From Streptomyces hoynatensis (lineage in GTDB: Bacteria > Actinomycetota > Actinomycetes > Streptomycetales > Streptomycetaceae): DNA of 64,000 nucleotides. The notes beneath the pieces are model-generated. The model made no database searches. It saw only the letters and a program-made list of their open reading frames with translations, and was not told where the DNA came from. Each line of letters begins with the position of its first letter. Within the stretch, counting starts at the first letter, position 1. A program made the position numbers and the translations under genes. Shown here piece after piece: positions 1 through 64,000 of this stretch. Location: positions 124,001 through 188,000 of the forward strand of contig NZ_RBAL01000010.1 in the NCBI RefSeq assembly GCF_003626535.1. The letters run 5' to 3'.

Positions 1-1116
1 TTCACCGGCATCCTCCTGGTCGTCGCGCTGCCGCCGCTGATCACCACGCACGGCGTCGAACGGCTCCCGACCACCGCCGCGATCGTCAGCCTCGGCCTGT
101 TCGGCGTGGTGACGATCGGGCCGCTGGTCGGCGGCATCGTCGGCAGCGTCGGGGGCTGGCGGCTGCTGTTCACGATCTTCGCGATCCTGGCGGCGATCGG
201 CCTGGGGATCGGCGTGCTGACCTTCGAGCGGAACGAGCCGCCCAATCGGAGCGCCGGCTTCGACTGGCTCGCCATCCCGCCCGCCCTGGGCGCCACCGTG
301 CTGCCGTTCTTCGGCGTCTCCTGGCTGTCGCGCAGCTCCTTCGGGCACGCGGCCTTCCTCGCGCCCCTCGCGCTTGGCCTGCTGCTCGGCGTGCTGCTGG
401 TGGCCTCGCAGTACCGCAAGGCGACCCCGCTGATGCCGGTGCGCCCGATCAGCAGCACCTTCCCGGTCGCCGGCACGGCCGGGGCGATGATCGTCGGCGC
501 CTCCTTCACCGCGCTGATCGAGCTGTCCGAGGCCTACCTGCTCGAGGTGACCCGCTACGAACCGGCGCGCATCGGGGGGCTGCTGATCACGCAGCTGGCC
601 GGGGTCCTGATCGCCGCCCTGCTGCTGCGCCAGGCGCTGCCCACCAAGTGGACGCCCTACCTGGCGCTGTCCGGACTGGTCGGCGTCGCCGCGGGCGGGG
701 TGGTGCTGCTCTTCGTGACCTCGTCGAACGCGGGCGCCCTGATGCCGGCCGCGGCCTTCTGCCTCGGCTACGGGGCGGGCGCCGGGGTCGCGCCCGGCCT
801 GTTCCTCGCCGGTCTGTCCACGCCCGCGGCGCGGATCGGCGCGACCTTCGCGCTGGTCGAGCTGCTGCGCTCGGAGGCGGCCTTCCTGGTCGGGCCGATC
901 CTCCTGCACGTGGCGATGACCTCCGGCTTCCCCGGGGGCTTCCGCCTCGCCGTGGGCATCACCCTCATCGTGGTCGTCGCCGGCATGCTGCTCCTGCTCC
1001 TGGTCTTCCTGCTCGGCGGCGTCCTGCCGCACCGGCCGAGGCTGGAGGAGTGGATGCGCGGCGGGCCCACCGCCTACCGCTCCCCGCCGCTGCTCGCCAA
1101 CGTCAGGAACCGCTGA
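1..1116 (+). CDS. MFS transporter, C-terminal part (5' end outside window)
   Basis: The reading frame is open from base 1, so the start lies upstream of the window. The visible 371 residues are a run of hydrophobic helices separated by short charged loops, as in drug:H+ antiporters of the major facilitator superfamily (14-helix type suggested by length). A cytoplasmic loop with the YRKATPLMPV stretch and a basic C-terminal tail are visible. It should sit in the cytoplasmic membrane and export a small molecule; no substrate can be read from the sequence. The stop is followed by a 143-base gap holding a palindrome and a possible promoter for the next gene, so it is probably not co-transcribed with it. 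Family assignment rests on hydropathy and general pattern. Confidence 0.75.
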   Translation, partial: FTGILLVVALPPLITTHGVERLPTTAAIVSLGLFGVVTIGPLVGGIVGSVGGWRLLFTIFAILAAIGLGIGVLTFERNEPPNRSAGFDWLAIPPALGATVLPFFGVSWLSRSSFGHAAFLAPLALGLLLGVLLVASQYRKATPLMPVRPISSTFPVAGTAGAMIVGASFTALIELSEAYLLEVTRYEPARIGGLLITQLAGVLIAALLLRQALPTKWTPYLALSGLVGVAAGGVVLLFVTSSNAGALMPAAAFCLGYGAGAGVAPGLFLAGLSTPAARIGATFALVELLRSEAAFLVGPILLHVAMTSGFPGGFRLAVGITLIVVVAGMLLLLLVFLLGGVLPHRPRLEEWMRGGPTAYRSPPLLANVRNR

Positions 1117-1127
1117 GGCCCCCGCGG

Positions 1128-1151
1128 CTGGAGTGCGCTCCAGGGTTGACG
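1128..1151 (+). promoter_or_regulatory. Palindrome CTGGAG-N4-CTCCAG followed by -35-like TTGACG
   Basis: A 6-bp perfect inverted repeat (1128-1143) lies 2 bases before TTGACG (1146-1151), which could be a -35 box for the threonine-synthase-like gene at 1260. No convincing -10 box is seen 17 bases downstream. The palindrome resembles MerR-type operators, but those normally lie between -35 and -10, so the regulator class is uncertain. Confidence 0.35.
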
Positions 1152-1259
1152 TGGCCGGTGGGGCTGGGATCTTCTCGGTGGAAACGGGCGTCCGCGCAGG
1201 TGGGCGCCCGCGGCACCCCCGCGGGTCCCCCCACGCGGCACAGGGAGTGAAGGAGCGGC

Positions 1260-2489
1260 ATGTCGGCTGGGTACTTTTCGGCGCTTTCCCATCTGGAGTG
1301 TTCCCGGACCGGCGAGCGGAGCGAGGCCGACGCCGTGCAGGGCACCTCGGCCGCGGGGGCCCCGCTGCTGGCCAGGTACGACCTGGAGCGGGTGCGGGCG
1401 CGGGTCACCCGCGAGGAGATCGCCGGGCGGGCGCCCGACCTGTGGCGCTACCGCGAGGTCCTCCCGGTGCGCGACCCGCGGCACATCGTCTCGCTCGGCG
1501 AGGGCATGACCCCGCTGCTGCCGCTGCCGCGCTACGGCGCGGAACTCGGCGTGCCGGGCCTGCTGATGAAGGACGAGGGGCTGATACCGACCGGCAGCTT
1601 CAAGGCGCGCGGCGCGGCCGTCGGCGTCTCCCGGGCCGCCGAACTCGGCGTGCGCGGCATCGCCATGCCCACCAACGGGAACGCGGGCGCCGCCTGGTCC
1701 GTCTACGCCGCCCGCGCCGGGCTGCGCAGCCTGATCGCGATGCCGGTGGACGCCCCGGAGATCACCCGCAGGGAGTGCGTGGTGGCGGGGGCCGAGCTGT
1801 ACCTGGTCGACGGGCTGATCGGGGACGCGGGCCGGCTGGTGGCCGCCGCGGTGGCCGGGCGGGAGGGCTACCAGGAGGTCTCCACCCTGAAGGAGCCCTA
1901 CCGCCTGGAGGGCAAGAAGACGATGGGCTACGAGATCGTGGAGCAGCTCGGCTGGCGGGCGCCCGACGTGATCCTGTACCCGACGGGCGGCGGCGTCGGC
2001 ATCATCGGCATCCACAAGGCGCTCCGGGAGATGCGGGAGCTGGGCTGGCTGAGCGGCGAACTGCCGCGCCTGGTGGCGGTCCAGGCGGCGGGCTGCGCGC
2101 CGATCGTGGAGGCATTCGAGCGCGGGGAGCGGGAGAGCGTGCCCTTCCCCGACGCCCGCACGGTCGCCTTCGGGATCACGGTGCCGAAGGCGCTGGGCGA
2201 CTTCCTGGTGCTGGACGCGGTGCGCGAGACCGGCGGCACGGCCCTGGCCGTGACGGACGAGGAGCTGCTGGCCGCGCAGCGGGCGCTGGCGCGGGCGGAG
2301 GGCGCGTTCGTCTGCCCGGAGGGCGCGGCCTGCTTCGCCGCGGTCGGCCGGCTGCGGGAGTCGGGCTGGCTGCGCGGCGGGGAGCGCGTGGTCGTGCTGA
2401 ACACCGGCTCGGGCCTGAAGTACCCCGAGACCGTGGCCGTCGACGTGCCGACCCTGCCCGTGGACGGCCGCATTCCCGCACGCCCCTGA
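1260..2489 (+). CDS. Threonine synthase-like PLP-dependent enzyme
   Basis: 409 aa. The fold-type II PLP lysine is in the GSFKARG motif and the glycine-rich phosphate loop is YPTGGGVGI; LGEGMTPLLPL is the usual N-terminal substrate-loop motif of threonine synthases. The N-terminus carries the LECSRTGE segment seen in long actinobacterial threonine synthases. The family converts O-phosphohomoserine to threonine and phosphate in the cytosol. The ATG at 1260 is chosen because AGGAG lies 5 bases upstream (1251-1255). The gene is isolated, not next to homoserine kinase or dehydrogenase genes, so it may be a second copy or act on a related phospho-amino acid. It converges on the Nei2 gene, with a repeat-rich spacer between them. 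Confidence 0.8.
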   Translation: MSAGYFSALSHLECSRTGERSEADAVQGTSAAGAPLLARYDLERVRARVTREEIAGRAPDLWRYREVLPVRDPRHIVSLGEGMTPLLPLPRYGAELGVPGLLMKDEGLIPTGSFKARGAAVGVSRAAELGVRGIAMPTNGNAGAAWSVYAARAGLRSLIAMPVDAPEITRRECVVAGAELYLVDGLIGDAGRLVAAAVAGREGYQEVSTLKEPYRLEGKKTMGYEIVEQLGWRAPDVILYPTGGGVGIIGIHKALREMRELGWLSGELPRLVAVQAAGCAPIVEAFERGERESVPFPDARTVAFGITVPKALGDFLVLDAVRETGGTALAVTDEELLAAQRALARAEGAFVCPEGAACFAAVGRLRESGWLRGGERVVVLNTGSGLKYPETVAVDVPTLPVDGRIPARP

Positions 2490-2520
2490 CCCGGCGGTCC
2501 GTTCGGCCCGGGCGGCGCGC

Positions 2521-2655
2521 CCCCCACGGCGAGGGCCGGCGCGGCCCTTCCGGCGTGGGGGCGTGCAGGGCCCCGCGGGCGGCGCGGCCCTTCCGGCCGG
2601 GGGACCCGTCGGCCGGGGACCCGTCGGCCGGGGGACCCGTCGGCCGCGGGTCCGT
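2521..2655. repeat. Convergent spacer: hairpin plus 15-16 bp tandem repeat
   Basis: CCCCCACG (2521-2528) pairs with CGTGGGGG (2553-2560) around a nested GGGCC/GGCCC stem, a plausible terminator after the threonine-synthase-like gene. A 17-bp direct repeat starts at 2538 and 2581. From 2594 to 2655 the unit CGGCCGGGGGACCCGT is repeated three times (16, 15, 16 bp) with a fourth degenerate copy ending at the stop codon of the opposing Nei2 gene. Confidence 0.6.
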
Positions 2656-3522
2656 TCAGCGGGGGCCGGGGCGGCGGGGCGGGCGGCCCGGGCGCGGGGC
2701 CGCGGGGCCGGGGGCCGGGCCGCGCTGGCAGCCGGGGCACCAGTAGGTGGGCCGTTCGCGGCCCTGGGTCTCGTGCGTCTCCCCGGCGACCCGCACCGGC
2801 GTGCCGCACACCGGGCAGGGCCGCGGCGCGCGCCCGTACACGTGCAGGCGCGGGCCGCGGGCGCGCAGCCGCGGCGGGGTGGTGGCGCGGGCCGGGCGCT
2901 CGCGGTTCTCCGCCAGGAGCCGCTCCGCCTCGGCGACCAGGCCCGCGAGGCCGCCCGCGCGGTCCAGCTCCCCCACCGTGAGCCACGGCGTGGCGCGGGC
3001 GAGGAAGCACAGCTCCGCCATGAACACGTTGCCGATCCCGGCGAGGTTGCGCTGGTCGAGCAGGGCGGTGCCGAGGGGGCGCGCCGGCTCGGCCCGCAGG
3101 CGGCGCAGCGCCTCCTCCCGGTCCCAGTCGGGGCCGAGCAGGTCCGGGCCCAGGTGCCCGACCACCCGGGCCTCCTCCGCCGTCCGCAGCAGGTCGAGGA
3201 CCTGGAGGCGGTAGCCGACCGCGGTGCCCTCCGCGGTGCCGAGCACGGCCCTGATCTGGTGGCCGGGGCCGCCGTGCCAGCGCTCCCCCGCCGCGAACAC
3301 CCGCCACTGGCCGTCCATGCGCAGGTGCGAGTGCAGGGTGAGGCCGCCCTCGACGCGGGCCAGCAGGTGCTTGCCGCGGGGCACGACCCCCAGCACGGCG
3401 CGGCCGGTGAGGTCGGCCGTCGCCAGCTTCGGGACGCGCAGCTCGCAGCGGACCAGTCGCCGGCCGGCCAGCGCGGCGTCCAGCCGCCTGGCGGCCTGCC
3501 ACACCGTGTCTCCCTCGGGCAT
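2656..3522 (-). CDS. Fpg/Nei-family DNA glycosylase (endonuclease VIII, Nei2 type)
   Basis: 288 aa. Starts MPEGDTVWQ; after processing the N-terminal Pro2 and Glu3 are the catalytic residues of the Fpg/Nei superfamily. The helix-two-turn-helix region holds the LLDQRNLAGIGN motif with the conserved Asn, and the C-terminus has a zinc finger with CPVCG and CPGC pairs. The enzyme removes oxidised pyrimidines in base-excision repair and cuts the resulting abasic site. The start at 3522 is fixed by the need for Pro at position 2. It is the last of three minus-strand genes (LysR, PPOX enzyme, nei) with short gaps and may be read with them. The Pro/Arg-rich tail after the zinc finger looks disordered. 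Confidence 0.88.
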   Translation of the reverse strand: MPEGDTVWQAARRLDAALAGRRLVRCELRVPKLATADLTGRAVLGVVPRGKHLLARVEGGLTLHSHLRMDGQWRVFAAGERWHGGPGHQIRAVLGTAEGTAVGYRLQVLDLLRTAEEARVVGHLGPDLLGPDWDREEALRRLRAEPARPLGTALLDQRNLAGIGNVFMAELCFLARATPWLTVGELDRAGGLAGLVAEAERLLAENRERPARATTPPRLRARGPRLHVYGRAPRPCPVCGTPVRVAGETHETQGRERPTYWCPGCQRGPAPGPAAPRPGRPPRRPGPR

Positions 3523-3596
3523 GCGTCCCATGATGCGCCCGCGCCCCGCCGCCGCGGCGGGCGCCCGTGGCGCTGGGGGGGCGGCCGGGGTGCGGG

Positions 3597-4013
3597 TCAG
3601 GAGGCCGCCCAGCCGGTCCAGCGGGTGGGGGCGACGGCGAGGACCGGGCCCGCCGGGCGGCGGGCCCGGTAGGGCGGGTACTTCCTGGCCAGGCTGTCCA
3701 GCGGCCCCTCGCGGGCGGGGCCTTCGAGGATCTCGGCGCGCCCCTCGGCCCTGACCCACCACAGCCGGGACCAGTCCTCCTCGTAGGAGTCGGCCAGCAG
3801 GCAGACCCGCGGGTCCGCGCGGACGTGGCGCAGCCGGGCCAGGCGCGGGTGGCGCTTCGGCTTGACCTCGTCGACGGCGGTCACCAGGCGCCCGTCGTGC
3901 ACCGCGAAGGTGACGGGGACCAGGTGCGGGGCGCCCGCCTCGTCCACCGTGGCGAGGCGCAGGACGCGGGCCGCGGCGAGCCTGGCGCGGGCCTCGGTCT
4001 CGGAGAGCTGCAT
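3597..4013 (-). CDS. PPOX-class F420-dependent oxidoreductase, split beta-barrel
   Basis: 138 aa. The split-barrel flavin-binding fold of the pyridoxamine-phosphate-oxidase superfamily is recognisable from ARVLRLATVD near the N-terminus, HLVPVTFAV, the KPKRHPRLARLRHVRADPR block and DWSRLWWVR, the pattern of the actinobacterial PPOX class thought to use coenzyme F420 (TIGR03668-like). Substrate unknown; such proteins are small soluble homodimers. The ATG at 4013 lies 10 bases after the stop of the LysR gene on the same strand, so co-transcription is likely. That tight link suggests the LysR protein controls this enzyme as well as the divergent aldo/keto reductase, perhaps in a response to reactive carbonyl or redox compounds; this is inference. 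Confidence 0.8.
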   Translation of the reverse strand: MQLSETEARARLAAARVLRLATVDEAGAPHLVPVTFAVHDGRLVTAVDEVKPKRHPRLARLRHVRADPRVCLLADSYEEDWSRLWWVRAEGRAEILEGPAREGPLDSLARKYPPYRARRPAGPVLAVAPTRWTGWAAS

Positions 4014-4023
4014 GCCCCGAGTG

Positions 4024-4932
4024 TCACCGCCCGGCCTGCCCGGCCCGGGCCTCCTTCGGGGCGCGCGGCGCGTCGGCGAACTCCCGCAGCAGGGCCGCCG
4101 CGCCGGGGGAGGTCGGCCGGCCGGTCACCGCGACCACCTCCCACTCGGGGACCCGGCCGGTCAGCGGCACGAAACGCGCCCGGTCGGTCTTGCGCGAGAA
4201 GTGGCGCGGCACCAGGGCCACGCCGAGGCCGAGGCCCACCAGGTCGAGCAGCGCGTGGACGTCCGTCACCTCGAGCGGGACGCGCCGCACCACCCCGGCC
4301 GCGGTCAGCACCCGGTCGGCGAGGTCGCGCGTCACCCAGCCCGCGGGAAAGTCCACGAAACGCTCGGCCCCCAGCTCGTGCGGGGCCACCCCCTCGCGCC
4401 CGGCCAGCGGGTGCCCCGGCGCGCAGGCGAGCACCAGCGGCTCGGCGGCCAGCGGGCGCACCGCGAGACCCTCCCCCGGGCCTGCGGGGCGCTGCACCAC
4501 GGCGAGGTCGAGCCCTCCGGCGCGCACCTGCTCGGTCAGCTCGTCCGAGCCGCCCTGCCTGAGGTGGATCTCCATCCCGGGGTGGCGTTCGACGAAGCGG
4601 GCGAGCGCGGCGGGGAGGTCGACGGCGGGCTGGCACTGGAGGGCGCCCACGGAGAGGCTGCCGCGCAGCAGCCCCTGCGCGGCGGCCACCGCGTCCCTGG
4701 CCGCGCCGGTGGCGGCGAGCGCCCGCCTGGCCTCGGTCAGCAGCGCCCGGCCCGCCGGGGTCAGCCGCACCTGCCGGGTGCTGCGGACGAACAGCGGGGC
4801 GCCCAGCTCCCGTTCGAGGGCCCGGATGGAGGCGGAGAGGCCGGACTGGGCGACGTGCAGCCGCCCGGCGGCCCGGGTGAAGTGGCACTCCTCGGCCACC
4901 GCGACGAAGTACTCCAGCTGCCGCAGTTCCAT
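4024..4932 (-). CDS. LysR-family transcriptional regulator
   Basis: 302 aa. N-terminal winged helix (MELRQLEYFVAVAEE through the ALERELGAPLFVRS recognition region) followed by a periplasmic-binding-protein-like effector domain with a typical VGALQCQ first strand. LysR proteins usually act as tetramers binding a divergent promoter and change its bending when a small molecule binds. The ATG at 4932 is preferred over an in-frame ATG 14 codons upstream because the family begins with this MELRQL segment and GGGAG precedes it. It is divergent from the aldo/keto reductase (start 5151) with a 218-base spacer, the classic LysR-target arrangement. Downstream on its own strand are the PPOX enzyme (10-base gap) and nei. 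Confidence 0.88.
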   Translation of the reverse strand: MELRQLEYFVAVAEECHFTRAAGRLHVAQSGLSASIRALERELGAPLFVRSTRQVRLTPAGRALLTEARRALAATGAARDAVAAAQGLLRGSLSVGALQCQPAVDLPAALARFVERHPGMEIHLRQGGSDELTEQVRAGGLDLAVVQRPAGPGEGLAVRPLAAEPLVLACAPGHPLAGREGVAPHELGAERFVDFPAGWVTRDLADRVLTAAGVVRRVPLEVTDVHALLDLVGLGLGVALVPRHFSRKTDRARFVPLTGRVPEWEVVAVTGRPTSPGAAALLREFADAPRAPKEARAGQAGR

Positions 4933-4980
4933 CGCCCGCTCCCCGGCCCCGTGCGGCGCCGGGGCATTCAGCACCGGGGC

Positions 4981-5020
4981 CGATCAATTTCATCAGTTGC
5001 TTCTGTTGGACAGATTAATC
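4981..5020. promoter_or_regulatory. AT-rich patch in LysR / aldo-keto reductase divergent spacer
   Basis: A roughly 40-base AT-rich stretch in otherwise GC-rich DNA contains CGATCAATTT and the palindrome GATTAATC (5013-5020). Position between the divergent LysR and reductase genes makes it the best candidate for the LysR binding region and promoter. Individual boxes cannot be fixed. Confidence 0.4.
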
Positions 5021-5150
5021 CCCGCCGCGAAGACTGGGGGAGGCGGTGGCGCCCCCGGCCGCGCCGTCCGCGCGGGCGCGCGGCGGCACCGCGGGTCAGG
5101 ACCGCATTCCACGGCCGCACCCAGGCGGCATCCCCGAGGAGGAAACCCGC

Positions 5151-6011
5151 ATGCAGACGCGCCGCATCGGCGAGGTCCAGGTCAGCGCCATCGGGCTTGG
5201 CGGCATGCCGATGTCCATCGAGGGCAGGCCGGACGCCGCGCGTTCGGTCGCGACCCTCCACGCCGCGCTCGACGCCGGCGTCACCCTGATCGACACCGCC
5301 GACGCCTACCACCGGGACGCGGACGAGGTCGGCCACAACGAGTCGCTGATCGCCGGGGCCCTGGCGAGCTGGGGCGGGGACGCCTCCTCGGTGCTGGTGG
5401 CCACCAAGGGCGGCCACCTGCGCCCAGGCGACGGCAGCTGGACCCTCGACGGCTCGCCCGAGCACCTCAGGCGCGCCTGCGAGGACTCGCTGAAGCGGCT
5501 GGGCGTGGAGGCCATCGGGCTCTACCAGTTCCACCGGCCCGACCCACGGGTGCCCTACGCGGAGTCGATCGGTGCCCTGAAGGAGCTGCTCGACGCCGGG
5601 AAGATCAGGTACGCGGGCATCTCCAACGCCGACCCGGCCCGCATCAGGGAGGCCGACGAGATCCTCGGCGGGCGCCTGGTCAGCGTCCAGAACCAGTTCT
5701 CGCCCGCCTTCCGCTCCAGCGAGCCCGAGCTGGAGCTGTGCGCCGAACTCGGCATCGCCTTCCTGCCCTGGAGCCCGCTCGGCGGCATCAGCCAGGCCGG
5801 CGAACTCGGCTCCCGCTTCGGGGTGTTCGGCCGGATCGCCGAGGAGCACGGGGTGAGCCCGCAGCAGGTGTGCCTGGCCTGGATGCTGGCCAAGGCCCCC
5901 GTGGTCATCCCCATCCCCGGCGCCTCCCGGCCGGAGACCATCCGCGACTCGGTGCGGGCCGCGGACCTCGTCCTGTCCCCGCAGGAGCTGGCCGAACTCG
6001 ACGCCGCCTGA
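5151..6011 (+). CDS. Aldo/keto reductase
   Basis: 286 aa, the usual size for a (beta/alpha)8 NADPH-dependent aldo/keto reductase. The catalytic tetrad is visible: Asp in IDTADAYH, the Tyr three residues later, Lys in LVATKGG and His in LYQFHRPDP. The nicotinamide/phosphate-binding part shows VQNQFSPAF and IPIPGASRPETI near the C-terminus. It reduces an aldehyde or ketone; substrate not predictable. The ATG at 5151 is chosen because AGGAGG lies 8 bases upstream; an earlier in-frame start has no such site. It is divergent from the LysR gene, which probably controls it. Confidence 0.88.
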   Translation: MQTRRIGEVQVSAIGLGGMPMSIEGRPDAARSVATLHAALDAGVTLIDTADAYHRDADEVGHNESLIAGALASWGGDASSVLVATKGGHLRPGDGSWTLDGSPEHLRRACEDSLKRLGVEAIGLYQFHRPDPRVPYAESIGALKELLDAGKIRYAGISNADPARIREADEILGGRLVSVQNQFSPAFRSSEPELELCAELGIAFLPWSPLGGISQAGELGSRFGVFGRIAEEHGVSPQQVCLAWMLAKAPVVIPIPGASRPETIRDSVRAADLVLSPQELAELDAA

Positions 6012-6130
6012 GCCGGGGCGGCGGGCCGTCAGGCCGGCCGGGACAGGCCGCGAGGCCGGCCCCCCGGGCGGGCCGCGAGGCCGGTCGCGGGCCGGGACGA
6101 CGCGGCTGTCGGGCCGTGGCGGGCGCCTAC

Positions 6131-6182
6131 CCGACGCGCGTCGGATGACCCGCGCGGAAGGGGCGTGACAGCGTGCTGTCAC
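6131..6182 (+). promoter_or_regulatory. Two perfect palindromes upstream of the SGNH hydrolase gene
   Basis: CCGACGCGCGTCGG (6131-6144) is a perfect 14-bp palindrome. GTGACAGCGTGCTGTCAC (6165-6182) has perfect 8-bp arms and a 2-base centre. They are 20 bases apart, and the second ends 28 bases before the TTG start codon. They may be operators or, for the first, the end of the upstream reductase transcript. Confidence 0.5.
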
Positions 6183-6210
6183 TTCCCTCACCCCAGACCC
6201 GGGAGCCGCG

Positions 6211-7533
6211 TTGACGAAGACCGCCCCCTCCCCCACCCGCATCGGCTCGGCCGCCAGGGCCCTGCTCGCGCTGCTCGCCGGCGCGCTGCTGCTCGCCCTG
6301 GCGGCCCCCTCCGCCTCGGCCACCCCCGCCCGCGGCCACGGCCGAGACGGCTGGGTGGGCACCTGGTCGACGACCGTGACCACCGTCCCCGCCTCGGAGC
6401 ACAACGCCTTCGAGGACCAGACGATCCGCCAGGTCGTGCACACCAGCATCGCCGGCGAGTCGCTCACCCTGCGCCTGTCCAACGAGTTCGGCACCACGCC
6501 GCTGGTCCTCGGCGAGGTGCACGTCGCCCGCCGGGCCGAGGGCGGCTCCGGGTCGGCGATCCTCCCGGGCACCGACCGGACCGTCACCTTCGGCGGCGCG
6601 CGCGGGATCACCATCCCCGCCGGCGCGCCCGCGCTCAGCGACCCGGTGGCGCTGCGGCTGCCCGCCGCGGCCGACCTGGTGATCAGCCTCTACCTGCCGG
6701 AGTACACCCCGGCCACCACCGTGCAGGCCTTCTCCATGTCGCAGACCTACCTCGCCGAGGGCGACGTGACGGGCGCGCGGGACATCGAGGCGACGGGCAC
6801 CAGCGACCGCTGGTACTTCCTGCGCGGGGTCGCCGTCAGGCCCGAGCACGGGGCGCGGGCCAGGGCCGTGGTCGCGTTCGGGGACTCCATCACCGCCGGC
6901 TCCTCCGTGGGCACCGACCACAGGTGGTCCGACTACCTGGCCGCGCGGCTGCGCGCCGCCCACGGGCTGCCCGACACCGGGGTGCTGAACCAGGGCGTCA
7001 GCGGCAACCGCCTGCTGCACGACCCGAACCCGCCCGCCGGCTCGCCCGCCGAGGCGTACGCCGCGCTGTTCGGCGAGAACGCGCTGGCCCGCTTCGACCG
7101 GGACGTCCTGGCCCAGCCGGGCGTCGAGTCGGTCATCGTGCTGCTCGGCATCAACGACATCGGCCAGCCGGGCACGGACGTGGCCCCGGCCTCCGAGCGG
7201 GTCGACGCCGGGCAGATCATCCAGGGCTACCGGCAGCTCATCGCCCGCGCGCACGCCCGCGGGGTGCGGGTCATCGGCGGGACGCTCGGGCCGTTCGAGG
7301 ACAACACCCTCGGCTTCTACAGCCGGGAGAACGAGGCCGAGCGGCAGGCCGTGAACGCGTGGGTGCGCACCGGCGGCGCCTTCGACGGCGTGGCCGACTT
7401 CGACGCGGCGCTGCGCGACCCGGACCGGCCCGGCCGGCTGCGGGCCGCCTACGACAGCGGCGACCACCTGCACCCGAACGACGCGGGCAACGAGGCGATG
7501 GCCGCGGCCGTACCGCTGCGGCTCTTCCGCTGA
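6211..7533 (+). CDS. Secreted SGNH/GDSL hydrolase
   Basis: 440 aa. A signal peptide is clear: basic N-terminus, hydrophobic core LLALLAGALLLALAA, and a likely cleavage after ASA near residue 37. An N-terminal beta-rich domain (about 45-210) precedes the SGNH domain: FGDSITAG with Ser226 (block I), QGVSGNRLL (Gly block), LLGINDIG (Asn block) and DHLHPND with the catalytic His near residue 424. The layout matches secreted actinomycete GDSL esterase/lipases acting on acyl esters of polysaccharides or lipids outside the cell. The start is TTG at 6211, supported by GGGAG at 6201-6205 and by giving an intact signal peptide. Two palindromes lie just upstream. It converges on the P450 gene. Confidence 0.85.
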   Translation: MTKTAPSPTRIGSAARALLALLAGALLLALAAPSASATPARGHGRDGWVGTWSTTVTTVPASEHNAFEDQTIRQVVHTSIAGESLTLRLSNEFGTTPLVLGEVHVARRAEGGSGSAILPGTDRTVTFGGARGITIPAGAPALSDPVALRLPAAADLVISLYLPEYTPATTVQAFSMSQTYLAEGDVTGARDIEATGTSDRWYFLRGVAVRPEHGARARAVVAFGDSITAGSSVGTDHRWSDYLAARLRAAHGLPDTGVLNQGVSGNRLLHDPNPPAGSPAEAYAALFGENALARFDRDVLAQPGVESVIVLLGINDIGQPGTDVAPASERVDAGQIIQGYRQLIARAHARGVRVIGGTLGPFEDNTLGFYSRENEAERQAVNAWVRTGGAFDGVADFDAALRDPDRPGRLRAAYDSGDHLHPNDAGNEAMAAAVPLRLFR

Positions 7534-7562
7534 GCCGGCCGGTCGGGGTCGCCCGGCTCAGC
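7529..7562. terminator. Bidirectional hairpin spanning both stop codons
   Basis: GCTGAGCCGG (7529-7538) and CCGGCTCAGC (7553-7562) are perfect 10-bp arms around a 14-base loop. The TGA of the SGNH hydrolase (7531-7533) and the TGA of the P450 on the other strand (7558-7560) both lie inside the arms. A likely shared terminator for convergent genes. Confidence 0.6.
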
Positions 7563-9204
7563 CGCCGCGCCGGAAGAAGAACCAGGTGGGCAGCGCACGC
7601 CAGCCGCGGCGCTGGCCGTTGTCCTGGGCCTCGCCCTCGGCGCCCGGCTCCCCCTGGGGTCCCGGCGCCGCGAACTCCCCGGCGCCGGGCCCGAACTCGC
7701 CGACGGGCGCGGGCGCGTGGGCCTCCGCGGGGCCGACGGGCGCGGCGCCCGGGGCGAAGGGCGCCACCGCCGGGGCGGGCGGGTGGTCCGAGGGCGGCAG
7801 GTCCACGAAGGGGGCCGGCTCCCCCGGGTCCGCGGCCGGCCGGCGGCTCCTGGCCAGGACGGGCAGCTCCGCCGGGACGCGCACCACGTGCGGCGGCAGC
7901 CAGGCCAGCTCGTTCTCCTCGACCGCCAGGTGCATGCCGGGCAGCCGGTGCAGCAGCCTGCTCACCGCGGAGTCCACGATCGCCAGGCCGAGTCCCCTGG
8001 CGGGGCAGGCGTGCGGCCCCGCGCCCCAGGCCATGCGGGCGCGCTGGACGCGCAGCTCGCCCGCGGCGCCGGGCGCCGCCGGGGCCTCCGGGCCCGCCCC
8101 CTCCCGCGGCGGGGCGGCCTCGAAGGGGCCGCCGGGCGCGGGCGGCCGGTCGGCCCCCGGGCCGGCGAACGGCCCGCCGAACCCCTCGCCCGAGGGGTCG
8201 ACGGCGGCCAGGCTGACGATGGCCATGTCCCCGGTGCCGATCTCCCGGCCGCCGAGCTGCATCGGGCCCTGCGCCCAGTGGTAGAAGGTGTTCTGCACCG
8301 GCGGCTGCTCGCCCAGGGCCTGGCTGGCGACCTCGGCCACCGAACGCCGGCCGGCCGCGGTCTCCCGCATCGCCTCCTCGTCGGTGAGCAGCTTCAGCAC
8401 GGTGCTGACGATCCACGCCGAACTCGCGCCCAGGCCGCTGAAAAGCAACAGCCGTGTCTGGTCGGCGAGTTCGTCCTCATCCGGGTGGGCCATGCGGGTG
8501 CAGGCGATCAGCCAGGAGGTCAGGTCGGCGGCCGGGGCGCGCCGCTTCTCGGCGATCATCTCCCGCATCACCTTGTCGACCTGACGGCTCGCCGCCTCCG
8601 ACTCGGGCCCCGCCTGGTTGATCTGGTGGATGGCGTGGGAGACGAGCGCCGCATGCGGCTCGGACATGCCGAGCAGGCCCATCATCACCAGCAGCGGCAG
8701 CGGCGCGGCGTAGCCGGAGAAGATGTCCACGGGACCGAACGAGGGCAGCGCGTCGATCAGCTGGTCGGCCAGGTGGTCGATGTAGGCGCGGGTGGCGGGC
8801 GGTCGCAGCTGGGCCAGGGTCTGGCTGACGGCCCCGCGCAGCCTGGCGTGCTCGGCGCCGTCCGAGGTCAGGGCGTGTCTGCCCGGCTCCAGCTGCGGAA
8901 GTATCGGGTGGCTCGGCACCCGGCGCTCGGCGAGGTCGCGCCACCAGCGTGAGTCGTGGGTCCACAGCCCGGACTCGTTGTGCAGCACGCTGAGCTGCTC
9001 CCGGTGGCCCAGCACGAGCCAGCCGCGGAAGCCACCGCGTTCGTCCACCTCGACGGGCACCACCGGGCCGTACTTCTCCCGAAGGCCCTGGTAGTACCGG
9101 AGGGGATCTCTCTCGAAGTCGGGGCCGTACAACGGAACGTAGGAGGCCGGACCGGCGGCGCGGGGCGGCCAGGGGGTGCCGTTTGGTGCCAGGGGCGAGG
9201 TCAT
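7558..9204 (-). CDS. Atypical cytochrome P450 lacking EXXR (CYP157-like, conservon type)
   Basis: 548 aa, longer than the usual 400-420. The heme thiolate Cys400 lies in MAWGAGPHACPAR, but the rest of the signature is altered: the K-helix EXXR position reads EQPPVQN (residues 299-305, no Arg), and the I-helix oxygen-activation motif is SGLGASSA (256-263), without the acidic-Thr pair. Loss of EXXR is known for the Streptomyces CYP157 family, often encoded next to conservons. A Pro/Gly/Ala-rich insert (about 338-382) precedes the heme loop and a long Pro/Ala tail (about 440-540) ends in WFFFRRGG. No ferredoxin gene is adjacent. ATG at 9204. It lies 150 bases downstream of the SARP gene on the same strand. 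Catalytic competence is doubtful. Confidence 0.75.
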   Translation of the reverse strand: MTSPLAPNGTPWPPRAAGPASYVPLYGPDFERDPLRYYQGLREKYGPVVPVEVDERGGFRGWLVLGHREQLSVLHNESGLWTHDSRWWRDLAERRVPSHPILPQLEPGRHALTSDGAEHARLRGAVSQTLAQLRPPATRAYIDHLADQLIDALPSFGPVDIFSGYAAPLPLLVMMGLLGMSEPHAALVSHAIHQINQAGPESEAASRQVDKVMREMIAEKRRAPAADLTSWLIACTRMAHPDEDELADQTRLLLFSGLGASSAWIVSTVLKLLTDEEAMRETAAGRRSVAEVASQALGEQPPVQNTFYHWAQGPMQLGGREIGTGDMAIVSLAAVDPSGEGFGGPFAGPGADRPPAPGGPFEAAPPREGAGPEAPAAPGAAGELRVQRARMAWGAGPHACPARGLGLAIVDSAVSRLLHRLPGMHLAVEENELAWLPPHVVRVPAELPVLARSRRPAADPGEPAPFVDLPPSDHPPAPAVAPFAPGAAPVGPAEAHAPAPVGEFGPGAGEFAAPGPQGEPGAEGEAQDNGQRRGWRALPTWFFFRRGG

Positions 9205-9354
9205 GGAACTCCGATGGGGGGAACAACGCTAGACAGAGGGTGATCGTATTACCCCAACTCCGGTCGCGGGGAGGGCAGTAGGGGCCTTGGGCGCGGGCCC
9301 GCGGCGGCGCCGCGCCCGGCCCGGCGCCGTGCTGGGCCCGGCGGCGGCGCGCGC

Positions 9355-12330
9355 TCAGAGCGGCGCGGCCAGAACCCGTTCGAGCACCGGGTCGCGGCGC
9401 AGGGCGGGGGCCGCGAAGAGCTGGGCGGCGCGCTCCGCGCAGGAGCTGGCCGCCGCGTGGTTGCCGGCGGCGCTCAGGGCGCGGGCCAGCTGGCGGGCGG
9501 CGGCGGCCTGGCCGTAGGGCTGGCCGGTGCGCCCGGCCAGCTCGCGGGCCCGGGTGAGGTCGGCGATCGCCGCGGCCGGGTCGCCGCGGCGCAGGCTGAT
9601 CACCGAACGGCACAGCAGCACGCCCCACTCGGCCTCCCCGTCGCCGGCGGCCCGGCACCGTTCGAGCGCGGTGCGGAAGGTGGCGAGCGCCAGGTCCTCC
9701 TGGCCGAGCAGGTGGTAGGCGCGGCCGAGGGCGGCGAGCGTGGCCCCCTCGCCGCGCCCGGCCGGGCCGCGGTCGGGCCCGAGGGCGCGCCGGAAGCAGT
9801 GCACCGCCTCGGCGTACCTGCCGAGTTGGAGCAGCGCCTCGCCCTGGTGGCGGCGGCAGCGGCGCACGGTCGCCAGGTGTGTGCGCTCGTCGAGCAGGGC
9901 GAGCGCCGCGGTGAGGTGGTCCAGGGCCCGGGCGGGCTCGGCGAGCCGCAGGCAGAGCCGGCCGAGCGCGTGCAGGGCCCGCGCCTCCCCCTCGCCGTCC
10001 CCGCGTTCGCGGCTGAGCGCGAGGGCGCGCCGCAGCGCGGCCCTGGCCGCCTCGTGCCGTCCCGCCCTGGCGTCCAGGTCGGCGGCCACCAGCAGCGTGA
10101 GGGCCTCGCCCGCCGCGTCACCGTGCCCGGCCGCGGCGCGCAGCGCCAGGGCGGTCAGCGCCTCCAGCTCGGCCCACCTGCCCTCGCGCATGGCGGGCGC
10201 CCGCACCAGCGCGAGCAGGCCCGGCAGGCAACGCGCCTGCTCGGCGGGCCCCTCGGCGGCGAGCCCCGCGGCGGCCAGCAGGCAGGGCAGTTCCGCGTCA
10301 AGCCAGCGGGCGCCGCCCGCCTGGGCCGCCCGGAACTCCTCCTGCCCCTGGCCGCCCGCCTCCTGCCCGGGCCCCCGCCCGGCGCGCCCCGGGGCGCCGA
10401 CCACGGCCCGGCCGCTGTCCAGGTACCAGTCCAGGGCCCTGATCAGGGTCTTCTCCCGCTCGGCTGCGGGGAGTTCGGCGGCGAGGCGGGCGAGGGCCCC
10501 GCGCAGCGGGCCCGGCGGGCGGTAGCGGGCGTCTCCCACCGGCTCGATCAGCCGCGCCGCGGCCAGCGCGCGCAGGGCGGCCGCGGCGGCCCCGGCGTCC
10601 GCGCCGAGCAGGGCGGCGGCGAGCCCGGTGGTGCACTCGGGCACCGGCAACGCCCCCAGCAGCCGCAGCAGGCGGGCCGCCGCCCGGTCCTCCGGCAGGC
10701 CGGCGCGCAGGAGCGCCAGGCAGGCGGACGCCGCCTCCGCGGGCGCCCGCCCCGGCTCGGCGGGCGCGGGGGCGTCCAGCCGCCGGTGCAGGCTCTCGGG
10801 CGTGCGCCCCGGCGCGGCCGCCAGCCAGGCGCCGGCCAGGCGCAGGGCCGCCGGGTCGTGGCCGTACCGGCGGGCGAGGTTCTGGGCGGCGGCACGTTCC
10901 GCCTCGGCGAAGCGGCGGCCCGCGGCGAGTTCCAGCAGGCCGAGGGACTCGCCCGGCCGCAGCGCGGGCAGGGCGAGGCGGGCCGCGTCCAGGCCGGTCA
11001 GCGGCTCGCGGCTGGTGACCAGGACGGCGCACTCGCCGCGGGCCGGAAGCAGCGGCAGCACCTGGGCGGGGCAGGCCGCATTGTCCAGCAGGAGCAGCAC
11101 GCGCCGTTCCGCGAGCAGCGACTGGTAGCGCGCCGCGGCCTCGGCCGGGGCGGCCGGGACCCGCTCTCCCGGCACCCCGAGGGCGCGCAGCAGGCGGCCG
11201 AGCGCCTCGGCGGCCGGCAGCGGGCGCGCCCCGTCCCCGGCGCCCTGGAGGTCGACGTGGCAGGCCGCCTCGGCCCGGTACTCGTCCGCGGCGGCGTGCG
11301 CGGCCCGCAGCGCGAGCGCGGACTTCCCGACGCCGGCCGGCCCGTGCAGCACCGTCAGCCGGGGCCCGCCCGCCGGGCGCAGGGCGGCCCGCAGCCAGGC
11401 CAGCTCCGCGGACCGGCCCACGAAGTGCACCGGGAGCCGCGGCAGTTCGCGGCGCGGCGGGGCCTGGGGCGCCCGGGGGGCGGGCTCCCGCGGCGCCCGG
11501 GCGTCCTGCCGTCCGGCCGGCCGGACGGCGCGGCCCCGCGGGCGTCCCGGCGGCGGGCCGGTCAGGGCCGCGTCCCGGCGCAGCACGGCCTGGCGCAGGC
11601 GGGCGAGCCCCGGGCCCGGGGTGAGCCCGGGCCCCTCGGCGAGCGCCCGGTGCGCGCGGCCGAAGACGGCGAGCGCCCCAGGCGCGTCCCCGCAGCGGTA
11701 GAGCGCCAGCATGAGCTGCTCGTAGGGCCGCTCGCGCAGGGGGAAGCGGTCGAGCAGCGGACGCAGCCGCGGCACGGCGGCGGCGTGCGCGCCGCGGGCG
11801 AGTTGCACGTCGGCGAGGTTTTCGACGGCGCTCGCGTACTGCTCGGCCAGGTCGGCGGCCCAGGCGGCGAGCGTCGGGCCGTGCCTGACGTCCGCGGCCG
11901 GCTCCCCGCGCCACAGCGCGAGCGCGGCGGACAGGGCGGCCTCCGCGGCGGCGAGGTCCCCCTCGGCGCGGGCCGCCAGGCCCTCCCGGTGGGCCTGCCG
12001 GAAGGCGTGCAGGTCGAACTCGCCCTGGCCCGGGCACAGCAGGTAGCCGCTCGGCGAGGTGGTGATCCGGCCCGCGGAGCGCCGGGCGTCGGGCGCCTGC
12101 GCGCCGGGGGGCAGCAGCCGCCGGAGCCGCATCACGTAGGTGCGCAGGTTGGAGACGGCGGAGGGCGGCGCCGCCTCGCCCCAGACCTCGGCGACGAGCG
12201 AGCGGACCGGCACCACCTGACCGGCGTTCGCCAGCAGCATCGCCAGCACCGTGCGCTGCCGGTCCGCGGCGATCCGGACCGGTATGTCGCCGGCTGCGAC
12301 CTCAAGCGGTCCCAGGAGCCGAAACCTCAC
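9355..12330 (-). CDS. SARP/AfsR-family regulator with NB-ARC and TPR domains
   Basis: 991 aa, about the length of AfsR. Order: OmpR-like DNA-binding domain (about 1-90, MRFRLLGPLEV through RTYVMRLRRLL), bacterial transcriptional activation domain (about 95-250), a Pro/Arg-rich linker, an NTPase with P-loop GPAGVGKS and Walker-B-like VLLLLDNA, then helical TPR repeats to the end. SARPs activate secondary-metabolite and developmental promoters by recruiting RNA polymerase at direct repeats. The start is GTG at 12330, giving the canonical MRFRLLGPLEV beginning; only a weak ribosome site precedes it. The nearest downstream gene on this strand is the EXXR-less P450, a possible target. No biosynthetic gene cluster is adjacent, so it may act globally. 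Confidence 0.85.
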   Translation of the reverse strand: MRFRLLGPLEVAAGDIPVRIAADRQRTVLAMLLANAGQVVPVRSLVAEVWGEAAPPSAVSNLRTYVMRLRRLLPPGAQAPDARRSAGRITTSPSGYLLCPGQGEFDLHAFRQAHREGLAARAEGDLAAAEAALSAALALWRGEPAADVRHGPTLAAWAADLAEQYASAVENLADVQLARGAHAAAVPRLRPLLDRFPLRERPYEQLMLALYRCGDAPGALAVFGRAHRALAEGPGLTPGPGLARLRQAVLRRDAALTGPPPGRPRGRAVRPAGRQDARAPREPAPRAPQAPPRRELPRLPVHFVGRSAELAWLRAALRPAGGPRLTVLHGPAGVGKSALALRAAHAAADEYRAEAACHVDLQGAGDGARPLPAAEALGRLLRALGVPGERVPAAPAEAAARYQSLLAERRVLLLLDNAACPAQVLPLLPARGECAVLVTSREPLTGLDAARLALPALRPGESLGLLELAAGRRFAEAERAAAQNLARRYGHDPAALRLAGAWLAAAPGRTPESLHRRLDAPAPAEPGRAPAEAASACLALLRAGLPEDRAAARLLRLLGALPVPECTTGLAAALLGADAGAAAAALRALAAARLIEPVGDARYRPPGPLRGALARLAAELPAAEREKTLIRALDWYLDSGRAVVGAPGRAGRGPGQEAGGQGQEEFRAAQAGGARWLDAELPCLLAAAGLAAEGPAEQARCLPGLLALVRAPAMREGRWAELEALTALALRAAAGHGDAAGEALTLLVAADLDARAGRHEAARAALRRALALSRERGDGEGEARALHALGRLCLRLAEPARALDHLTAALALLDERTHLATVRRCRRHQGEALLQLGRYAEAVHCFRRALGPDRGPAGRGEGATLAALGRAYHLLGQEDLALATFRTALERCRAAGDGEAEWGVLLCRSVISLRRGDPAAAIADLTRARELAGRTGQPYGQAAAARQLARALSAAGNHAAASSCAERAAQLFAAPALRRDPVLERVLAAPL

Positions 12331-12628
12331 AGCCTGCCGTCCCCGTGCAGCACGTCCCCGAACGCGGCCCGCACCCTGCGGTGGCCGGTCGCGCTGTCAT
12401 CCTGTTTCAGCCTAGCCTCACCGGGCACGCCCGGGTTTCCGGGTGACGGGGCGCGACGCCCGGGCGGCGTTCGGCGCGCCCGCGCGGCGCGCCGCGGCGG
12501 CCAGGCGCCGGAGCGCGCCCCGGCGCCTGAACCCGGCGCACGCGCGGGCGGGACCGTCGGACACGCGCCGGGTTTGTCCCGACGGCCGTCTGATGACCCG
12601 GCGTGACGCGGCGTGCCACGGTGAGCGC

Positions 12629-13561
12629 ATGAGTTACTCGTTCGATCCGGAGCTGGCCGCGGCGCTGGCGATGGTGCCCGAGGTGGACGTGTCGGACCTG
12701 GCCGCGGCGCGGGCCGCGCAGGCGCGCGAGCTGGCCGAGCAGGTGGCCGAGGCCGACGAGGAGGGCGTGGACGTCGGTGAGTTGTGGTCGCCCGAGGTGA
12801 CGATGCGGACCTACCGGCCCACGGGCGCCGCCGGGCCGCTTCCGGTCGTCTACCGCATCCACGGCGGCGGCTTCATGCTCGGCTCCCCCGACGTGGACCA
12901 CGAGGAGAACCTGCGCCTGTGCCGGGAGCTGGGCGCCCTCGTGGTCTCCCCCGACTACCGGCTGGCGCCGGAGCACCGCTTCCCCGCGGGGCTCGAAGAC
13001 TGCTACGCCGGGCTGTGTCATCTGGTGAAGAACGCCACCGAGTTGGGCCTGCGCCCCGAGCGGGTCGCGGTCGCCGGGGACAGCGCGGGGGCGTGCCTGG
13101 CGACCGCGGTGGCCCTGCTCGCGCGGGACCGCGGCGGCCCGGTGATCCGTTTCCAGCTGCTGGAGAGCCCCGCGGTCGACGACCGCCTGGAGACGCCGAG
13201 CGCCCGCCGCTTCGTGGACACGCCGATCTGGAACCGCCGCAACGCCCGGCTGAGCTGGGAGGCGTACCTGGGCCCGGGGGTGCCGGGCACCCGGGGGGTG
13301 CCGGTGCTCGCCGCGCCCGCCAGGGCCGCCGCGGGCGGGCTCGCCGGGCTGCCGCCCGCCTACGTCTCGGTGATGGAGTTCGACCCGCTGCGGGACGAGG
13401 GCATCGACTACGCCAGGACGCTGCTCGCGGCCGGGGTGCCCACCGAACTCCACCTCTTCCCCGGCACCTTCCACGGCGCGTCCATGGTGCGGCACGCCGG
13501 GGTGGTGCGCCGGGCCTCCGCGGAGGCCGTCGACGCCCTGCGGCGCAGGCTGAGCCGATGA
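12629..13561 (+). CDS. HSL-family alpha/beta hydrolase (esterase)
   Basis: 310 aa. Hormone-sensitive-lipase family markers are present: oxyanion-hole motif HGGGF, DYRLAPEHRFP, nucleophile elbow GDSAG, acid in EFDPLRDEG and His in PGTFHGAS. The protein has no signal peptide and should be a cytosolic carboxylesterase of short-chain esters. The ATG at 12629 (MSYSFDPE) is preferred; an in-frame ATG at 12593 would add a short arginine-rich stretch with no family resemblance. Ribosome site is weak (GGTGAG). It is divergent from the SARP gene across about 300 bases in which I see no clear promoter pair. Substrate unknown. Confidence 0.85.
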   Translation: MSYSFDPELAAALAMVPEVDVSDLAAARAAQARELAEQVAEADEEGVDVGELWSPEVTMRTYRPTGAAGPLPVVYRIHGGGFMLGSPDVDHEENLRLCRELGALVVSPDYRLAPEHRFPAGLEDCYAGLCHLVKNATELGLRPERVAVAGDSAGACLATAVALLARDRGGPVIRFQLLESPAVDDRLETPSARRFVDTPIWNRRNARLSWEAYLGPGVPGTRGVPVLAAPARAAAGGLAGLPPAYVSVMEFDPLRDEGIDYARTLLAAGVPTELHLFPGTFHGASMVRHAGVVRRASAEAVDALRRRLSR

Positions 13562-13884
13562 GCCCGGGATGTCAGGGACGTTCTGGATATCCGGGATGTT
13601 CCGACCATATCCGCCCGGCGGGGTGCGGGGCGCCCCCGCCGGGGGGGCCGGCGCCCGGGGAGTGCCTCGCCCCGCGGGCCGCGGCGCAGGGTCCCGCCGC
13701 CGGCGAGCCCGGCCGGGCGCTCCGCGGGGCCGGCGGTGAAGCGCACCGGAGCCGCGGGATCGAGCGCCCCGCCGGGCGGCGCCCGGAGCCGGGCGGGCGC
13801 CCGCACGGCCGCGGCCTGCGCCCCCGGCGCGGACGGGCACGGCAACAGCCCCCAACCCCATCCGAGTTCAGGAAGGACAGGCCC
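13562..13884. other. 323-base non-coding stretch with a short direct repeat
   Basis: Between the esterase stop and the acetylxylan esterase start. CCGGGATGT occurs at 13564-13572 and 13591-13599, followed by GGATAT/CCATAT-like sequence; this slightly AT-richer patch could be a regulator site for the esterase downstream. The remaining roughly 250 bases are GC-rich with no gene-like codon pattern and no clear terminator. Confidence 0.35.
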
Positions 13885-15213
13885 ATGACCCACAGAGCCG
13901 GGAAGCCGGTTCGCGCGTTACTCGCCGCCCTGTTCGGCGGCGTACTCGGAGTGCTGCCGCTGCTGGCCGCGCTCCTCGTGACCGCCCCCGCGGCATCCGC
14001 CGCCTCGCTGACCGAGGTCACCAACTTCGGGAACAACCCGAGCAACCTGCGCATGCACGTGTACGTGCCGGACAGCGCGGGCGCCGAGCCGCCGATCCTG
14101 GTGGCCGTGCACTACTGCACCGGCTCGGGCCCGGCCTTCTACTCCGGCACGGAGTTCGCCTCCCTCGCCGACCGCTACGGCTTCCTCGTCATCTACCCCT
14201 CGGCCACGCGCAGCGGCCAGTGCTTCGACGTCTCCTCGCCGCAGGCGCTGCGGCGCGGCGGCGGGAGCGACCCGGTGGGCATCATGTCGATGGTCACCTA
14301 CGCCGAGCAGCACTACGGCGGCGACCCCGACCGGGTGTACGTCACCGGCGCCTCCTCGGGCGGCATGATGACCAACGTCCTGCTCGGCGACTACCCGGAC
14401 GTCTTCAAGGCCGGCGCGGCCTTCATGGGCGTGCCCTTCGGCTGTTTCGCGACCACCGACGGCTCCGGCTGGAACAGCGCCTGCTCCGGCGGGCAGATCA
14501 GCCACACGCCGCAGGAGTGGGGCGACCTGGTGCGCGCCGCCTACCCGGGCTACTCGGGGCCGCGGCCGCGGATGCAGCTGTGGCACGGCACGGCGGACAC
14601 GACGCTCTCCTACGCGAACTTCAACGAGGAGATCAAGCAGTGGACGAACGTGCTGGGCGTCAGCCAGACCCCGGCGCTGACCGACCAGCCGCAGAGCGGC
14701 TGGACGCGGACCAGGTACGGCAGCACCGGCACCCAGGCGCCGGTCGAGGCCGTCAGCCTCCAGGGCGTGGGCCACTCGCTGCCGATGAGCGGGATGGCGG
14801 CGCGGGTCATCTCCTTCTTCGGCCTCGACGGCACCACGGACCCGGGCGACCCGGGCGACCCGGGCGACCCCGGTGACCCGGGCGATCCGGGCACCGGCGC
14901 CTGCCAGGTCGGGTACACGGCCAACACCTGGAACACCGGCCTGACCGCGGCGATCACCGTCACCAACACCGGCAGTTCCGCGATCAACGGCTGGTCGCTG
15001 AGCTTCGCGCTGCCCTCGGGCCAGCGGATCACCTCGGGCTGGAACGCGACGTTCAGCCCCGCGACCGGCACCGTGACCGCGACCAACGTCTCGTACAACG
15101 CCGCCCTGGCGCCGGGCGGCAGCGTGTCGATCGGCTATCAGGCCACCCACGGCGGGAACACCGCGGCGCCCACCTCCTTCTCCCTCAACGGCCAGGCGTG
15201 CAGCGTGGCCTGA
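13885..15213 (+). CDS. Secreted CE1 acetylxylan esterase with CBM2; contains a TTA codon
   Basis: 442 aa. Signal peptide (residues 1-40, cleavage after ASA), then a PHB-depolymerase/CE1-type esterase domain: VYVTGASSGG with nucleophile Ser157, acid in WHGTADTTL, His in GVGHSLP. A linker of six DPG-type repeats (about 318-336) joins a C-terminal family 2 carbohydrate-binding module with conserved Trp residues and paired cysteines near its ends. The enzyme should deacetylate xylan or related plant polysaccharide outside the cell while bound to cellulose. ATG at 13885 has GGAAGGA upstream. Codon 12 is TTA (13918-13920), in the signal-peptide region, so translation is expected to depend on the bldA tRNA in Streptomyces. 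No xylanase gene is adjacent. Confidence 0.88.
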   Translation: MTHRAGKPVRALLAALFGGVLGVLPLLAALLVTAPAASAASLTEVTNFGNNPSNLRMHVYVPDSAGAEPPILVAVHYCTGSGPAFYSGTEFASLADRYGFLVIYPSATRSGQCFDVSSPQALRRGGGSDPVGIMSMVTYAEQHYGGDPDRVYVTGASSGGMMTNVLLGDYPDVFKAGAAFMGVPFGCFATTDGSGWNSACSGGQISHTPQEWGDLVRAAYPGYSGPRPRMQLWHGTADTTLSYANFNEEIKQWTNVLGVSQTPALTDQPQSGWTRTRYGSTGTQAPVEAVSLQGVGHSLPMSGMAARVISFFGLDGTTDPGDPGDPGDPGDPGDPGTGACQVGYTANTWNTGLTAAITVTNTGSSAINGWSLSFALPSGQRITSGWNATFSPATGTVTATNVSYNAALAPGGSVSIGYQATHGGNTAAPTSFSLNGQACSVA

Positions 15214-15340
15214 CGCGCCGCACCGCCCTCCCCGGCCGCACCGCCCGCGCAGGGCGGTGCGGCCGGTCTGCTGCTCCGGCCCGCCCACCGACAACTCAAA
15301 GGGTCTGGACAAAAAAAGTTTTCGGTGCGAGGCTGAGGCC

Positions 15341-16099
15341 ATGTGGGATGTGAGCGTGATCGAGGACGCCTCGGCGGCGGCCGCCTCGCTTGACCCGGTG
15401 CGGGCCAGGCTGCTGGCCGAGCTGGCCGCGGGCCCGGCCTCGGCGGCGATGCTGGCGCCCCGGGTCGGCCTGCCGCGGCAGAAGGTCAACTACCACCTCA
15501 AGACCCTGGAGCGGCACGGCCTGGTCGAGCTGGCCGGCGAGCGCCGCAAGGGCAATGTGACGGAGCGCCTGATGCGCGCCACCGCCGCCTCCTACGTGAT
15601 CTCCCCGCTGGCCCTGGCCCCGGTCGAGCCCGACCCCGACCGCTTCCGGGACCAGCTCTCGGCCCGCTGGCTGCTCGCCCTCGCCGCCCGGCTGGTGCGC
15701 GACGTCGGGGCGCTGATCACGGGGGCGACGCGGGCGCGCAAGCGGCTGGCGACCTACGCGCTGGACGCCGAGGTGCGGTTCGCCGACGCGGCGGCCAGGG
15801 CGGCGTTCGTCGAGGAGCTGACCCGCGGGGTGAGCGCCCTGGTCGCCAAGTACCACGACGCGGAGGCGCCGGGCGGGCGCGAGCACCGCGTCGTCCTGGC
15901 GCTGCACCCGGCGCTCGGGCAGCCGCCCCCGCGGTCCGCCGCACTCGGCGAGGCGGCGCCGCCTGGCGGCCCCGCACAACGGGCGCCCGAGCCGCCGGAC
16001 TCCCCACGGGAGATGCCGCGGGAGACGGGTCCCGGGGCAGGGCCGCGCGCGCGGGACCCACAGGACCGGAAGACCGAAGAGGACCTCAGGGAGCAGTGA
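15341..16099 (+). CDS. ArsR-like helix-turn-helix regulator, coupled to the SRPBCC gene
   Basis: 252 aa. Winged-helix core near residues 15-85: LDPVRARLLAELAAGPAS, LPRQKVNYHLKTLERHGLVEL, the ArsR/SmtB-like pattern. The middle shows the AALVRDVGALITGA region of helix-turn-helix proteins that pair with SRPBCC proteins; the last 70 residues are charged and low complexity. The ATG at 15341 is the first in-frame start after an A-run at 15311-15317 and gives the expected family N-terminus. The stop overlaps the next start (GTGA at 16096-16099), so the two proteins are translationally coupled and probably work together, the SRPBCC protein binding a ligand and the HTH protein controlling the pair. 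Role inferred from context. Confidence 0.78.
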   Translation: MWDVSVIEDASAAAASLDPVRARLLAELAAGPASAAMLAPRVGLPRQKVNYHLKTLERHGLVELAGERRKGNVTERLMRATAASYVISPLALAPVEPDPDRFRDQLSARWLLALAARLVRDVGALITGATRARKRLATYALDAEVRFADAAARAAFVEELTRGVSALVAKYHDAEAPGGREHRVVLALHPALGQPPPRSAALGEAAPPGGPAQRAPEPPDSPREMPRETGPGAGPRARDPQDRKTEEDLREQ

Positions 16100-16863
16100 A
16101 CAGGATGTCCGAGGAGAGCAAGGACGCCGCGGCGCAGGGCGAGTTCGAGATCGTCCGCGAGTTCGAGGTGGCGGCGAGCCCCGAGCAGGTGTGGGACGCG
16201 ATCACCACCGGCACGGCCGGCTGGCTGTGGCCCATGGAGTACGAGCCGCGCGAGGGCGGTCAGGCCCCGTTCGGCGGCACGGTCGTGGCCTGGGACCCGC
16301 CGCGGCGGCTGACCGCCAGGAGCGAGGACGTCTCGCAGGAGCAGCGCGCGCAGACGTTCAACCAGCTCGACCACCTCATTCAGCCGCGGGAGGGCGGCGG
16401 CTGCCGGGTGCGGTACGTGCACAGCGGGATCTTCGTCGAGGACTGGGACAACCAGTACGAGGGCGCCGACAAGCACACCGACTTCTACCTGCACACCCTG
16501 CGGCAGTACCTGGAGCACTTCCCGGGCCGCCAGGCGGCGTTCGCCACCTTCGACGCGCCCGGGGCCTCCGTCTCCCCCGGCGCCCTGGAGCGGGTGAGCC
16601 GCGCCCTCGGCCTGCCGGACGAGGGCGCCGAGGGCGAGCGGGCGGTCGTGGCCCTGCCGGGCGCGGGCGAGGCCGAGGCGGTCGTGGACTACCGCAACCG
16701 GTACTTCCTCGGCCTGCGCACCGGCCAGGCGATGTACCGGGTCTTCGGCCGCCACCACTTCGGGGCCCCGGTCGGCGTGAGCATCCACCAGTTCGCGCCG
16801 GACGCGGACGTGGCCAAGGAACAGGCCGCCTGGCAGGAGTTCCTCGGCGGGCTCTTCTCCTGA
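16096..16863 (+). CDS. SRPBCC (AHSA1-like) domain protein
   Basis: 255 aa. The first 150 residues have the START/Bet v1-like fold signature of AHSA1/CalC proteins: EIVREFEVAASPEQVWDAITTG, GTVVAWDPPRRLTAR and a final long helix. These proteins bind hydrophobic ligands in a cavity; some confer resistance or act as co-regulators. The rest of the protein (about 155-255) is a second mixed alpha/beta segment I do not recognise. GTG at 16096 overlaps the preceding TGA; an ATG at 16105 is an alternative and fits the ribosome site AGGGAG at 16088 equally well. Ligand unknown. Confidence 0.78.
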   Translation: MNRMSEESKDAAAQGEFEIVREFEVAASPEQVWDAITTGTAGWLWPMEYEPREGGQAPFGGTVVAWDPPRRLTARSEDVSQEQRAQTFNQLDHLIQPREGGGCRVRYVHSGIFVEDWDNQYEGADKHTDFYLHTLRQYLEHFPGRQAAFATFDAPGASVSPGALERVSRALGLPDEGAEGERAVVALPGAGEAEAVVDYRNRYFLGLRTGQAMYRVFGRHHFGAPVGVSIHQFAPDADVAKEQAAWQEFLGGLFS

Positions 16864-16886
16864 GCCGTTCCGGATCGGCCGCCCGG

Positions 16887-16926
16887 CGGCCGGGTCCCGG
16901 GCCCCGTGGGGCGCCGGGCCCGGCCG
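16887..16926. terminator. GC-rich hairpin between convergent genes
   Basis: CGGCCGGGTCCCGGGCCCC pairs with GGGCGCCGGGCCCGGCCG apart from a small bulge. It lies between the SRPBCC stop (16863) and the opposing NmrA-like stop (16940). Likely bidirectional terminator. Confidence 0.45.
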
Positions 16927-16939
16927 CCGGCGCGTGCGC

Positions 16940-17770
16940 TCAGGCGAAGGCCGCGGCGTTGCGCGCCGCCCAGGCGGCGAAGGGCCGCGGCGGGCGGCCG
17001 AGCAGCCGCTCGACGTCGCCGCTCACCTGCCGCTCCCGGGCGGAGGGCTCGCCCAGGATGCCCAGCGTGGCCTCGGCGACCGGCTCCGGCATGAACCGCA
17101 GCATGCGCTCCCTGGCCTCGGCGCGGCTCAGCTCCACGAAGGCCACCGGCTCGCCTATCGCCTCCCCGAGCGCCGCGGCCTGTTCCCTGGGCGAGACGGG
17201 GACGGGCCCGGTGAGCTCGTAGGTCTGCTTCTCGTGCCCCTCCCCCAGCAGCGTGGCGGCGGCGGCCGCGGCGATGTCCTCCGGGTCGATCACCGGCAGG
17301 GCCACGTCCCCGAACGGCGCGCTGACGGTGCGCCGTTCGCGCACCTCGGCGGCCCACTGGAAGGCGTTCGAGGCGAAGCCCCCCGGCCGCAGCACCGTCC
17401 AGTCGAGGCCAAGGCCCTTGACGGCCTCCTCCAGGTCCGCGGGGTGCCGCCCGCTGCCCACCCCCTGCGAGGACAGCAGGACGACCCGCCGCGCCCCGCC
17501 CGCCCGCACCGCGCCGAGCAGGCGGCCGGGGTCGCCGCCGGTGGCGGCCGGCCACTCGCCCGTCAGCAGCAGGAACACCGCCTCCGCGCCCTCGAAGGCG
17601 GGCCCGGGCCCGGCGGGGTCCGCCAGGTCGGCCCGCACCTGCCGCACCCCGGGCGGCACCCGATCCGCCGCCGTCCCGCGGGACACGGCCGTCACCTGCC
17701 TCCCCGCCGCCGCGAGCGCCCGCACCAGCGGCCGCCCCACGTTTCCGGTGGCTCCCGTCACCACGATCAC
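16940..17770 (-). CDS. NmrA-like NAD(P)-binding protein
   Basis: 276 aa. Rossmann motif GATGNVGRPLV at the N-terminus, then RADLADPAG, a VVLLSSQGVGS strand and WTVLRPGGFASN, the pattern of atypical short-chain dehydrogenases of the NmrA/SDR5 group (NAD(P)H-sensing or quinone-reductase-like). The usual SDR Tyr-x3-Lys is not evident, as is common in this group, so it may sense redox state or reduce a quinone. GTG at 17770 has GGGGAG a few bases upstream. It is divergent from an HxlR regulator with 122 bases between; this pairing is frequent in Streptomyces and suggests HxlR represses it until an electrophile or oxidant appears. Confidence 0.82.
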   Translation of the reverse strand: MIVVTGATGNVGRPLVRALAAAGRQVTAVSRGTAADRVPPGVRQVRADLADPAGPGPAFEGAEAVFLLLTGEWPAATGGDPGRLLGAVRAGGARRVVLLSSQGVGSGRHPADLEEAVKGLGLDWTVLRPGGFASNAFQWAAEVRERRTVSAPFGDVALPVIDPEDIAAAAAATLLGEGHEKQTYELTGPVPVSPREQAAALGEAIGEPVAFVELSRAEARERMLRFMPEPVAEATLGILGEPSARERQVSGDVERLLGRPPRPFAAWAARNAAAFA

Positions 17771-17851
17771 CGTCTGCTCCCCGAGTCGATCCGATGTGAA
17801 GAAACTCCCGGGCCGGCCGCCCGGTGACAGGGACGCTACCTTCGTGGGGAT

Positions 17852-17875
17852 AGTAGGTTCCTAGAGGAAAGTAAC
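17852..17875. promoter_or_regulatory. Imperfect inverted repeat, candidate HxlR operator
   Basis: AGTAGGTTCC (17852-17861) and GGAAAGTAAC (17866-17875) form an imperfect dyad in the AT-richest part of the spacer between the divergent NmrA-like and HxlR genes. TAGnnTTCC / GGAAnnTA symmetry and position support an operator controlling both genes. Confidence 0.45.
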
Positions 17876-17892
17876 GGCAGGAAGGGCCCGTT

Positions 17893-18294
17893 GTGACCGA
17901 CACCACTCCCCGCCCGGCGCGCGCCGCGGCCGTCCCCGCGACGGCCTGCCCGATCGCGCCGGTGGTCGACCTGGTCTTCAGCCGCTGGACCACGCCGATC
18001 CTGTGGACCCTGCACGAGTACGGGCGCCAGCGGTTCGTCGAGCTGGAACGCCGCATCGGCGCGATCACGCCCAAGGTGCTGACCCAGCGGCTGCGGCAGC
18101 TGGAACGCGACGGCCTGGTCGAGCGCACCTACCACGCGGAGATGCCGCCGCGGGTCGAGTACGAGATCAGCGAGCTCGGCCGCAGCCTGGCGCCGCTGTT
18201 CGCCACGCTCGCCCACTGGTCGGCCGCGCACCTGCCCGAGGTGGAGCGCGCCCGCCTGGCCTACGACGACCGGCCCGCCGCGCGCCGCCCCTGA
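17893..18294 (+). CDS. HxlR-family transcriptional regulator
   Basis: 133 aa, single-domain winged helix. The family N-terminal pattern is present: ACPIAPVVDLVFSRWTTPILWTLH with the conserved Cys before the first helix, then RFVELERRIGAITPKVLTQRLRQLERDGLVER (recognition helix and wing) and PRVEYEISELG. The Cys is the residue used for thiol sensing in YodB/HypR-type members, so a reactive-electrophile or quinone signal is possible. GTG at 17893 with AGGAAGG upstream. It is divergent from the NmrA-like gene, its probable target, and the candidate operator lies 18 bases upstream of its own start, which suggests autoregulation. Confidence 0.88.
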   Translation: MTDTTPRPARAAAVPATACPIAPVVDLVFSRWTTPILWTLHEYGRQRFVELERRIGAITPKVLTQRLRQLERDGLVERTYHAEMPPRVEYEISELGRSLAPLFATLAHWSAAHLPEVERARLAYDDRPAARRP

Positions 18295-18352
18295 CCGCGC
18301 GACCGCGCGCCCGAAGGGGCCTCCCGCACCGGCTACGCGCCCCCGCCACCGG

Positions 18353-19141
18353 CTACGCGCCGGCCGGCTCCCCGGCCGCGCCCTCGGTGCTCGCGCCGGC
18401 CGCGTCCTGCCCGGCCGCGTCCTGCCCGGCGGCGCCCTGCCCGGCGGCGGGCCCGGCGGCGCCCTGCCCGGCGGTGGGCCCGGCGGCCGGCTCGCCCCCG
18501 CCCGCGGCGGGTTCGCCCACGTCGCCCTCGCCCCCGGCGGGTTCGCCCTCCCGCCCGGTGAGCAGGGCGCCGATCAGCTGGTCGGTGGCCGCCGCCATGT
18601 CCACCGCCTCCGGGTCGAGCAGCCACTGGACCTGCAGCCCGTCCATCACGGCGACCAGCGCGGCGGCCACCGCGTCCAGGTCGAGCCCGGGGCGCACCTG
18701 CCCCAGCTCCCTGGCCTCGGCGAGGGCCGCCACCAGCAGCGACCGCAGCCCGCTGTAGCGGTCGCGGAACCAGTCCTGCGCCGGGTGCCCCTCGGTGACG
18801 CTCTCCGCCGCGAGCACCGTGTACAGCCGCACGATCCCCTCGCGCTCCACGTTGCGCCGCACGGTGTCCACCAGGTGCCGCAGGAAGGCCAGCCCCTGCG
18901 GGCGGCCGGGGCCCGGCTGCTCCAGGTCGGAGGCGTCCCGCAGCGCGAGCACGCCGGTCAGCAGCCCCGACTTGGACCTGAAGTAGTGCAGCACCCCGGC
19001 CTGGGTGAGTCCGGCGCGCTCGGCGATCTCGGCCAGCGAGGCGTTGTGGTAGCCGCGGCTGGCGAACGTCTCCATGGCGATGCGCAGGATCTCCTCGCGC
19101 CGCCGCGCGCCGGCGGCCTGGCGGGTGCGTGGCTGGGGCAT
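18353..19141 (-). CDS. TetR-family regulator with Ala/Gly-rich repeat tail
   Basis: 262 aa. HTH: ILRIAMETFASRGYHNASLAEIAERAGLTQ and GVLHYFRSKSGLL (residues 18-62). The ligand-binding domain runs to about 195. The last 65 residues are an unusual low-complexity tail with repeated AAGQ/AAGQD units encoded by near-identical DNA (about 18400-18480), probably disordered. It is divergent from the GH3 beta-glucosidase-like gene; the palindrome between them (19180-19201) is the likely operator, so it probably represses glycosidase expression and itself until a sugar or aglycone binds. ATG at 19141. Confidence 0.87.
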   Translation of the reverse strand: MPQPRTRQAAGARRREEILRIAMETFASRGYHNASLAEIAERAGLTQAGVLHYFRSKSGLLTGVLALRDASDLEQPGPGRPQGLAFLRHLVDTVRRNVEREGIVRLYTVLAAESVTEGHPAQDWFRDRYSGLRSLLVAALAEARELGQVRPGLDLDAVAAALVAVMDGLQVQWLLDPEAVDMAAATDQLIGALLTGREGEPAGGEGDVGEPAAGGGEPAAGPTAGQGAAGPAAGQGAAGQDAAGQDAAGASTEGAAGEPAGA

Positions 19142-19155
19142 CCCAGGAGTCTAGG

Positions 19156-19201
19156 CCGGAAGTTCCGGAACCGGCAGGTACTTACTAAGTGGTTGGTAAG
19201 T
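19156..19201. promoter_or_regulatory. TetR/GH3 intergenic palindromes, candidate operators
   Basis: CTTACTAA-GTGG-TTGGTAAG (19181-19200; 7 of 8 arm positions pair, flanked by a further A/T pair) is the strongest dyad. CCGGAAGTTCCGG (19156-19168) is a second, perfect 6-bp dyad 12 bases away. Both sit in the 97-base spacer of the divergent TetR and GH3 genes. Confidence 0.55.
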
Positions 19202-19238
19202 CTGCTTGGATTCTTCAGCACCGGCCGAAAGGAGCGCC

Positions 19239-21863
19239 ATGACCAGCCGTTTCTCCCCCTCCGCCGCCGCGGCCGAACAGCCGCCGCCCGCCCCGGGGCA
19301 CGGCCCCGCCCAGGGCCCCGCGGCCGGGCCTGCGGGGCGGGGCGCGCAGGCGGACGGCGGGCCGCGGCCCGAGGCGGCCGGGCCCGCCGCCGGCGAGGCG
19401 GAGCTCGCCCGGCTGGTCCGCGGCCTCGACCTGGAGTCGAAGGTGCGGCTGCTGACCGGCGCCGACCTGTGGGCGCTGCCCGCGGAACCCCGCCTCGGCC
19501 TGCTCCCGGTGGCGATGTCGGACGGCCCGCAGGGCGTGCGCGGCACCGGCGACCTGCCGGGCGGCACCGGCCTGCTCGCCCCGGCCCCCAGCGCGCTCGG
19601 CGCCACCTGGGACCCGGAACTCGCCGAGCGGCTCGGGGCGCTCTTCGCCCGCGAGGCCCGCCGCAAGGGCGTCCACGTGCTGCTCGCCCCCGCGATCAAC
19701 CTCCAGCGCACCCCGGTGGCCGGGCGGCACTTCGAGTACCTCGCCGAGGACCCGCTGCTGACCGGGGCGGTGGCCGCGGGGCTGGTGCGCGGCGTCCAGG
19801 GCGAGGGCGTGGCGGCCTGCCCCAAGCACTTCGTGGCGAACGACTCGGAGACCGACAGGACCCGCTACCTCGCCAGGCTCGACGAGCGGACGCTGCGCGA
19901 GGTCTACCTCGCGCCCTTCGAGACGGTGCTGCGCGAGGCCGGGGCCTGGTCCGTGATGACGGCCTACTCGGGCGTCGACGACGGCACCGAGGCCGCGCCG
20001 ATGACGGAGCACGCGCGGCTGCTGCGCGGCGTGCTGAAGGACGAGTGGGGGTTCACCGGCCCGGTGGTCAGCGACTGGGCCGCCACCCGCAGCACCGCCG
20101 CGTCGGCGCGCGGCGGGCTCGACCTGGTGATGCCGGGGCCCGAGGGCCCCTGGGGCGCGCGCCTGGCCGCGGCGGTCCGCGCCGGGGAGGTGGCCGAGGC
20201 CGACATCGACGACAAGGTGCTGCGGCTGCTGCGGCTCGCCCGGCACACCGGGCGGCTCGCCGGCTCCCCCGCCCGCCGGGAACCGGCCGGGCGCGACCGC
20301 GCCGACTTCGCGCTGCTGCGCGAGACGGCCACGCGCTCCATGGTGCTGCTGCGCAACGAGGGCGGCCTGCTGCCGCTGTCCGCGGACGACCCGGCGGCGC
20401 CGCTGCGCCGGGTGGCCCTGATCGGGCCCAACGCGGTCGCCCCCTACTTCCAGGGCGGCGGCAGCGCCTTCGTGCCCGCGGTCCGCAGGATCGGGTTCGC
20501 GGCCGGGCTGCGGGCGGCCCTGCCGCCCGGGGTCGAGCTGAGCGTGCACCGCGGCGGCGACGCGCGCGCACACCCGCCGTTCCTCTCGCCCGGCGTGGCG
20601 GCCGACCCGCGCACCGGCGAGAGGGGAGTGCGCGCCCACTACCTCGACGCGGCCGGCGCCACGCTCGGCGAGGCCCTGCGCCCCACCGGCGACTGGGGCG
20701 ACTTCCACGACTTCCCCGAGGGAACGCGGCGGGTGCTGCTGCGCACCACGCTCACCCTGCGCGAGCCGGGCACGCACCGCCTGGAGATCGGGGCGGTGGG
20801 CCGCTTCGAGGCGCGGGTGGACGGCGAGCGGGTCGCCGCGGGCGACGACGACCGCGGCGTCGGCCTGGTCCTCGACTCCAGCCACCACCACCCGCCGGGC
20901 ACCTGGGTCACCCTGGAGGTGCCGAAGGACGAGCCGCGCGCCGTGGCCCTGGAGATCGACCTCGGGGTGGTGGACGCCGAGGGCTACGGCCGCCTGGTGA
21001 CCGCGCACCTGCGGCACCTGCCGCCCGGCCCCTCCCGCGCGGAGGAGATCGCCGAGGCGGTCGCGGCGGCCGAGCGGGCGGACGTCGCCGTGGTGGTGGT
21101 CGGGACCAACGAGGAGGTCGAGTCCGAGGGCTGGGACCGGCAGAGCCTCGCCCTGCCGGGCCCGCAGGACGAGCTGGTGCGCCGCGTCGCCGCGGCCTGC
21201 CCGCGCACCGTGGTCGTGGTGAACGCGGGCGCCCCCGTGCTGCTGCCCTGGGCGCGGGAGGTGCCGGCGGTGCTGTGGGCCTGGCTGCCGGGCCAGGAGG
21301 CGGGCGACGCGCTGGCCGACGTGCTGCTCGGGCGCGCCGAGCCCACCGGCCGGCTGCCCTGCACGCTGCCCGCCGGGGCGGCCGAGGTGCCGGTGCCGCA
21401 CGCCAGGCCGGCCGGCGGCGTGGTCGACTACGCCGAGGGCCTGGACGTGGGGCACCGCGGCTGGGACCGGGCCGGGCGCACGCCCGCCTTCCCCTTCGGG
21501 CACGGCCTGGGCTGGACCACCTGGGAGTACGCCTCGGCGGCCGCCACCGCGGGCGAGGCGGAGGGCGTCCGGCTCGCCGTGCGGCTGCGGAACACCGGGC
21601 GGCGGCCGGGGCGCGAGGTGGTGCAGGTGTACCTGGAGCCGCCGCAGGACGGGCCCGCCCGCCCGCTGCGCGCCCTCGCCGGGTTCGCCACGGTCACGGC
21701 GGCCCCCGGCGAGTCCGTCACCGCGACGGTGAGCCTGCCGCGCCGCGCCCTCCAGGTGTGGAACCCGGAGCGGGCCGGGTGGGAGACCCCGCCCGGGGAG
21801 TACACCCTGCGGGTGGGGCGCTCCAGCCGCGACCTCAGGCTGGCGGTCCCGCTGCGCCTCTGA
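19239..21863 (+). CDS. Glycoside hydrolase family 3 (beta-glucosidase-like) with PA14-type insert
   Basis: 874 aa. After a disordered Pro/Ala-rich N-terminus (1-50) comes the GH3 barrel: KHFVAND (196-202) and [10 protein letters not shown] with nucleophile Asp279. The second alpha/beta sandwich follows, interrupted by an insert of about 150 residues with PA14-like pattern (around 480-610), and a C-terminal fibronectin III-like domain (VVQVYLEPP onward). No signal peptide, so it should hydrolyse imported oligosaccharides or glycosides in the cytosol. ATG at 19239 has AAAGGAG upstream (19228-19234). It is divergent from a TetR gene with an operator-like palindrome between. No sugar ABC transporter is adjacent, which is atypical for Streptomyces glycosidase loci. 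Confidence 0.88.
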
Positions 21864-21930
21864 GGCCGGCGCCCGCCGCGGCCCGGGCGCCCCTTCCCCG
21901 CCCCCGCGCCGGCGGAACGCCCCCCTCGGC

Positions 21931-21972
21931 CCGCCCCGGCGCGTTCCGGCCCACCCCGGCGCGTTCCGGCCC
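21931..21972. repeat. 20-bp tandem duplication upstream of the phosphoketolase gene
   Basis: The unit CCCCGGCGCGTTCCGGCCC occurs twice in tandem (period 20). It lies in the 268-base spacer between the GH3 stop and the phosphoketolase start. Nothing else recognisable is seen in that spacer. Confidence 0.5.
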
Positions 21973-22131
21973 GCCCGCGAGTTCACGGCGCGCCCCGGTC
22001 GCGTTCCCCCCGGCCGGGGCGCGCCGGGGCGTGCGGACCGGGGTTCCCGCCCGTGCGGCCGGGCGCCCGGCCGTTTCGCCGAGGCCCCGGCGGGGAACCC
22101 GCCGCCTCCCCGGACCCGTGGGAGAGTCGTC

Positions 22132-24534
22132 ATGCGTCAGGAACTCCGGCCGCCGGGCACGGCCCTCGACCCCGCGGAACTCGCCGCGCTCGACGCGCAC
22201 TGGCGCGCCGCCAACTACCTGTCGGCCGGCCAGATCTACCTGCTGGCCAACCCGCTGCTCACCGAGCCGCTGCGCCCCGAGCACGTCAAGCCGAGGCTGC
22301 TGGGCCACTGGGGCACCACCCCCGGCCTCAACCTGATCCACACCCACCTCAACCGCGTGATCACCGCCCGCGACCTGGACGCCCTCTGCGTGTGGGGCCC
22401 CGGCCACGGCGGCCCCGCCGTGCTGGCCAACTCCTGGCTCGAGGGCAGCTACACGGAGACCTACCCGGACGTCACCAGGGACGCGGCCGGCATGGCCAGG
22501 CTGTTCCGGCAGTTCTCCTTCCCCGGCGGGGTGCCCAGCCACGTGGCGCCCGAGACCCCCGGCTCGATCCACGAGGGCGGGGAGCTCGGCTACTCCCTCG
22601 CCCACGCCTACGGCGCGGCCCTGGACAACCCGGGGCTGCTCGTGGCCTGCGTGATCGGCGACGGGGAGGCCGAGACCGGGCCGCTGGCCGCCTCCTGGCA
22701 CTCGAACAAGTTCCTCAGCCCCGTCCACGACGGGGCGGTCCTGCCGATCCTGCACCTCAACGGCTACAAGATCGCCAACCCGGCCGTCCTGGCCCGCCTG
22801 CCGCGCGCCGAACTCGACGAGCTGCTGCGCGGCCTGGGCCACGACCCGCTGTACGTCGAGGGGGACGAGCCGGCCCAGGTGCACCAGAGCATGGCCAGGG
22901 CGATGGACGAGGCCCTGGACCGCATCGCCCTGATCCGGCACGACGCCAGGCGCCTGGGCGCCGAGGCCGCGCCACGGCCCCGCTGGCCGATGATCGTGCT
23001 GCGCACCCCCAAGGGCTGGACCGGGCCCGCCCGCCGCGACGGCCTCCCCGTCGAGGGCACCTGGCGCGCCCACCAGATCCCCCTCGACGACGTCCGCGAC
23101 AACCCCGCCCACCTGCGGCAACTTGAGGAGTGGCTGCGCTCCTACCGGCCGGAGGAGCTGTTCGACGGCCGCGGGCGGCCGAGCGCCCAGGTGCTCTCGC
23201 GCGTCCCGGCAGGCCCCCGGCGCCTGGGCGCCAACCCGCACGCCAACGGCGGCCTGCTGCTGCGTTCCCTGCCCCTGCCGCCCCCGGCGGACTGCGCCGT
23301 GCCGGTGGACGCGCCGGGCACCACGCTGCACGCCCCGACCGCCGTGCTCGGCGCCTACCTCGACCGGCTGATGGCGCGCACCGCGGAACGCCGCGACTTC
23401 CGCCTCTTCGGCGCGGACGAGACCGCGTCCAACCGCCTCCAGGAGGTCTACCGCGCCACCGCGAAGGCCTGGCAGGAGGAGATCCTCGACGTGGACGAGC
23501 ACCTCGCCGGGGACGGGCGGGTGATGGAGGTCCTCTCGGAACACCTGTGCCAGGGCTGGCTGGAGGGCTACCTGCTCACCGGCAGGCACGGCCTGTTCTC
23601 CAGCTACGAGGCGTTCGTCCACATCGTCGACTCGATGACCAACCAGCACATCAAGTGGCTGCGCACCGCGCGCCGCCTGCCCTGGCGGCGGCCACTGGCC
23701 TCGCTCAACTACCTGCTGACCTCGCACGTGTGGCGCCAGGACCACAACGGCTTCTCGCACCAGGACCCCGGATTCGTCGACCACGTCTTCAACAAGAGCC
23801 CCGAGGTGGTGCGCGTCTACCTGCCGCCCGACGCCAACACCCTGCTGGCGGTGGCCGACCACGTCCTGCGCAGCCGGGACTACGTCAACGTCGTGGTCGC
23901 CGGCAAGCACCCCTGCTTCGACTGGCTCGACCTGGACGCCGCCCGCTCGCACTGCGAACGCGGCGCCGGGATCTGGGAGTGGGCGGGCTCCGAGGACGAC
24001 GGGCGCGAGCCGGACGCCGTGCTCGCCTGCGCGGGCGACGTGCCCACCCAGGAGGCGCTGGCCGCCGCCGACCTGCTCCACCGGCACCTGCCGGAACTCG
24101 CCCTGCGCGTGGTCAACGTGGTGGACCTGGCGCGGCTGCTGCCGGCCGGCCGGCACCCGCACGGCATGACCGACCGGGACTACGACGGGCTGTTCCCGCC
24201 GGGCCGCCCGGTGATCTTCGCCTACCACGGCTACCCCTGGCTGATCCACCGCCTCACCTACTCCCGCGCCAACCACGACCAGTTGCACGTGCGCGGCTAC
24301 GTCGAGGAGGGCACCACCACCACGCCCTTCGACATGGTGGTGCGCAACGACATGGACCGGTACCGGCTGGCCATGGACGTCATCGACCGGGTGCCCGGGC
24401 TGGCGACGCGCGCCGCCCACGTCCGCCAGCGGATGCACGACGTCCGCTACCGGCACCACGGCTGGATCCGCGAACACGGCACCGACCTCCCCGAGGTGGC
24501 GGGCTGGCGCTGGGGCCGGGACAGGGCCGGCTGA
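22132..24534 (+). CDS. xfp: Phosphoketolase (xylulose-5-P/fructose-6-P type)
   Basis: 800 aa, the normal length. Thiamine-diphosphate enzyme cleaving xylulose 5-phosphate (and often fructose 6-phosphate) with phosphate to give acetyl phosphate plus glyceraldehyde 3-phosphate (or erythrose 4-phosphate). Visible: WGPGHGGPA in the N-terminal domain, the TPP/metal motif [36 protein letters not shown] in the middle domain, and the C-terminal domain with [16 protein letters not shown] at 22132 with GGGAGAG upstream. It appears monocistronic: no acetate kinase gene (the usual partner) is beside it. A hairpin follows about 70 bases after the stop. Confidence 0.93.
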
Positions 24535-24603
24535 ACCGGGCGCGCGGGCGCGGCGCGGCGGCCGGGCGGCGGCTTCCGCGGGCGGCGTGCGCCCCAAACG
24601 CGC

Positions 24604-24631
24604 CTCACCCGCCAGGGCTTGCCCGGGTGAG
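24604..24631 (+). terminator. Hairpin downstream of the phosphoketolase gene
   Basis: CTCACCCG pairs with CGGGTGAG around an inner GGGC/GCCC stem, starting 70 bases after the stop. No U-run follows, as is usual in Streptomyces. Confidence 0.4.
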
Positions 24632-24798
24632 CCGGTCGGGCCGGCCGGCGGGCCGGGGGTACTGTGTGGGGCGCTGCCCCCTCGCTTCCCTCGCCAGGGC
24701 CGCGCCGCGGAGCGACCGCGGGCGGGGGCCGCACTCCTTCCGGGGGCCGGCCGCGCCCCCGGGCAACCGCCCACGCGCCGAAGAAAGTCTCTCCCGGC

Positions 24799-26133
24799 AT
24801 GAAGATTTCTTTCCTCCTCCACAACGGCTACGGGATCGGGGGGACGATCAAGACGACGTTCAATCTGGCGCAGGCGCTGGCGGAGCGGCACGAGGTCGAG
24901 ATCGTCTCCGTGTTCCGGCACCGCGAGGACACCACCTTCTCGCTCGATCCCCGCGTCGCCCTGCGGCCGCTGGTCGATCTCCGCGAGGAGAAGGAGCACC
25001 CGCTGCACCTGCGGCGCGCCCGGGTCTTCCCCGCCGGCGAGTACCGCTACCACCAGTACAGCGAGCTGACCGACCAGCGCATCGCCGCCTGTCTGGCCGA
25101 GCTGGATGCGGACGTCGTGGTCGGCACCAGGCCGGGACTCAACGTGCACCTGGCGCTTGAGGGCCCCAGGCAGGCGGTGCGGATCGCCCAGGAGCACCTG
25201 ACGCTGAACAACCATCCGCCGCGGCTGCGCAACGAGTTGCGCCGCGTCTACCCGCGTCTGGACGCCCTGACCACGGTCACCCGGGCCGACGCCGAGCAGT
25301 ACCGGCGCCGGATGCGGCTGCCGCGGGTGCGCCTTGAGGCGCTGCCCAACAGCGTGCCCGAGCCCCCGCTGCCGCCCGCGGACGCGACCGGCCGGATCGT
25401 GGTCGCGGCCGGGCGGCTGGTGCGGGTGAAGCGATACGACCTGCTGATCAGGGCGTTCCAGCGGGTCGCCGAGGAACGGCCGGACTGGCAGCTGCGGATC
25501 TACGGCAACGGCGAGGAACACGACCGGCTGCGCGCCCTGATCGAGCGGCTCGGCCTGTACAACAACGTGTTCCTGATGGGCACCGCCGGCCGGATGGAGG
25601 CCGAGTGGGTCAAGGGCTCCATCGCCGTGGTGAGTTCGGACCTGGAGCCCTTCGGGATGACCATCGTCGAGGCCATGCGCTGCGGCCTGCCCGTGGTCAG
25701 CACCGACTGCGACTACGGTCCGGGCGAGATCATCAAGGACGGCGTGGACGGCCGCCTGGTGCCGGTGCGCGACAAGGACGCGCTCGGCGAGGCGCTGCTC
25801 ACCCTGGTCCGCGACGACGAGCTGCGGCGCGCCATGAGCCGCGCGGCGCTCGAAAACTCCCGCCGCTACGACCCGGTGCCGGTGCTCGGGCAGGCGGAAG
25901 AGCTGTTCACCGGCCTGGTGGAGGCCAAGCGCTCCGGGGCGGGCGCCCCCGCGCGCGGCCCCCTCGGCAGGCTGGCCGACACCCTCTACAGCCGCGGCCA
26001 CGCCGTGAAGGACGGCGCGTACGCCGCCGCGCTCGGCACCGCGCGCGCCGTGCGCCTCACCCAGCTGGCCCGCGCCGCGGGCCTGACCCGCACCGCCCGT
26101 ATCGACCGCACCGCCAGGAAGGCCGGCCGATGA
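24799..26133 (+). CDS. Glycosyltransferase family 4
   Basis: 444 aa. GT-B fold: N-terminal Rossmann half beginning MKISFLLHNGYGIGGTIKTT and C-terminal nucleotide-sugar half with VAAGRLVRVKRYDLLIRAF, the basic acceptor/donor Lys, and the EX7E motif in DLEPFGMTIVEAMRCGLP. A basic C-terminal helix region (about 380-444) may contact the membrane. It should transfer a sugar from a nucleotide donor, possibly onto a cell-wall glycopolymer; the acceptor cannot be read. The ATG at 24799 gives the normal GT-B beginning, though the ribosome site (GAAGAAAG) is weak. Its stop overlaps the start of the next gene (ATGA), so the pair is coupled. Confidence 0.87.
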   Translation: MKISFLLHNGYGIGGTIKTTFNLAQALAERHEVEIVSVFRHREDTTFSLDPRVALRPLVDLREEKEHPLHLRRARVFPAGEYRYHQYSELTDQRIAACLAELDADVVVGTRPGLNVHLALEGPRQAVRIAQEHLTLNNHPPRLRNELRRVYPRLDALTTVTRADAEQYRRRMRLPRVRLEALPNSVPEPPLPPADATGRIVVAAGRLVRVKRYDLLIRAFQRVAEERPDWQLRIYGNGEEHDRLRALIERLGLYNNVFLMGTAGRMEAEWVKGSIAVVSSDLEPFGMTIVEAMRCGLPVVSTDCDYGPGEIIKDGVDGRLVPVRDKDALGEALLTLVRDDELRRAMSRAALENSRRYDPVPVLGQAEELFTGLVEAKRSGAGAPARGPLGRLADTLYSRGHAVKDGAYAAALGTARAVRLTQLARAAGLTRTARIDRTARKAGR

Positions 26134-27026
26134 GCCCCGCCACCGCCCCCGCCACCGAAGCGGCCAAGGCCGCGCTTCCCCTCGCCGACTGCGTGATGAC
26201 CGCGGAGGGCGCGCTGACCCTGCGGCTGCGGCCGCCCGCGGGGGCCGGCACGCCCGGCGAGCCGCGGCTGCTGCTGGTCCTGCGCCCGAAGAAGGGCGAG
26301 CCCGAGACCGTGACCCACACCCTCGCCCTGGAACGGGACGGCGCGCACTGGCGGGCCGAGCTCGGCCCCGAGCCCGTGCTGGACGAGGGCCGCTGGGATG
26401 TGTACGCACGCGTCGGCGCGGAGGGGGCCAGGCAGCGGGTGCTCCCCGGCGTGCGCGACCTGCGGGCCCTGCCGGAGCGGGAGCTGCCCGGCCCCGGCGC
26501 GCGGGGGCCGCTCGCGCTCCGGCTGCCCTACGACACGAAGGACGGGTACCTGGCGATCCGCGCCTGGGTGCGGCCCGCCCACGCGGAGGCGGGCCGGATC
26601 GAGGTCGCGGAGGACTCGATGACCGTGACCGGCCGCCTGGTGGGCGCCGAGCCCGGACCGGGCGCGGCGGCCCTGCTCAAGCGCCGCGGCAAGGGCGGGC
26701 CCCTGCGGCAGCTCGCGCTGCGCGACGAGGGCGCGGGCGCGTTCTCCTTCACCGCGGACTACGGGCTGCTCGTCGAGGACTCGGCGGAGGAGGCCGACGC
26801 GGCGGACCCGGAGGGCCAAGGGCCGGCCGCGGGCGGCGAGCCGGTGTTCTGGGACGTGTTCGTGCGGCCCGCCGAGGGCGCCACGCGGATCCGGGTGGGG
26901 CGGCTGTTCGACGACGTGGCGGACAAGAAGCCGGTGTTCGTCTTCCCCGAGCGGACGGCGGGGCCGCGCACGGTGCGGCCGTACTACACGGTCGACAACG
27001 ACCTGTCCCTGCGCGTCGCCGGCTGA
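26130..27026 (+). CDS. Unknown protein coupled to the GT4 glycosyltransferase
   Basis: 298 aa. Rich in short beta-strand-like segments (LTLRLRPP, LLLVLRPKKGEPE, VTHTLALERDGAHWRAEL) with no signal peptide or membrane helix, and the pattern recurs in two or three units, suggesting tandem beta-sandwich domains. Similar proteins are annotated as transferases next to wall-polymer glycosyltransferases in Streptomyces, but no catalytic motif is visible to me. ATG at 26130 overlaps the preceding stop by four bases, so it is made together with the glycosyltransferase and probably acts on the same product or stabilises that enzyme. Function unknown. Confidence 0.72.
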   Translation: MSPATAPATEAAKAALPLADCVMTAEGALTLRLRPPAGAGTPGEPRLLLVLRPKKGEPETVTHTLALERDGAHWRAELGPEPVLDEGRWDVYARVGAEGARQRVLPGVRDLRALPERELPGPGARGPLALRLPYDTKDGYLAIRAWVRPAHAEAGRIEVAEDSMTVTGRLVGAEPGPGAAALLKRRGKGGPLRQLALRDEGAGAFSFTADYGLLVEDSAEEADAADPEGQGPAAGGEPVFWDVFVRPAEGATRIRVGRLFDDVADKKPVFVFPERTAGPRTVRPYYTVDNDLSLRVAG

Positions 27027-27261
27027 GGCCACCGCCGCCCCGGCCCTGCCGCCCCCGGCCCGGTCCCGGGCCGCCCCGGCCCGCCGCCCCCGGTCCTGCC
27101 GTCGCCTGGCCCCGGCCTGCGCCCCGGCGCCCGCGCCGGCGCGCCCGTCTTCGCGCGCCCCGGCGGTGCGCGCCCCGACGGCTCGCGCGGGCGGCCGGAT
27201 GGGGTTTCGATGGAGTGAGGACACCCGGCAGCAGACAGCGGGCTTGGAGGTGGCGGCCTTG

Positions 27262-28554
27262 ATGTTCGCCGACCGAATCGACGCAGGGCGGCGGCTGGCC
27301 CGGGAGGTGGCGCACCTCAAGGGCCGGGACGTGGTGGTCCTGGGGCTGCCGCGGGGCGGGGTGCCGGTCGCCGCCGAGGTCGCCAGGGCGCTGGACGCGC
27401 CGCTGGACGTGGCGGTGGTCCGCAAGCTCGGGGCGCCCTTCCAGGCCGAGCTGGCCATGGGCGCGATCGGCGAGGACGGCGCCCGGGTGATCAACGAGGA
27501 CGTGGTGCGCGCCGGCCACATCCGCGAACGGGACATCGCGGAGGTCGAGTCGGCCGAGCGGGAGGAGCTGGCGCGCCGGGCCCGCGCCTACCGCGACGGC
27601 GGGGAGCCGGTCTCGGTGGCGGGCCGGACGGCGGTGATCGTGGACGACGGCATCGCCACCGGCGCCACGGCCCGCGCCGCCTGCCGCTCGGCCAGGGCGC
27701 GCGGCGCAGAACGGGTGGTGCTTGCGGTGGCCGTGGCGCCGCGCGACTGGCAGGCGCGGCTCGGCGGGGACGCCGACGAGTTCCTGTGCCCGGACACCCC
27801 GGCCGACTTCTCGGCCGTCGGCCAGTTCTACCGCGACTTCGAGCAGACCACCGACGCCGAGGTGGTGCGCTGCCTGGAGCGGGGCCACAGCCGGGAGGTC
27901 ACCGTCCCGGCGGGCGAGCTGCGGCTCGGCGGCGAGCTCACCGTGCCCCCGCGGGCCGCGGGCCTGGTGGTCTTCGCCCACGGCAGCGGCAGCAGCAGGC
28001 ACAGCCCGCGCAACCGGTTCGTGGCCGAGTCCCTCAACGCCGCGGGTCTCGGCACGCTGCTCTTCGACCTGCTGACCGAGGAGGAGAGCCTGAACCGGGC
28101 CAACGTCTTCGACGTCGGGCTGCTGGCCGGGCGGCTGACCGAGGCCACCGGCTGGCTCGCCTCACCGGCCGAGGGGGCCCCGGGCCTCGATCCGGGGCTG
28201 CCGGTGGGCTACTTCGGCGCGAGCACCGGGTCGGCGGCGGCGCTGTGGGCGGCGGCCGAGCCGGGCAGCCGGGTCGCGGCGGTGGTCTCCCGCGGCGGCC
28301 GCCCCGACCTGGCCGGGCCGCGGCTGGCCACGCTGAAGGCGCCGACGCTGCTCGTCGTGGGCGGCGCCGACCTCCAGGTCCTGGAGCTGAACCGGGCCGC
28401 GCGGCGCTCCCTGCGCTGCCCCAACGAGCTGCGCGAAGTCCCGGGCGCGAGCCACCTCTTCGAGGAGCCGGGGGCCCTGTCCACGGTGGCCGAGCTGGCC
28501 CGCGACTGGTTCGTGCGGCACCTCGCCGGCGAGACGGGCGGCGGCCCCGGCTGA
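27262..28554 (+). CDS. Phosphoribosyltransferase fused to alpha/beta hydrolase
   Basis: 430 aa. Residues 1-215 are a type I phosphoribosyltransferase domain: VLGLPRGGVPVA and the PRPP-binding loop VIVDDGIATGAT (125-136). Residues 220-430 are a dienelactone-hydrolase-like alpha/beta hydrolase: VVFAHGSGSS, nucleophile Ser321 in YFGASTGSAA, acid in VVGGADLQV and His in PGASHLFEE. Such fusions are common in actinobacteria but their substrate is not established. The ATG at 27262 is chosen over earlier in-frame starts because GGAGGTG lies about 10 bases upstream and the domain begins there. It converges on the polX gene with a strong inverted repeat at the junction. The preceding 235 bases are GC-rich with no gene. 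Confidence 0.85.
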   Translation: MFADRIDAGRRLAREVAHLKGRDVVVLGLPRGGVPVAAEVARALDAPLDVAVVRKLGAPFQAELAMGAIGEDGARVINEDVVRAGHIRERDIAEVESAEREELARRARAYRDGGEPVSVAGRTAVIVDDGIATGATARAACRSARARGAERVVLAVAVAPRDWQARLGGDADEFLCPDTPADFSAVGQFYRDFEQTTDAEVVRCLERGHSREVTVPAGELRLGGELTVPPRAAGLVVFAHGSGSSRHSPRNRFVAESLNAAGLGTLLFDLLTEEESLNRANVFDVGLLAGRLTEATGWLASPAEGAPGLDPGLPVGYFGASTGSAAALWAAAEPGSRVAAVVSRGGRPDLAGPRLATLKAPTLLVVGGADLQVLELNRAARRSLRCPNELREVPGASHLFEEPGALSTVAELARDWFVRHLAGETGGGPG

Positions 28555-28616
28555 GGGCGCCCCCCACACGCCGGGCGCGGGCGCGTTCACCGGCCGGGGC
28601 GGCCCGCGTTCACCCG

Positions 28617-28648
28617 CCGCCCCGGCCGGGGTTCACCGGCCGGGGCGG
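28617..28648. terminator. Perfect 13-bp inverted repeat with the polX stop codon in its loop
   Basis: CCGCCCCGGCCGG (28617-28629) and CCGGCCGGGGCGG (28636-28648) pair perfectly around a 6-base loop. The loop on the minus strand reads TGAACC and includes the polX stop codon (28633-28635). Likely bidirectional terminator for the convergent pair. A related GTTCACCGGCCGGGGCGG copy lies at 28585-28602. Confidence 0.65.
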
Positions 28649-30375
28649 CCGGGCGCGCGCAGGAAGCGCCGGAGCCTGCCCAGCGGCCAGGCGTTGATCA
28701 CGTCCTCCTTGGTCAGCCATCCGCGCTGGGCGGTGCCCACCCCGTAGCGGGTGTGGCCGAGTTCGCCCACGGTGTGGGCGTCGCTGTCGATGGCGAACTT
28801 CACCCCCTGCCGCCTGGCCAGCAGGATGTGCTCGTCCTTGAGGTCGAGGCGGTTCGGGTGCGCGTTGATCTCCATGGCGGTGCCGGTGCGGGCGCACGCG
28901 GCGAAGACGGCCTCCAGGTCCACGTCGATCGGCGCCCGCTGCCCGATCTTCCGGGTGGTGGGGTGCCCGATGATGTTGACGTAGGGGTTCTCGCAGGCCC
29001 GGATCAGCCGCCGCGTCTGGGCCTTGCGGTCGAGCCCGAAGTGGGAGTGCACCGAGGCGACGCACAGGTCGAAGCCGGCCAGGAAGTCCCCTGGCCAGTC
29101 CACCTCGCCCTCGGGGCCGATGTTCAGCTCCGTGCCGTGCAGCAGCCGCGGGCGCCGCCCCTGGCGCTCGGCGAGGCGGCGCAACTCCTCGCGCTGGGCG
29201 AGGATCTTCTCCCGCGTCATCTGCTGCATGTACAGCTCGGGCGCGTGGTCGGTGATCGCGAAGTAGGCGTAGCCGCGCGCGGCGGCCTCGGCCACCATCT
29301 CCGCCGCCGAGGCCAGGCCGTCCGTCAGGTCGGTGTGGGTGTGCAGGTCTCCGCGCAGGTCCCGCTCGGTGACCAGCTCGGGCAGCTCCCCGTTCAGCGC
29401 GGCGGCCACCTCGCCGCGGTCCTCGCGCAGGGCCGGGGCGATCCACGGCAGGCCGAGGCGCCGGTAGACCTCCTCCTCGGTCCGCGCGGCGAGCTTCCGG
29501 CCGCCCTTCGCCTCGAACAGGCCGTACTCGGACAGCTTCAGTCCCTTGCGCACGGCGATCTCGCGGACCCTGATGTTGTGCGCCTGGGAGCCGGTGAAGT
29601 ACAGCATTCCCGCGCCCCAGGAGTCGGGCGGCAGCACCCGCAGGTCGAGTTGCAGGCCGCGGGCGTTGCGGATCGAGGTCTTCTTCCGGCCGCTCATCAC
29701 CACCTCGGCGGCCTGCGGCAGGCCGGTGAACGCCGCCATGATCCGCTCGGCCTCCTCCTCGGGCGCGGCGGCCAGGACGTCGATGTCGCCGATCGTCTCC
29801 CGCATCCGGCGCACCGAGCCGGCGTAGGCGCACCGCTTGAGGCCGGTCGCCTCCCGCAGCCCGGCCACCACGTCCTCGGCGATGCCGACGGCCGTGCCCA
29901 GCAGGATGCGGCCGTGCGCCTGCCGCATCAGCTCGACGCCGTGCAGGATGTTCTCCCGGGACTTGGGGCCGAAGCCCTTCAGGCCGCCGAGCCGGTCCTC
30001 GTGCACCGCGCTCACCAGCTCGTCCACCGAGGCGATGCCGAGATCCCGGTACAGCGCGAGCGCCTTCTTGGGCCCGAGCGTGGGGATCGACATCAGCTCC
30101 CGGACGCCGCCGGGAATCTCCCGCCTGGTCTCCTCCAGGGCCGCGACGTGCCCGGTGCGCAGGTACTCCTCGACCTTGTCCGCGATGGACTTGCCCACCC
30201 CCGAGATGTCGCGCAGCTCCTTGGTGCCGAGCCGCGACACGTCCCCGGGGTGGCCGCCGATGGCGCGCGCGGCCCGCTCGTAGGCGCGCTGCTTGAACGC
30301 GTCTCCGCCGGTGATGGCGATGAGGTCGGCGTACTCCCGGAGCAGCGCCTCGACCTCCTCGTTCGGCCGGGCCAT
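28633..30375 (-). CDS. polX: PolX: family X DNA polymerase with PHP 3'-5' exonuclease
   Basis: 580 aa, the standard length for bacterial PolX. Order: lyase-like helix-hairpin-helix region (SGVGKSIADKVEEYL, LGPKKALALY, LKGFGPKSRENIL), family X nucleotidyltransferase with carboxylates in GSVRRMRETIGDIDVL and LDLRVL, and C-terminal PHP domain with metal ligands in DLHTHTDLTDG, ITDHAP, SVHSHFG and IDSDAHT. It fills short gaps in base-excision and end-joining repair, with exonuclease trimming. ATG at 30375 gives the expected MARPNEEVEALLREYADL beginning. It stands alone, divergent from the M50 protease gene and converging on the phosphoribosyltransferase fusion. Confidence 0.93.
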   Translation of the reverse strand: MARPNEEVEALLREYADLIAITGGDAFKQRAYERAARAIGGHPGDVSRLGTKELRDISGVGKSIADKVEEYLRTGHVAALEETRREIPGGVRELMSIPTLGPKKALALYRDLGIASVDELVSAVHEDRLGGLKGFGPKSRENILHGVELMRQAHGRILLGTAVGIAEDVVAGLREATGLKRCAYAGSVRRMRETIGDIDVLAAAPEEEAERIMAAFTGLPQAAEVVMSGRKKTSIRNARGLQLDLRVLPPDSWGAGMLYFTGSQAHNIRVREIAVRKGLKLSEYGLFEAKGGRKLAARTEEEVYRRLGLPWIAPALREDRGEVAAALNGELPELVTERDLRGDLHTHTDLTDGLASAAEMVAEAAARGYAYFAITDHAPELYMQQMTREKILAQREELRRLAERQGRRPRLLHGTELNIGPEGEVDWPGDFLAGFDLCVASVHSHFGLDRKAQTRRLIRACENPYVNIIGHPTTRKIGQRAPIDVDLEAVFAACARTGTAMEINAHPNRLDLKDEHILLARRQGVKFAIDSDAHTVGELGHTRYGVGTAQRGWLTKEDVINAWPLGRLRRFLRAPGRPGR

Positions 30376-30581
30376 GTGGCCAGTCTAGGAAGGGCCGCGG
30401 GGATCGGCACGGCGAGGAACGGCCCCGCACGGGGCCCCCGGCCGGCCGTTCCCGCCCACCCGCCCGGCCGGAATGGCCGCCGCCCGGCGCGGGTACCCGG
30501 GCCCGGCCGGAGCGGGCCGGGTGCGGGGCCCGGCGGGGAGAACCCGAGGGGCCGGAAGGGGACGACTCAAGGAGGCGGCGC

Positions 30582-31712
30582 GTGCTGACGACCTTCCCGC
30601 TCGGCCGGATCGCGGGCATCAGGATCGGGGTGAACTGGAGCGTCCTGGTGATCTTCGCGGTGATCGCCTTCGGCCTGGCCGCCGGCCGGCTCCCCGACCT
30701 CTACCCGGGCCGCTCCTGGGTGCTGTACACCCTGGTGGGCCTGGCGACCGCCCTCGTCTTCTTCGCCTCCCTGCTCGCCCACGAGGTCGCCCACGCCCTG
30801 GTGGCCAGGCGCAACGGCGTCGGGGTGGACTCGATCGTGCTGTGGCTGCTCGGCGGGGCCACCCAGCTGCGCGGGGAGGCCCCGCGCCCCGCCGCCGAGC
30901 TGCGGATCTCCGGGGTCGGGCCGCTGGTGAGCCTGGTGCTCGGCGGCCTGTTCGTGCTGCTGACCTGGCTGCTCGACCTGGCCTCCGCGGCCGGTCCGAT
31001 CGTGGAGGCCGCCGCCTGGCTGGCCCTGATCAACCTGCTGCTCGCGGCGTTCAACGTCATCCCCGCCGCCCCCCTGGACGGGGGCAGGATGCTGCGCTCC
31101 CTGCTGTGGTGGCGCACCGGGGACCGGCTGCGGGCGGCGCTCGGGGCCTCGCTGGCCGGCCGGGTCTTCGGCTGGCTGCTGCTGGCGCTCGGCATCTTCT
31201 GGTTCCTGTGGACGGCGGCGCTCGGCGCCCTCTGGCTGGCGCTGATCGGCTGGTTCCTCGCGCTGGCCGCCACCGACGAGGCCCGGCAGGCGCGGGTGCG
31301 GCAGACGCTGGGCGGGGTGGTGGTGCGCCAGACCATGACCCCCGACCCGGTCACCGTGCCCACCGGGCTCACCGTGGACCGCTTCCTCGCGGAACGCGGC
31401 TTCGCCTACCGGCACTCGGCCTTCCCCGTCACCGGGAACGGCGGGCGGGCGGTCGGCCTGCTGACCCGCGCCCGGGCGGACGGCGTGCGCGCCGAGCGGC
31501 AGCCGGACACCACGGTCGGCGAGGTGATGCTGCCGCTGGCCGAGGCGCGGGTCACCGGCCCCGACGAGCGGCTCTCCGACGTGCTGCCCGGGCTCGAGGC
31601 GCGCCCCGAGCGGCGGCTGCTGGTCCTGGAGGACCGCCGGGTGATCGGCATCGTCTCCCCCGCCGACATCAACCGCACCCTGGAGGCGATGGCCCCTGGC
31701 CCCGGCTCGTGA
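30582..31712 (+). CDS. Site-2-type M50 membrane metalloprotease with CBS domains
   Basis: 376 aa. Membrane zinc protease: SLLAHEVAH places HEVAH at residues 67-71 in a transmembrane helix, and the third ligand is in PAAPLDGGRM (Asp166). About six hydrophobic helices precede residue 240. The cytosolic C-terminus (about 245-370) has a pair of CBS motifs (VRQTMTPDPVTVPTGLTV, VGEVMLPL..ARV and RRVIGIVSPADI), which usually bind adenine nucleotides. Homologues such as mycobacterial Rv2625c-type proteins are studied little. The GTG at 30582 has a perfect AAGGAGG seven bases upstream. It is divergent from polX and followed by a converging NTF2-like gene. Confidence 0.88.
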   Translation: MLTTFPLGRIAGIRIGVNWSVLVIFAVIAFGLAAGRLPDLYPGRSWVLYTLVGLATALVFFASLLAHEVAHALVARRNGVGVDSIVLWLLGGATQLRGEAPRPAAELRISGVGPLVSLVLGGLFVLLTWLLDLASAAGPIVEAAAWLALINLLLAAFNVIPAAPLDGGRMLRSLLWWRTGDRLRAALGASLAGRVFGWLLLALGIFWFLWTAALGALWLALIGWFLALAATDEARQARVRQTLGGVVVRQTMTPDPVTVPTGLTVDRFLAERGFAYRHSAFPVTGNGGRAVGLLTRARADGVRAERQPDTTVGEVMLPLAEARVTGPDERLSDVLPGLEARPERRLLVLEDRRVIGIVSPADINRTLEAMAPGPGS

Positions 31713-31783
31713 GGGTTCCCTTCACCTCCTGAAGATCCCCCTCACCTCCTGAAGGCTGCTCACGCCGGCGCGCCGCGGGTGCC

Positions 31784-32197
31784 TCACGCCCCGCCCCGCG
31801 CCGCGGCGACGGCGGTGACATCCATGTAGTCCCGCACGTGCGTCAGCAGCCCGTCCCCGCCCACCCGGAGCACCAGCAGCCCCGGCACCTCGGCGGCCGG
31901 GGACTCCCCGGGGCCCGCGCTGACCACCTGTTCCACGACGATCACCTCCGGGTCCGCGGTCTCGTGGACCGCGACCTCCCTGATCCCGAAGGCCCGCACC
32001 GGCCCGCTCCACATGCCGCGGTACCCCTCGCGCACCGCCTCGCGGCCCACGAAGCCGGCCGGCGCGCCGGGGAAGCGGAAGGGGAACTCGTGCACGGCGT
32101 CCTCGGCGTACAACTCGGCCAGGGCGTCGGCCGAGCCGTCGAGCATCGCGCGCCGATAGCGGGCGAGCACCTCGCGGGGCCGGCTGATTCCGGACAT
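31784..32197 (-). CDS. SnoaL/NTF2-like protein
   Basis: 137 aa, single cone-shaped alpha+beta barrel of the NTF2-like superfamily: REVLARYRRAMLDGSADALAELYAEDAVHEFPF and the C-terminal strand LRVGGDGLLTHVRDYMDV are characteristic. Members bind or isomerise small hydrophobic molecules, or are limonene-epoxide-hydrolase-like; no catalytic set can be fixed. ATG at 32197 has AGGGAG upstream on the minus strand. It is divergent from a TetR gene with a triple CTCAACG operator-like region between, so it is probably the repressed target. Confidence 0.8.
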   Translation of the reverse strand: MSGISRPREVLARYRRAMLDGSADALAELYAEDAVHEFPFRFPGAPAGFVGREAVREGYRGMWSGPVRAFGIREVAVHETADPEVIVVEQVVSAGPGESPAAEVPGLLVLRVGGDGLLTHVRDYMDVTAVAAARGGA

Positions 32198-32215
32198 GGC
32201 ACTCCCTTCGATTTT

Positions 32216-32280
32216 GCTCAACGCTCGTTGAGCCAGTTCGCTCAACGAGTGTAGAGCAATCTTCGCCCGCCCACTCAACG
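32216..32280. promoter_or_regulatory. Perfect palindrome and CTCAACG repeats: candidate TetR operator
   Basis: GCTCAACG-CT-CGTTGAGC (32216-32233) is a perfect palindrome. CTCAACG recurs in direct orientation at 32217, 32241 and 32274. The cluster fills the 122-base spacer of the divergent NTF2-like and TetR genes and is AT-richer than its surroundings. Confidence 0.65.
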
Positions 32281-32319
32281 GCCGTGGAGCGAACGGGCGG
32301 GCGGGTACAGTCGTCACCG

Positions 32320-32931
32320 ATGACCGAGCAGCCGGCACCCCGGGCCGAAGGCGCCGCCGAGGCGCCCGGCCTCTCGCGCGCGCAGCGGCGGCTCCGCTCG
32401 GAGCGGCGCATCCTGGAGGCCGCCAGGGAGCTGTTCGCCCGCCAGGGCTTCGAGCGCACGACGATCCGCGCCGTCGCGGCGGCGGCCGGGGTCGACCCGG
32501 CCCTGGTCATGCAGCACTTCGGTTCGAAACAGGGGCTGTTCACCCAGGCCGTCCGGGTCGCCGTCCCCGAGAGCCCGGCCGCGCAGGCCCGGGACCAGGA
32601 GCAGGTGGTGGACGCCCTCCTCGGCTCGCTCGGCCTGAAGCTGGACGGGCTCCCGGCCTCCTCGCTCGCGATGATGCGCTCGATGCTCACCCACCCCGAG
32701 GCCGCCGCCCACGCGCGCGAGGTGCTGGAGGCGCAGATCTCCGGCCTCGCCGAGGCCACCGCCGGGCCCGAGGCCCGCGCCAGGGCCGCCCTGCTGATGT
32801 CGATCACCGTCGGCGTCGCCGTCTGCCACCAGCTGCTCGCCCTCGACTCGCTGCGCGGCACGCCGCAGGACCGGCTGGCCGCCCTGCTGCGGCCCGCGCT
32901 GCGCGCCCTCCTCGACGAGGACCCAGGCTGA
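32320..32931 (+). CDS. TetR-family regulator
   Basis: 203 aa. HTH region: RRILEAARELFARQGFERTTIRAVAAAAGVDPALVMQHFGSKQGLF (about 27-72), typical of TetR proteins, followed by an all-helical ligand-binding domain with LLMSITVGVAVCHQLLAL near the C-terminus. The ATG at 32320 is preferred over an in-frame ATG 12 codons upstream because the latter would run through the operator side of the spacer. It is divergent from the NTF2-like gene and likely represses both that gene and itself through the CTCAACG palindrome. Confidence 0.87.
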   Translation: MTEQPAPRAEGAAEAPGLSRAQRRLRSERRILEAARELFARQGFERTTIRAVAAAAGVDPALVMQHFGSKQGLFTQAVRVAVPESPAAQARDQEQVVDALLGSLGLKLDGLPASSLAMMRSMLTHPEAAAHAREVLEAQISGLAEATAGPEARARAALLMSITVGVAVCHQLLALDSLRGTPQDRLAALLRPALRALLDEDPG

Positions 32932-33060
32932 GGCCTCCCCGCCCCGGGCCGAGGCTCCGGAGACCCCGGCCCCACCCGCGCAACGGCCGCTCGCCCGCGG
33001 CCCGTTGCCCGCGGCGGCCGGAGCCACGTCCCACTCCGCGGAGTCACGAAGGGTGACAGG

Positions 33061-33088
33061 TTGCGGGGCCATTCGGGTGCACCTACGC
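33061..33088 (+). promoter_or_regulatory. Candidate vegetative promoter for the SH3-like secreted protein
   Basis: TTGCGG (33061-33066) and TACGCT (33083-33088) are 16 bases apart and end 31 bases before the ATG at 33120, a fair match to the main sigma-factor consensus. Confidence 0.4.
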
Positions 33089-33119
33089 TGAAATCGACTG
33101 CGGAGAGTGAGGAGGCGTG

Positions 33120-33458
33120 ATGTCCCGATCTCTGCTCGGCAGCCAGCTGTCGATGTGTGTCGCGGTGGGCGCGATGGTGATGGCCGCCGTCAGCGGCCCC
33201 ACCGACGAGCGGCCCGAGGCCCCCGCCGACGGGGCGAGCGAGCCGGGCCGCGTCGTCGCGGCGCACGGCGCCGACCTGCGCGAGGCCCCCGCCCCCGGCT
33301 CCCCCGCCCTGGACACGGCGGCCCCCGACTCCTCGCTCACGGTGATCTGCTCCGCCGAGGGCGGTGGCGGCAGCAGGTGGTACCTGGTCCACACCGACAC
33401 CTACGCCTGGGCCGCGGCCGGCGCCGTCGCCCCGGACACCCGGCCCCCCGCCTGCTGA
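33120..33458 (+). CDS. Small exported SH3-like protein
   Basis: 112 aa. An N-terminal hydrophobic segment (LSMCVAVGAMVMAAVSG, residues 9-26) is probably a signal peptide or anchor; a Pro/Asp/Ala linker follows. The rest (about 45-105) resembles a single bacterial SH3 domain: ADLREAPAPGS, SSLTVICSAEG, RWYLVHTDTYAWAAAGAV. Two Cys residues (in VIC and the final residue) could form a disulfide. SH3-like domains in exported proteins often bind wall peptides. The ATG at 33120 follows GAGGAGG; a GTG one codon earlier is in frame. No partner gene is obvious. About 260 bases after its stop hold nothing I recognise. Confidence 0.7.
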   Translation: MSRSLLGSQLSMCVAVGAMVMAAVSGPTDERPEAPADGASEPGRVVAAHGADLREAPAPGSPALDTAAPDSSLTVICSAEGGGGSRWYLVHTDTYAWAAAGAVAPDTRPPAC

Positions 33459-33718
33459 CCCGGCCCCCGTCCGGCCCGCCCGGCGACCGCGGCCCCGTGG
33501 CCCCGTGCCACCCGCCGGTTCTCGCCAATTCCCGGCGCGGCCCGCCGCCGTGGCCGGTCCGCTCCGGTCACGGCCGCGTTCAGGAAACGACGCGTTCGGC
33601 CACCTCCGGTAAAGAGACGGCATTCTTTCGCCCGCCCTCGTCCGACAATCGCATCACGCTGAGCGTCGCGTCCGCTACCCTCCATGAGGACGCCTCATCC
33701 GCCCCGAGGGATGCGCCC

Positions 33719-33976
33719 GTGACCGACCGCCTCACCTACCGCCTCAAGTACGACGCGGCGGCGCAGGCCGTGCACGACGCCCTGCCAGGGCCGGTGAGCG
33801 AGCTGCTGACCAGGGGAATGGCCGCCGCCTGCGAGGACCCGCTGCGCGCCACCGAGCCCTACGGGCACGAGGACCCGGTGATGCGGATGGTGGTCACCGA
33901 GCGGGCCTTCGCCGTCGTCCTGGCGGGGCACCGGCTGCGCACCATCACCGTGCTGCACATCAGCCACCTCGACTGA
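33719..33976 (+). CDS. Small conserved-looking protein, weak RelE/ParE-like pattern
   Basis: 85 aa. Begins VTDRLTYRLKYDAAAQAVHDALPG and ends with two strands (MRMVVTERAFAVVLAGHRLRTITVLHISHLD), an arrangement like RelE/ParE-fold proteins, but the usual catalytic residues are not obvious and no antitoxin-like gene is adjacent, so a toxin role is not claimed. The start is GTG at 33719 with GAGGG about nine bases upstream. It is probably the first gene of a short run with the TetR gene 32 bases downstream. Function unknown. Confidence 0.65.
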   Translation: MTDRLTYRLKYDAAAQAVHDALPGPVSELLTRGMAAACEDPLRATEPYGHEDPVMRMVVTERAFAVVLAGHRLRTITVLHISHLD

Positions 33977-34008
33977 CCGGCGCCGCCCCGCCCGTTACGC
34001 TTCGGCAC

Positions 34009-34746
34009 ATGAACGGCCGCCCCCCACCCCCGAGTCCGCCGTACCGCAGGCTGAGCGTCGAGGAGCGCCGCCGCCAGATCATCGCCGCCGCGCAGGGGCT
34101 GTTCGCCAGGAACGCGCCCGAGGACGTCTCCCTGGAGGACGTGGCGGCCGCCGCGGGCGTCTCGCGGCCGCTGGTCTACCGCTACTTCCCCGGCGGCAAG
34201 CAGCAGTTGTACGAGGCCGCGCTGAGCGCCGCGGCCGAGCGCCTTGAGCGCTGCTTCGAGATCCCGGAGCGCGGCCCGCTCAGCGCGCGCATGGCCGAGG
34301 TCCTCGACCGGTACCTGGCCTTCGTCGACCAGCACGCGGAGGGCTTCACCGCCCTCCTCAAGGGCGGCAGCGTCGTCGAGACCTCCCGCACCACCGCCAC
34401 CGTGGACCGGGTCCGCCGGGTCGCCGCCGACCACGTGCTGCGCCACCTGCGGCAGCCCTCGCCCAGCCCCTGGCTGCTGCTGACGGTGCGCACCTGGCTC
34501 TCGGTCGTCGAGGCGGCCTCGCTGATCTGGCTCGACGAGGGCAGGCAGTGGCCGCCCGACAGGCTGCGCGACTGGCTGCTCGACCAGCTCATGGGCGACC
34601 TGGTGGTCACCGCGGGACGCGACCGCCCGACGGCCAGGATGCTGCGCCCCGTCAACGCGCTGGAACCGCGCGGCGGGCGGCGCGACCGGCTGATCGGCCG
34701 CACCCTCGCCCTGTTCGTCACCTGGAGGTTGCGGCCCCGTGCGTAG
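34009..34746 (+). CDS. TetR-family regulator
   Basis: 245 aa. [51 protein letters not shown] (about 20-68). The C-terminal domain begins [17 protein letters not shown] and is helical, with a basic end. It lies 32 bases after the 85-aa protein and overlaps the following 80-aa gene by eight bases, so the three are likely one transcript. With no divergent neighbour, its target is not evident. ATG at 34009; no clear ribosome site is visible, consistent with reading from upstream translation or a leaderless start. Confidence 0.85.
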
Positions 34747-34981
34747 CGAACCGACCCCCTTCGTCGGCGGGCCGCTGGACGGCAGGGTGCTCCCGGTGCT
34801 CGTCGGCCCCACCGGCAGGCCGCCGCGCGTCTACCGGGTGCCGGTGCCCGCCACCGCCGACGCGCCCGCCACCGTGCACGTCTACCGCCTGGAGCCGGCC
34901 GGCCGCACGCCCCGGCTCCGGCTGCCCCGCGGCTGGACCTACGTCTACGACCCCGGCGAGCAGCCCGCGCCCCCCGCCTAA
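34739..34981 (+). CDS. Small conserved-looking protein downstream of TetR
   Basis: 80 aa. Begins with the [11 protein letters not shown] segment found in many small Streptomyces proteins of unknown function, followed by [10 protein letters not shown] and a Tyr/Asp-Pro C-terminal end (WTYVYDPGE). Mostly beta by appearance. The GTG start at 34739 overlaps the TetR stop (TAG 34744-34746), so the genes are translationally coupled. No signal peptide, metal site or catalytic motif is seen. Confidence 0.65.
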
Positions 34982-35056
34982 AGGGCTCTCCCCCCTCCCG
35001 CGCCGGGCCCGGGCCGCCGCCCCCCGTTCGGACGCGCCCGGCGTGCGCCCCGCCCG

Positions 35057-35098
35057 GTTCCGTGCACACGATCACACGATCGCCGATCCGCACGGAAC
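35057..35098 (+). promoter_or_regulatory. Leader inverted repeat before the NlpC/P60-like gene
   Basis: GTTCCGTGC (35057-35065) and GCACGGAAC (35090-35098) are perfect 9-bp arms around a 24-base loop carrying two tandem ACACGATC-type repeats. It ends two bases before the AGGAGG ribosome site at 35101, so folding could affect translation; alternatively it is an operator. Confidence 0.5.
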
Positions 35099-35115
35099 GC
35101 AGGAGGAACGCCCGC

Positions 35116-36216
35116 ATGACCGCACCGCCCCGGCGGCCGAGCAGGGTGGCCGCCACCGCCCTGACGGCCGCGCTCACCGCCCTGGCCGCCCTGAGCCCCT
35201 CCCCCGCCGCGGCCGAACCGGCCGACGGCATCCCGGCGTTGCTCGGCGAACTCCGCACCCTGTGCCGGGAGGCGGACGAGGCCACCGCCGCCTACCAGGA
35301 GGCGGCCGAGCGGCTGCGCGCCCAGCGGGCGGAGGCGGACCGGCTCGGCCGCAGGCTCGCCGGCACCCGCGGCGACCTGGCCGGGGCCAGGCGCACCGCG
35401 GGACGGCTCGCCAGCGCCCAGTACCGCGCGGGCGGGCGCGCGGGCGGGGCCGGCCTCGCCGGGATTCCCCCGTACGTGCGGATGCTGCTCGGCGAGGACC
35501 CGGGGCGCGCGCTGCACGAGGCACGGATCGCCTCCCGGGTCTCGGCCGCGCAGGCGGCCGAGATCGCCCGCCTCGTGGAGGGCGAGCGGCGGGCGGACGC
35601 GCTGGCCACCGCGGCGCGCGAGGCCCTGGACGCCGAACGCACCCTCGCCGGAAGGCAGCGGGAGCGGCGCGCGGAGGTGCGCCGGCGGCTCGACGAGGTG
35701 ACCCGCCTGCTCGCCGGGCTCTCCCCCGCCGAGCGCTCCGCGCTGACCCGCCTGGAGGAGACGGAGTCCGAGGCGGCCAGGCGCGAGATGTACGCCGAGG
35801 GCGCGCTGCCTCCCGCGGACGCCGCCCCCTCCGCGGCGGGCCGCGCCGCCCTGGGCCACGCCCTCGAACAGCTCGGCAGGCCCTACGCCTTCGGCGAGGC
35901 GGGGCCCGGGGCCTTCGACGGGCCCGGCCTCGCCGCCCGCGCCTGGGCCGCGGCCGGCCGCGCGATCCCCGCCACCGCGGCGGCGCAGTGGGCGGAGCTG
36001 CCGCGGGTGCCGCTGAACCGGCTGCGCCCGGGGGACCTGGTGTTCTACTCCCCGGCCGCGGACGACCCGCGGGCGGCCGACGTCGCGCTCTACGCCGGCG
36101 AGGGCGAGGTGGTGGCCGCCCCTGGCCCGGGGCGGCGGGTGGCCAGGACCCCGGTCACCCTCGGCCACCTCCTCGGCGCCGCCCGGCCCGACGCCGCGGC
36201 CCCCGCGGGCGGCTGA
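35116..36216 (+). CDS. Secreted coiled-coil NlpC/P60-like protein, catalytic residues missing
   Basis: 366 aa. Signal peptide (1-33, cleavage after AAA), a long coiled coil (about 38-225, heptad-like READEATAAYQEAAERLRAQ and later RRRLDEVTRLLAGL), then an NlpC/P60-like domain (about 243-350). In active members the nucleophile lies in DCSGL and the His in HVxIY. Here these read FDGPGL (Gly269 in place of Cys) and ADVALY (Asp322 in place of His), so D,L-endopeptidase activity is not expected. The coiled coil plus NlpC layout resembles RipA-type wall hydrolases, so this may be a regulator or competitor of an active hydrolase. ATG at 35116 with AGGAGG upstream. A leader hairpin precedes it. Confidence 0.8.
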   Translation: MTAPPRRPSRVAATALTAALTALAALSPSPAAAEPADGIPALLGELRTLCREADEATAAYQEAAERLRAQRAEADRLGRRLAGTRGDLAGARRTAGRLASAQYRAGGRAGGAGLAGIPPYVRMLLGEDPGRALHEARIASRVSAAQAAEIARLVEGERRADALATAAREALDAERTLAGRQRERRAEVRRRLDEVTRLLAGLSPAERSALTRLEETESEAARREMYAEGALPPADAAPSAAGRAALGHALEQLGRPYAFGEAGPGAFDGPGLAARAWAAAGRAIPATAAAQWAELPRVPLNRLRPGDLVFYSPAADDPRAADVALYAGEGEVVAAPGPGRRVARTPVTLGHLLGAARPDAAAPAGG

Positions 36217-36297
36217 CGCCCCCTCGCCCGGCGGCGCGTCGCCCGGGCCGCCGCCGGGAGGCCGCCGTCCGGGGCCGCCCGCCGCGGGCGGCCCCGT

Positions 36298-36798
36298 TCA
36301 GCGCGGCAGCGGGCGGGGCGTGGACTGCCTGAGTTCGGCGCGGAGCTGAGGGGTCAGCAGGTGCCCGGCATGCCCCACGAACAGGGCCATGTGGTAGGTC
36401 ACCACGCTCATGTCCGCCTCGGGTTCGGTGTAGACGCCGAGCAGCGAGCCGTCGCTGATGGTCATGACCAGCAGGTTGCCCGCCTCCATGGCGACCAGGG
36501 TCTGCCTGACCTGGCCGCCCTCCATCAGCGAGGCGGCGCCTGTGGTCAGGCTGCCGAGCCCGGAGACCACGGTGGCGAGGTCGGCCGCGGCGCCCAGCGG
36601 CCCGGTCATGGAGTGCCGTGGCCGGCCGGACTCCTGGGCCCGCGCCGACTCCGAGGAGAGCAGCGGCAGGCCGTCGGCGGAGACGACCGCGACGGAGACG
36701 ACGCCCGGCACCTGGTCGACCAGCCGCCGCAACAGCCAGTGCAGGTCCTGCCCGCCGCTGCTGAGGGCGTCCGGTGCCGTGGGGGTCTGCGAGGTCAT
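36298..36798 (-). CDS. Roadblock/LC7 domain protein (conservon CvnB-like)
   Basis: 166 aa. Roadblock/LC7 fold: DLHWLLRRLVDQVPGVVSVAVVSADGLPLLSSE, GGQVRQTLVAMEAGNLLVMTISDGSLLGVYTEP and a final helix. In Streptomyces conservons this protein (CvnB) works with a NIT-domain kinase (CvnA), a DUF742 protein (CvnC) and a small GTPase (CvnD). Here only the kinase is nearby, about 0.6 kb upstream on the same strand, and CvnC/CvnD are absent. A Pro/Arg tail extends past the normal end. ATG at 36798 follows GGAGG. Its 80-90 base leader is nearly the same as that of fxsA at 56013. Confidence 0.85.
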   Translation of the reverse strand: MTSQTPTAPDALSSGGQDLHWLLRRLVDQVPGVVSVAVVSADGLPLLSSESARAQESGRPRHSMTGPLGAAADLATVVSGLGSLTTGAASLMEGGQVRQTLVAMEAGNLLVMTISDGSLLGVYTEPEADMSVVTYHMALFVGHAGHLLTPQLRAELRQSTPRPLPR

Positions 36799-36881
36799 CG
36801 GATTCCTCCGTGGATACCCCCGGCCCCGGCCGGGGGAGGAAACGGAGCCCCTGCGGAGCGGGCCAGGGAAGGCCGAATGCC
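36799..36881 (-). promoter_or_regulatory. Conserved leader, copy 1 (upstream of Roadblock gene)
   Basis: On the sense strand this reads GCTCCGCAGG, then CGTTTCCTCC, a GC spacer, GGGTATCC and the ribosome site GGAGG before the ATG. It aligns with the region upstream of fxsA over about 84 bases, about 75-80 percent identical by eye. The CGTTTCCTCC box ends exactly 36 bases from the ATG in both. GGGTAT resembles the -10 of SigB-type Streptomyces promoters, but its spacing to GTTT (20 bases) is too long and it lies very near the start codon. Confidence 0.7.
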
Positions 36882-36956
36882 CCTCGGGCCGGTTCGGCCG
36901 GCGCCGGCCGGCGGCCGGCACCCTGGGCTCACACGGGAGCTGACAGGTGGTGAGGC

Positions 36957-37050
36957 GTGACGCGGCAGGCCACGCGCGGGTTCACGTACCGCTTCTACCC
37001 TACGGACGAGCGGGCGGCCGAGCGGTCCGGCGCGTTCGGCCGCGTCCCTC
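36957..37050 (+). pseudogene. Relic of an IS200/IS605-type TnpB N-terminus
   Basis: The plus strand encodes GFTYRFYPTDERAAERSGAFGR, closely matching the opening of IS200/IS605-family OrfB/TnpB proteins (consensus of the type YRFYPTPEQAxxLxxxFG), starting from a GTG at 36957. After about residue 32 the similarity disappears and no RuvC-like or zinc-finger motif follows downstream, so only the extreme N-terminus remains. It sits between the split conservon kinase and Roadblock genes. No transposon ends or hairpins were identified. Confidence 0.5.
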
Positions 37051-37410
37051 CCGGGGACCACCGGGCGCCCGGGGAGCGCGGGGGAGCCCGGTGCGGGCGC
37101 GAACTCCCCGGGATCGAGCGCCGGTTCCCCGGCGCGCAACGGCCCTTGAACGGCGGCACCGCCCGCGGGCGGCCACCGCCGCACGCCCGCGCACGCCGGA
37201 GCGCCCGCGCCTGCCGGGGCGCCCGCGGAGCGGCGCGCGACCGCGGCGGGCAGGCGGCGCACGCCCTCCCGGCCGCCGGTGCCGCGGCGCCGGCCCGGGG
37301 AGACGGTGGCGGGCCTCACCGGGAGCCCCCCGGGACGGGGCGGGCGCCGGCGGGCCGGGACGCCCTTCGGCGGCCCGCCACAACCCCGCGGCTGACGGGG
37401 CGAGATGACC
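37051..37410. other. 360 bases of non-coding or degenerate GC-rich sequence
   Basis: Between the TnpB relic and the end of the NIT-domain kinase gene. No reading frame has a convincing product, and no DUF742 or GTPase remnant (the missing conservon genes) is recognisable. Many short GC-rich inverted repeats occur but none stands out. Confidence 0.4.
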
Positions 37411-40248
37411 TCACGTCGGCCGTTCCTCTCCGCTCGCTTCCCCGCCCTCCGCGAATCCCCCCGGCCCCGCCGCGGGTTCCGTCCTGGCCCCCGGCAGGTG
37501 TCCCGGCACGCCCGGGTACTGCCCGGTCTCCGCGGCGTCCCGGTGGCCCTCGCGCGCGCCGCGCTGGAAGCCGCCGAGCCGGCGGCGCAGCTCCTCGGCG
37601 TCCACCGCCGCCCTGGCCCGCGTGGCCTGCGGGTCCGGCGTATGCGCCGCCGCCCTGGTGCGCATCGGCAGCCCGCTGCCGGTGACGGGGCGCGGCGCGC
37701 TGTCGGCGGCCCGCCCGTGCTCGGGCGGCCCGGCCTGGCCGCCCGCGGGGCCGCCGGACTCGGGCGCGCCGGAACGCGCCGCGTCGCCGACCAGCCGCTG
37801 CACCAGCGCATGCCCCCCGGTGTCCGCCACCGGCTGCGCGCCGGTGGCGTACGCGCCGGTGCCGGCGACGGCCCGCTCCCCCGGCGCGGGCGCGCCCGGC
37901 GCCGCCGCCGGATGGGCGCCCGAGTCGGCGAGGGGGGCCGCAGGCCGCGGGTGCCCGGCCGCCTCCTCGGCAAGGTGCGCGCCCGGCACCGGCCCGCCCG
38001 AGGGCCCCTCGGGCCCCGGCGCGCGCCCCCCGGCGGCCGCGGGCGCGGGCGCCACTGGGTGGCCGCCCGGTGGCGCCGGCGGCACCGCCACGGGGTGGCC
38101 GCCCGGGTCGCCGAGGGCCCCCGGCCCTTCGGGGGAGAGGGCGGGCGCCTGGAGCGGCGCCGCCTGCCCGCCGGCGCCCGGAGCCCCCGGCGCCGCGGGA
38201 TAGGGGCCAGGAACGTCCTCGATCAGCGCGGCGGGCAGCGCCACCTCGGCGACCGTGCCGCCGTTCTCGCCCGGCCCAAGCCAGCACCGCAGCCCGTGCC
38301 GCGCGGCCAGCCTGGCCACCGTGTACAGGCCCATGCCGATGCCGAGCCCGGCGTGGCCGCCCTGGGTGCCGTCCGCCGCGGGCGGCGGGGTGACCGGGTC
38401 GGCGAGCCGCGCGTTCAGCTCCGCGAGCCGCTCGGCCGTCAGCCCGGCGCCCTCGTCCTCGACGCTCAGCAGCAGTTCGCTCTCCGCCCACCGGCCGGTC
38501 AGCCGCACCCGGCTGCCGGGGGGCGAGAACGCGGTCGCGTTGTCGAGGAGTTCGGCCAGCAGGTGGCTGACGTCGCGGGCGGCGAAGCCGGTGAGCCACA
38601 CCGCGGGGGGCGGCGGCACGGTCTCGACCAGCTCGTACCGCTCTATCTCGCTGACCGCGGCCCTGGCCACGTCGATCAGCGGCACCGGCTCCCCAAGTTG
38701 TTGCAGCGGCTCGGCGCCCGCCAGCAGCAGCAGGTTCTCGCCGTGCCGCCGCATCCGGGCCGCCAGGTGGTCGAGGCTGAACAGCACCGCGAGGTGGTCG
38801 GGGTCGGTCTCGTGCTCCTCCAGGCCCTCGATCACGGCCAGTTGCTCGCCGACCAGGGCGAGCAGCCGCTGCGCGTGGTGCGCGAACATCCCGTGGACCG
38901 CGCCGTGCAGCGCGGCCAGCCTGCCGTGCAGCTCGGTCTGTTCCGCCAGCAGCCGGTCGCGCTCGGCGCGCAGGCCGCCGCTGTCCTGGGCCGCCTCCTC
39001 GGCGCGCCGCGCGGCCTCGGCGGCGTGCTGGTGCAGGGCGACGGCGCGGGAGTGCAGCGCGTTGACCGCGCCGACGACCTCGGCGAACTCGTCGTTGCGG
39101 CCGGTGTACTTGACCGGCGCCTGGCCGGTCGGGTCGGCGGCGACCCGGCGGCTGCCCAGCCGGACGGCGGCCAGCGGCCTGGTGAGGGAGCGCGCGGTCT
39201 GCACGCTGACGGCGAGCGCGAGCAGCAGCGCGGCGAGCACGACGGCGGCGGTGATCTGCAGGGCCGTCAGGTCGTCGTCGCGCAGCTTCTCCAGCCGGCC
39301 GGTGTGCGCGTCGGCGAGCGAGGAGAGGGCGCCGCGCTGCATGCCGGTGCGGGCCACCAGCGCGTCGTGCACCTCGGTCACGTCCAGGGCCAGGTCCTCC
39401 TCGCCGAGCGAGGGCCCGTCGGTGAGTTCGGCCAGGTACTCCTCGGCCGCGGTCACCTCGCCGCCGCTGACGGTGCGCCGGTACGCGTCCACGTCGGCCT
39501 CGTCGGCGACCGCGGCGAAGTCGGCGAGCGCGGCCCGCTCCGCGACCGCCTCCGTCTGGGCCCGCCCGGCGAGTTCCGCCCGCTCCCCCTCGCCGGTCAG
39601 CGCGGCCAGCAGCAGGCCGCGGGCGGCGGCCGAGGCGTGCACGGCGCGCACCAGGTCGGGCAGGGCGTCGCCGGTGGCGTCCGTGGCGCGGCCCGGGGCG
39701 GTCCTGGCCGCGGTCCGGTAGAGGGCGTCGAGCTCGCCGATGACGGCGTCGTAGGACTCGAAGATCTCCAGCGGGGTGCTCTCGCCGGCCAGCGCGCGGT
39801 TCCTGAGGCCGGGCAGGGAGTCAAGGCCCTCGCCGAGCGATCGGCCGACGGAGTCCCGGAGTTGGGCCGTGCGGCGGTCGGCGCGGGCGCGGGCGTCGTC
39901 GCCGAGCGCGGAGTCCAGCGCCTCCCGGCTGCCGTCGGCCGCGGCCACGGCGAGGGCGTCGCGCTCGTCGGCGAGAACGTGGGAGAGGGCGACGGCGCGC
40001 TCGGCGAGCCGGGTGTCGTCCAGCAGTTGCTGGGAGGCCCGCAGGTCGCGCACCGTGTCCAGAACGGCGGGAGTGCCGGCGGCGGCCACCGCGATCCCGG
40101 TCAGCAGCACCCCGGCCAGCAGCCGGGTGCGGACCCGCACGCGCCGTCGGCGCGCCGCGTGGGCGCGGGAACCTGACGGTGCGGAGGCGGGCGGGTCGGC
40201 GGTGTCGTGCAGTGTCGTCTTCCGCACCTGTGCTCGCATTCTCGTCAC
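37411..40248 (-). CDS. NIT-domain sensor histidine kinase (conservon CvnA-like)
   Basis: 945 aa. Basic N-terminus, membrane helix (about 41-60), extracytoplasmic nitrate/nitrite-sensing (NIT) domain (about 61-325), second helix (VVLAALLLALAV, about 333-350), HAMP, coiled coil, then the kinase core: LFSLDHLAARMRRHGENLLLL (His box of the CvnA type), N-box ELLDNATAF, DEGAG and GLGIGMGLYTVARLAA. A Pro/Gly/Ala-rich region of about 190 residues follows, and the last 40 residues (RAAVDAEELRRRLGGFQRG) match the usual CvnA end. Conservon kinases appear to act through the Roadblock protein and GTPase rather than a response regulator. The GTG at 40248 is accepted; ATG at 40239 is possible. It is divergent from the PP2C-like gene. 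Confidence 0.85.
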   Translation of the reverse strand: MTRMRAQVRKTTLHDTADPPASAPSGSRAHAARRRRVRVRTRLLAGVLLTGIAVAAAGTPAVLDTVRDLRASQQLLDDTRLAERAVALSHVLADERDALAVAAADGSREALDSALGDDARARADRRTAQLRDSVGRSLGEGLDSLPGLRNRALAGESTPLEIFESYDAVIGELDALYRTAARTAPGRATDATGDALPDLVRAVHASAAARGLLLAALTGEGERAELAGRAQTEAVAERAALADFAAVADEADVDAYRRTVSGGEVTAAEEYLAELTDGPSLGEEDLALDVTEVHDALVARTGMQRGALSSLADAHTGRLEKLRDDDLTALQITAAVVLAALLLALAVSVQTARSLTRPLAAVRLGSRRVAADPTGQAPVKYTGRNDEFAEVVGAVNALHSRAVALHQHAAEAARRAEEAAQDSGGLRAERDRLLAEQTELHGRLAALHGAVHGMFAHHAQRLLALVGEQLAVIEGLEEHETDPDHLAVLFSLDHLAARMRRHGENLLLLAGAEPLQQLGEPVPLIDVARAAVSEIERYELVETVPPPPAVWLTGFAARDVSHLLAELLDNATAFSPPGSRVRLTGRWAESELLLSVEDEGAGLTAERLAELNARLADPVTPPPAADGTQGGHAGLGIGMGLYTVARLAARHGLRCWLGPGENGGTVAEVALPAALIEDVPGPYPAAPGAPGAGGQAAPLQAPALSPEGPGALGDPGGHPVAVPPAPPGGHPVAPAPAAAGGRAPGPEGPSGGPVPGAHLAEEAAGHPRPAAPLADSGAHPAAAPGAPAPGERAVAGTGAYATGAQPVADTGGHALVQRLVGDAARSGAPESGGPAGGQAGPPEHGRAADSAPRPVTGSGLPMRTRAAAHTPDPQATRARAAVDAEELRRRLGGFQRGAREGHRDAAETGQYPGVPGHLPGARTEPAAGPGGFAEGGEASGEERPT

Positions 40249-40491
40249 TTAGGCACCGAACCTTGCCAGCGCCGACAGGACAGGAGGCGGTCTCGCCCCA
40301 CCAGCCACCCGAAGGAGTGAACCCCAACCGGGAGTTGGCGGACAAGCCGGTGCCGGGCGCCGGCGCCCGGGCGCCGGGGAATCGATTGGATTTCCACCAC
40401 GGCTCCTGGCAAGATCCGCTTCCGGCGCGCCGGCACCCGGCGCAATCCCCGCAATCCCCGACAATTGCCAGCCTACGGCAGACTGATCGCC

Positions 40492-41367
40492 ATGCGCATC
40501 CAGGCGGCCACGGAGCCGGGCGACCCGAAGCGGCACAACGAGGACTACGCCGCCTACACCGCCTACACCGCCTACACCGCCTACGCCGCGGCGGCGTTGC
40601 CCGCCCCGGGGTGGGGCGGGGCGCTCGTGGTGCTCGACGGGGTGACGGGGCCGATGGGCCCCGACGGCTGCCGCCACGGCGTCGCCTGGTTCGCCGGCCG
40701 GCTCGGCGGCGCCCTGCTCGAACTCGCCGGCTCCCGCCGGGAGTCGTCACTGGAAGACTGCCTGGCCGAGGCCATCTCCCGTACGGCGGACGCCCATCGC
40801 GACACCTGTGACCTTTCTCACCCGCGCACGCCGCAGGCCACGGCGGCGCTCGCGCGCTGGGACCAGGAGCGGGTCGAGTACCTGGTGCTCTGCGACTCGG
40901 TGCTGCTGCTCGACGAGGCCGGGCCCGCGGGCGAGGGCGCGCCGGGGGGCGGGGAGCGCGCCGGCGGGCGGGTGCGGGCGGTGCTCGACACCAGGCTGGG
41001 CGACCTGCGCCCGGCCGCGCGCCGGCTGCCGCGCGGGGAGCGGGCGGCGTTCGTGGAGGGGCTGCGCAACGCGCCCGGCGGCTTCTGGACGGCCGCCGCC
41101 GACCCCTCGGTCGCCCGGCGGGCGGTGACGGGCTCCCTGGCGCGCGGGCGCGTGCGCGGCCTCGCCGCGCTCACGGACGGGCTCGGGCGCTGGGTGGAGA
41201 CCTTCGGGATCGGCGACTGGCCCGACCTCTACGCCCTGCTGGCCGAACGCGGCCCGGATGCCGCGATCGACGAGGTGCGGGCGGCGGAGGCGGCGGACCC
41301 GCTGGGGGCGGCCTTCCCCAGGGCCAAGACACACGACGATGCCTCGGTGGTCATCGCCGAGCTCTGA
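40492..41367 (+). CDS. PP2C-like protein with in-frame 9-bp repeats
   Basis: 291 aa. The PP2C metal-binding Asp residues are identifiable: NED near residue 17, LDGVTG, ALTDGLGRWV and HDDASVVI near the C-terminus, with the order and spacing of the Ser/Thr phosphatase fold, though the sequence is divergent. Immediately after NED the protein has AYT repeated (residues 21-32), encoded by tandem GCCTACACC units. Possible role: dephosphorylating proteins or a phosphorylated regulator; no partner is proven. ATG at 40492. It is divergent from the NIT kinase gene with 243 bases between, so a shared pathway is plausible. Confidence 0.75.
   Translation: MRIQAATEPGDPKRHNEDYAAYTAYTAYTAYAAAALPAPGWGGALVVLDGVTGPMGPDGCRHGVAWFAGRLGGALLELAGSRRESSLEDCLAEAISRTADAHRDTCDLSHPRTPQATAALARWDQERVEYLVLCDSVLLLDEAGPAGEGAPGGGERAGGRVRAVLDTRLGDLRPAARRLPRGERAAFVEGLRNAPGGFWTAAADPSVARRAVTGSLARGRVRGLAALTDGLGRWVETFGIGDWPDLYALLAERGPDAAIDEVRAAEAADPLGAAFPRAKTHDDASVVIAEL
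40543..40587 (+). repeat. In-frame 9-bp tandem repeat in the PP2C-like gene
   Basis: Three perfect GCCTACACC units (40552-40578) flanked by one degenerate unit on each side (GACTACGCC and GCCTACGCC). Each unit adds Ala-Tyr-Thr. Slippage would add or remove three residues without a frameshift. Confidence 0.75.
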
Positions 41368-41375
41368 GCGATCAT

Positions 41376-41413
41376 GGGTAAAACGTATCCACCCACTGAT
41401 CCCACGTTTTCCC
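41376..41413. promoter_or_regulatory. Inverted repeat GGGTAAAACGT / ACGTTTTCCC
   Basis: Ten paired bases with one bulged T, 17-base loop, starting 9 bases after the PP2C stop. The arms are AT-rich for this genome. It could end the PP2C transcript or be a regulator site for the GH25 gene. It is followed by a 23-bp direct repeat (from 41411 and 41434). Confidence 0.45.
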
Positions 41414-41563
41414 GCTCGCACCCGGCCCGACTTCCCGCTCGCGCCCGGCCCGACGTGAACGCCCCCGCCCGTTCGATCAACCCCGTTCGTCCAGCGCACC
41501 GGCCCAGACCGGCGGCGTGAGGTGATCGCCCCTTCGCCGCCCCCGGCCGCGCACCGTCCTTTT

Positions 41564-41582
41564 GGCATGGCCATACCATGCC
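41564..41582 (+). promoter_or_regulatory. Palindrome GGCATGG-CCATA-CCATGCC upstream of the GH25 gene
   Basis: Perfect 7-bp arms with a 5-base centre, ending 48 bases before the GH25 ATG. Position suits an operator or a 5'-leader hairpin. Confidence 0.5.
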
Positions 41583-41630
41583 GACGAGCCGGTCTCGTTC
41601 CCCCACACCAAGGTCTCCGAAAGGCAGCAC

Positions 41631-42488
41631 ATGCCCATGCACGGAACCGGTACGACCAGCATCCGGCGCAGGTTCCCCACCCTGATCGGGGTCGCCGCAG
41701 CGGCGCTCGGGCTGCTCCTCGCCTCCCCCGGCGCCGCCACCGCGGACGGCACGACGCCCCTGGGAAGCCACCCCGCCATCGGCTCGGCCTCCATGGGCTC
41801 GACCATCCGGGAGCACGAGGGCGCGGGCGACTACTCCCGCGCCCCCTCGGCCTCCCCCCTGGCCTCCGTCGAGGGCGTGGACGTCTCCAGCCACCAGGGC
41901 AACGTCGCCTGGTCCACCCTCAGGAACGGCGGCGTCAGGTTCGCCTACGTCAAGGCCACCGAGGGCACCACCTACAAGAACCCCTACTTCACCCAGCAGT
42001 ACAACGGCTCCTACGACGCCGGCATGCTGCGCGGCTCGTACCACTTCGCGCTGCCCGACGTCTCCGGCGGCGCCACCCAGGCGACCTACTTCGCCACGGG
42101 AGGCGGCGGCTGGTCGGGCGACGGCAAGACGCTGCCCGGCGTGCTCGACATCGAGTACAACCCCTACGGCTCCACCTGCTACGGCCTGAGCCAGAGCGCG
42201 ATGGTCGACTGGATCAGGGACTTCACCACCACCTACCGGGAGCTGACCGGCCGCGACGCGGTGATCTACACCTCGACGGCCTGGTGGACCCAGTGCACCG
42301 GCAACTACGGCGGCTTCGCCTCGACCAACCCGCTGTGGGTGGCCAGATACGCCTCCTCCTCCGGCACCCTCCCGGCGGGCTGGGAGTTCTACACCTTCTG
42401 GCAGTACACCTCAAGCGGCAAGACGGTCGGCGACCACGACCTCTTCAACGGCGCGATGGACCGGCTCCAGGCCCTCGCCGACGGCTGA
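41631..42488 (+). CDS. Secreted GH25 muramidase (lysozyme)
   Basis: 285 aa. Signal peptide (1-36, hydrophobic core LIGVAAAALGLLLAS, cleavage after ATA). A 40-residue linker leads to a GH25 domain: GVDVSSHQGNV, YVKATEGTTY, GSYHFALP, catalytic Asp/Glu in GVLDIEYN, and WQYTSSGKTVGDHDLFNG at the end. It hydrolyses the MurNAc-GlcNAc bond of peptidoglycan outside the cell, for wall turnover or attack on other bacteria. ATG at 41631 with AAGG upstream; an upstream in-frame ATG would break the signal peptide pattern. Two inverted repeats precede it. Confidence 0.9.
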   Translation: MPMHGTGTTSIRRRFPTLIGVAAAALGLLLASPGAATADGTTPLGSHPAIGSASMGSTIREHEGAGDYSRAPSASPLASVEGVDVSSHQGNVAWSTLRNGGVRFAYVKATEGTTYKNPYFTQQYNGSYDAGMLRGSYHFALPDVSGGATQATYFATGGGGWSGDGKTLPGVLDIEYNPYGSTCYGLSQSAMVDWIRDFTTTYRELTGRDAVIYTSTAWWTQCTGNYGGFASTNPLWVARYASSSGTLPAGWEFYTFWQYTSSGKTVGDHDLFNGAMDRLQALADG

Positions 42489-42598
42489 GCCCGCGGGACC
42501 CGGCGCAGCCCCGGGCCCGCCCGCGGCGCGCGTGCCCCCGCGCGCGGCCACGGGCGGGCCCGCGGGGGCCCGCCCGCCGATGCGCGAAGATGGCGGGC

Positions 42599-43498
42599 AT
42601 GGCTTCCACCGCTCCCGGCTCCCCGCAGCACCCGGCCCCGCCGGCACCGAACACCCCGGAGCGCGGCGGCGCCCCCGGCCTGCCCGGCATCCCGGGCCCC
42701 CACGGCGAGGAGGGCCCGGTGGTCCTCGACCGCAGGCAGGGCCCGTACGGCGAGGTGGTCCTGCGCCGCCACGGGCGGCTGCTGCAGATCATCGCCAACG
42801 GCTGTTTCCTCATGGACACCTCGGACGGGCGCTCGGAACGCCTCCTGGTCAGCGCCGCCCTGGACACCCTCCTCGCCCACGGCGGCCCAGCCGGTCCGGT
42901 CGAATCCGCCGGCCCCCTCGCCCCCGCCGGTCCCACGGGTCGCACCGGCCCCACCGGCCCCGCCCCAGGGGAGGCCGAGGCGGCGGAACGCCGCGCCCCC
43001 ACCCTGCTGATCGGCGGCCTCGGCGTGGGCTTCTCGCTGGCCGAGGCCGCCGCCGAGCCCCGCTGGGGCCGGATCGACGTCGTGGAGCGCGAGCCGGCCG
43101 TCCTCGACTGGCACCGCGCCGGCCCGCTCGCCGAGGTGAGCGCGGGCGCGCTGGCCGACCCCCGCGTCCGGCTGATCGAGGCCGACCTGCTCGCCACCCT
43201 GCGCACGGCCGGCCGCCGTTACGACGCCCTGTGCCTTGACATCGACAACGGCCCCGACTGGCAGGTGACTTCGGACAACGAGGACCTCTACTCCCCCGCG
43301 GGTCTGGCCGCCTGCCGTGCCGCGCTCGCCGACGGGGGCGTGCTGGCCGTCTGGTCGGCGCGCCCCTCGGAGGAGTTCGTGAAGAATCTCCACAAAGCCG
43401 GATTCACGGGAGTTCACACCAGAGAGGTGCCGGTCGCCCGGGGCGTTCCCGACGTGCTGTTTCTCGCCAGCCACCATCTCGCCAGGCAGACCGCGTAG
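42599..43498 (+). CDS. Spermidine-synthase-like methyltransferase-fold protein
   Basis: 299 aa. Rossmann methyltransferase fold of the spermidine synthase superfamily: LLIGGLGVGFSLAEA (nucleotide-binding glycine loop), VVEREPAVLDWHR and CLDIDNGPDW. A disordered Pro/Gly/Thr-rich insert (about 100-125) splits the N-terminal part. The polyamine-binding residues of true spermidine synthases cannot be confirmed, and actinobacterial homologues of this form are mostly uncharacterised. The ATG at 42599 (MASTAPG) is used; an ATG three codons earlier is equally possible. It lies upstream of the two-component system and kgd. Confidence 0.75.
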   Translation: MASTAPGSPQHPAPPAPNTPERGGAPGLPGIPGPHGEEGPVVLDRRQGPYGEVVLRRHGRLLQIIANGCFLMDTSDGRSERLLVSAALDTLLAHGGPAGPVESAGPLAPAGPTGRTGPTGPAPGEAEAAERRAPTLLIGGLGVGFSLAEAAAEPRWGRIDVVEREPAVLDWHRAGPLAEVSAGALADPRVRLIEADLLATLRTAGRRYDALCLDIDNGPDWQVTSDNEDLYSPAGLAACRAALADGGVLAVWSARPSEEFVKNLHKAGFTGVHTREVPVARGVPDVLFLASHHLARQTA

Positions 43499-43614
43499 CC
43501 GGGGCCTTCACTTCGGCTCTACGCTGCTTCTCAAGTGCTCATCAGCACATTCACGCATTCGACAGCCAGCCTCCAGCCGACTGGCGCTCAAGGACACCAC
43601 CCGGGGCGGGACAG

Positions 43615-44499
43615 ATGAATCACACCGACACCAGGACACCGCCGATGGACCGGAACCACCAGGAGAAAGTCCCCACTCCGAACGGCCAGCCCGAGTCCGC
43701 CGCGCACCATGCCGGGCAGGAGCGGGCCGCCCATCACACCACCGCCACAGCCGCCACACCCGGAGCACAGCGCCGCGTGCTCGTCGTGGAGGACGACCCG
43801 ACGATCGTCGAGGCGATCGCCGCCAGGCTGCGCGCCGAGGGTTTCCTCGTGCAGACGGCGGCCGACGGCCCCGCCGCCGTGGAGACCGCCGCGGCCTGGC
43901 ACCCCGACCTGCTGATCCTCGACGTCATGCTGCCGGGCTTCGACGGCCTCGAGGTCTGCCGCCGGGTCCAGGCCCAGCGGCCGGTCCCGGTGCTGATGCT
44001 CACCGCGCGCGACGACGAGACGGACATGCTGGTCGGGCTCGGCGTGGGCGCCGACGACTACATGACCAAGCCGTTCTCCATGCGGGAGCTGGTCGCCCGC
44101 TCCCACGTGCTGCTGCGCCGCATCGAGCGCGCCGCGGTCGCCGCCACCACGCCGCGCCCCGGCAGCGTGCGCCTCGGCGACCTGGAGATCGACCGGACCC
44201 AGCGGCGGGTGCGCGCCGCGGGCAAGGACATCCACCTGACGCCCACCGAGTTCGACCTGCTGATGTGCCTGGCCCGCTCGCCCCGCGCGGTGCTCACCCG
44301 CGAGCAACTGCTCGCCGAGGTCTGGGACTGGGCCGACGCCTCGGGCACCAGGACCGTGGACAGCCACGTGAAGGCGCTGCGCCGGAAGATCGGCGCCGAG
44401 CGCATCCGCACGGTGCACGGCGTCGGGTACGCGCTGGAGACCCCGCCCGGCTTCGCCGGCGAGCCCGCCGTCCGGGGTCAGGGCGCCGGCGAGGTCTGA
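43615..44499 (+). CDS. OmpR-family response regulator
   Basis: 294 aa. A disordered 50-residue N-terminal extension (His/Thr/Pro-rich) precedes a receiver domain with acidic pocket VVEDD, phospho-acceptor Asp103 in LILDVMLPG, Thr in LTARDDE and Lys in TKPF. The C-terminal winged helix (about 190-285) has LTPTEFDLLMCL and TVDSHVKALRRKIG. It should bind direct repeats and control transcription after phosphorylation by the kinase encoded next, four bases downstream. ATG at 43615. Regulon not readable from the sequence. Confidence 0.92.
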   Translation: MNHTDTRTPPMDRNHQEKVPTPNGQPESAAHHAGQERAAHHTTATAATPGAQRRVLVVEDDPTIVEAIAARLRAEGFLVQTAADGPAAVETAAAWHPDLLILDVMLPGFDGLEVCRRVQAQRPVPVLMLTARDDETDMLVGLGVGADDYMTKPFSMRELVARSHVLLRRIERAAVAATTPRPGSVRLGDLEIDRTQRRVRAAGKDIHLTPTEFDLLMCLARSPRAVLTREQLLAEVWDWADASGTRTVDSHVKALRRKIGAERIRTVHGVGYALETPPGFAGEPAVRGQGAGEV

Positions 44500-44503
44500 C
44501 CGC

Positions 44504-45622
44504 GTGCTGGAAGTGGTCCGGCATCGGCTGGAGCGGGCCCGGGGCGTCGTCTCGCGGATGCTGCGCCCGCTCGACCCGATGCGTTCGGTCAAGGCCGCGC
44601 TCGGCTGGCTGGTGATCATCTCCGTGACGATCACCACGCTGCTCATCCTGATGGCCTACCGTTCCGACATCGAGCTCCAGGTGATCGCGATCATCGCGAT
44701 CATCGCCTCGCTGCTGGTCACCCAGTTCGTCGCGCACAGCCTGGCCGCCCCCGTGCTGGAGATGACCTCCGCGGCCCGGGCCATGGCCCGCGGCGACTAC
44801 GGGCGGCGCGTGCACGTGGCGCGGCGGGACGAGCTGGGCGACCTGGCGTACGCCTTCAACCGCATGGCGGCCGACCTCCAGGCCGTCGACCGGCACCGCA
44901 AGGAGCTGGTCGCCAACGTCTCACACGAGCTGCGCACCCCGATCGCGGGGCTGCGTGCCGTGCTGGAGAACGTGGTGGACGGCGTCTCCGAGGCCGACCC
45001 GCAGACGATGGCGACCGCCCTGCGCCAGACGGAGCGCCTCGGCCGCCTGGTCGAACAATTGCTCGATCTCTCCCGGCTGGAGAACGGCGTGGTGCCGCTC
45101 AAGCCGCGCGCCTTCGCGGTGGAGCCCTACCTCTCGGCGGTGCTCAGCGACGCCTCGATGCGCGGCAAGGGGCACGCCAGGACGGACGTGCGGCTGCGGC
45201 TCGACGTCAGCCCGGGCACCCTGCGGGCGCACGCCGACCCGGAGCGCCTGGACCAGGTGGTGACGAACCTGGTGGACAACGCCGTCAAGCACAGCCCGCG
45301 CAACGGGCAGGTGACGGTGGTGGCGCGGCCCGGGCAGCCGAGCGGCGGGCTGATCCTGGAGGTGCTCGACGAGGGCCCCGGCATCCCGCCGGGCCAGCGC
45401 GAGCTGGTGTTCGAGCGCTTCGGGCGCGGGACGATCGACGGCGCGACCCCGCGGGACGGCGGCACCGGGCTCGGCCTCGCCATCGCCCGCTGGGCGGTGG
45501 ATCTGCACGGCGGCACGATCGGGGTGGCCGAGTCCCGCCGTGGCTGCCGCATCCGCCTCACCCTGCCGGGGCAGGCGGGGCAGGCGGGCGCCGGCCGGGC
45601 GAGCACGCGGGCGGGAGCCTGA
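44504..45622 (+). CDS. Sensor histidine kinase, partner of the preceding regulator
   Basis: 372 aa. Two membrane helices close together (about 33-51 and 58-82) with a very short external loop, a HAMP domain (about 80-132), HisKA with His141 in VANVSHELRTP, and HATPase with VTNLVDNAVKHSP, EVLDEGPGI, FERFGRG and GGTGLGLAIARWAVDLHGG. The small loop suggests sensing within the membrane. GTG at 44504 starts four bases after the regulator stop, so the genes form an operon. Downstream are a tandem repeat region and kgd. Confidence 0.92.
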   Translation: MLEVVRHRLERARGVVSRMLRPLDPMRSVKAALGWLVIISVTITTLLILMAYRSDIELQVIAIIAIIASLLVTQFVAHSLAAPVLEMTSAARAMARGDYGRRVHVARRDELGDLAYAFNRMAADLQAVDRHRKELVANVSHELRTPIAGLRAVLENVVDGVSEADPQTMATALRQTERLGRLVEQLLDLSRLENGVVPLKPRAFAVEPYLSAVLSDASMRGKGHARTDVRLRLDVSPGTLRAHADPERLDQVVTNLVDNAVKHSPRNGQVTVVARPGQPSGGLILEVLDEGPGIPPGQRELVFERFGRGTIDGATPRDGGTGLGLAIARWAVDLHGGTIGVAESRRGCRIRLTLPGQAGQAGAGRASTRAGA

Positions 45623-45653
45623 GGCGCGGGCCGCGGGGGTGGGCGCCCGAGGC

Positions 45654-45698
45654 GCGGCTCACGCGGCTCACGCGGCTCACGCGGCTCGGGCGGCTCGC
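45654..45698. repeat. 9-bp tandem repeat between the kinase gene and kgd
   Basis: GCGGCTCAC is repeated three times perfectly, then two degenerate copies. A second small repeat, GCGCACCCG twice, follows at about 45719-45738. These lie in the 336-base spacer before kgd. The rest of the spacer (45760-45958) is less GC-rich and should hold the kgd promoter, but no confident -35/-10 pair is seen. Confidence 0.6.
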
Positions 45699-45958
45699 GC
45701 GGTCTGGCGGCACCGCCCGGCGCACCCGGCGCACCCGGCCCACGGCACAAAGGGTGCGGAAGCGGTCCGATATTGCCATTCCGTTGCCGTTTCGCGCCTA
45801 ACTCGGTGCAGTTCCCGGCCTCTTCGGGCCTGAAACCATTCGCGGAATGTGGTGTAGGCCACGTATGGGGGCTGAGGACTGCGCCTGACCGTCAGGGGGG
45901 CGTAGCCTTGATTTCCGCTGTCCATTACCTTGCGAAGCGGAAGAGGGCGGTTGCCGCC

Positions 45959-48900
45959 GTGTCGCCACAGTCTCAAAAGACCTCCAGCGTCGAACCCGGC
46001 CAAGGAGCGGAGAAGAATCCTGCCGCCGGTTTCGGCGCCAACGAGTGGCTTGTCGACGAGATCTACCAGCAGTACCTCCAGGACCCGAATTCCGTCGACC
46101 GGGCCTGGTGGGATTTCTTCGCGGACTACAAGCCGGGAGGGGACGGCTCAGCGCAGGCCGAGGCCCCTCGGGCGGCCGTAGGCGCCCCCGCGGCGCCCGC
46201 CGCCCCCGCCGCCGCGGCGCAGCCCGCGGCGCCCGCCCCGGCCCCGGCCCGCGAGAAGCCCGCCGCGGCCCCGCCGGGACCGCAGCAGGCCCCCGCCCGG
46301 GCCGCCGCGCCGGCTCCCGCCCCCGCGCCCGCCCCGGCCGCCGCGCAGCCCGCCCAGCCGGTTGCGAAGGCAAAGTCGGCCGGCGCCGACGGCGCCCAGG
46401 CCGCCGCCGCGGAGGGTCCCGAGCTGGTCACGCTCCGTGGCCCGGCCGCGGCCGTCGCGAAGAACATGAACGCCTCGCGCGAGCTGCCGACCGCCACCTC
46501 GGTGCGCGCGGTGCCGGTCAAGCTGCTGTTCGACAACCGCATCGTCATCAACAACCACCTCAAGCGCGCCCGCGGCGGCAAGGTCTCCTTCACCCACCTC
46601 ATCGGCTACGCGATGGTGCAGGCCCTGGCGGCCATGCCCTCGATGAACCACTCGTTCACCGAGAAGGACGGCAAGCCGACCCTGGTCAAGCCCGAGCACG
46701 TCAACCTGGGCCTGGCCATCGACCTGGTCAAGAAGAACGGCGAGCGGCAGCTGGTGGTCCCGGCCATCAAGAAGGCCGAGACGCTCAGCTTCTTCGAGTT
46801 CTGGCAGGCCTACGAGGACATCGTCCGCCGTGCCCGCTCCGGCAAGCTGACGATGGACGACTACGCGGGCGTCACCGCCTCGCTGACCAACCCGGGCGGC
46901 ATCGGCACCGTCCACTCGATGCCCCGGCTGATGCCGGGCCAGGGCGTCATCCTGGCGGTCGGCGCCATGGAGTACCCGGCGGAGTTCCAGGGCACCTCGC
47001 AGGAGACCCTCAACCGCCTGGGCATCTCCAAGGTCATGACCCTGACCAGCACCTACGACCACCGGGTCATCCAGGGCGCCGCCTCGGGCGAGTTCCTGCG
47101 GGCGATCAGCCAGCTCCTGCTCGGCGAGCACGGCTTCTACGACGACATCTTCGAGGCCCTGCGCATCCCCTACGAGCCGATCCGCTGGCACGTGGACATC
47201 GACGTCAACCACGACGACGAAGTCACCAAGGCCGCCCGGGTGTTCGACCTGATCCACGCCTACCGGGTGCGCGGTCACCTGATGGCGGACACCGACCCGC
47301 TGGAGTACAAGCAGCGCAAGCACCCCGACCTGGACATCACCGAGCACGGCCTCACCCTGTGGGACCTGGAGCGGGAGTTCGCGGTCGGCGGCTTCGCCGG
47401 CAAGGCGATGCTGAAGCTGCGCGACATCCTCGGCGTCCTGCGCGACTCGTACTGCCGCACCACCGGCATCGAGTACATGCACATCCAGGACCCCAAGGAG
47501 CGGACCTGGATCCAGGACCGGGTGGAGCGCCCGCACACCCCGCCCGAGCGCGAGGAGCAGCTGCGCATCCTGCGCCGGCTGAACGCGTCGGAGGCGTTCG
47601 AGACCTTCCTCCAGACCAAGTACGTCGGCCAGAAGCGCTTCTCGCTCGAGGGCGGCGAGACCGTCATCCCGCTGCTCGACTCGGTGCTCGACGAGGCCGC
47701 GGCCGACAAGCTGGACGAGGTCGTCATCGGCATGGCGCACCGCGGCCGGCTGAACGTGCTCGCCAACGTCGTCGGCAAGTCCTACGCGCAGATCTTCCGC
47801 GAGTTCGAGGGCAACCTCGACCCCAAGTCGATGCACGGCTCGGGCGACGTGAAGTACCACCTGGGCACGCAGGGCACCTTCACCGGCCTCTCGGGCGAGA
47901 CGATCAAGGTCTCGCTCACGGCCAACCCCTCGCACCTGGAGGCCGTCGACCCGATCGTCGAGGGCGTCGCCCGGGCCAAGCAGGACGTCATCGGACGCGG
48001 CGGCAAGGACTTCACCGTCCTGCCCATCCTCATCCACGGCGACGCTGCCTTCGCCGGGCAGGGCGTCGTGGCCGAGACGCTCAACATGTCGCAGCTGCGC
48101 GGCTACCGCACCGGCGGCACCGTGCACATCGTCATCAACAACCAGGTGGGCTACACCGCCACCCCGGCCTCCGCCCGCTCCTCCACGTACTGCACCGACG
48201 TGGCGCGGATGATCGAGGCCCCGATCTTCCACGTCAACGGCGACGACCCCGAGGCCGTCTGCCGGGTCGGCCGCCTCGCCTTCGAGTACCGGCAGGCGTT
48301 CAACAAGGACGTGGTGATCGACCTCGTCTGCTACCGCCGCCGCGGCCACAACGAGGGCGACAACCCCTCCTTCACCCAGCCGCTGATGTACGACCTGATC
48401 GACAAGAAGCGCTCGGTGCGCAAGCTCTACACCGAGTCGCTGATCGGGCGCGGCGACATCACGCTGGAGGAGGCCGAGCAGGCGCTCCAGGACTTCCAGG
48501 GCCAGCTGGAAAAGGTCTTCAAGGAGGTCAGGGAGGCCACCGGCAGCCCGGCGCCCGCCGAGGTCCCCGCGCCCCAGCCGGAGTTCCCGGTGGCGGTGGA
48601 GACCGGCGTCAGCCAGGAGGTCGTCAAGCGGATCGCCGAGTCGCAGGTCAACATCCCCGACCGGATCACCGTCCACCCGCGGCTGCTGCCGCAGCTCCAG
48701 CGCCGGGCGGCGATGGTCGAGGAGGGCACCATCGACTGGGCCATGGGCGAACTGCTCGCCATCGGCTCGCTGTTGATGGAGGGCACCCCGGTCCGGCTCG
48801 CCGGGCAGGACTCCCGGCGCGGCACCTTCGGCCAGCGGCACGCGGTGCTGATCGACCGGAAGACCGCCGAGGACTACACCCCGCTGCTCTACCTGACCGA

Positions 48901-49756
48901 GGACCAGGCCAGGTTCAACGTCTACGACTCGCTGCTGAGCGAGTACGCGGCGATGGGCTTCGAGTACGGCTACTCGCTGGCCAGGCCGGAGGCGCTGGTG
49001 ATGTGGGAGGCGCAGTTCGGCGACTTCGCCAACGGCGCGGCCACCGTCATCGACGAGTTCATCTCCTCGGCCGAGCAGAAGTGGGGCCAGACCTCGGGCG
49101 TCACGCTGCTGCTGCCGCACGGCTACGAGGGCCAGGGTCCCGACCACTCCTCGGCCAGGATCGAGCGCTACCTCCAGCTCTGCGCGCAGAACAACATGAC
49201 GGTCGCGGCCCCGACCCTGCCGTCGAACTACTTCCACCTGCTGCGCTGGCAGGTCCACAACCCGCACCACAAGCCGCTGATCGTCTTCACGCCGAAGTGG
49301 ATGCTGCGGCTGAAGGCGGCCACCTCCACGGCCGAGGAGTTCACCCGCGGCGGGTTCCGGCCGGTGATCGGCGACGACACGGTGGACGCGGCCCAGGTGC
49401 GGAAGGTCGTCTTCACCACGGGCAAGGTGCACTACGAGCTGGCCGCCGAGCGCGAGAAGCTCGGGATCACCGACGTGGCGCTGGTCCGCCTTGAGCGGCT
49501 GTACCCGCTGCCGGTGGACGAGATCCAGGCGGTGCTCGCCACCTACCGCAACGCCCAGATGTACGTGTGGGCCCAGGAGGAGCCCGCCAACCAGGGCGCA
49601 TGGCCGTTCATCGCGCTCAACCTCCCGCAGCACCTGGAGCGTCCCGAGCTGCTGCGGCAGGTCACCAGGCCCGCCTCCTCCTCGCCGGCCGTCGGCTCGG
49701 CCAAGCGCCACCAGGCCGAGCAGCAGGCCCTGCTCGACGAGGTGTTCGCCCTCTAG
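45959..49756 (+). CDS. kgd: Multifunctional 2-oxoglutarate metabolism enzyme (Kgd/OdhA)
   Basis: 1265 aa. Order: short N-terminal E1-type segment ([30 protein letters not shown]), a long Ala/Pro linker, an acyltransferase E2-like domain without lipoyl domain ([10 protein letters not shown]), then the thiamine-diphosphate E1o part ([48 protein letters not shown]). In actinobacteria it is the E1/E2 component of 2-oxoglutarate dehydrogenase and can also act as 2-oxoglutarate decarboxylase or carboligase; it is regulated by GarA/OdhI-type FHA proteins. The start is GTG at 45959, giving the family N-terminus (SPQSQK). A strong hairpin follows the stop. The FxS/conflict-type genes begin just after it on the opposite strand. 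Confidence 0.95.
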
Positions 49757-49811
49757 GGGACACGCCCCGGCGGGCCCGGCGAAGTCGACGGGCCCGGCAC
49801 ACCCCGGCACA

Positions 49812-49851
49812 GGGGCCGGGCCGCACCGCGGAAACGGTGCGGCCCGGCCCC
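49812..49851. terminator. Strong bidirectional terminator between kgd and fxsT
   Basis: GGGGCCGGGCCGCACCG (49812-49828) and CGGTGCGGCCCGGCCCC (49835-49851) are perfect 17-bp arms around the loop CGGAAA. It lies between the convergent stops at 49756 and 49895. Confidence 0.85.
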
Positions 49852-49894
49852 TTGCGCCTGTGTGGGACCGGCCGCGGGACCCGGGCCGGGCGCC

Positions 49895-52885
49895 TCAGAT
49901 GGGCAGCGGCTCGAAGTCCCAGTAGGGCCTGACCCGGGCGCGGGCGCTGATGGTGTGCGCGTGCTGCGAGCCAAGGCTGGAGATCAGGCCGGACAGCGCC
50001 TCCTCCTCCACCTTGTCGGCCTCCCGCCGCCTGCGCAGCCCGCGCAGGTCGGTGGCCAGCGCCACCTGGCTGGAGAGGTAGAGCGGATGGGTGCGGCCCA
50101 GCACGGCCCCGGCCCGGCGCACCGTCTCCCGGCTCAGCTCCGCCGCGCCCTCCACGTCCCCCTCCAGGTTGCGGCCCGCGGCGGCGTTCAGCGCGACGCC
50201 CAGCGTCCAGGGGTGGTCGAGGCCGAGCGCGGCCGACATGTCCGCCAGGCACTCCTCGGTGAGCATGTGGGACTGCTGCCGCTCGCCGATGGCCCGCAAC
50301 ACCAGCGCGTGGTTGACCGTGGTGCCGATCGTGTAGGGGTGGCGGGCGCCGAGGGCCTCCGCGTAGTGCTTCGTGGTGCGCTCGCCGATCTCCCTGGCGA
50401 GGTCCAGGTTTCCGCGGGCACGCTGGGTGAAGGAGTAGCTGGTGGCGATGATCAGGGTCAGCGGCGAGGCGTCGCCCAGGACCTGCTCCGCGCGTTCCAG
50501 GAGCCGCGCCAGCCGGGCGCCCGCCTCCTCCCGGTCGCCGGAACGCAGCACGCACAACGCGTGGTTGAGCTCGGCGGTGAGGGTCTGCGGGTTGTTCTCA
50601 CCCATCAGGTTCCGGTGGACCTCCACGCTCTGCTCCAGGACCGACTGGGCCTCCGCGTAGCGGCCGAGGAGCCGCAGGTCCCAGGCGTACATGATCTCCG
50701 AGTACAGGGACCAGTTGTGCCGGGAGCCGAGCAACTCGCGGCGGGCCTGGAGGTTGGCCCGGTCGGACTCCAGCGCCTCCCGGTACCTGCCGAGCATGCG
50801 CAGGGAATCGGCCGCGTTGTGCCGGGCGTTGAGCGTCCTGGGGTCCAGCTCGCCGACCAGCTGCCGGTAGTCCGCGAGCACCTGCTCGCTCACCTGCAGC
50901 GCCTCGTCGTACTTGGCCAGGCCGCGCAGGTCGGCCCCGAGGCCCTCCTCGGCGCGCAGCACGGTGAGGTCGCGGGGCCCGCGGTGCGCGCTGAGGTGCT
51001 CGATGACGGCGCGGTCGATCCGTTCGGTGCGCGCGTAGTCGCCGGTGGCGCGCAGCATCGTGGCGTACTGCGAGTTGAGATCCCACACCAGCGGGTGGTC
51101 CTCGCCATAGACCTCCTTCCAGGCCCGCTCGGTGCGCTCGGCGAGCTGGATGCCGAGGGTGTACTCGCCCGCGAGGAACAGGTAGTTGAGGCAGTTGAAG
51201 ATCAGCCGGTGCATGTCGGCGTGCCGGCTGTGCAGGGCGCCGGATGCCTCCAGGTGCGGCACGATCTTTTCGAACCTGGACCACCTGCGGGTGTCGGCGG
51301 CGCGCTGCGGGTCGGCCGCGGACAGGGCGCGGCGCACCGCGCGGGAGTAGGTCTCGCGGTCCTCCTCGCTCATCCCGGCCCGCACCGTCTGGTGCACCAT
51401 GCGGTGCAGGTGGATGGTGCCGGCCTCGGGGTCGGCCTCCTGCTCGGGGCTGCCCCAGCGGATCACCGAGTACTGGATCAGCTTGTTGATCGCCGTGTTC
51501 CAGCGCAGCGGGTCCTCCATGAGGCCCGACAGCGGCTCGGGCAGGTCGGCCTGCGGAATGCCGCGCACCAGCTGGACGGGGATGGCGCCCGGCGCGAAAT
51601 GGGCGCACAGGCGCAGCAGGTCGACCGACTCGGGCACGGTCTCGCGCAGCCGGTTCAGCAGTATGGAGAAGGCGGTGTAGTACGTCATCGGGAAGTCGGC
51701 CGCCACCCGCAGGCCCGACTCCAGGTCGGAGCCGCTGTTGAGCAGGTCGACGTACTCGGCGACGGACATCGCCGAGTCGTTCAGCCAGCCCGCGGTCTGG
51801 TCCAGGGCCAGCGGGAGGTCCCCCAGGGCCGCGCTGAGCAGGTCGGCCTCGGCCGGGGTGATGCGGGGGGCGCGGCGCCTGACGAAGGCGACGGACTCGT
51901 CCCGGTCGTAGGTGGGCACCGGGTGGAGGACCGTGTTGTGCTCCTCCCACTGGCGGTTCTGCGAGGTGATGATGACGTGGCCCGGGCCGCTGGGCACCAG
52001 GTCGGAGATGGGCTCGGGGTCGTCGGCGCCGTCGAGCACCACCAGCCAGCGGGCGTACGGGGTGCCGCGGCGCAGCGCGGTGCCCACGGCACGCAGCCGC
52101 TCGCCGTACTCGGGGCCGGTGGTGAGGCCGAGGGCGGGGGCCAGCTCGGCGAGCCGCTGACGCAGCGTGCCGCGCTGGTCGGCGGGGACCCACCACACCA
52201 GGTCGTACTCCGTGCTGAACCGGTGGGCGTACTCGGCGGCGATCTGCGTCTTGCCCACCCCGGACATGCCCCACAGGGTGACGACCCCGGCGCCCGGCTC
52301 GGCCCGCTGGAGGGTGTCGTAGATGGTCTGCATGGTGTCCTCGCGGCCGGTGAAGCGCACATTGCGCCGCGGGACCCCGCCCCAGACGTGGGGCTGGTCA
52401 TAGGGGAAGCGGGGTCCCGGCCTGCCGCCGAGCGTGCTGTCGGCAGGGCCCGGGGCGGGGCCGAGCAGCCGCACGACGCGACGCTCGGCCTCCCGGACGC
52501 CGGTGCCCCACAGCTCGACCACGCCACCGAAGGCGCTCGCGGCGCCGGGCAGCGGCTGCGTGGCCACCGAGACCGCGGCGAAGCGGTGCACGTGCGGCAC
52601 GACGATGGACCTGACGGCCGACTCCCACTCCTCGTCGGTGCGCGGGCCGAGCTTGAAGTACCAGTCGCTGAGCACCACGAGCACGCGGCCCTGGACGCGC
52701 AGCAGGTCGCCAAGGGCCACGTCGAGGGGGATCTCCACCGGCGGGTTCCAGCGCTGGTAGGCGACCTCCCAGCCGTTGCGCTCCAGGCAGTCGCCGATCC
52801 ACACGGCCCAGGCCCGGTTGAACCCGGCGTAGCTGATGGTGACCCGCTCGGCCGCCGCCGGTGCGGAACTCTCCTCTGCGGTCAT
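49895..52885 (-). CDS. fxsT: FxsT-like protein: TIR-like, NB-ARC and TPR domains
   Basis: 996 aa. N-terminal TIR-like domain (about 13-145: VTISYAGFNRAWAVWIGDCLERNGWEV and LVVLSDWYF), NB-ARC/STAND NTPase (FTGREDTMQTI, P-loop GMSGVGKT at 206-213, WLVVLDGADDP Walker B, LPLALDQTAGWL), winged-helix region, then TPR repeats from about 600 to the end. This matches the tetratricopeptide protein of FxSxx-COOH systems. STAND proteins oligomerise on recognising a ligand; the TIR-like part could be the output. It is the last gene of the minus-strand run, 122 bases after the HExxH gene. No separate FxsC gene is found. ATG at 52885. Whether the TIR-like domain is an NADase is unknown. Confidence 0.85.
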   Translation of the reverse strand: MTAEESSAPAAAERVTISYAGFNRAWAVWIGDCLERNGWEVAYQRWNPPVEIPLDVALGDLLRVQGRVLVVLSDWYFKLGPRTDEEWESAVRSIVVPHVHRFAAVSVATQPLPGAASAFGGVVELWGTGVREAERRVVRLLGPAPGPADSTLGGRPGPRFPYDQPHVWGGVPRRNVRFTGREDTMQTIYDTLQRAEPGAGVVTLWGMSGVGKTQIAAEYAHRFSTEYDLVWWVPADQRGTLRQRLAELAPALGLTTGPEYGERLRAVGTALRRGTPYARWLVVLDGADDPEPISDLVPSGPGHVIITSQNRQWEEHNTVLHPVPTYDRDESVAFVRRRAPRITPAEADLLSAALGDLPLALDQTAGWLNDSAMSVAEYVDLLNSGSDLESGLRVAADFPMTYYTAFSILLNRLRETVPESVDLLRLCAHFAPGAIPVQLVRGIPQADLPEPLSGLMEDPLRWNTAINKLIQYSVIRWGSPEQEADPEAGTIHLHRMVHQTVRAGMSEEDRETYSRAVRRALSAADPQRAADTRRWSRFEKIVPHLEASGALHSRHADMHRLIFNCLNYLFLAGEYTLGIQLAERTERAWKEVYGEDHPLVWDLNSQYATMLRATGDYARTERIDRAVIEHLSAHRGPRDLTVLRAEEGLGADLRGLAKYDEALQVSEQVLADYRQLVGELDPRTLNARHNAADSLRMLGRYREALESDRANLQARRELLGSRHNWSLYSEIMYAWDLRLLGRYAEAQSVLEQSVEVHRNLMGENNPQTLTAELNHALCVLRSGDREEAGARLARLLERAEQVLGDASPLTLIIATSYSFTQRARGNLDLAREIGERTTKHYAEALGARHPYTIGTTVNHALVLRAIGERQQSHMLTEECLADMSAALGLDHPWTLGVALNAAAGRNLEGDVEGAAELSRETVRRAGAVLGRTHPLYLSSQVALATDLRGLRRRREADKVEEEALSGLISSLGSQHAHTISARARVRPYWDFEPLPI

Positions 52886-53007
52886 CCGTGTCTCCCTCGT
52901 GCTCCCCGGGCGCCTGTCCTTCGCGGGGCCGGCCCGCCCGCTCCCGCGCGACGGCCCGTCAGCTCCCCCTGCCTGGAACATACACCGCGCGTACGACAGG
53001 TAACCGT

Positions 53008-54393
53008 TCAGCGGCCATGTCGGCGCAGCCAGAGCGTGCGCGCGGTCTCCACGTACGCCGCCGCGCGCACCGCGTGCCCCGCGGGCGGCGGCGCCTGGCG
53101 CAGCTCCTCGTGGCGCTCCGCGATGGCCTGGACGAACAGCCGTCCGGCGTCGGTGAGTCGGCGGGCGCCGCGCAGCACCGGCAGCACGGCGGCGACCTGG
53201 GCGTGGGTGCGGGCGTGCGCCGCCCAGGCGTGGTCGCGCTCCGCCGGGTCGTCGAGGGCCAGGGCGAGGTGCTGCCAGAACGCGGCCAGCGCCAGGTGCG
53301 CGTAAGTGCCCTGGAGCAGCCCGTCGAAGGGGCGCGGGTCGGGCCGCCAGGGCGCCCAGTGGCGGCATTCCGGCCCGGCCGTGTGCAGCGGCATCAGGTC
53401 GCCGAGCGCGGAGAGCTTGGCGTGCTGGAGCTCGTGCGCGAGCCCGGCCGCGAGGTGGGCGGGCGAGGGCGGCGGGCTGGCCACGACGGCGCCGAACGCC
53501 CGCGCGCTGGTGCCGCTGTAGTGGCTCGCCCCGTCCGCGGCGGCGGCGTGCGGGATGGGCACCAGGCAGTCGAGCAGGGCGAGTTCGGCCGACCTGGCGG
53601 GTCCGCCCAGGCTGAGCAGCGGCAGGGCCTCGCGCCACAGCCGCTCCCACTGCGCGCGCTCCTCCGGCCGCAGCGCCCCGGGTCCCGCCTGCTCGGCGGC
53701 CCCGGCCCGGTGCACGAAGCGGCTGGGGTCGAGGTCGTCGAGGAGGACGAGGCGGGGCCCGCCGTCGAGGGTGTGCAGCGGCAGCCAGCCGGGGTCCGCG
53801 GAACGCCAGCTCCCCGCCTCGTCGAGGTGCACCTCGGTCGCGGCCAGGCCGGCGGGGCGGATGCGCAGCCGGCCGGGCTCGCCTGCGAGTTCGACGCCGT
53901 GGCCCTCGGGCGCCGCGCAGCGCAGGGCGCCGAGGGTGGGCAGGTGCACGCGCCCGTCGTGGACGGTCAGCCGGGTGCGGAAGCCGAGACCCGAGCGGGC
54001 CGCCGCGGCGGCGGCCAGCGAGCCGAGGTGCGCGATGTCGCGGCGCACGTCCCAGGCCGCCTCCTCGCCGGCCCGCTCGCCCTGCGCCGGGTGGCCCCCG
54101 TCGAGCCCCTGCACGCAGCGCTCGGCCCAGGGGCCGGTCAGCGAGTAGAACAGGACCTGGCGGGCGGTCTCCGGGGCGGTCTGCTCGACCTCCTGGAGCA
54201 GGTCGGCGTGCTCGGCGGCGAGCGCGGCGGCCGGGTCCCGCGGGGTGCCCGCGGCGTCGAGGGCGTCGAGGAGGACGCGCAGCAGCAGCATGCGGCGGGT
54301 GTGCTGGCCCGCGGTCAGCGCGGCCAGGGTCTCCGGGTCGCCCTCGGCGCGGCCGAGTTCGCGCACCCGCTCCGGGGCGAGGGTGGCGTTCAC
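53008..54393 (-). CDS. HExxH-type peptide-modifying enzyme of the FxS system
   Basis: 461 aa. The defining feature is HELQH at residues 320-324 (AHLAAGLAHELQHAKLSAL), followed by a Cys/His-containing stretch (GPECRHWAPWRPDPRPFDGLLQGTYAHLA), the layout of the HEXXH family found beside FxsB. Such proteins have lately been named 2-oxoglutarate-dependent HExxH-type peptide beta-hydroxylases; that activity is from family knowledge, not shown here. The N-terminal 250 residues are helical and poorly conserved. The GTG start at 54393 overlaps the fxsB stop (GTGA), so it is translated with the maturase and probably modifies the same FxsA peptide. It would work in the cytosol. Confidence 0.85.
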   Translation of the reverse strand: MNATLAPERVRELGRAEGDPETLAALTAGQHTRRMLLLRVLLDALDAAGTPRDPAAALAAEHADLLQEVEQTAPETARQVLFYSLTGPWAERCVQGLDGGHPAQGERAGEEAAWDVRRDIAHLGSLAAAAAARSGLGFRTRLTVHDGRVHLPTLGALRCAAPEGHGVELAGEPGRLRIRPAGLAATEVHLDEAGSWRSADPGWLPLHTLDGGPRLVLLDDLDPSRFVHRAGAAEQAGPGALRPEERAQWERLWREALPLLSLGGPARSAELALLDCLVPIPHAAAADGASHYSGTSARAFGAVVASPPPSPAHLAAGLAHELQHAKLSALGDLMPLHTAGPECRHWAPWRPDPRPFDGLLQGTYAHLALAAFWQHLALALDDPAERDHAWAAHARTHAQVAAVLPVLRGARRLTDAGRLFVQAIAERHEELRQAPPPAGHAVRAAAYVETARTLWLRRHGR

Positions 54394-55571
54394 CGGGCCA
54401 CCGCCCGGCGCAGGGCGTCCGCGACGTGCCGGATGAGGCGCTGCTGGTCGGCGCAGTAGACGGTGGGGTTGCGAAAGCCGGAGCCGCGCCGGTAGCGGTG
54501 GGCGTAGTGGCCGCCGCCGCACACGTCCACCAGGGCGCAGCGCCGGCACTCGGCGGACAGGGCGGCCAGGCCGTGCTGGCGGGCGGCGACGCCGGGGTGG
54601 TCCAGGGCCTCGTCGAAGGCGTTGCGGAAGACGTCGAGTCCGGTGGCGGCGGCGCCCTCGTAGGCGCTCTTGAGGGAGTCGACCTGCTCGATGCCGCCGT
54701 CGGTCTCCACCACGACGGCGGGGAAGGGGACGAGGCCGAGGTGCTCGGTGCCGCCCGGCAGGCCGAGGAGCAGGGCGATGCACTCCTGGAAGGTCCGCAC
54801 CCGCAGGCGGCGGCGGTCGGCGGCCCACCACAGGTCGAACACGGCGCACAGCCAGTCGCCGTAGGGGGCGGGCCGGTGCGGGCGCGCGGGCAGCCCGGCG
54901 GGCGGGCGGCTCCAGTTGCCGTGCGGCAGGAGGAAGTCCACGGCGGGCGGGCCGAGTTCGAGTATCGACCGGTAGACCTCGGCCGGGTCGGTGGCCAGGT
55001 CGACGACGCACAGCGCGCCGGCGTACGAGGCGCGGTGCCGCTCCGTGGCCAGCAGCCCGGCGGCGCGCCTGATGGCGGGCCAGGCGGGGCGGCCGGCGTG
55101 GTCCACGCGCTGCCCGTTGTGGTGGGCCAGGCCGCCGTCGAGGCTGAGGCCGACGGTGATGCGGTGGGCGGCGAGCACGGCCAGCTTCTCCTCGGTGAGG
55201 AGCACGCCGTTGGTCTGCACGGAGGCGTGCACGGTGCAGCCTGCGGGCGCCTCGCGCCTGACCTCGTCCACGAAGCCGCCGAGCACCGCGGGGTCGGTCA
55301 GCAGGGGTTCGCCGCCGTGGAGCACGACGGACACGGCGGGCAGCCGGTGGGCGGCGGCGTGCTCGCCGATGCGCCTGGCGATCTGCCGCAGGGTGGCCGG
55401 CGAGGCGGCGACGGGCTGCGCGCGCCAGCCCTGGTCGGCGCCGAAGTACATGTAGCAGTAGCGGCAGGCGAGGTTGCAGCGGCTGTTGACCTTGACGACG
55501 AACTGCCGGAAGGGCACGGCCCGCGGCCGGTCCTCGGCTGCGGCCTGGGTCGGGTCCGCCATTCCTCGCAC
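54390..55571 (-). CDS. fxsB: FxsB-family cyclophane-forming radical SAM/SPASM maturase
   Basis: 393 aa. Radical SAM cluster motif CNLACRYC (Cys32, Cys36, Cys39) after FRQFVVKVNS, then VVLHGGEPLLT (GGE motif), VQTNGVLL and GLSLDGG. The C-terminal SPASM-like cysteines are in AECRRCALVDVCGGGHY and VYCADQQR. FxsB enzymes join an aromatic side chain to the residue two positions later, giving three-residue cyclophanes in FxsA. The start is GTG at 55571; an ATG at 55562 is an alternative. A 23-codon reading frame ends one base before the GTG, which suggests coupling. It overlaps the HExxH gene by four bases downstream. Confidence 0.9.
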   Translation of the reverse strand: MRGMADPTQAAAEDRPRAVPFRQFVVKVNSRCNLACRYCYMYFGADQGWRAQPVAASPATLRQIARRIGEHAAAHRLPAVSVVLHGGEPLLTDPAVLGGFVDEVRREAPAGCTVHASVQTNGVLLTEEKLAVLAAHRITVGLSLDGGLAHHNGQRVDHAGRPAWPAIRRAAGLLATERHRASYAGALCVVDLATDPAEVYRSILELGPPAVDFLLPHGNWSRPPAGLPARPHRPAPYGDWLCAVFDLWWAADRRRLRVRTFQECIALLLGLPGGTEHLGLVPFPAVVVETDGGIEQVDSLKSAYEGAAATGLDVFRNAFDEALDHPGVAARQHGLAALSAECRRCALVDVCGGGHYAHRYRRGSGFRNPTVYCADQQRLIRHVADALRRAVAR

Positions 55572-55572
55572 G

Positions 55573-55644
55573 CTACGGGTGTCCCTCGGCTCCTGGATTC
55601 GTCCGTCCGGAAGTCTTCCGGCGGGCGAACCGTGTAAACGGCAT
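55573..55644 (-). CDS. Putative 23-aa leader peptide ahead of fxsB
   Basis: Short frame with ATG at 55644 seven bases after a perfect AGGAG, ending with TAG at 55575-55573, a single base before the fxsB GTG. The peptide starts MPFTRFARRK and is basic; the FTR-FAR segment has aromatic residues three apart. It could be a coupling leader that delivers ribosomes to fxsB, or a second small substrate. A palindrome (55607-55621) lies inside it. Coding potential is not proven; codon use is compatible but the frame is short. Confidence 0.35.
   Translation of the reverse strand: MPFTRFARRKTSGRTNPGAEGHP
55607..55621. promoter_or_regulatory. Palindrome CCGGAAG-T-CTTCCGG in the fxsA-fxsB spacer
   Basis: Perfect 7-bp arms with one central base, 36 bases upstream of the fxsB GTG. 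Could be an operator, or a small hairpin attenuating fxsB relative to fxsA. Confidence 0.4.
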
Positions 55645-55776
55645 GCGTCAACTCCTGTCCATTTAAGGGCAGCAATGGGCCGAAAGCCATCGAGAGGTGA
55701 AGATCGATTCCCGGGGCGGCGGCCCCCGGCGGGGCCCGTGTCCCCGGCCCGGCCCGGCGCCGGCGACCCGGGGCGG

Positions 55777-56013
55777 CTACGACGGGAGCGAGGAGGAGCT
55801 GAACTGGCTGAACTGGTTGAAGCCTCCCCACAACCCTTCCCCGTCGCTCACCCGCTGCCGCAGCTCGTCGAGGACCTCGCTGAGCACGGGGTGGTCGAGC
55901 CTGCGCAGCTCGGTCAGGCTCAGGCCGAGCAGGTCGGGCAGGGGCTCCTCGGTGCGCACGGCCGCGCCCGCGTCGGCGGCCCGGGCGGCCGCGTCCGGTG
56001 AGTGGGTCGTCAT
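55777..56013 (-). CDS. fxsA: FxsA-type RiPP precursor peptide
   Basis: 78 aa. The leader (1-60) has an acidic/Leu-rich recognition-like part (EEPLPDLLGLSLTELRRLD, HPVLSEVLDELRQRV). The core starts after GDGEG: LWGGFNQFSQFSSSSLPS. Aromatic residues occur exactly every third position (Trp62, Phe65, Phe68, Phe71), as needed for consecutive three-residue cyclophanes. The canonical C-terminal FxSxx motif is present at 71-75 but three extra residues (LPS) follow. The ATG at 56013 is preferred because AGGAGT precedes it and because an earlier in-frame start would add a stretch covering the conserved leader DNA. It lies 205 bases upstream of fxsB. Mature product and role unknown. Confidence 0.85.
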   Translation of the reverse strand: MTTHSPDAAARAADAGAAVRTEEPLPDLLGLSLTELRRLDHPVLSEVLDELRQRVSDGEGLWGGFNQFSQFSSSSLPS

Positions 56014-56097
56014 CGGGACTCCTTCCTGGGTACCCAGGCTTCGGCCCGGGGAGGAAACGAGGCTTCCTGCGGAGCAGGGCGGGGAAAGCGGAATCGC
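56014..56097 (-). promoter_or_regulatory. Conserved leader, copy 2 (upstream of fxsA)
   Basis: Sense strand: GCTCCGCAGG (56075-56066), six bases, CGTTTCCTCC (56059-56050), spacer, GGGTACCC, then AGGAAGGAG and the ATG. It matches the leader of the Roadblock gene: both 10-bp boxes are identical, the second box is 36 bases from the ATG in both, and the gap between boxes differs by one base. Together with 56098-56433 it forms the spacer to the vWA gene. Confidence 0.75.
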
Positions 56098-56333
56098 CGC
56101 CGGGGCGACTCCGCGTCCACCCGCGCCGGCCGACACCGCCGCCCCGCAGGGGACCGAGTCCCCCTCCTACGGGAAGGGAGAAAGGCGAGCCTCTTCCGGA
56201 GGCGGGGCCGGAGCGGAGAATTCCCTCTCGGCAGGCGGCGGAAACACCAGGCCGCGCGCCGGCGCGATCCCGGCGGGGGCGACCGCGCGCGCCCCGGAGT
56301 GCGCCGGCGCACGGGACGCGAGCCCGCCGCCGC

Positions 56334-56433
56334 GGGCGCAGACCTCAGCGGGCGCGGACCTCGACGGGCAGGCAGTCGGCGGGCGCGGACCTCGTCAGGC
56401 GCACCGGGCGCCCAGTCGGCGGGCGCGGACCTC
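56334..56433. repeat. Four copies of GGGCGCRGACCTC at the 3' end of the vWA gene
   Basis: Copies start at 56334, 56350, 56381 and 56421. The last two share CAGTCGGC before the unit and are 40 bases apart. The final copy overlaps the stop codon of the vWA-TPR gene (56432-56434). The rest of the 418-base spacer (56098-56333) is GC-rich without a gene. Confidence 0.65.
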
Positions 56434-59400
56434 AGCGGGCGCGGAGGGCGGCGAGGCGCGCCCGGGTCGGCTCCGCCTCCTCCTCGCCGCCGGGCAGCCG
56501 CCGCCACTCGTCGAGCGCGGAGCGGTAGGCCTCGCCCGCCGCGCGCGGGCGGCTCGCCTCCTCGAGGACGACGCCCCACTGGTGGTGCGCCCTGGCGGAA
56601 AGCCGCAGGATCTCCTCCCCGGCCTCCTCGGGCGCGCCGTCCTCGGCGGCGGCCGCGACCGCCCTGCGGTAGGCGTCGGCCGCCTGGTCGAGCCGCTCGG
56701 GACGGTGGGTGTGCCGGTAGGCCCTGCGGTGCGTCTCGCCGAGTTCGAACCAGGCGCGCGCGCCGGTGCGCGCCTCGCGCGCGGAGTGCGTGGCGGTGGT
56801 GAACAGGTGCTCGGCCTCTCGCAGGTCCACCAGGTCGCCGGCCTGCCGGTACCTCGCCACCAGCGCCTGTCCCAGCATCAGCAGCCGCAGCGCGAGCCTC
56901 GGGTGCCCGCCCGGCGTCTCCATCCGGCAGTCCCGCAGCACCCGCACGGCGCGCGAGACGTAGCGGCCGCCGTCGGGCAGCGAGGCGCGGACGAGCAGCG
57001 CGGCGCCCCACTCCTCGATGAGGTCGCTGTACTCCGCCCGGTCCCGGGAGACGGACCGGCTCGCCTGCTCGAAGTGCTCCGCGGCGGCGAGGAGTTCGGC
57101 CGGGTCGCCGCTCGTCTCGTAGCGCCGCCTCGCCAGCCGCCCCGAGCGGGCGGCGCAGGCGGCCCGCAGCTCCTGGTCCTCGGTCAGCCACCTGGCCTGG
57201 GCGATCGGCTCGGCCGCCGCCTCGAAGTCGCGTTCCGTCAGCAGCAGGGCGTCGACCAGGTCGAGGAGCGCGGCCACCCGGGCCCGCGGCTGGGCCGCCT
57301 CGCGGGCGAGCGCCTCGCAGCCGGCGCGCAGCGAACGGGCGGCCTGCTCGGCGTACACCCGGGCGCGCTCCGTTGCCTGCGCCGCGCCCGCCAGCCGCAG
57401 CAGCGCCCGGCCGTGCGCCAGCGGCAGCCCGCTGGGCTGGGGCCTGCCCCGCGGCCAGGCGTCGGCCACCGCCTCGACCGTGCCGACGCTCTCCTGGAGC
57501 AGGCCGGTGTCGCCGCTGAGCCGCCACTGCTCGGCCAGCACCTCCACGCGTTCGAGGGTCAGCGCCAGGGCCGCGTCCGGCGCGAGCCCCGGCGTGGCGC
57601 TGACGGCGGCGAACTCCCGGTCGGCCTGCCGCAGCAGGCGCAGCGCCTCCCCCGTGTCGCCGAGGGCGCGCCGCTCGCCGGCCGCGGCGTGCAGCACCCG
57701 GGCCAGAACGCTCCGCGCCCGCACCGAGCCCGGGTGGGTGGCGGCGGTGCTCGCGGCGGTCCTCGCGGCGGCCAGCAGCTCGGCATCGCCCTGCACCCGC
57801 CACAGCCGCAGCTGCTGCTCGGCCAGCTCGCTCCACAGCTCGGGGTCCGTGCCGCGCCCCGCGGCCCGCTGGCGGTCGGCGGCGTCGCGCAGCAGCCGCA
57901 CCGCGTCCAGCTGGTGCTGCACCTTGCCCTCGGTGGCGAAGAGTTCGGCCAGCTCGCGGGCCTGCTGCACGGTACGCGAGGGCGGCTGGACGCCGGGGGG
58001 ACCGGTGCGCCGCGCGGGCGGCTCGCGCAGGAAGCGCCGCAGCACCTTGGCGGTCACCTGGGCGAAGGGCTGCCGCAACCGCTGCTGCGCCCACTCCTGC
58101 GACCCCGGCGGCGCCGAGGGTTCGCCCGTGGGCCAGCCGATTCCCTCGGCCGGCTCGCCGAGGGGACCCGAGGCCGCCTCGGCCGCCTCGGGCGCGAGCC
58201 GCTCCCCGCCGGTGAGCTCCGCGAGGGCGAGCGCGGGGAAGTTGGGCCCGGTCCTGCCGAAGCGCTGCTCCACGTAGCCGGAGCAGTGCTTGAGCACGAG
58301 GATCGCCTCGTCGTGCCCGAGGTCGGCGAGGAGCTCGTCGTGCACGCCCTCGGCGAACGCGTACCACAGGCCGTCGCCCGCCGAGCCCTCCAGGCGCCGC
58401 ACCAGGCCGCTCAGCAGGACCTCGGAGAGCTCGGCCGGCCCCGAGTCGGGCAGCATCGTGCGCTGGATCAGCTGCATGACCGGCAGGAAGAGCGGCCCGG
58501 CCGCCAGGTAGACGGCGAGCTGCGCGGCGCCGGGCGAGGCCTGGGCGCGGAACCTGGCCACCAGGGCGGCCGGCGTCCTGGGCCCCCCGGGGGCGCGGCG
58601 CGCCGCGGCGGGCGGCTGGTCGGCGCGCACCCAGCCGACGGCGGCGGGCACCGGGCCCGCGCCAGGACCGGCGAGCAGCCCGGCCCAGGCGCCGAGCGCG
58701 CCCGGCGTGGGCGGCAGCACGGGCACCGGCACCGCGCCGGGCGGCCGGGCGGGCGGGTAGCCGAACTCCTCGGCCACGAAACGCAGTCGCGCCGAGGCCG
58801 CGGGGCCCTCCTCGCGCAGCAGCAGGCCGTGGCCCACGGGCAGCCTGGTGCGCGCCCACAGCCGCTGCGGCAGCGGCTGCACGACGGCCACCGGGGCGTG
58901 CCTGGCCAGCGAGTGCAGCAGCCGGTGTGCGGCGCCGCTGCGCCACAGCGGCCCCGTGCAGTCGCTGACGACGACGGTCAGCCTGCGGCCGGTGGGGTCC
59001 CGCAGCTGCCGGGCGGGGTGCAGCACGGCGGCGGCCGGGTCGAACCTGCGGCTGACGGCCACCGAGCCGTCCGGGGCCTCGTGCAGGTAGTGCACCTGGA
59101 TGTCGCGGAACGCGCCGAGCCTGCGGAAGACCTCGGCCAGCTCGCCGAGCATCAGCTGCCACACCCGCATCGCCGAGGCGGCGTCCATGAGGAGCTGCAA
59201 CTCGGTGTGGCCGCGCGGCTCCTCGCGGAAGGCGGGCAGCAGCAGCCCGCCGGTGCGCGCGGTCCGCTCCACCGTGGCCGCCTCGTCGATCGGCAGGTCG
59301 CCCGGGCGGCCCGGGGGCCGGGCCGGGGGCCGGTAGCGCTGCAACGGCCGCAGGGCGCGTTCGAGTTCGAGCAGGCTGGGCAGGGACCTGGCCTCGGGAA

Positions 59401-59779
59401 CGCCCACCCGCAGCGCGTCCCGTGGCGGCTCGCCCGCGCCGCCGGGGGCGCCGCCGGGGGCGCTCGCGGGGTCGGCGTAGAGCATCACGGTGTCGTCCCC
59501 GGCGCGCGGCGCCCTGCCGTCCAGCCGCGCCGGGCCGGCGGCCGGCTCCTGCCGCCGGCCCGGCCGGTGGCCGGGCGCCGCCCCCGGCTCCTGCTCCGGC
59601 CGCGGCTCCGGTGCGGCGGCGCGGCCGGCCCGGGCGGGGGGCGGGGCGGTCGGCGTCGAGTACTGGGCCAGCCACAGGGCGTCCGCGAGGCCGGTGCGGT
59701 CCGGGTCGAGCCCGGACTCGCGCAGCGCGCGGATCAGTCCCGCGAGCCGGGTGCGCTGCCGGGCAGCCGGTTCGGACAT
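56432..59779 (-). CDS. vWA-like/TPR protein (SAV_2336 family), partner of MoxR ATPase
   Basis: 1115 aa. A short N-terminal helix (RLAGLIRALRESGLDP) and a disordered Pro/Gly/Ala region (about 40-170) precede a vWA-like domain: TELQLLMDAASAMRVW, where the MIDAS reads DAASA in place of DxSxS, and RLTVVVSDCTGPLWR. The middle (about 300-500) is alpha/beta with LKHCSGYVEQRFG, and the last 500 residues are TPR-like helices (QARELAELFATEGK, AYRRAVAAAAEDG, QWGVVLEEASR). It matches the SAV_2336 protein class of Streptomyces and fits the vWA member of vWA-MoxR-VMAP conflict systems. ATG at 59779 is five bases after the MoxR stop; GTG at 59788 would overlap it. Likely a scaffold remodelled by the ATPase. 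Confidence 0.78.
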   Translation of the reverse strand: MSEPAARQRTRLAGLIRALRESGLDPDRTGLADALWLAQYSTPTAPPPARAGRAAAPEPRPEQEPGAAPGHRPGRRQEPAAGPARLDGRAPRAGDDTVMLYADPASAPGGAPGGAGEPPRDALRVGVPEARSLPSLLELERALRPLQRYRPPARPPGRPGDLPIDEAATVERTARTGGLLLPAFREEPRGHTELQLLMDAASAMRVWQLMLGELAEVFRRLGAFRDIQVHYLHEAPDGSVAVSRRFDPAAAVLHPARQLRDPTGRRLTVVVSDCTGPLWRSGAAHRLLHSLARHAPVAVVQPLPQRLWARTRLPVGHGLLLREEGPAASARLRFVAEEFGYPPARPPGAVPVPVLPPTPGALGAWAGLLAGPGAGPVPAAVGWVRADQPPAAARRAPGGPRTPAALVARFRAQASPGAAQLAVYLAAGPLFLPVMQLIQRTMLPDSGPAELSEVLLSGLVRRLEGSAGDGLWYAFAEGVHDELLADLGHDEAILVLKHCSGYVEQRFGRTGPNFPALALAELTGGERLAPEAAEAASGPLGEPAEGIGWPTGEPSAPPGSQEWAQQRLRQPFAQVTAKVLRRFLREPPARRTGPPGVQPPSRTVQQARELAELFATEGKVQHQLDAVRLLRDAADRQRAAGRGTDPELWSELAEQQLRLWRVQGDAELLAAARTAASTAATHPGSVRARSVLARVLHAAAGERRALGDTGEALRLLRQADREFAAVSATPGLAPDAALALTLERVEVLAEQWRLSGDTGLLQESVGTVEAVADAWPRGRPQPSGLPLAHGRALLRLAGAAQATERARVYAEQAARSLRAGCEALAREAAQPRARVAALLDLVDALLLTERDFEAAAEPIAQARWLTEDQELRAACAARSGRLARRRYETSGDPAELLAAAEHFEQASRSVSRDRAEYSDLIEEWGAALLVRASLPDGGRYVSRAVRVLRDCRMETPGGHPRLALRLLMLGQALVARYRQAGDLVDLREAEHLFTTATHSAREARTGARAWFELGETHRRAYRHTHRPERLDQAADAYRRAVAAAAEDGAPEEAGEEILRLSARAHHQWGVVLEEASRPRAAGEAYRSALDEWRRLPGGEEEAEPTRARLAALRAR

Positions 59780-59784
59780 CGCGG

Positions 59785-60882
59785 TCACCTCGGCTGGTCG
59801 AGGCGCTGGATGAGCTTGTCGGCCAGGCGGTCGCGGGTGGGGGGCTCGGCGTGGTGGGTGAGGTAGATCGCGTTCAGCAGCTGGTCGGTGGCCAGCTGCT
59901 CGGTGCGCGAGCGCTCCAGGAAACGGCCGATCAGGTCGTCCCCGCGGCGGGCGAGTTCGTCCCCGAGGTGGGCGCGCACCACCGTGGCGAGCCGCTCGTG
60001 GTCGGGGCGGCCGATCTCCAGGTGGATGCAGCGGCGCAGCAGCGGGGCCGGGAAGTCCCGCTCGCCGTTGCTGGTGAGCACGACGAAGGGGAAGGCGCGG
60101 CAGCGAATCCTGCCGTCCCTGACGGTGACCTTGGCGCCGTCGTCGGTGAGGACCTCGACCTCGGGCTCGCGCTCGGCGATCCGCTCCAGCTCCGGGATGG
60201 CGAACTCCCCCTCCTCCAGGACGTTGAGCAGGTCGTTGGGGAGGTCTATGTCGCTCTTGTCGAGCTCGTCGATGAGCAGCACCCGGGGGGTGGCGGTGGG
60301 GAGCAGCGCGGTGCCCAGCGGGCCGAGGCGCAGGTAGCTGCCGATGCCGCCGGGCACGGCGGTGGGCTGGGCGCCCGTGGCGCGCATCCCGGCGGCGATC
60401 TGGGTGTCCTGGAGGCGGGCGATGGCGTCGTAGTGGTAGAGCCCGTCGCCGAGGGTGGTGCGGCTGACGATGGGCCAGTGCAGCACGCGGCCGAGCCCGA
60501 GCTCGTAGGCCACCGAGTGCGCCAGGGTGCTCTTCCCGGTGCCGGGGTTGCCGGTCACCAGGAGCGGACGGCGCAGGTAGAGGGCGGCGTTGATGATCTC
60601 CAGCTCGTCGGGGCTCGGCCGGTGCATCTCCGCCAGGTGCCGGTACAGGCCGAGCCGCCTGGTGGTGGTCGTGTCCGCCTCGGGCCCTTGCGCGACGAGC
60701 GGGCCGCCGTCGAAGTCCCGCCACGGCGGGGGCTTGGGGAGCATGCGAATGCCGTCGTGCGGCTCCCCGGCGCCCCGGTAGATCAGCCACTCGCGCGCGG
60801 CGCCTGCGGCCGGCTCCTGGCCGGCGGCCTCCGCTGGCCCCACGGGCGAGTTGGTGTCGGCGTTGGTCTCAGCCTCTGCCAC
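59785..60882 (-). CDS. MoxR-type AAA+ ATPase
   Basis: 365 aa. Walker A GNPGTGKS (111-118), Walker B VLLIDELDKSD (201-211), sensor 1 in FVVLTSNGERDFPAPLLRR with the arginine finger region, and a C-terminal lid. Typical of MoxR ATPases that act on vWA proteins. The N-terminal 60 residues are disordered, with REWLIYRGAGEPHDG conserved-looking. The GTG at 60882 is chosen because GAGGAG lies six bases upstream; other in-frame starts lack a site. It ends five bases before the vWA gene start, so the two are coupled, and follows the VMAP gene after 123 bases. The triad VMAP-MoxR-vWA is the reported core of this conflict system class. Confidence 0.87.
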   Translation of the reverse strand: MAEAETNADTNSPVGPAEAAGQEPAAGAAREWLIYRGAGEPHDGIRMLPKPPPWRDFDGGPLVAQGPEADTTTTRRLGLYRHLAEMHRPSPDELEIINAALYLRRPLLVTGNPGTGKSTLAHSVAYELGLGRVLHWPIVSRTTLGDGLYHYDAIARLQDTQIAAGMRATGAQPTAVPGGIGSYLRLGPLGTALLPTATPRVLLIDELDKSDIDLPNDLLNVLEEGEFAIPELERIAEREPEVEVLTDDGAKVTVRDGRIRCRAFPFVVLTSNGERDFPAPLLRRCIHLEIGRPDHERLATVVRAHLGDELARRGDDLIGRFLERSRTEQLATDQLLNAIYLTHHAEPPTRDRLADKLIQRLDQPR

Positions 60883-61005
60883 AGCATGCTCCTCGTCGTT
60901 CGTCGACCGTCCGGGGCGCGGGCGCCTCGACCGTATCGGGGCGGGTACCCGCCGCATAGGGGCTTTGCGCGCTTCCCCGGCCGCCGCCGCGCGCGCCCGC
61001 GCGCG

Positions 61006-63147
61006 TCATGGCGCCTCCAGCGGGTCGTCGGCCCCGGGAAGCGGGTGGCCTGGGTCGGCGTACAGCAGCGCAAGGCCGTGCGACCAGGAGGTCTCGGCGG
61101 CGTCTTCCGCGGCCCTGGCCCTCAGCCGCCACAGGGCGGCGGGCAGCCGCCCCGCCCGGTCCGCGAGGGCGACGGTGCGCTGCACCCCGCCGTGGAAGCC
61201 CGCGCACTCGGCGGGGCGCGCGGGGGGTTCGCGGCGCCACAGTATGACGTTGTACCCGCTGGCCATCACGCGATGCAGCGCGGCCGGCTCGCCGCCGCTC
61301 GCCGGGGTGCGGCACAGCACGGGCACCGTGGACTGGTCGCGGCCGATCAGCGCGGCCGGCTCGGGCAGCGGGCGCGGCTCCTCGTGGGCGCAGTCGAGGA
61401 CCTCGGAGCGCATGGGGCCCTGGTGCACCCGGTCCCAGCGGCGCAGCCGCAGTGCGAACAATTCCTCGCTGTCCTCGGCCTCGGGCACCGGGTCGGTGCA
61501 GCGCACCACCACCGGCCGCAGCTCGCCGATCGGCGGCAGCCCCGGGCCCAGCCGCCAGGTCTCGACCGGCAGGCCGAGCAGCGAGTACGGCAGGGCCGCC
61601 TGGAGCCGCACCGGGCGCTCGGGCCGATCGGCGCGGCGGAAGGCCTCGGTCAGCGCGGCGCGCAGCCTGCCGGGCGGGTCGGCCGGGCCGACGGCGCGGA
61701 AGTCCTCGTCCACCGAGACGAGTTCGCCGCCGGGGCCGGGGGCGCACACCCGCCAGTCGTATTTGCCGCGCTCCCAGCCGTGCGGGGTGAGTTCGAGCAG
61801 CACGTATGGCTCGTCCTCCGCCGCAGGACCGCGCGGCGCTGGCACGCCGTCCACGGGGGCGGGGACGGCCTCGGGGGCGAAGCCGGCGCCCCCGCCGGCC
61901 GGCACCTGCGGCGGGGGCACGATGGCGGCGCCCGCGGCCACCACCCGCTCCCGGCCGAAGTCGGGCAGCCGGTCACGCGCCCTGAGCCTGGCGTTCGCCT
62001 CCTGGCGCAACGTCGTGCGGAACCAGCGGGAGAGGTCGGGCGCGCCGGCCGCGGTGCGGTGCGCCCAGGCGAGCAGCGCCTCCTCCGTCCCCGGCCTGGC
62101 GGGGTGCGGGCGGTCCGCGGTGGCGGCCAGGACGGCGTACCTGAGCACCACCTCCAGCTCGTCCTGGCCCTGGCCCGGGTCGTAGAGCCGCCCCAGCCCG
62201 TCGCGCCAGCCGCGGGGGGCGGGCAGCGGCTCCTTGTAGCTGCGGTGCAGCACCTCGGTGACCAGCCTGTCCAGGCTCGCGCTCGACGTGGGCGGGGGCA
62301 ACTCGGCGAGCAGGCCGAGCAGTTCGACCCGCTCGCCGGGGCTGAGGGCGCGCTCGCCCGTGGCCCGCAGGTCGCTTTGCGCGTCGGTCCAGGTGGCGTC
62401 GGCGGCGTGGTCGTCGCGGTGCCGGGCGGCGTGGTGGCGGTCGTGGGCGTGCATGACCCGCTGGTAGGTGTCGTCCGCCTCGGCCGCGACCGGCCCGGCG
62501 GGCCGCGGCAGCCGCCGCAGCTGGAGCACGGAGGTGGCGAGGCCGCCGTCCCTGCCGGTACGGCGGGCCTTGAGGACGCCGATGACCTCGCCGCGCTCCA
62601 GGTCCACGAGGGGGCCGCCGGAGACGCCGCGCGGTACCTCGTCCTCCGGGCCGAGCTTCAGCTGCCCGTCGCCGCCCATCTCGCCCCTGATGGTGCACCG
62701 GCCGCTGAGGTGGGCGATGCGCCCGGCCTCCCCGTCGGGGGCGACGCAGCCGAAGAACGCGACCTCCTTGGAGGTGAAGACCCTGGCCGTGCGTTCGGTG
62801 AGCCAGACGCACTCGTGCGGGATCGGGTCGACCAGCCTGACCAGGGCGAGGTCGGGGGCGGGCCAGCGGCCCTCGCCGCGGTGCTCCATCGGCTCGGCCC
62901 ACTCGACCAGCCCGAGGGCCGGGCTGGTCATGTCGCCGAAGATCAGCCCCACTTCGCGACCACCTCCCTCGGCCGGTCCCCCGCCGAGTGCCACGTGCGC
63001 GCAGGTGAGCACCCAGTTCGGAGCGACGAAGAACCCGCTGCCCCTGGGTCCGGTCGTCGACTCGCCGTCGGCATACCCCCTCGGCGGGTCCTGAATGCGT
63101 ACGGTCGCCGCCTCGACGAGTGGCGCCAGGGACTCAAAGGGGTCCAT
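61006..63147 (-). CDS. Trypsin-like protease with VMAP C-terminal domain
   Basis: 713 aa. N-terminal trypsin-like domain with intact triad: His51 in WVLTCAHVALGG, Asp99 in APDLALVRL and Ser176 in PRGVSGGPLVD. A middle helical segment (about 245-345: ERVELLGLLAELPPP, VLHRSYKEPLP) resembles an effector-associated helical domain. The C-terminal half (about 430-713: LLELTPHGWERGKYDWRV, LPYSLLGLPVETWRLG, WRREPPARPAECAGFHGG) matches the vWA-MoxR-associated protein C domain. No signal peptide, so the protease works in the cytosol and is presumably kept off until triggered. ATG at 63147 overlaps the preceding gene by 14 bases. Substrate unknown; FxsA or FxsT are possible but unsupported. Confidence 0.85.
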   Translation of the reverse strand: MDPFESLAPLVEAATVRIQDPPRGYADGESTTGPRGSGFFVAPNWVLTCAHVALGGGPAEGGGREVGLIFGDMTSPALGLVEWAEPMEHRGEGRWPAPDLALVRLVDPIPHECVWLTERTARVFTSKEVAFFGCVAPDGEAGRIAHLSGRCTIRGEMGGDGQLKLGPEDEVPRGVSGGPLVDLERGEVIGVLKARRTGRDGGLATSVLQLRRLPRPAGPVAAEADDTYQRVMHAHDRHHAARHRDDHAADATWTDAQSDLRATGERALSPGERVELLGLLAELPPPTSSASLDRLVTEVLHRSYKEPLPAPRGWRDGLGRLYDPGQGQDELEVVLRYAVLAATADRPHPARPGTEEALLAWAHRTAAGAPDLSRWFRTTLRQEANARLRARDRLPDFGRERVVAAGAAIVPPPQVPAGGGAGFAPEAVPAPVDGVPAPRGPAAEDEPYVLLELTPHGWERGKYDWRVCAPGPGGELVSVDEDFRAVGPADPPGRLRAALTEAFRRADRPERPVRLQAALPYSLLGLPVETWRLGPGLPPIGELRPVVVRCTDPVPEAEDSEELFALRLRRWDRVHQGPMRSEVLDCAHEEPRPLPEPAALIGRDQSTVPVLCRTPASGGEPAALHRVMASGYNVILWRREPPARPAECAGFHGGVQRTVALADRAGRLPAALWRLRARAAEDAAETSWSHGLALLYADPGHPLPGADDPLEAP

Positions 63148-63649
63148 GACCGCCGCCCGTGCGCCCCCCGTGCTCTCCCGCGCCGTCCGGGCGTCCCAGC
63201 TCCTCGGGCGGGCCGCCCTGCCAGGTCAGGGTGACCGAGATCGCGGCCTTGGCCTCCCCGTCGGCCAGCAGGCCGACCACCTTGCCCGCGCGCGCGGTCA
63301 GCTCGATGCCGAAGGAGACGCTGACCTCGTCGGGCCGGGCGGCCCGCAGCCCTTCGGCGACGGAGGCCGCGACCCCGGTGATCAGGCCGCGCAGGCTCTC
63401 CATCCTGGTGGTGCCCGCCGGGCGGGGCCGCGCGCGAAAGCCGGTGTCCGTGTAGCCGTCGTCCCCGGCCTCCCCGGTCTCCTCGGCCTTCTCGCCCCGG
63501 CTTCCCCGGGCGCCCCCCTGGCCCGGCCGCCCCTCCTCCTGCTCGGGCGAGCGCCTGGCCCCGGGCGGCGCCAGCTGCTCGGCCTCGGAGATCCGGGCGA
63601 GCACCGGCGTGCCGTCCGGCAGGCTGATCCGGGTGATTGCGCTGCTCAT
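63134..63649 (-). CDS. Trypsin-co-occurring (Trypco1-like, CU044_2847 family) protein
   Basis: 171 aa. Two conserved-looking ends flank a charged disordered middle (about 30-80): the first strand pair MSSAITRISLPDGTPVLARI, and the C-terminal domain MESLRGLITGVAASVAEGLRAARPDEVSVSFGIELTARAGKVV, LADGEAKAAISVTLTW. This is the pattern of CU044_2847/Trypco1 proteins, which sit next to trypsin-like genes of conflict systems and may hold the protease inactive. ATG at 63649 with GGGGG upstream. Its end overlaps the protease start by 14 bases, so translation is coupled. It is the first gene of the eight-gene minus-strand run. Confidence 0.83.
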   Translation of the reverse strand: MSSAITRISLPDGTPVLARISEAEQLAPPGARRSPEQEEGRPGQGGARGSRGEKAEETGEAGDDGYTDTGFRARPRPAGTTRMESLRGLITGVAASVAEGLRAARPDEVSVSFGIELTARAGKVVGLLADGEAKAAISVTLTWQGGPPEELGRPDGAGEHGGRTGGGHGPL

Positions 63650-63711
63650 CGGCCCCCCATGCGTTCGGCGTGTGCTGTGCAGGTTAGCCTTCGTTACCGA
63701 CAGTTGCCCAT

Positions 63712-63794
63712 TTTCCTGGTTTCCCTGGTTCCCTGGTTCCCTGGTTCCCTGGTTCCCTGGTTCCTTGGTTTCCCGGTCTCCCTGGTTTCCCTGG
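63712..63794. repeat. 8-9 bp minisatellite (CCCTGGTT) in a divergent promoter region
   Basis: About ten head-to-tail units, five of them perfect TCCCTGGT, the outer ones degenerate. It fills much of the 173-base spacer between the Trypco1-like gene and the DUF6104 gene, so copy number would change the distance between the two promoters. AT content is much higher than in the surrounding DNA. Confidence 0.85.
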
Positions 63795-63822
63795 CCACGC
63801 GATCCTTCCCCTGGAGCGCCCC

Positions 63823-64000
63823 GTGTACTTCACCGACCGAGGCATCGAAGAACTCGCCCAGCGACGCGGCGAGGAGGAGGTGAGCCTGGCCTGGCTCGCC
63901 GACCAGCTGCGTCTCTTCGTCGACCTCAACCCCGACTTCGAGGTCCCCGTCGAGCGCCTGGCGACCTGGCTGGCCCGCCTCGACGACGAGGACGACGAGT
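63823..64000 (+). CDS. DUF6104 family small protein (3' end outside window)
   Basis: First 59 codons of a small protein, MYFTDRGIEELAQRRGEEEV, LAWLADQLRLFVDLNPDFE, VPVERLATWLARLDDEDDE, matching DUF6104, a protein of about 60 residues found throughout Streptomyces. Very acidic C-terminus. GTG at 63823 with GGAG eight bases upstream. The reading frame is still open at the last base. Function unknown. In several Streptomyces genomes I recall this gene lying directly next to kgd; here 14 kb of FxS/conflict-type genes intervene. Confidence 0.82.
   Translation, partial: MYFTDRGIEELAQRRGEEEVSLAWLADQLRLFVDLNPDFEVPVERLATWLARLDDEDDE

Follow-up and report, generated by a model that had tools for sequence, protein, structure and literature searches.

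We propose that fxsA of Streptomyces hoynatensis encodes an FxSxx (triceptide) precursor in which a single ring site has been multiplied to FNQ-FSQ-FSS within one Streptomyces lineage, a reading that we hold with moderate confidence. The FxsA family is known, and the tripled site is a variant of that lineage. Judged from the sequences, the best reading is that two or three repeated ring sites would be used; at least two rings seem more probable than a single one, which is still a serious rival, and the formation of all three is less certain. The gene lies in a window of 64,000 nucleotides (the whole stretch of DNA that was analysed) among the following genes:

49895..52885, minus strand: TIR-NB-ARC-TPR protein of the FxSxx system, predicted effector (NF040586; TIR_2, NB-ARC, TPR)
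53008..54393, minus strand: aKG-HExxH-type peptide beta-hydroxylase, a separate gene (TIGR04267, 147.7 bits, cut-off 40; HELQH)
54390..55571, minus strand: fxsB, radical SAM/SPASM cyclophane-forming maturase (TIGR04269, 442.8 bits, cut-off 370)
55777..56013, minus strand: fxsA, FxsA-type precursor of 78 amino acids (from the translation; leader with conserved HPVL, core C-terminal)
56432..59779, minus strand: SAV_2336-type protein, located where the ternary system has its vWA-TPR component (NF041121)
59785..60957, minus strand: MoxR-type AAA ATPase (AAA_5; bpMoxR below cut-off)
61006..63147, minus strand: VMAP with a trypsin-like domain (VMAP-C and Trypsin_2)
63134..63649, minus strand: Trypco1 protein (PF19493; NF041216)

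Downstream of fxsA lie fxsB, the HExxH gene and the TIR-NB-ARC-TPR gene; upstream lie the SAV_2336-type, MoxR, VMAP-trypsin and Trypco1 genes. By its family assignments the locus is an FxSxx-type peptide-processing system of the VMAP-ternary conflict loci, as these are described in the accessible text of PMC7159879, which takes the zincin-like protein of such loci for a protease and only predicts the role of the peptide, as a toxin or a signal. The SAV_2336-type protein (56432..59779) has no Pfam match, and a vWA role would be ascribed to it by analogy with the loci of that text. FxsB, listed with a GTG start (its fourth codon is ATG), carries the radical SAM cysteine motif CNLACRYC. The fxsB and HExxH genes overlap by four bases (GTGA, window 54390-54393), which suggests translational coupling.

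The gene order of the window was compared, protein by protein, with 15 stretches from relatives. The order VMAP-MoxR-SAV_2336-FxsA-FxsB-HExxH-TIR protein was matched in eight of them (L069, L070, L071, L074, L084, L090, L132 and L136), and the order from MoxR on in ten, that is, in these eight together with L073 and L079. The stretches L075 and L106 end at contig ends; FxsA of L077 was unmatched in the protein comparison, yet was found there by the profile; and neither HExxH nor FxsA was matched in the stretch of L088. No stretch gave a match to Trypco1, whose gene would lie beyond the limits of most of the 15. The locus of L072 (Streptomyces sp. 7-21) is rearranged, one strand carrying FxsB and HExxH and the opposite strand FxsA, the SAV_2336-type protein, MoxR and the TIR protein. 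In L132 (Streptomyces specialis, 6001-8185) the best match covers only residues 13-202 of FxsB and 9-345 of HExxH; these genes may be broken or the draft sequence faulty. At 73 named FxsB loci the HExxH gene stands apart from FxsB in 40 and is fused to it in 14, with 19 unmatched, some of the stretches being short.

The fxsA translation (window:55777-56013, minus strand) comprises 78 amino acids and a stop and ends with the residues GLWGGFNQFSQFSSSSLPS; a putative ribosome-binding-like GGAAGGAG stands immediately 5' of its ATG. Its C-terminal part is made up as follows:

55822..55830, minus strand: W62-G63-G64, no ring site (Gly in the linking position; relatives have W-x-F)
55830-55828, minus strand: codon of W62
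55813..55821, minus strand: unit 1, F65-N66-Q67, which aligns with the single motif of the relatives
55821-55819, minus strand: codon of F65
55804..55812, minus strand: unit 2, F68-S69-Q70
55812-55810, minus strand: codon of F68
55795..55803, minus strand: unit 3, F71-S72-S73, where FxSxx begins
55803-55801, minus strand: codon of F71
55780..55794, minus strand: C-terminal extension, S74-S75-L76-P77-S78

The four aromatic residues are positioned as the initial annotation had them, except that W62 to the end makes 17 residues and not the 18 stated there. The translation likewise bears out an FxSxx followed by three extra residues: LPS comes after FSSSS, and the extreme C-terminus is not FxSxx. 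Against TIGR04268 the protein scores 27.3 bits (cut-off 28), and in the whole-genome searches 28.0 bits, printed as over the cut-off of 28. The context typical of TIGR04268 is present, the FxsB (TIGR04269) and NF040586 neighbours both scoring above their cut-offs, and the sequence supports the annotation of fxsA as an FxsA-type precursor adjoining an FxsB radical SAM enzyme. Comparison of FxsA with solved structures gave no credible match (best E 0.0015 over 21 residues).

Among 200 genomes of the family, 57 had FxsA relatives; a profile search of 392 genomes of the genus gave them in 81, and FxsB relatives came from 285 of 394 genomes, the window genome being counted in each case. A further search for relatives matched 16 of 100 genomes, all known already, and gave no match in 39 new genomes from other families. 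The 155 FxsA hits yielded 113 distinct cores (HPVL to end), 105 of which, the window included, could be anchored; four hits without HPVL and eight cores without the anchor were left out of the counts. Also left out were 30 loci from the 30 genomes (among the 392 of the genus) matched by a DNA pattern of tandem Phe codons, a pattern that excluded Ser at the third codon and left the window's genome unmatched. The anchor permits only W or N and then demands an aromatic residue, so the first aromatic is present in 105/105 cores by construction and is no evidence. The commonest core, found in most of the 105, is the single motif LW(G)F[ND][NS]xx: the first aromatic is F in 102, Y in two and W in one, the residue after it is N or D in 85, and the next is N or S in 89. 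Gln occupies X3 in 8/105. The FxSxx-COOH register, with exactly four residues after the aromatic, is found in 69 cores; the chain extends past FxSxx in the other 36, the window included, and in 17 of these by one residue.

Between LW or LN and the first aromatic, the 105 cores have G (76), A (19), D (7), N (1), T (1) or, in the window only, GG. The gap is one residue in the other 90 Trp-bearing cores and two in the window, by an extra Gly; a period of four aromatics is thus weaker than it appears, because the +3 spacing of the window Trp comes from this one Gly. Asn replaces Trp in 14 of the 105 cores (with an anchor that allows only W or N). Given this spacing and these replacements W62 is placed outside the series, neither its founder nor its member; the better description of it is a conserved boundary residue. 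The strict period of three claimed for all four aromatics consequently stands for F65, F68 and F71 and falls for Trp62. That WGG lacks a side chain at the linking position was correctly noted, Gly having no beta carbon substituent, and WGG therefore offers no ring site of the i to i+2 type; with Gly in the linking place, a fourth cyclophane, and with it a row of four consecutive rings, is rejected.

Counted from the first aromatic, an aromatic residue occurs at +3 in 8/105 cores and at +6 in 2/19, and never at +1, +2, +5, +7 or +8 (105, 105, 36, 18 and 16 cores, respectively); at +4 it occurs in 46/105, always as the C-terminal residue. Within eight residues of the first, extra aromatics that are not C-terminal are thereby confined to +3 and +6; farther out there are two C-terminal Trp residues (at +9 and +13) and one core (L023/L068), outside the window clade, with aromatics at +10 and +12. 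FNNFV, one of the eight cores with an aromatic at +3, is too short for a second triplet. Seven distinct cores contain such a triplet in full, those of the window, S. avicenniae (FNQFSSFNQS), S. radicis and strain SBT349 (both FTQFDD), strain MP131-18 (FTQFDN) and two of S. harbinensis type (FDEFAP); a third is confined to the window and S. avicenniae. The latter keeps Phe at +3 and +6 like the window but differs from it in several residues at X2, at X3 and at the end. Since the extra aromatics of the first eight residues stand only at +3 and +6, FNQ, FSQ and FSS are probably repeated ring sites. The comparison of core periodicity called for in the initial annotation cuts both ways, the period being absent from 98/105 cores, yet kept in the closest ones; the repetition itself is upheld by three Phe triplets in register in S. 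avicenniae and a second triplet in three near relatives, and the rings are a prediction from it. In shuffles of the 13-residue tail after F65, the two downstream Phe fell at +3 and +6 in a fraction of 0.013, and of 78 placements 6 show a constant period of any length (F at k and 2k). Shuffling the S. avicenniae tail likewise yields 0.013; the tails being homologous, the two values are not independent.

A scan of 394 genomes of the class with TIGR04268 gave matches in 56 at an E-value of 1e-4 or less. Besides the window and G098, the other 63 of the 65 listed places were read, four of which were not FxsA-like at the end and were dropped; the rows were judged by eye, the automatic first aromatic being an upstream His in several, and no statistic was drawn. 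L308, in a genome of another family, has FSAYGD, with a second triplet at +3; position +6 holds a second FxS in L302 and a Tyr in L294. However, aromatics also occur at other distances in L283, L285, L295, L308 and L317, and second or third aromatics of the class stand also at +5, +7, +8 and +9, so the period-of-three register is no general law. In L256 (match 1501-1626), from another family, a tandem pair FNSFSS precedes a long tail, and directly downstream comes an FxsB relative (50 % identity). L285 (G818:C1:4129800-4130700) has the core SAHTSTTHNSSFSQGTW, with three possible His/Phe sites in irregular spacing, and the start of an FxsB relative adjoins it. Several cores bear an aromatic three residues before the usual one, with Gly in the linking place in YAGFQS (L255, L270) and Ala in YAAFDS (L266) and FAAFQN (L272); this Ala, unlike the Gly of WGG, could accept a ring.

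The careful FxsB tree has 42 rows, 15 of 57 having been dropped as divergent, duplicate or half-filled (S. specialis among them). The window, S. avicenniae, MP131-18, S. radicis and SBT349, the last placed by half its FxsB, form a clade with a support of 96/87, and FxsB identity of its members to the window is 73 to 78 %. The S. harbinensis type stands outside this clade; the minimum number of changes between one and several units is two, and a second gain of the unit as FDEFAP is doubtful. In the branching order of the clade the window comes first, then S. avicenniae (one inner fork is weak, 95/62), and three units may for this reason be the older state, a matter that the tree cannot settle. 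S. specialis, which has one unit, was grouped with the window clade by the quick tree (88), on half a sequence; the row L091 of that tree (branch 2.12), probably a wrong reading frame or a stray, was used as root only. The units are encoded by TTC AAC CAG, TTC AGC CAG and TTC AGC TCC in the window and by TTC AAC CAG, TTC AGC TCG and TTC AAC CAG in S. avicenniae, and from the likeness of these triplets the units perhaps arose by 9-bp tandem duplication. Between the two species the Phe codons are unchanged while some linking, middle and end residues differ; over these very few sites, the constancy of Phe fits selection on the register.

The use of more than one site is favoured by the family assignments of the locus, together with the conserved gene order, the clade, the +3 and +6 register that S. 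avicenniae shares, the tandem pair of L256 and the nearness of FxsB to ChlB; it is opposed by the 98/105 cores without a full second triplet, the looser register across the class, the single unit of S. specialis, the core with aromatics at +10 and +12, and the Gln of units 1 and 2, which is missing from the linking partners in the accessible text of PMC11002830. The alternative to be taken most seriously, which we nevertheless regard as unlikely, is a single ring only, at F65 or at F71, the other Phe residues being passive and maybe making hydrophobic contacts. F65 is aligned with the single site of the relatives, and no complete second site exists in 98/105 cores; for F71, F71-SSSS matches FxSxx and a Phe-Ser linkage is printed for MscB in the same source. 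A single ring leaves unaccounted for that extra aromatics short of the C-terminus stand, within eight residues, only at +3 and +6 and are kept there in S. avicenniae. A neutral origin of the extra triplets, by a 9-bp tandem duplication that is tolerated and functionless, seems to us improbable, even though slippage without selection could have produced units that so resemble a 9-bp tandem repeat: the window codons read TTC AAC CAG, TTC AGC CAG and TTC AGC TCC, TTC AAC CAG occurs twice in S. avicenniae, and there are two or three copies inside the clade and one in most of the 42 tree rows. It sits less well with Phe at +3 in all five clade rows and at +6 in two, with the neighbouring codons changed, an argument that is weak given the few sites. 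That FxsA is unmodified in this strain because FxsB or the precursor has decayed is very improbable, for although the FxsA score borders the TIGR04268 cut-off, FxsB is far above its own, HELQH is kept, the reading frames are uninterrupted and the leader shows conservation.

The ends after the core vary among neighbours (SMLNA, DDIA, DNNVDL and others), and nothing conserved corresponds to LPS. All 15 rows of the window's group (starred in the quick tree) extend beyond FxSxx, so the displaced C-terminus is, as read from these rows, a group trait of unconserved sequence. R54 is invariant in a 25-row FxsA alignment, and Lys and Arg are absent after it in the window FxsA. Trypsin would thus be unable to remove LPS, and the trypsin-like protein, put forward earlier as its trimmer, is rejected on this ground and by the differing extensions of neighbours. 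A trypsin-like cut at R54 could release the 24-mer VSDGEGLWGGFNQFSQFSSSSLPS, which carries all three units.

For the repeated-site reading we propose that FxsB would bind the HPVL leader of FxsA and join each Phe ring to the beta carbon two residues on (Q67, Q70 and S73), with a loss of two hydrogens per ring. The HExxH enzyme would then hydroxylate beta carbons of the cyclised core; the family roles predict N66 or the ring residues as its targets, and they also predict the final step, in which the modified product would signal to or arm the TIR-NB-ARC-TPR effector of the VMAP conflict system. In its fullest form, which we put forward tentatively and think rather unlikely to hold in every part, the native FxsB would make three adjoining cyclophanes, two of them Phe-to-Gln, to give a short and rigid peptide with partial hydroxylation; its number of rings would vary between species with the 9-bp copy number and so tune the TIR-NB-ARC signal. 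The cores form a natural series of one, two and three sites, each with a closely related enzyme, on which iteration and direction of the synthase, as well as the ability of Gln to serve as linking partner, can be tested; if it is true that ring number matters to the TIR-NB-ARC effector, the series would also provide a handle on the role of the peptide.

Among the matches listed from the open-access literature, which lacks the key triceptide and ChlB papers, we recognised no publication on tandem FxsA cores, and we do not claim their absence from print. The NF041709 YxD-tail peptide that goes with YhhB resembles the window FxsA in the leader (31.7 bits); however, this is below the cut-off of 55, FxsB is also under the cut-off of the YhhB model (341.7 bits, cut-off 445), and the YxD tail is absent. 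The family of MscB, named IPR026335, is presumably FxsB. In the accessible text of PMC11002830, where that name is used, the triceptide 3-CyFE enzymes XncB, OscB, MscB, YxdB, HaaB and YhhB connect an aromatic residue i to the beta carbon of residue i+2, which agrees with the annotated linkage to the residue two positions on; MscB joins Phe C4 to the beta carbon of Ser, and further linking partners are Asn, Asp, Arg and Ala. The same i to i+2 link is predicted in the window, whose Gln is not among the partners listed there. The FxsA/FxsB system of actinobacterial VMAP-ternary loci, as far as described in PMC7159879, has the leader and all neighbour genes in common with the window, which differs in three contiguous aromatic triplets instead of one, in an FxSxx that is not C-terminal and in Gln as X3 of two units. 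ChlB from Chlorogloeopsis (9gm3, E 1.6e-73) is the solved sequence closest to FxsB, and for the HExxH protein there are two solved relatives, 22nu (E 2e-22) and, less near, ChlH (8s5f, E 1.2e-5). PMC12636437, in its accessible part, connects ChlB/ChlH with cyclophane formation and beta-hydroxylation, and a title in its reference list calls ChlB a multiple cyclophane synthase. ChlB and ChlH are fused in the protein described there, whereas the window has separate genes.
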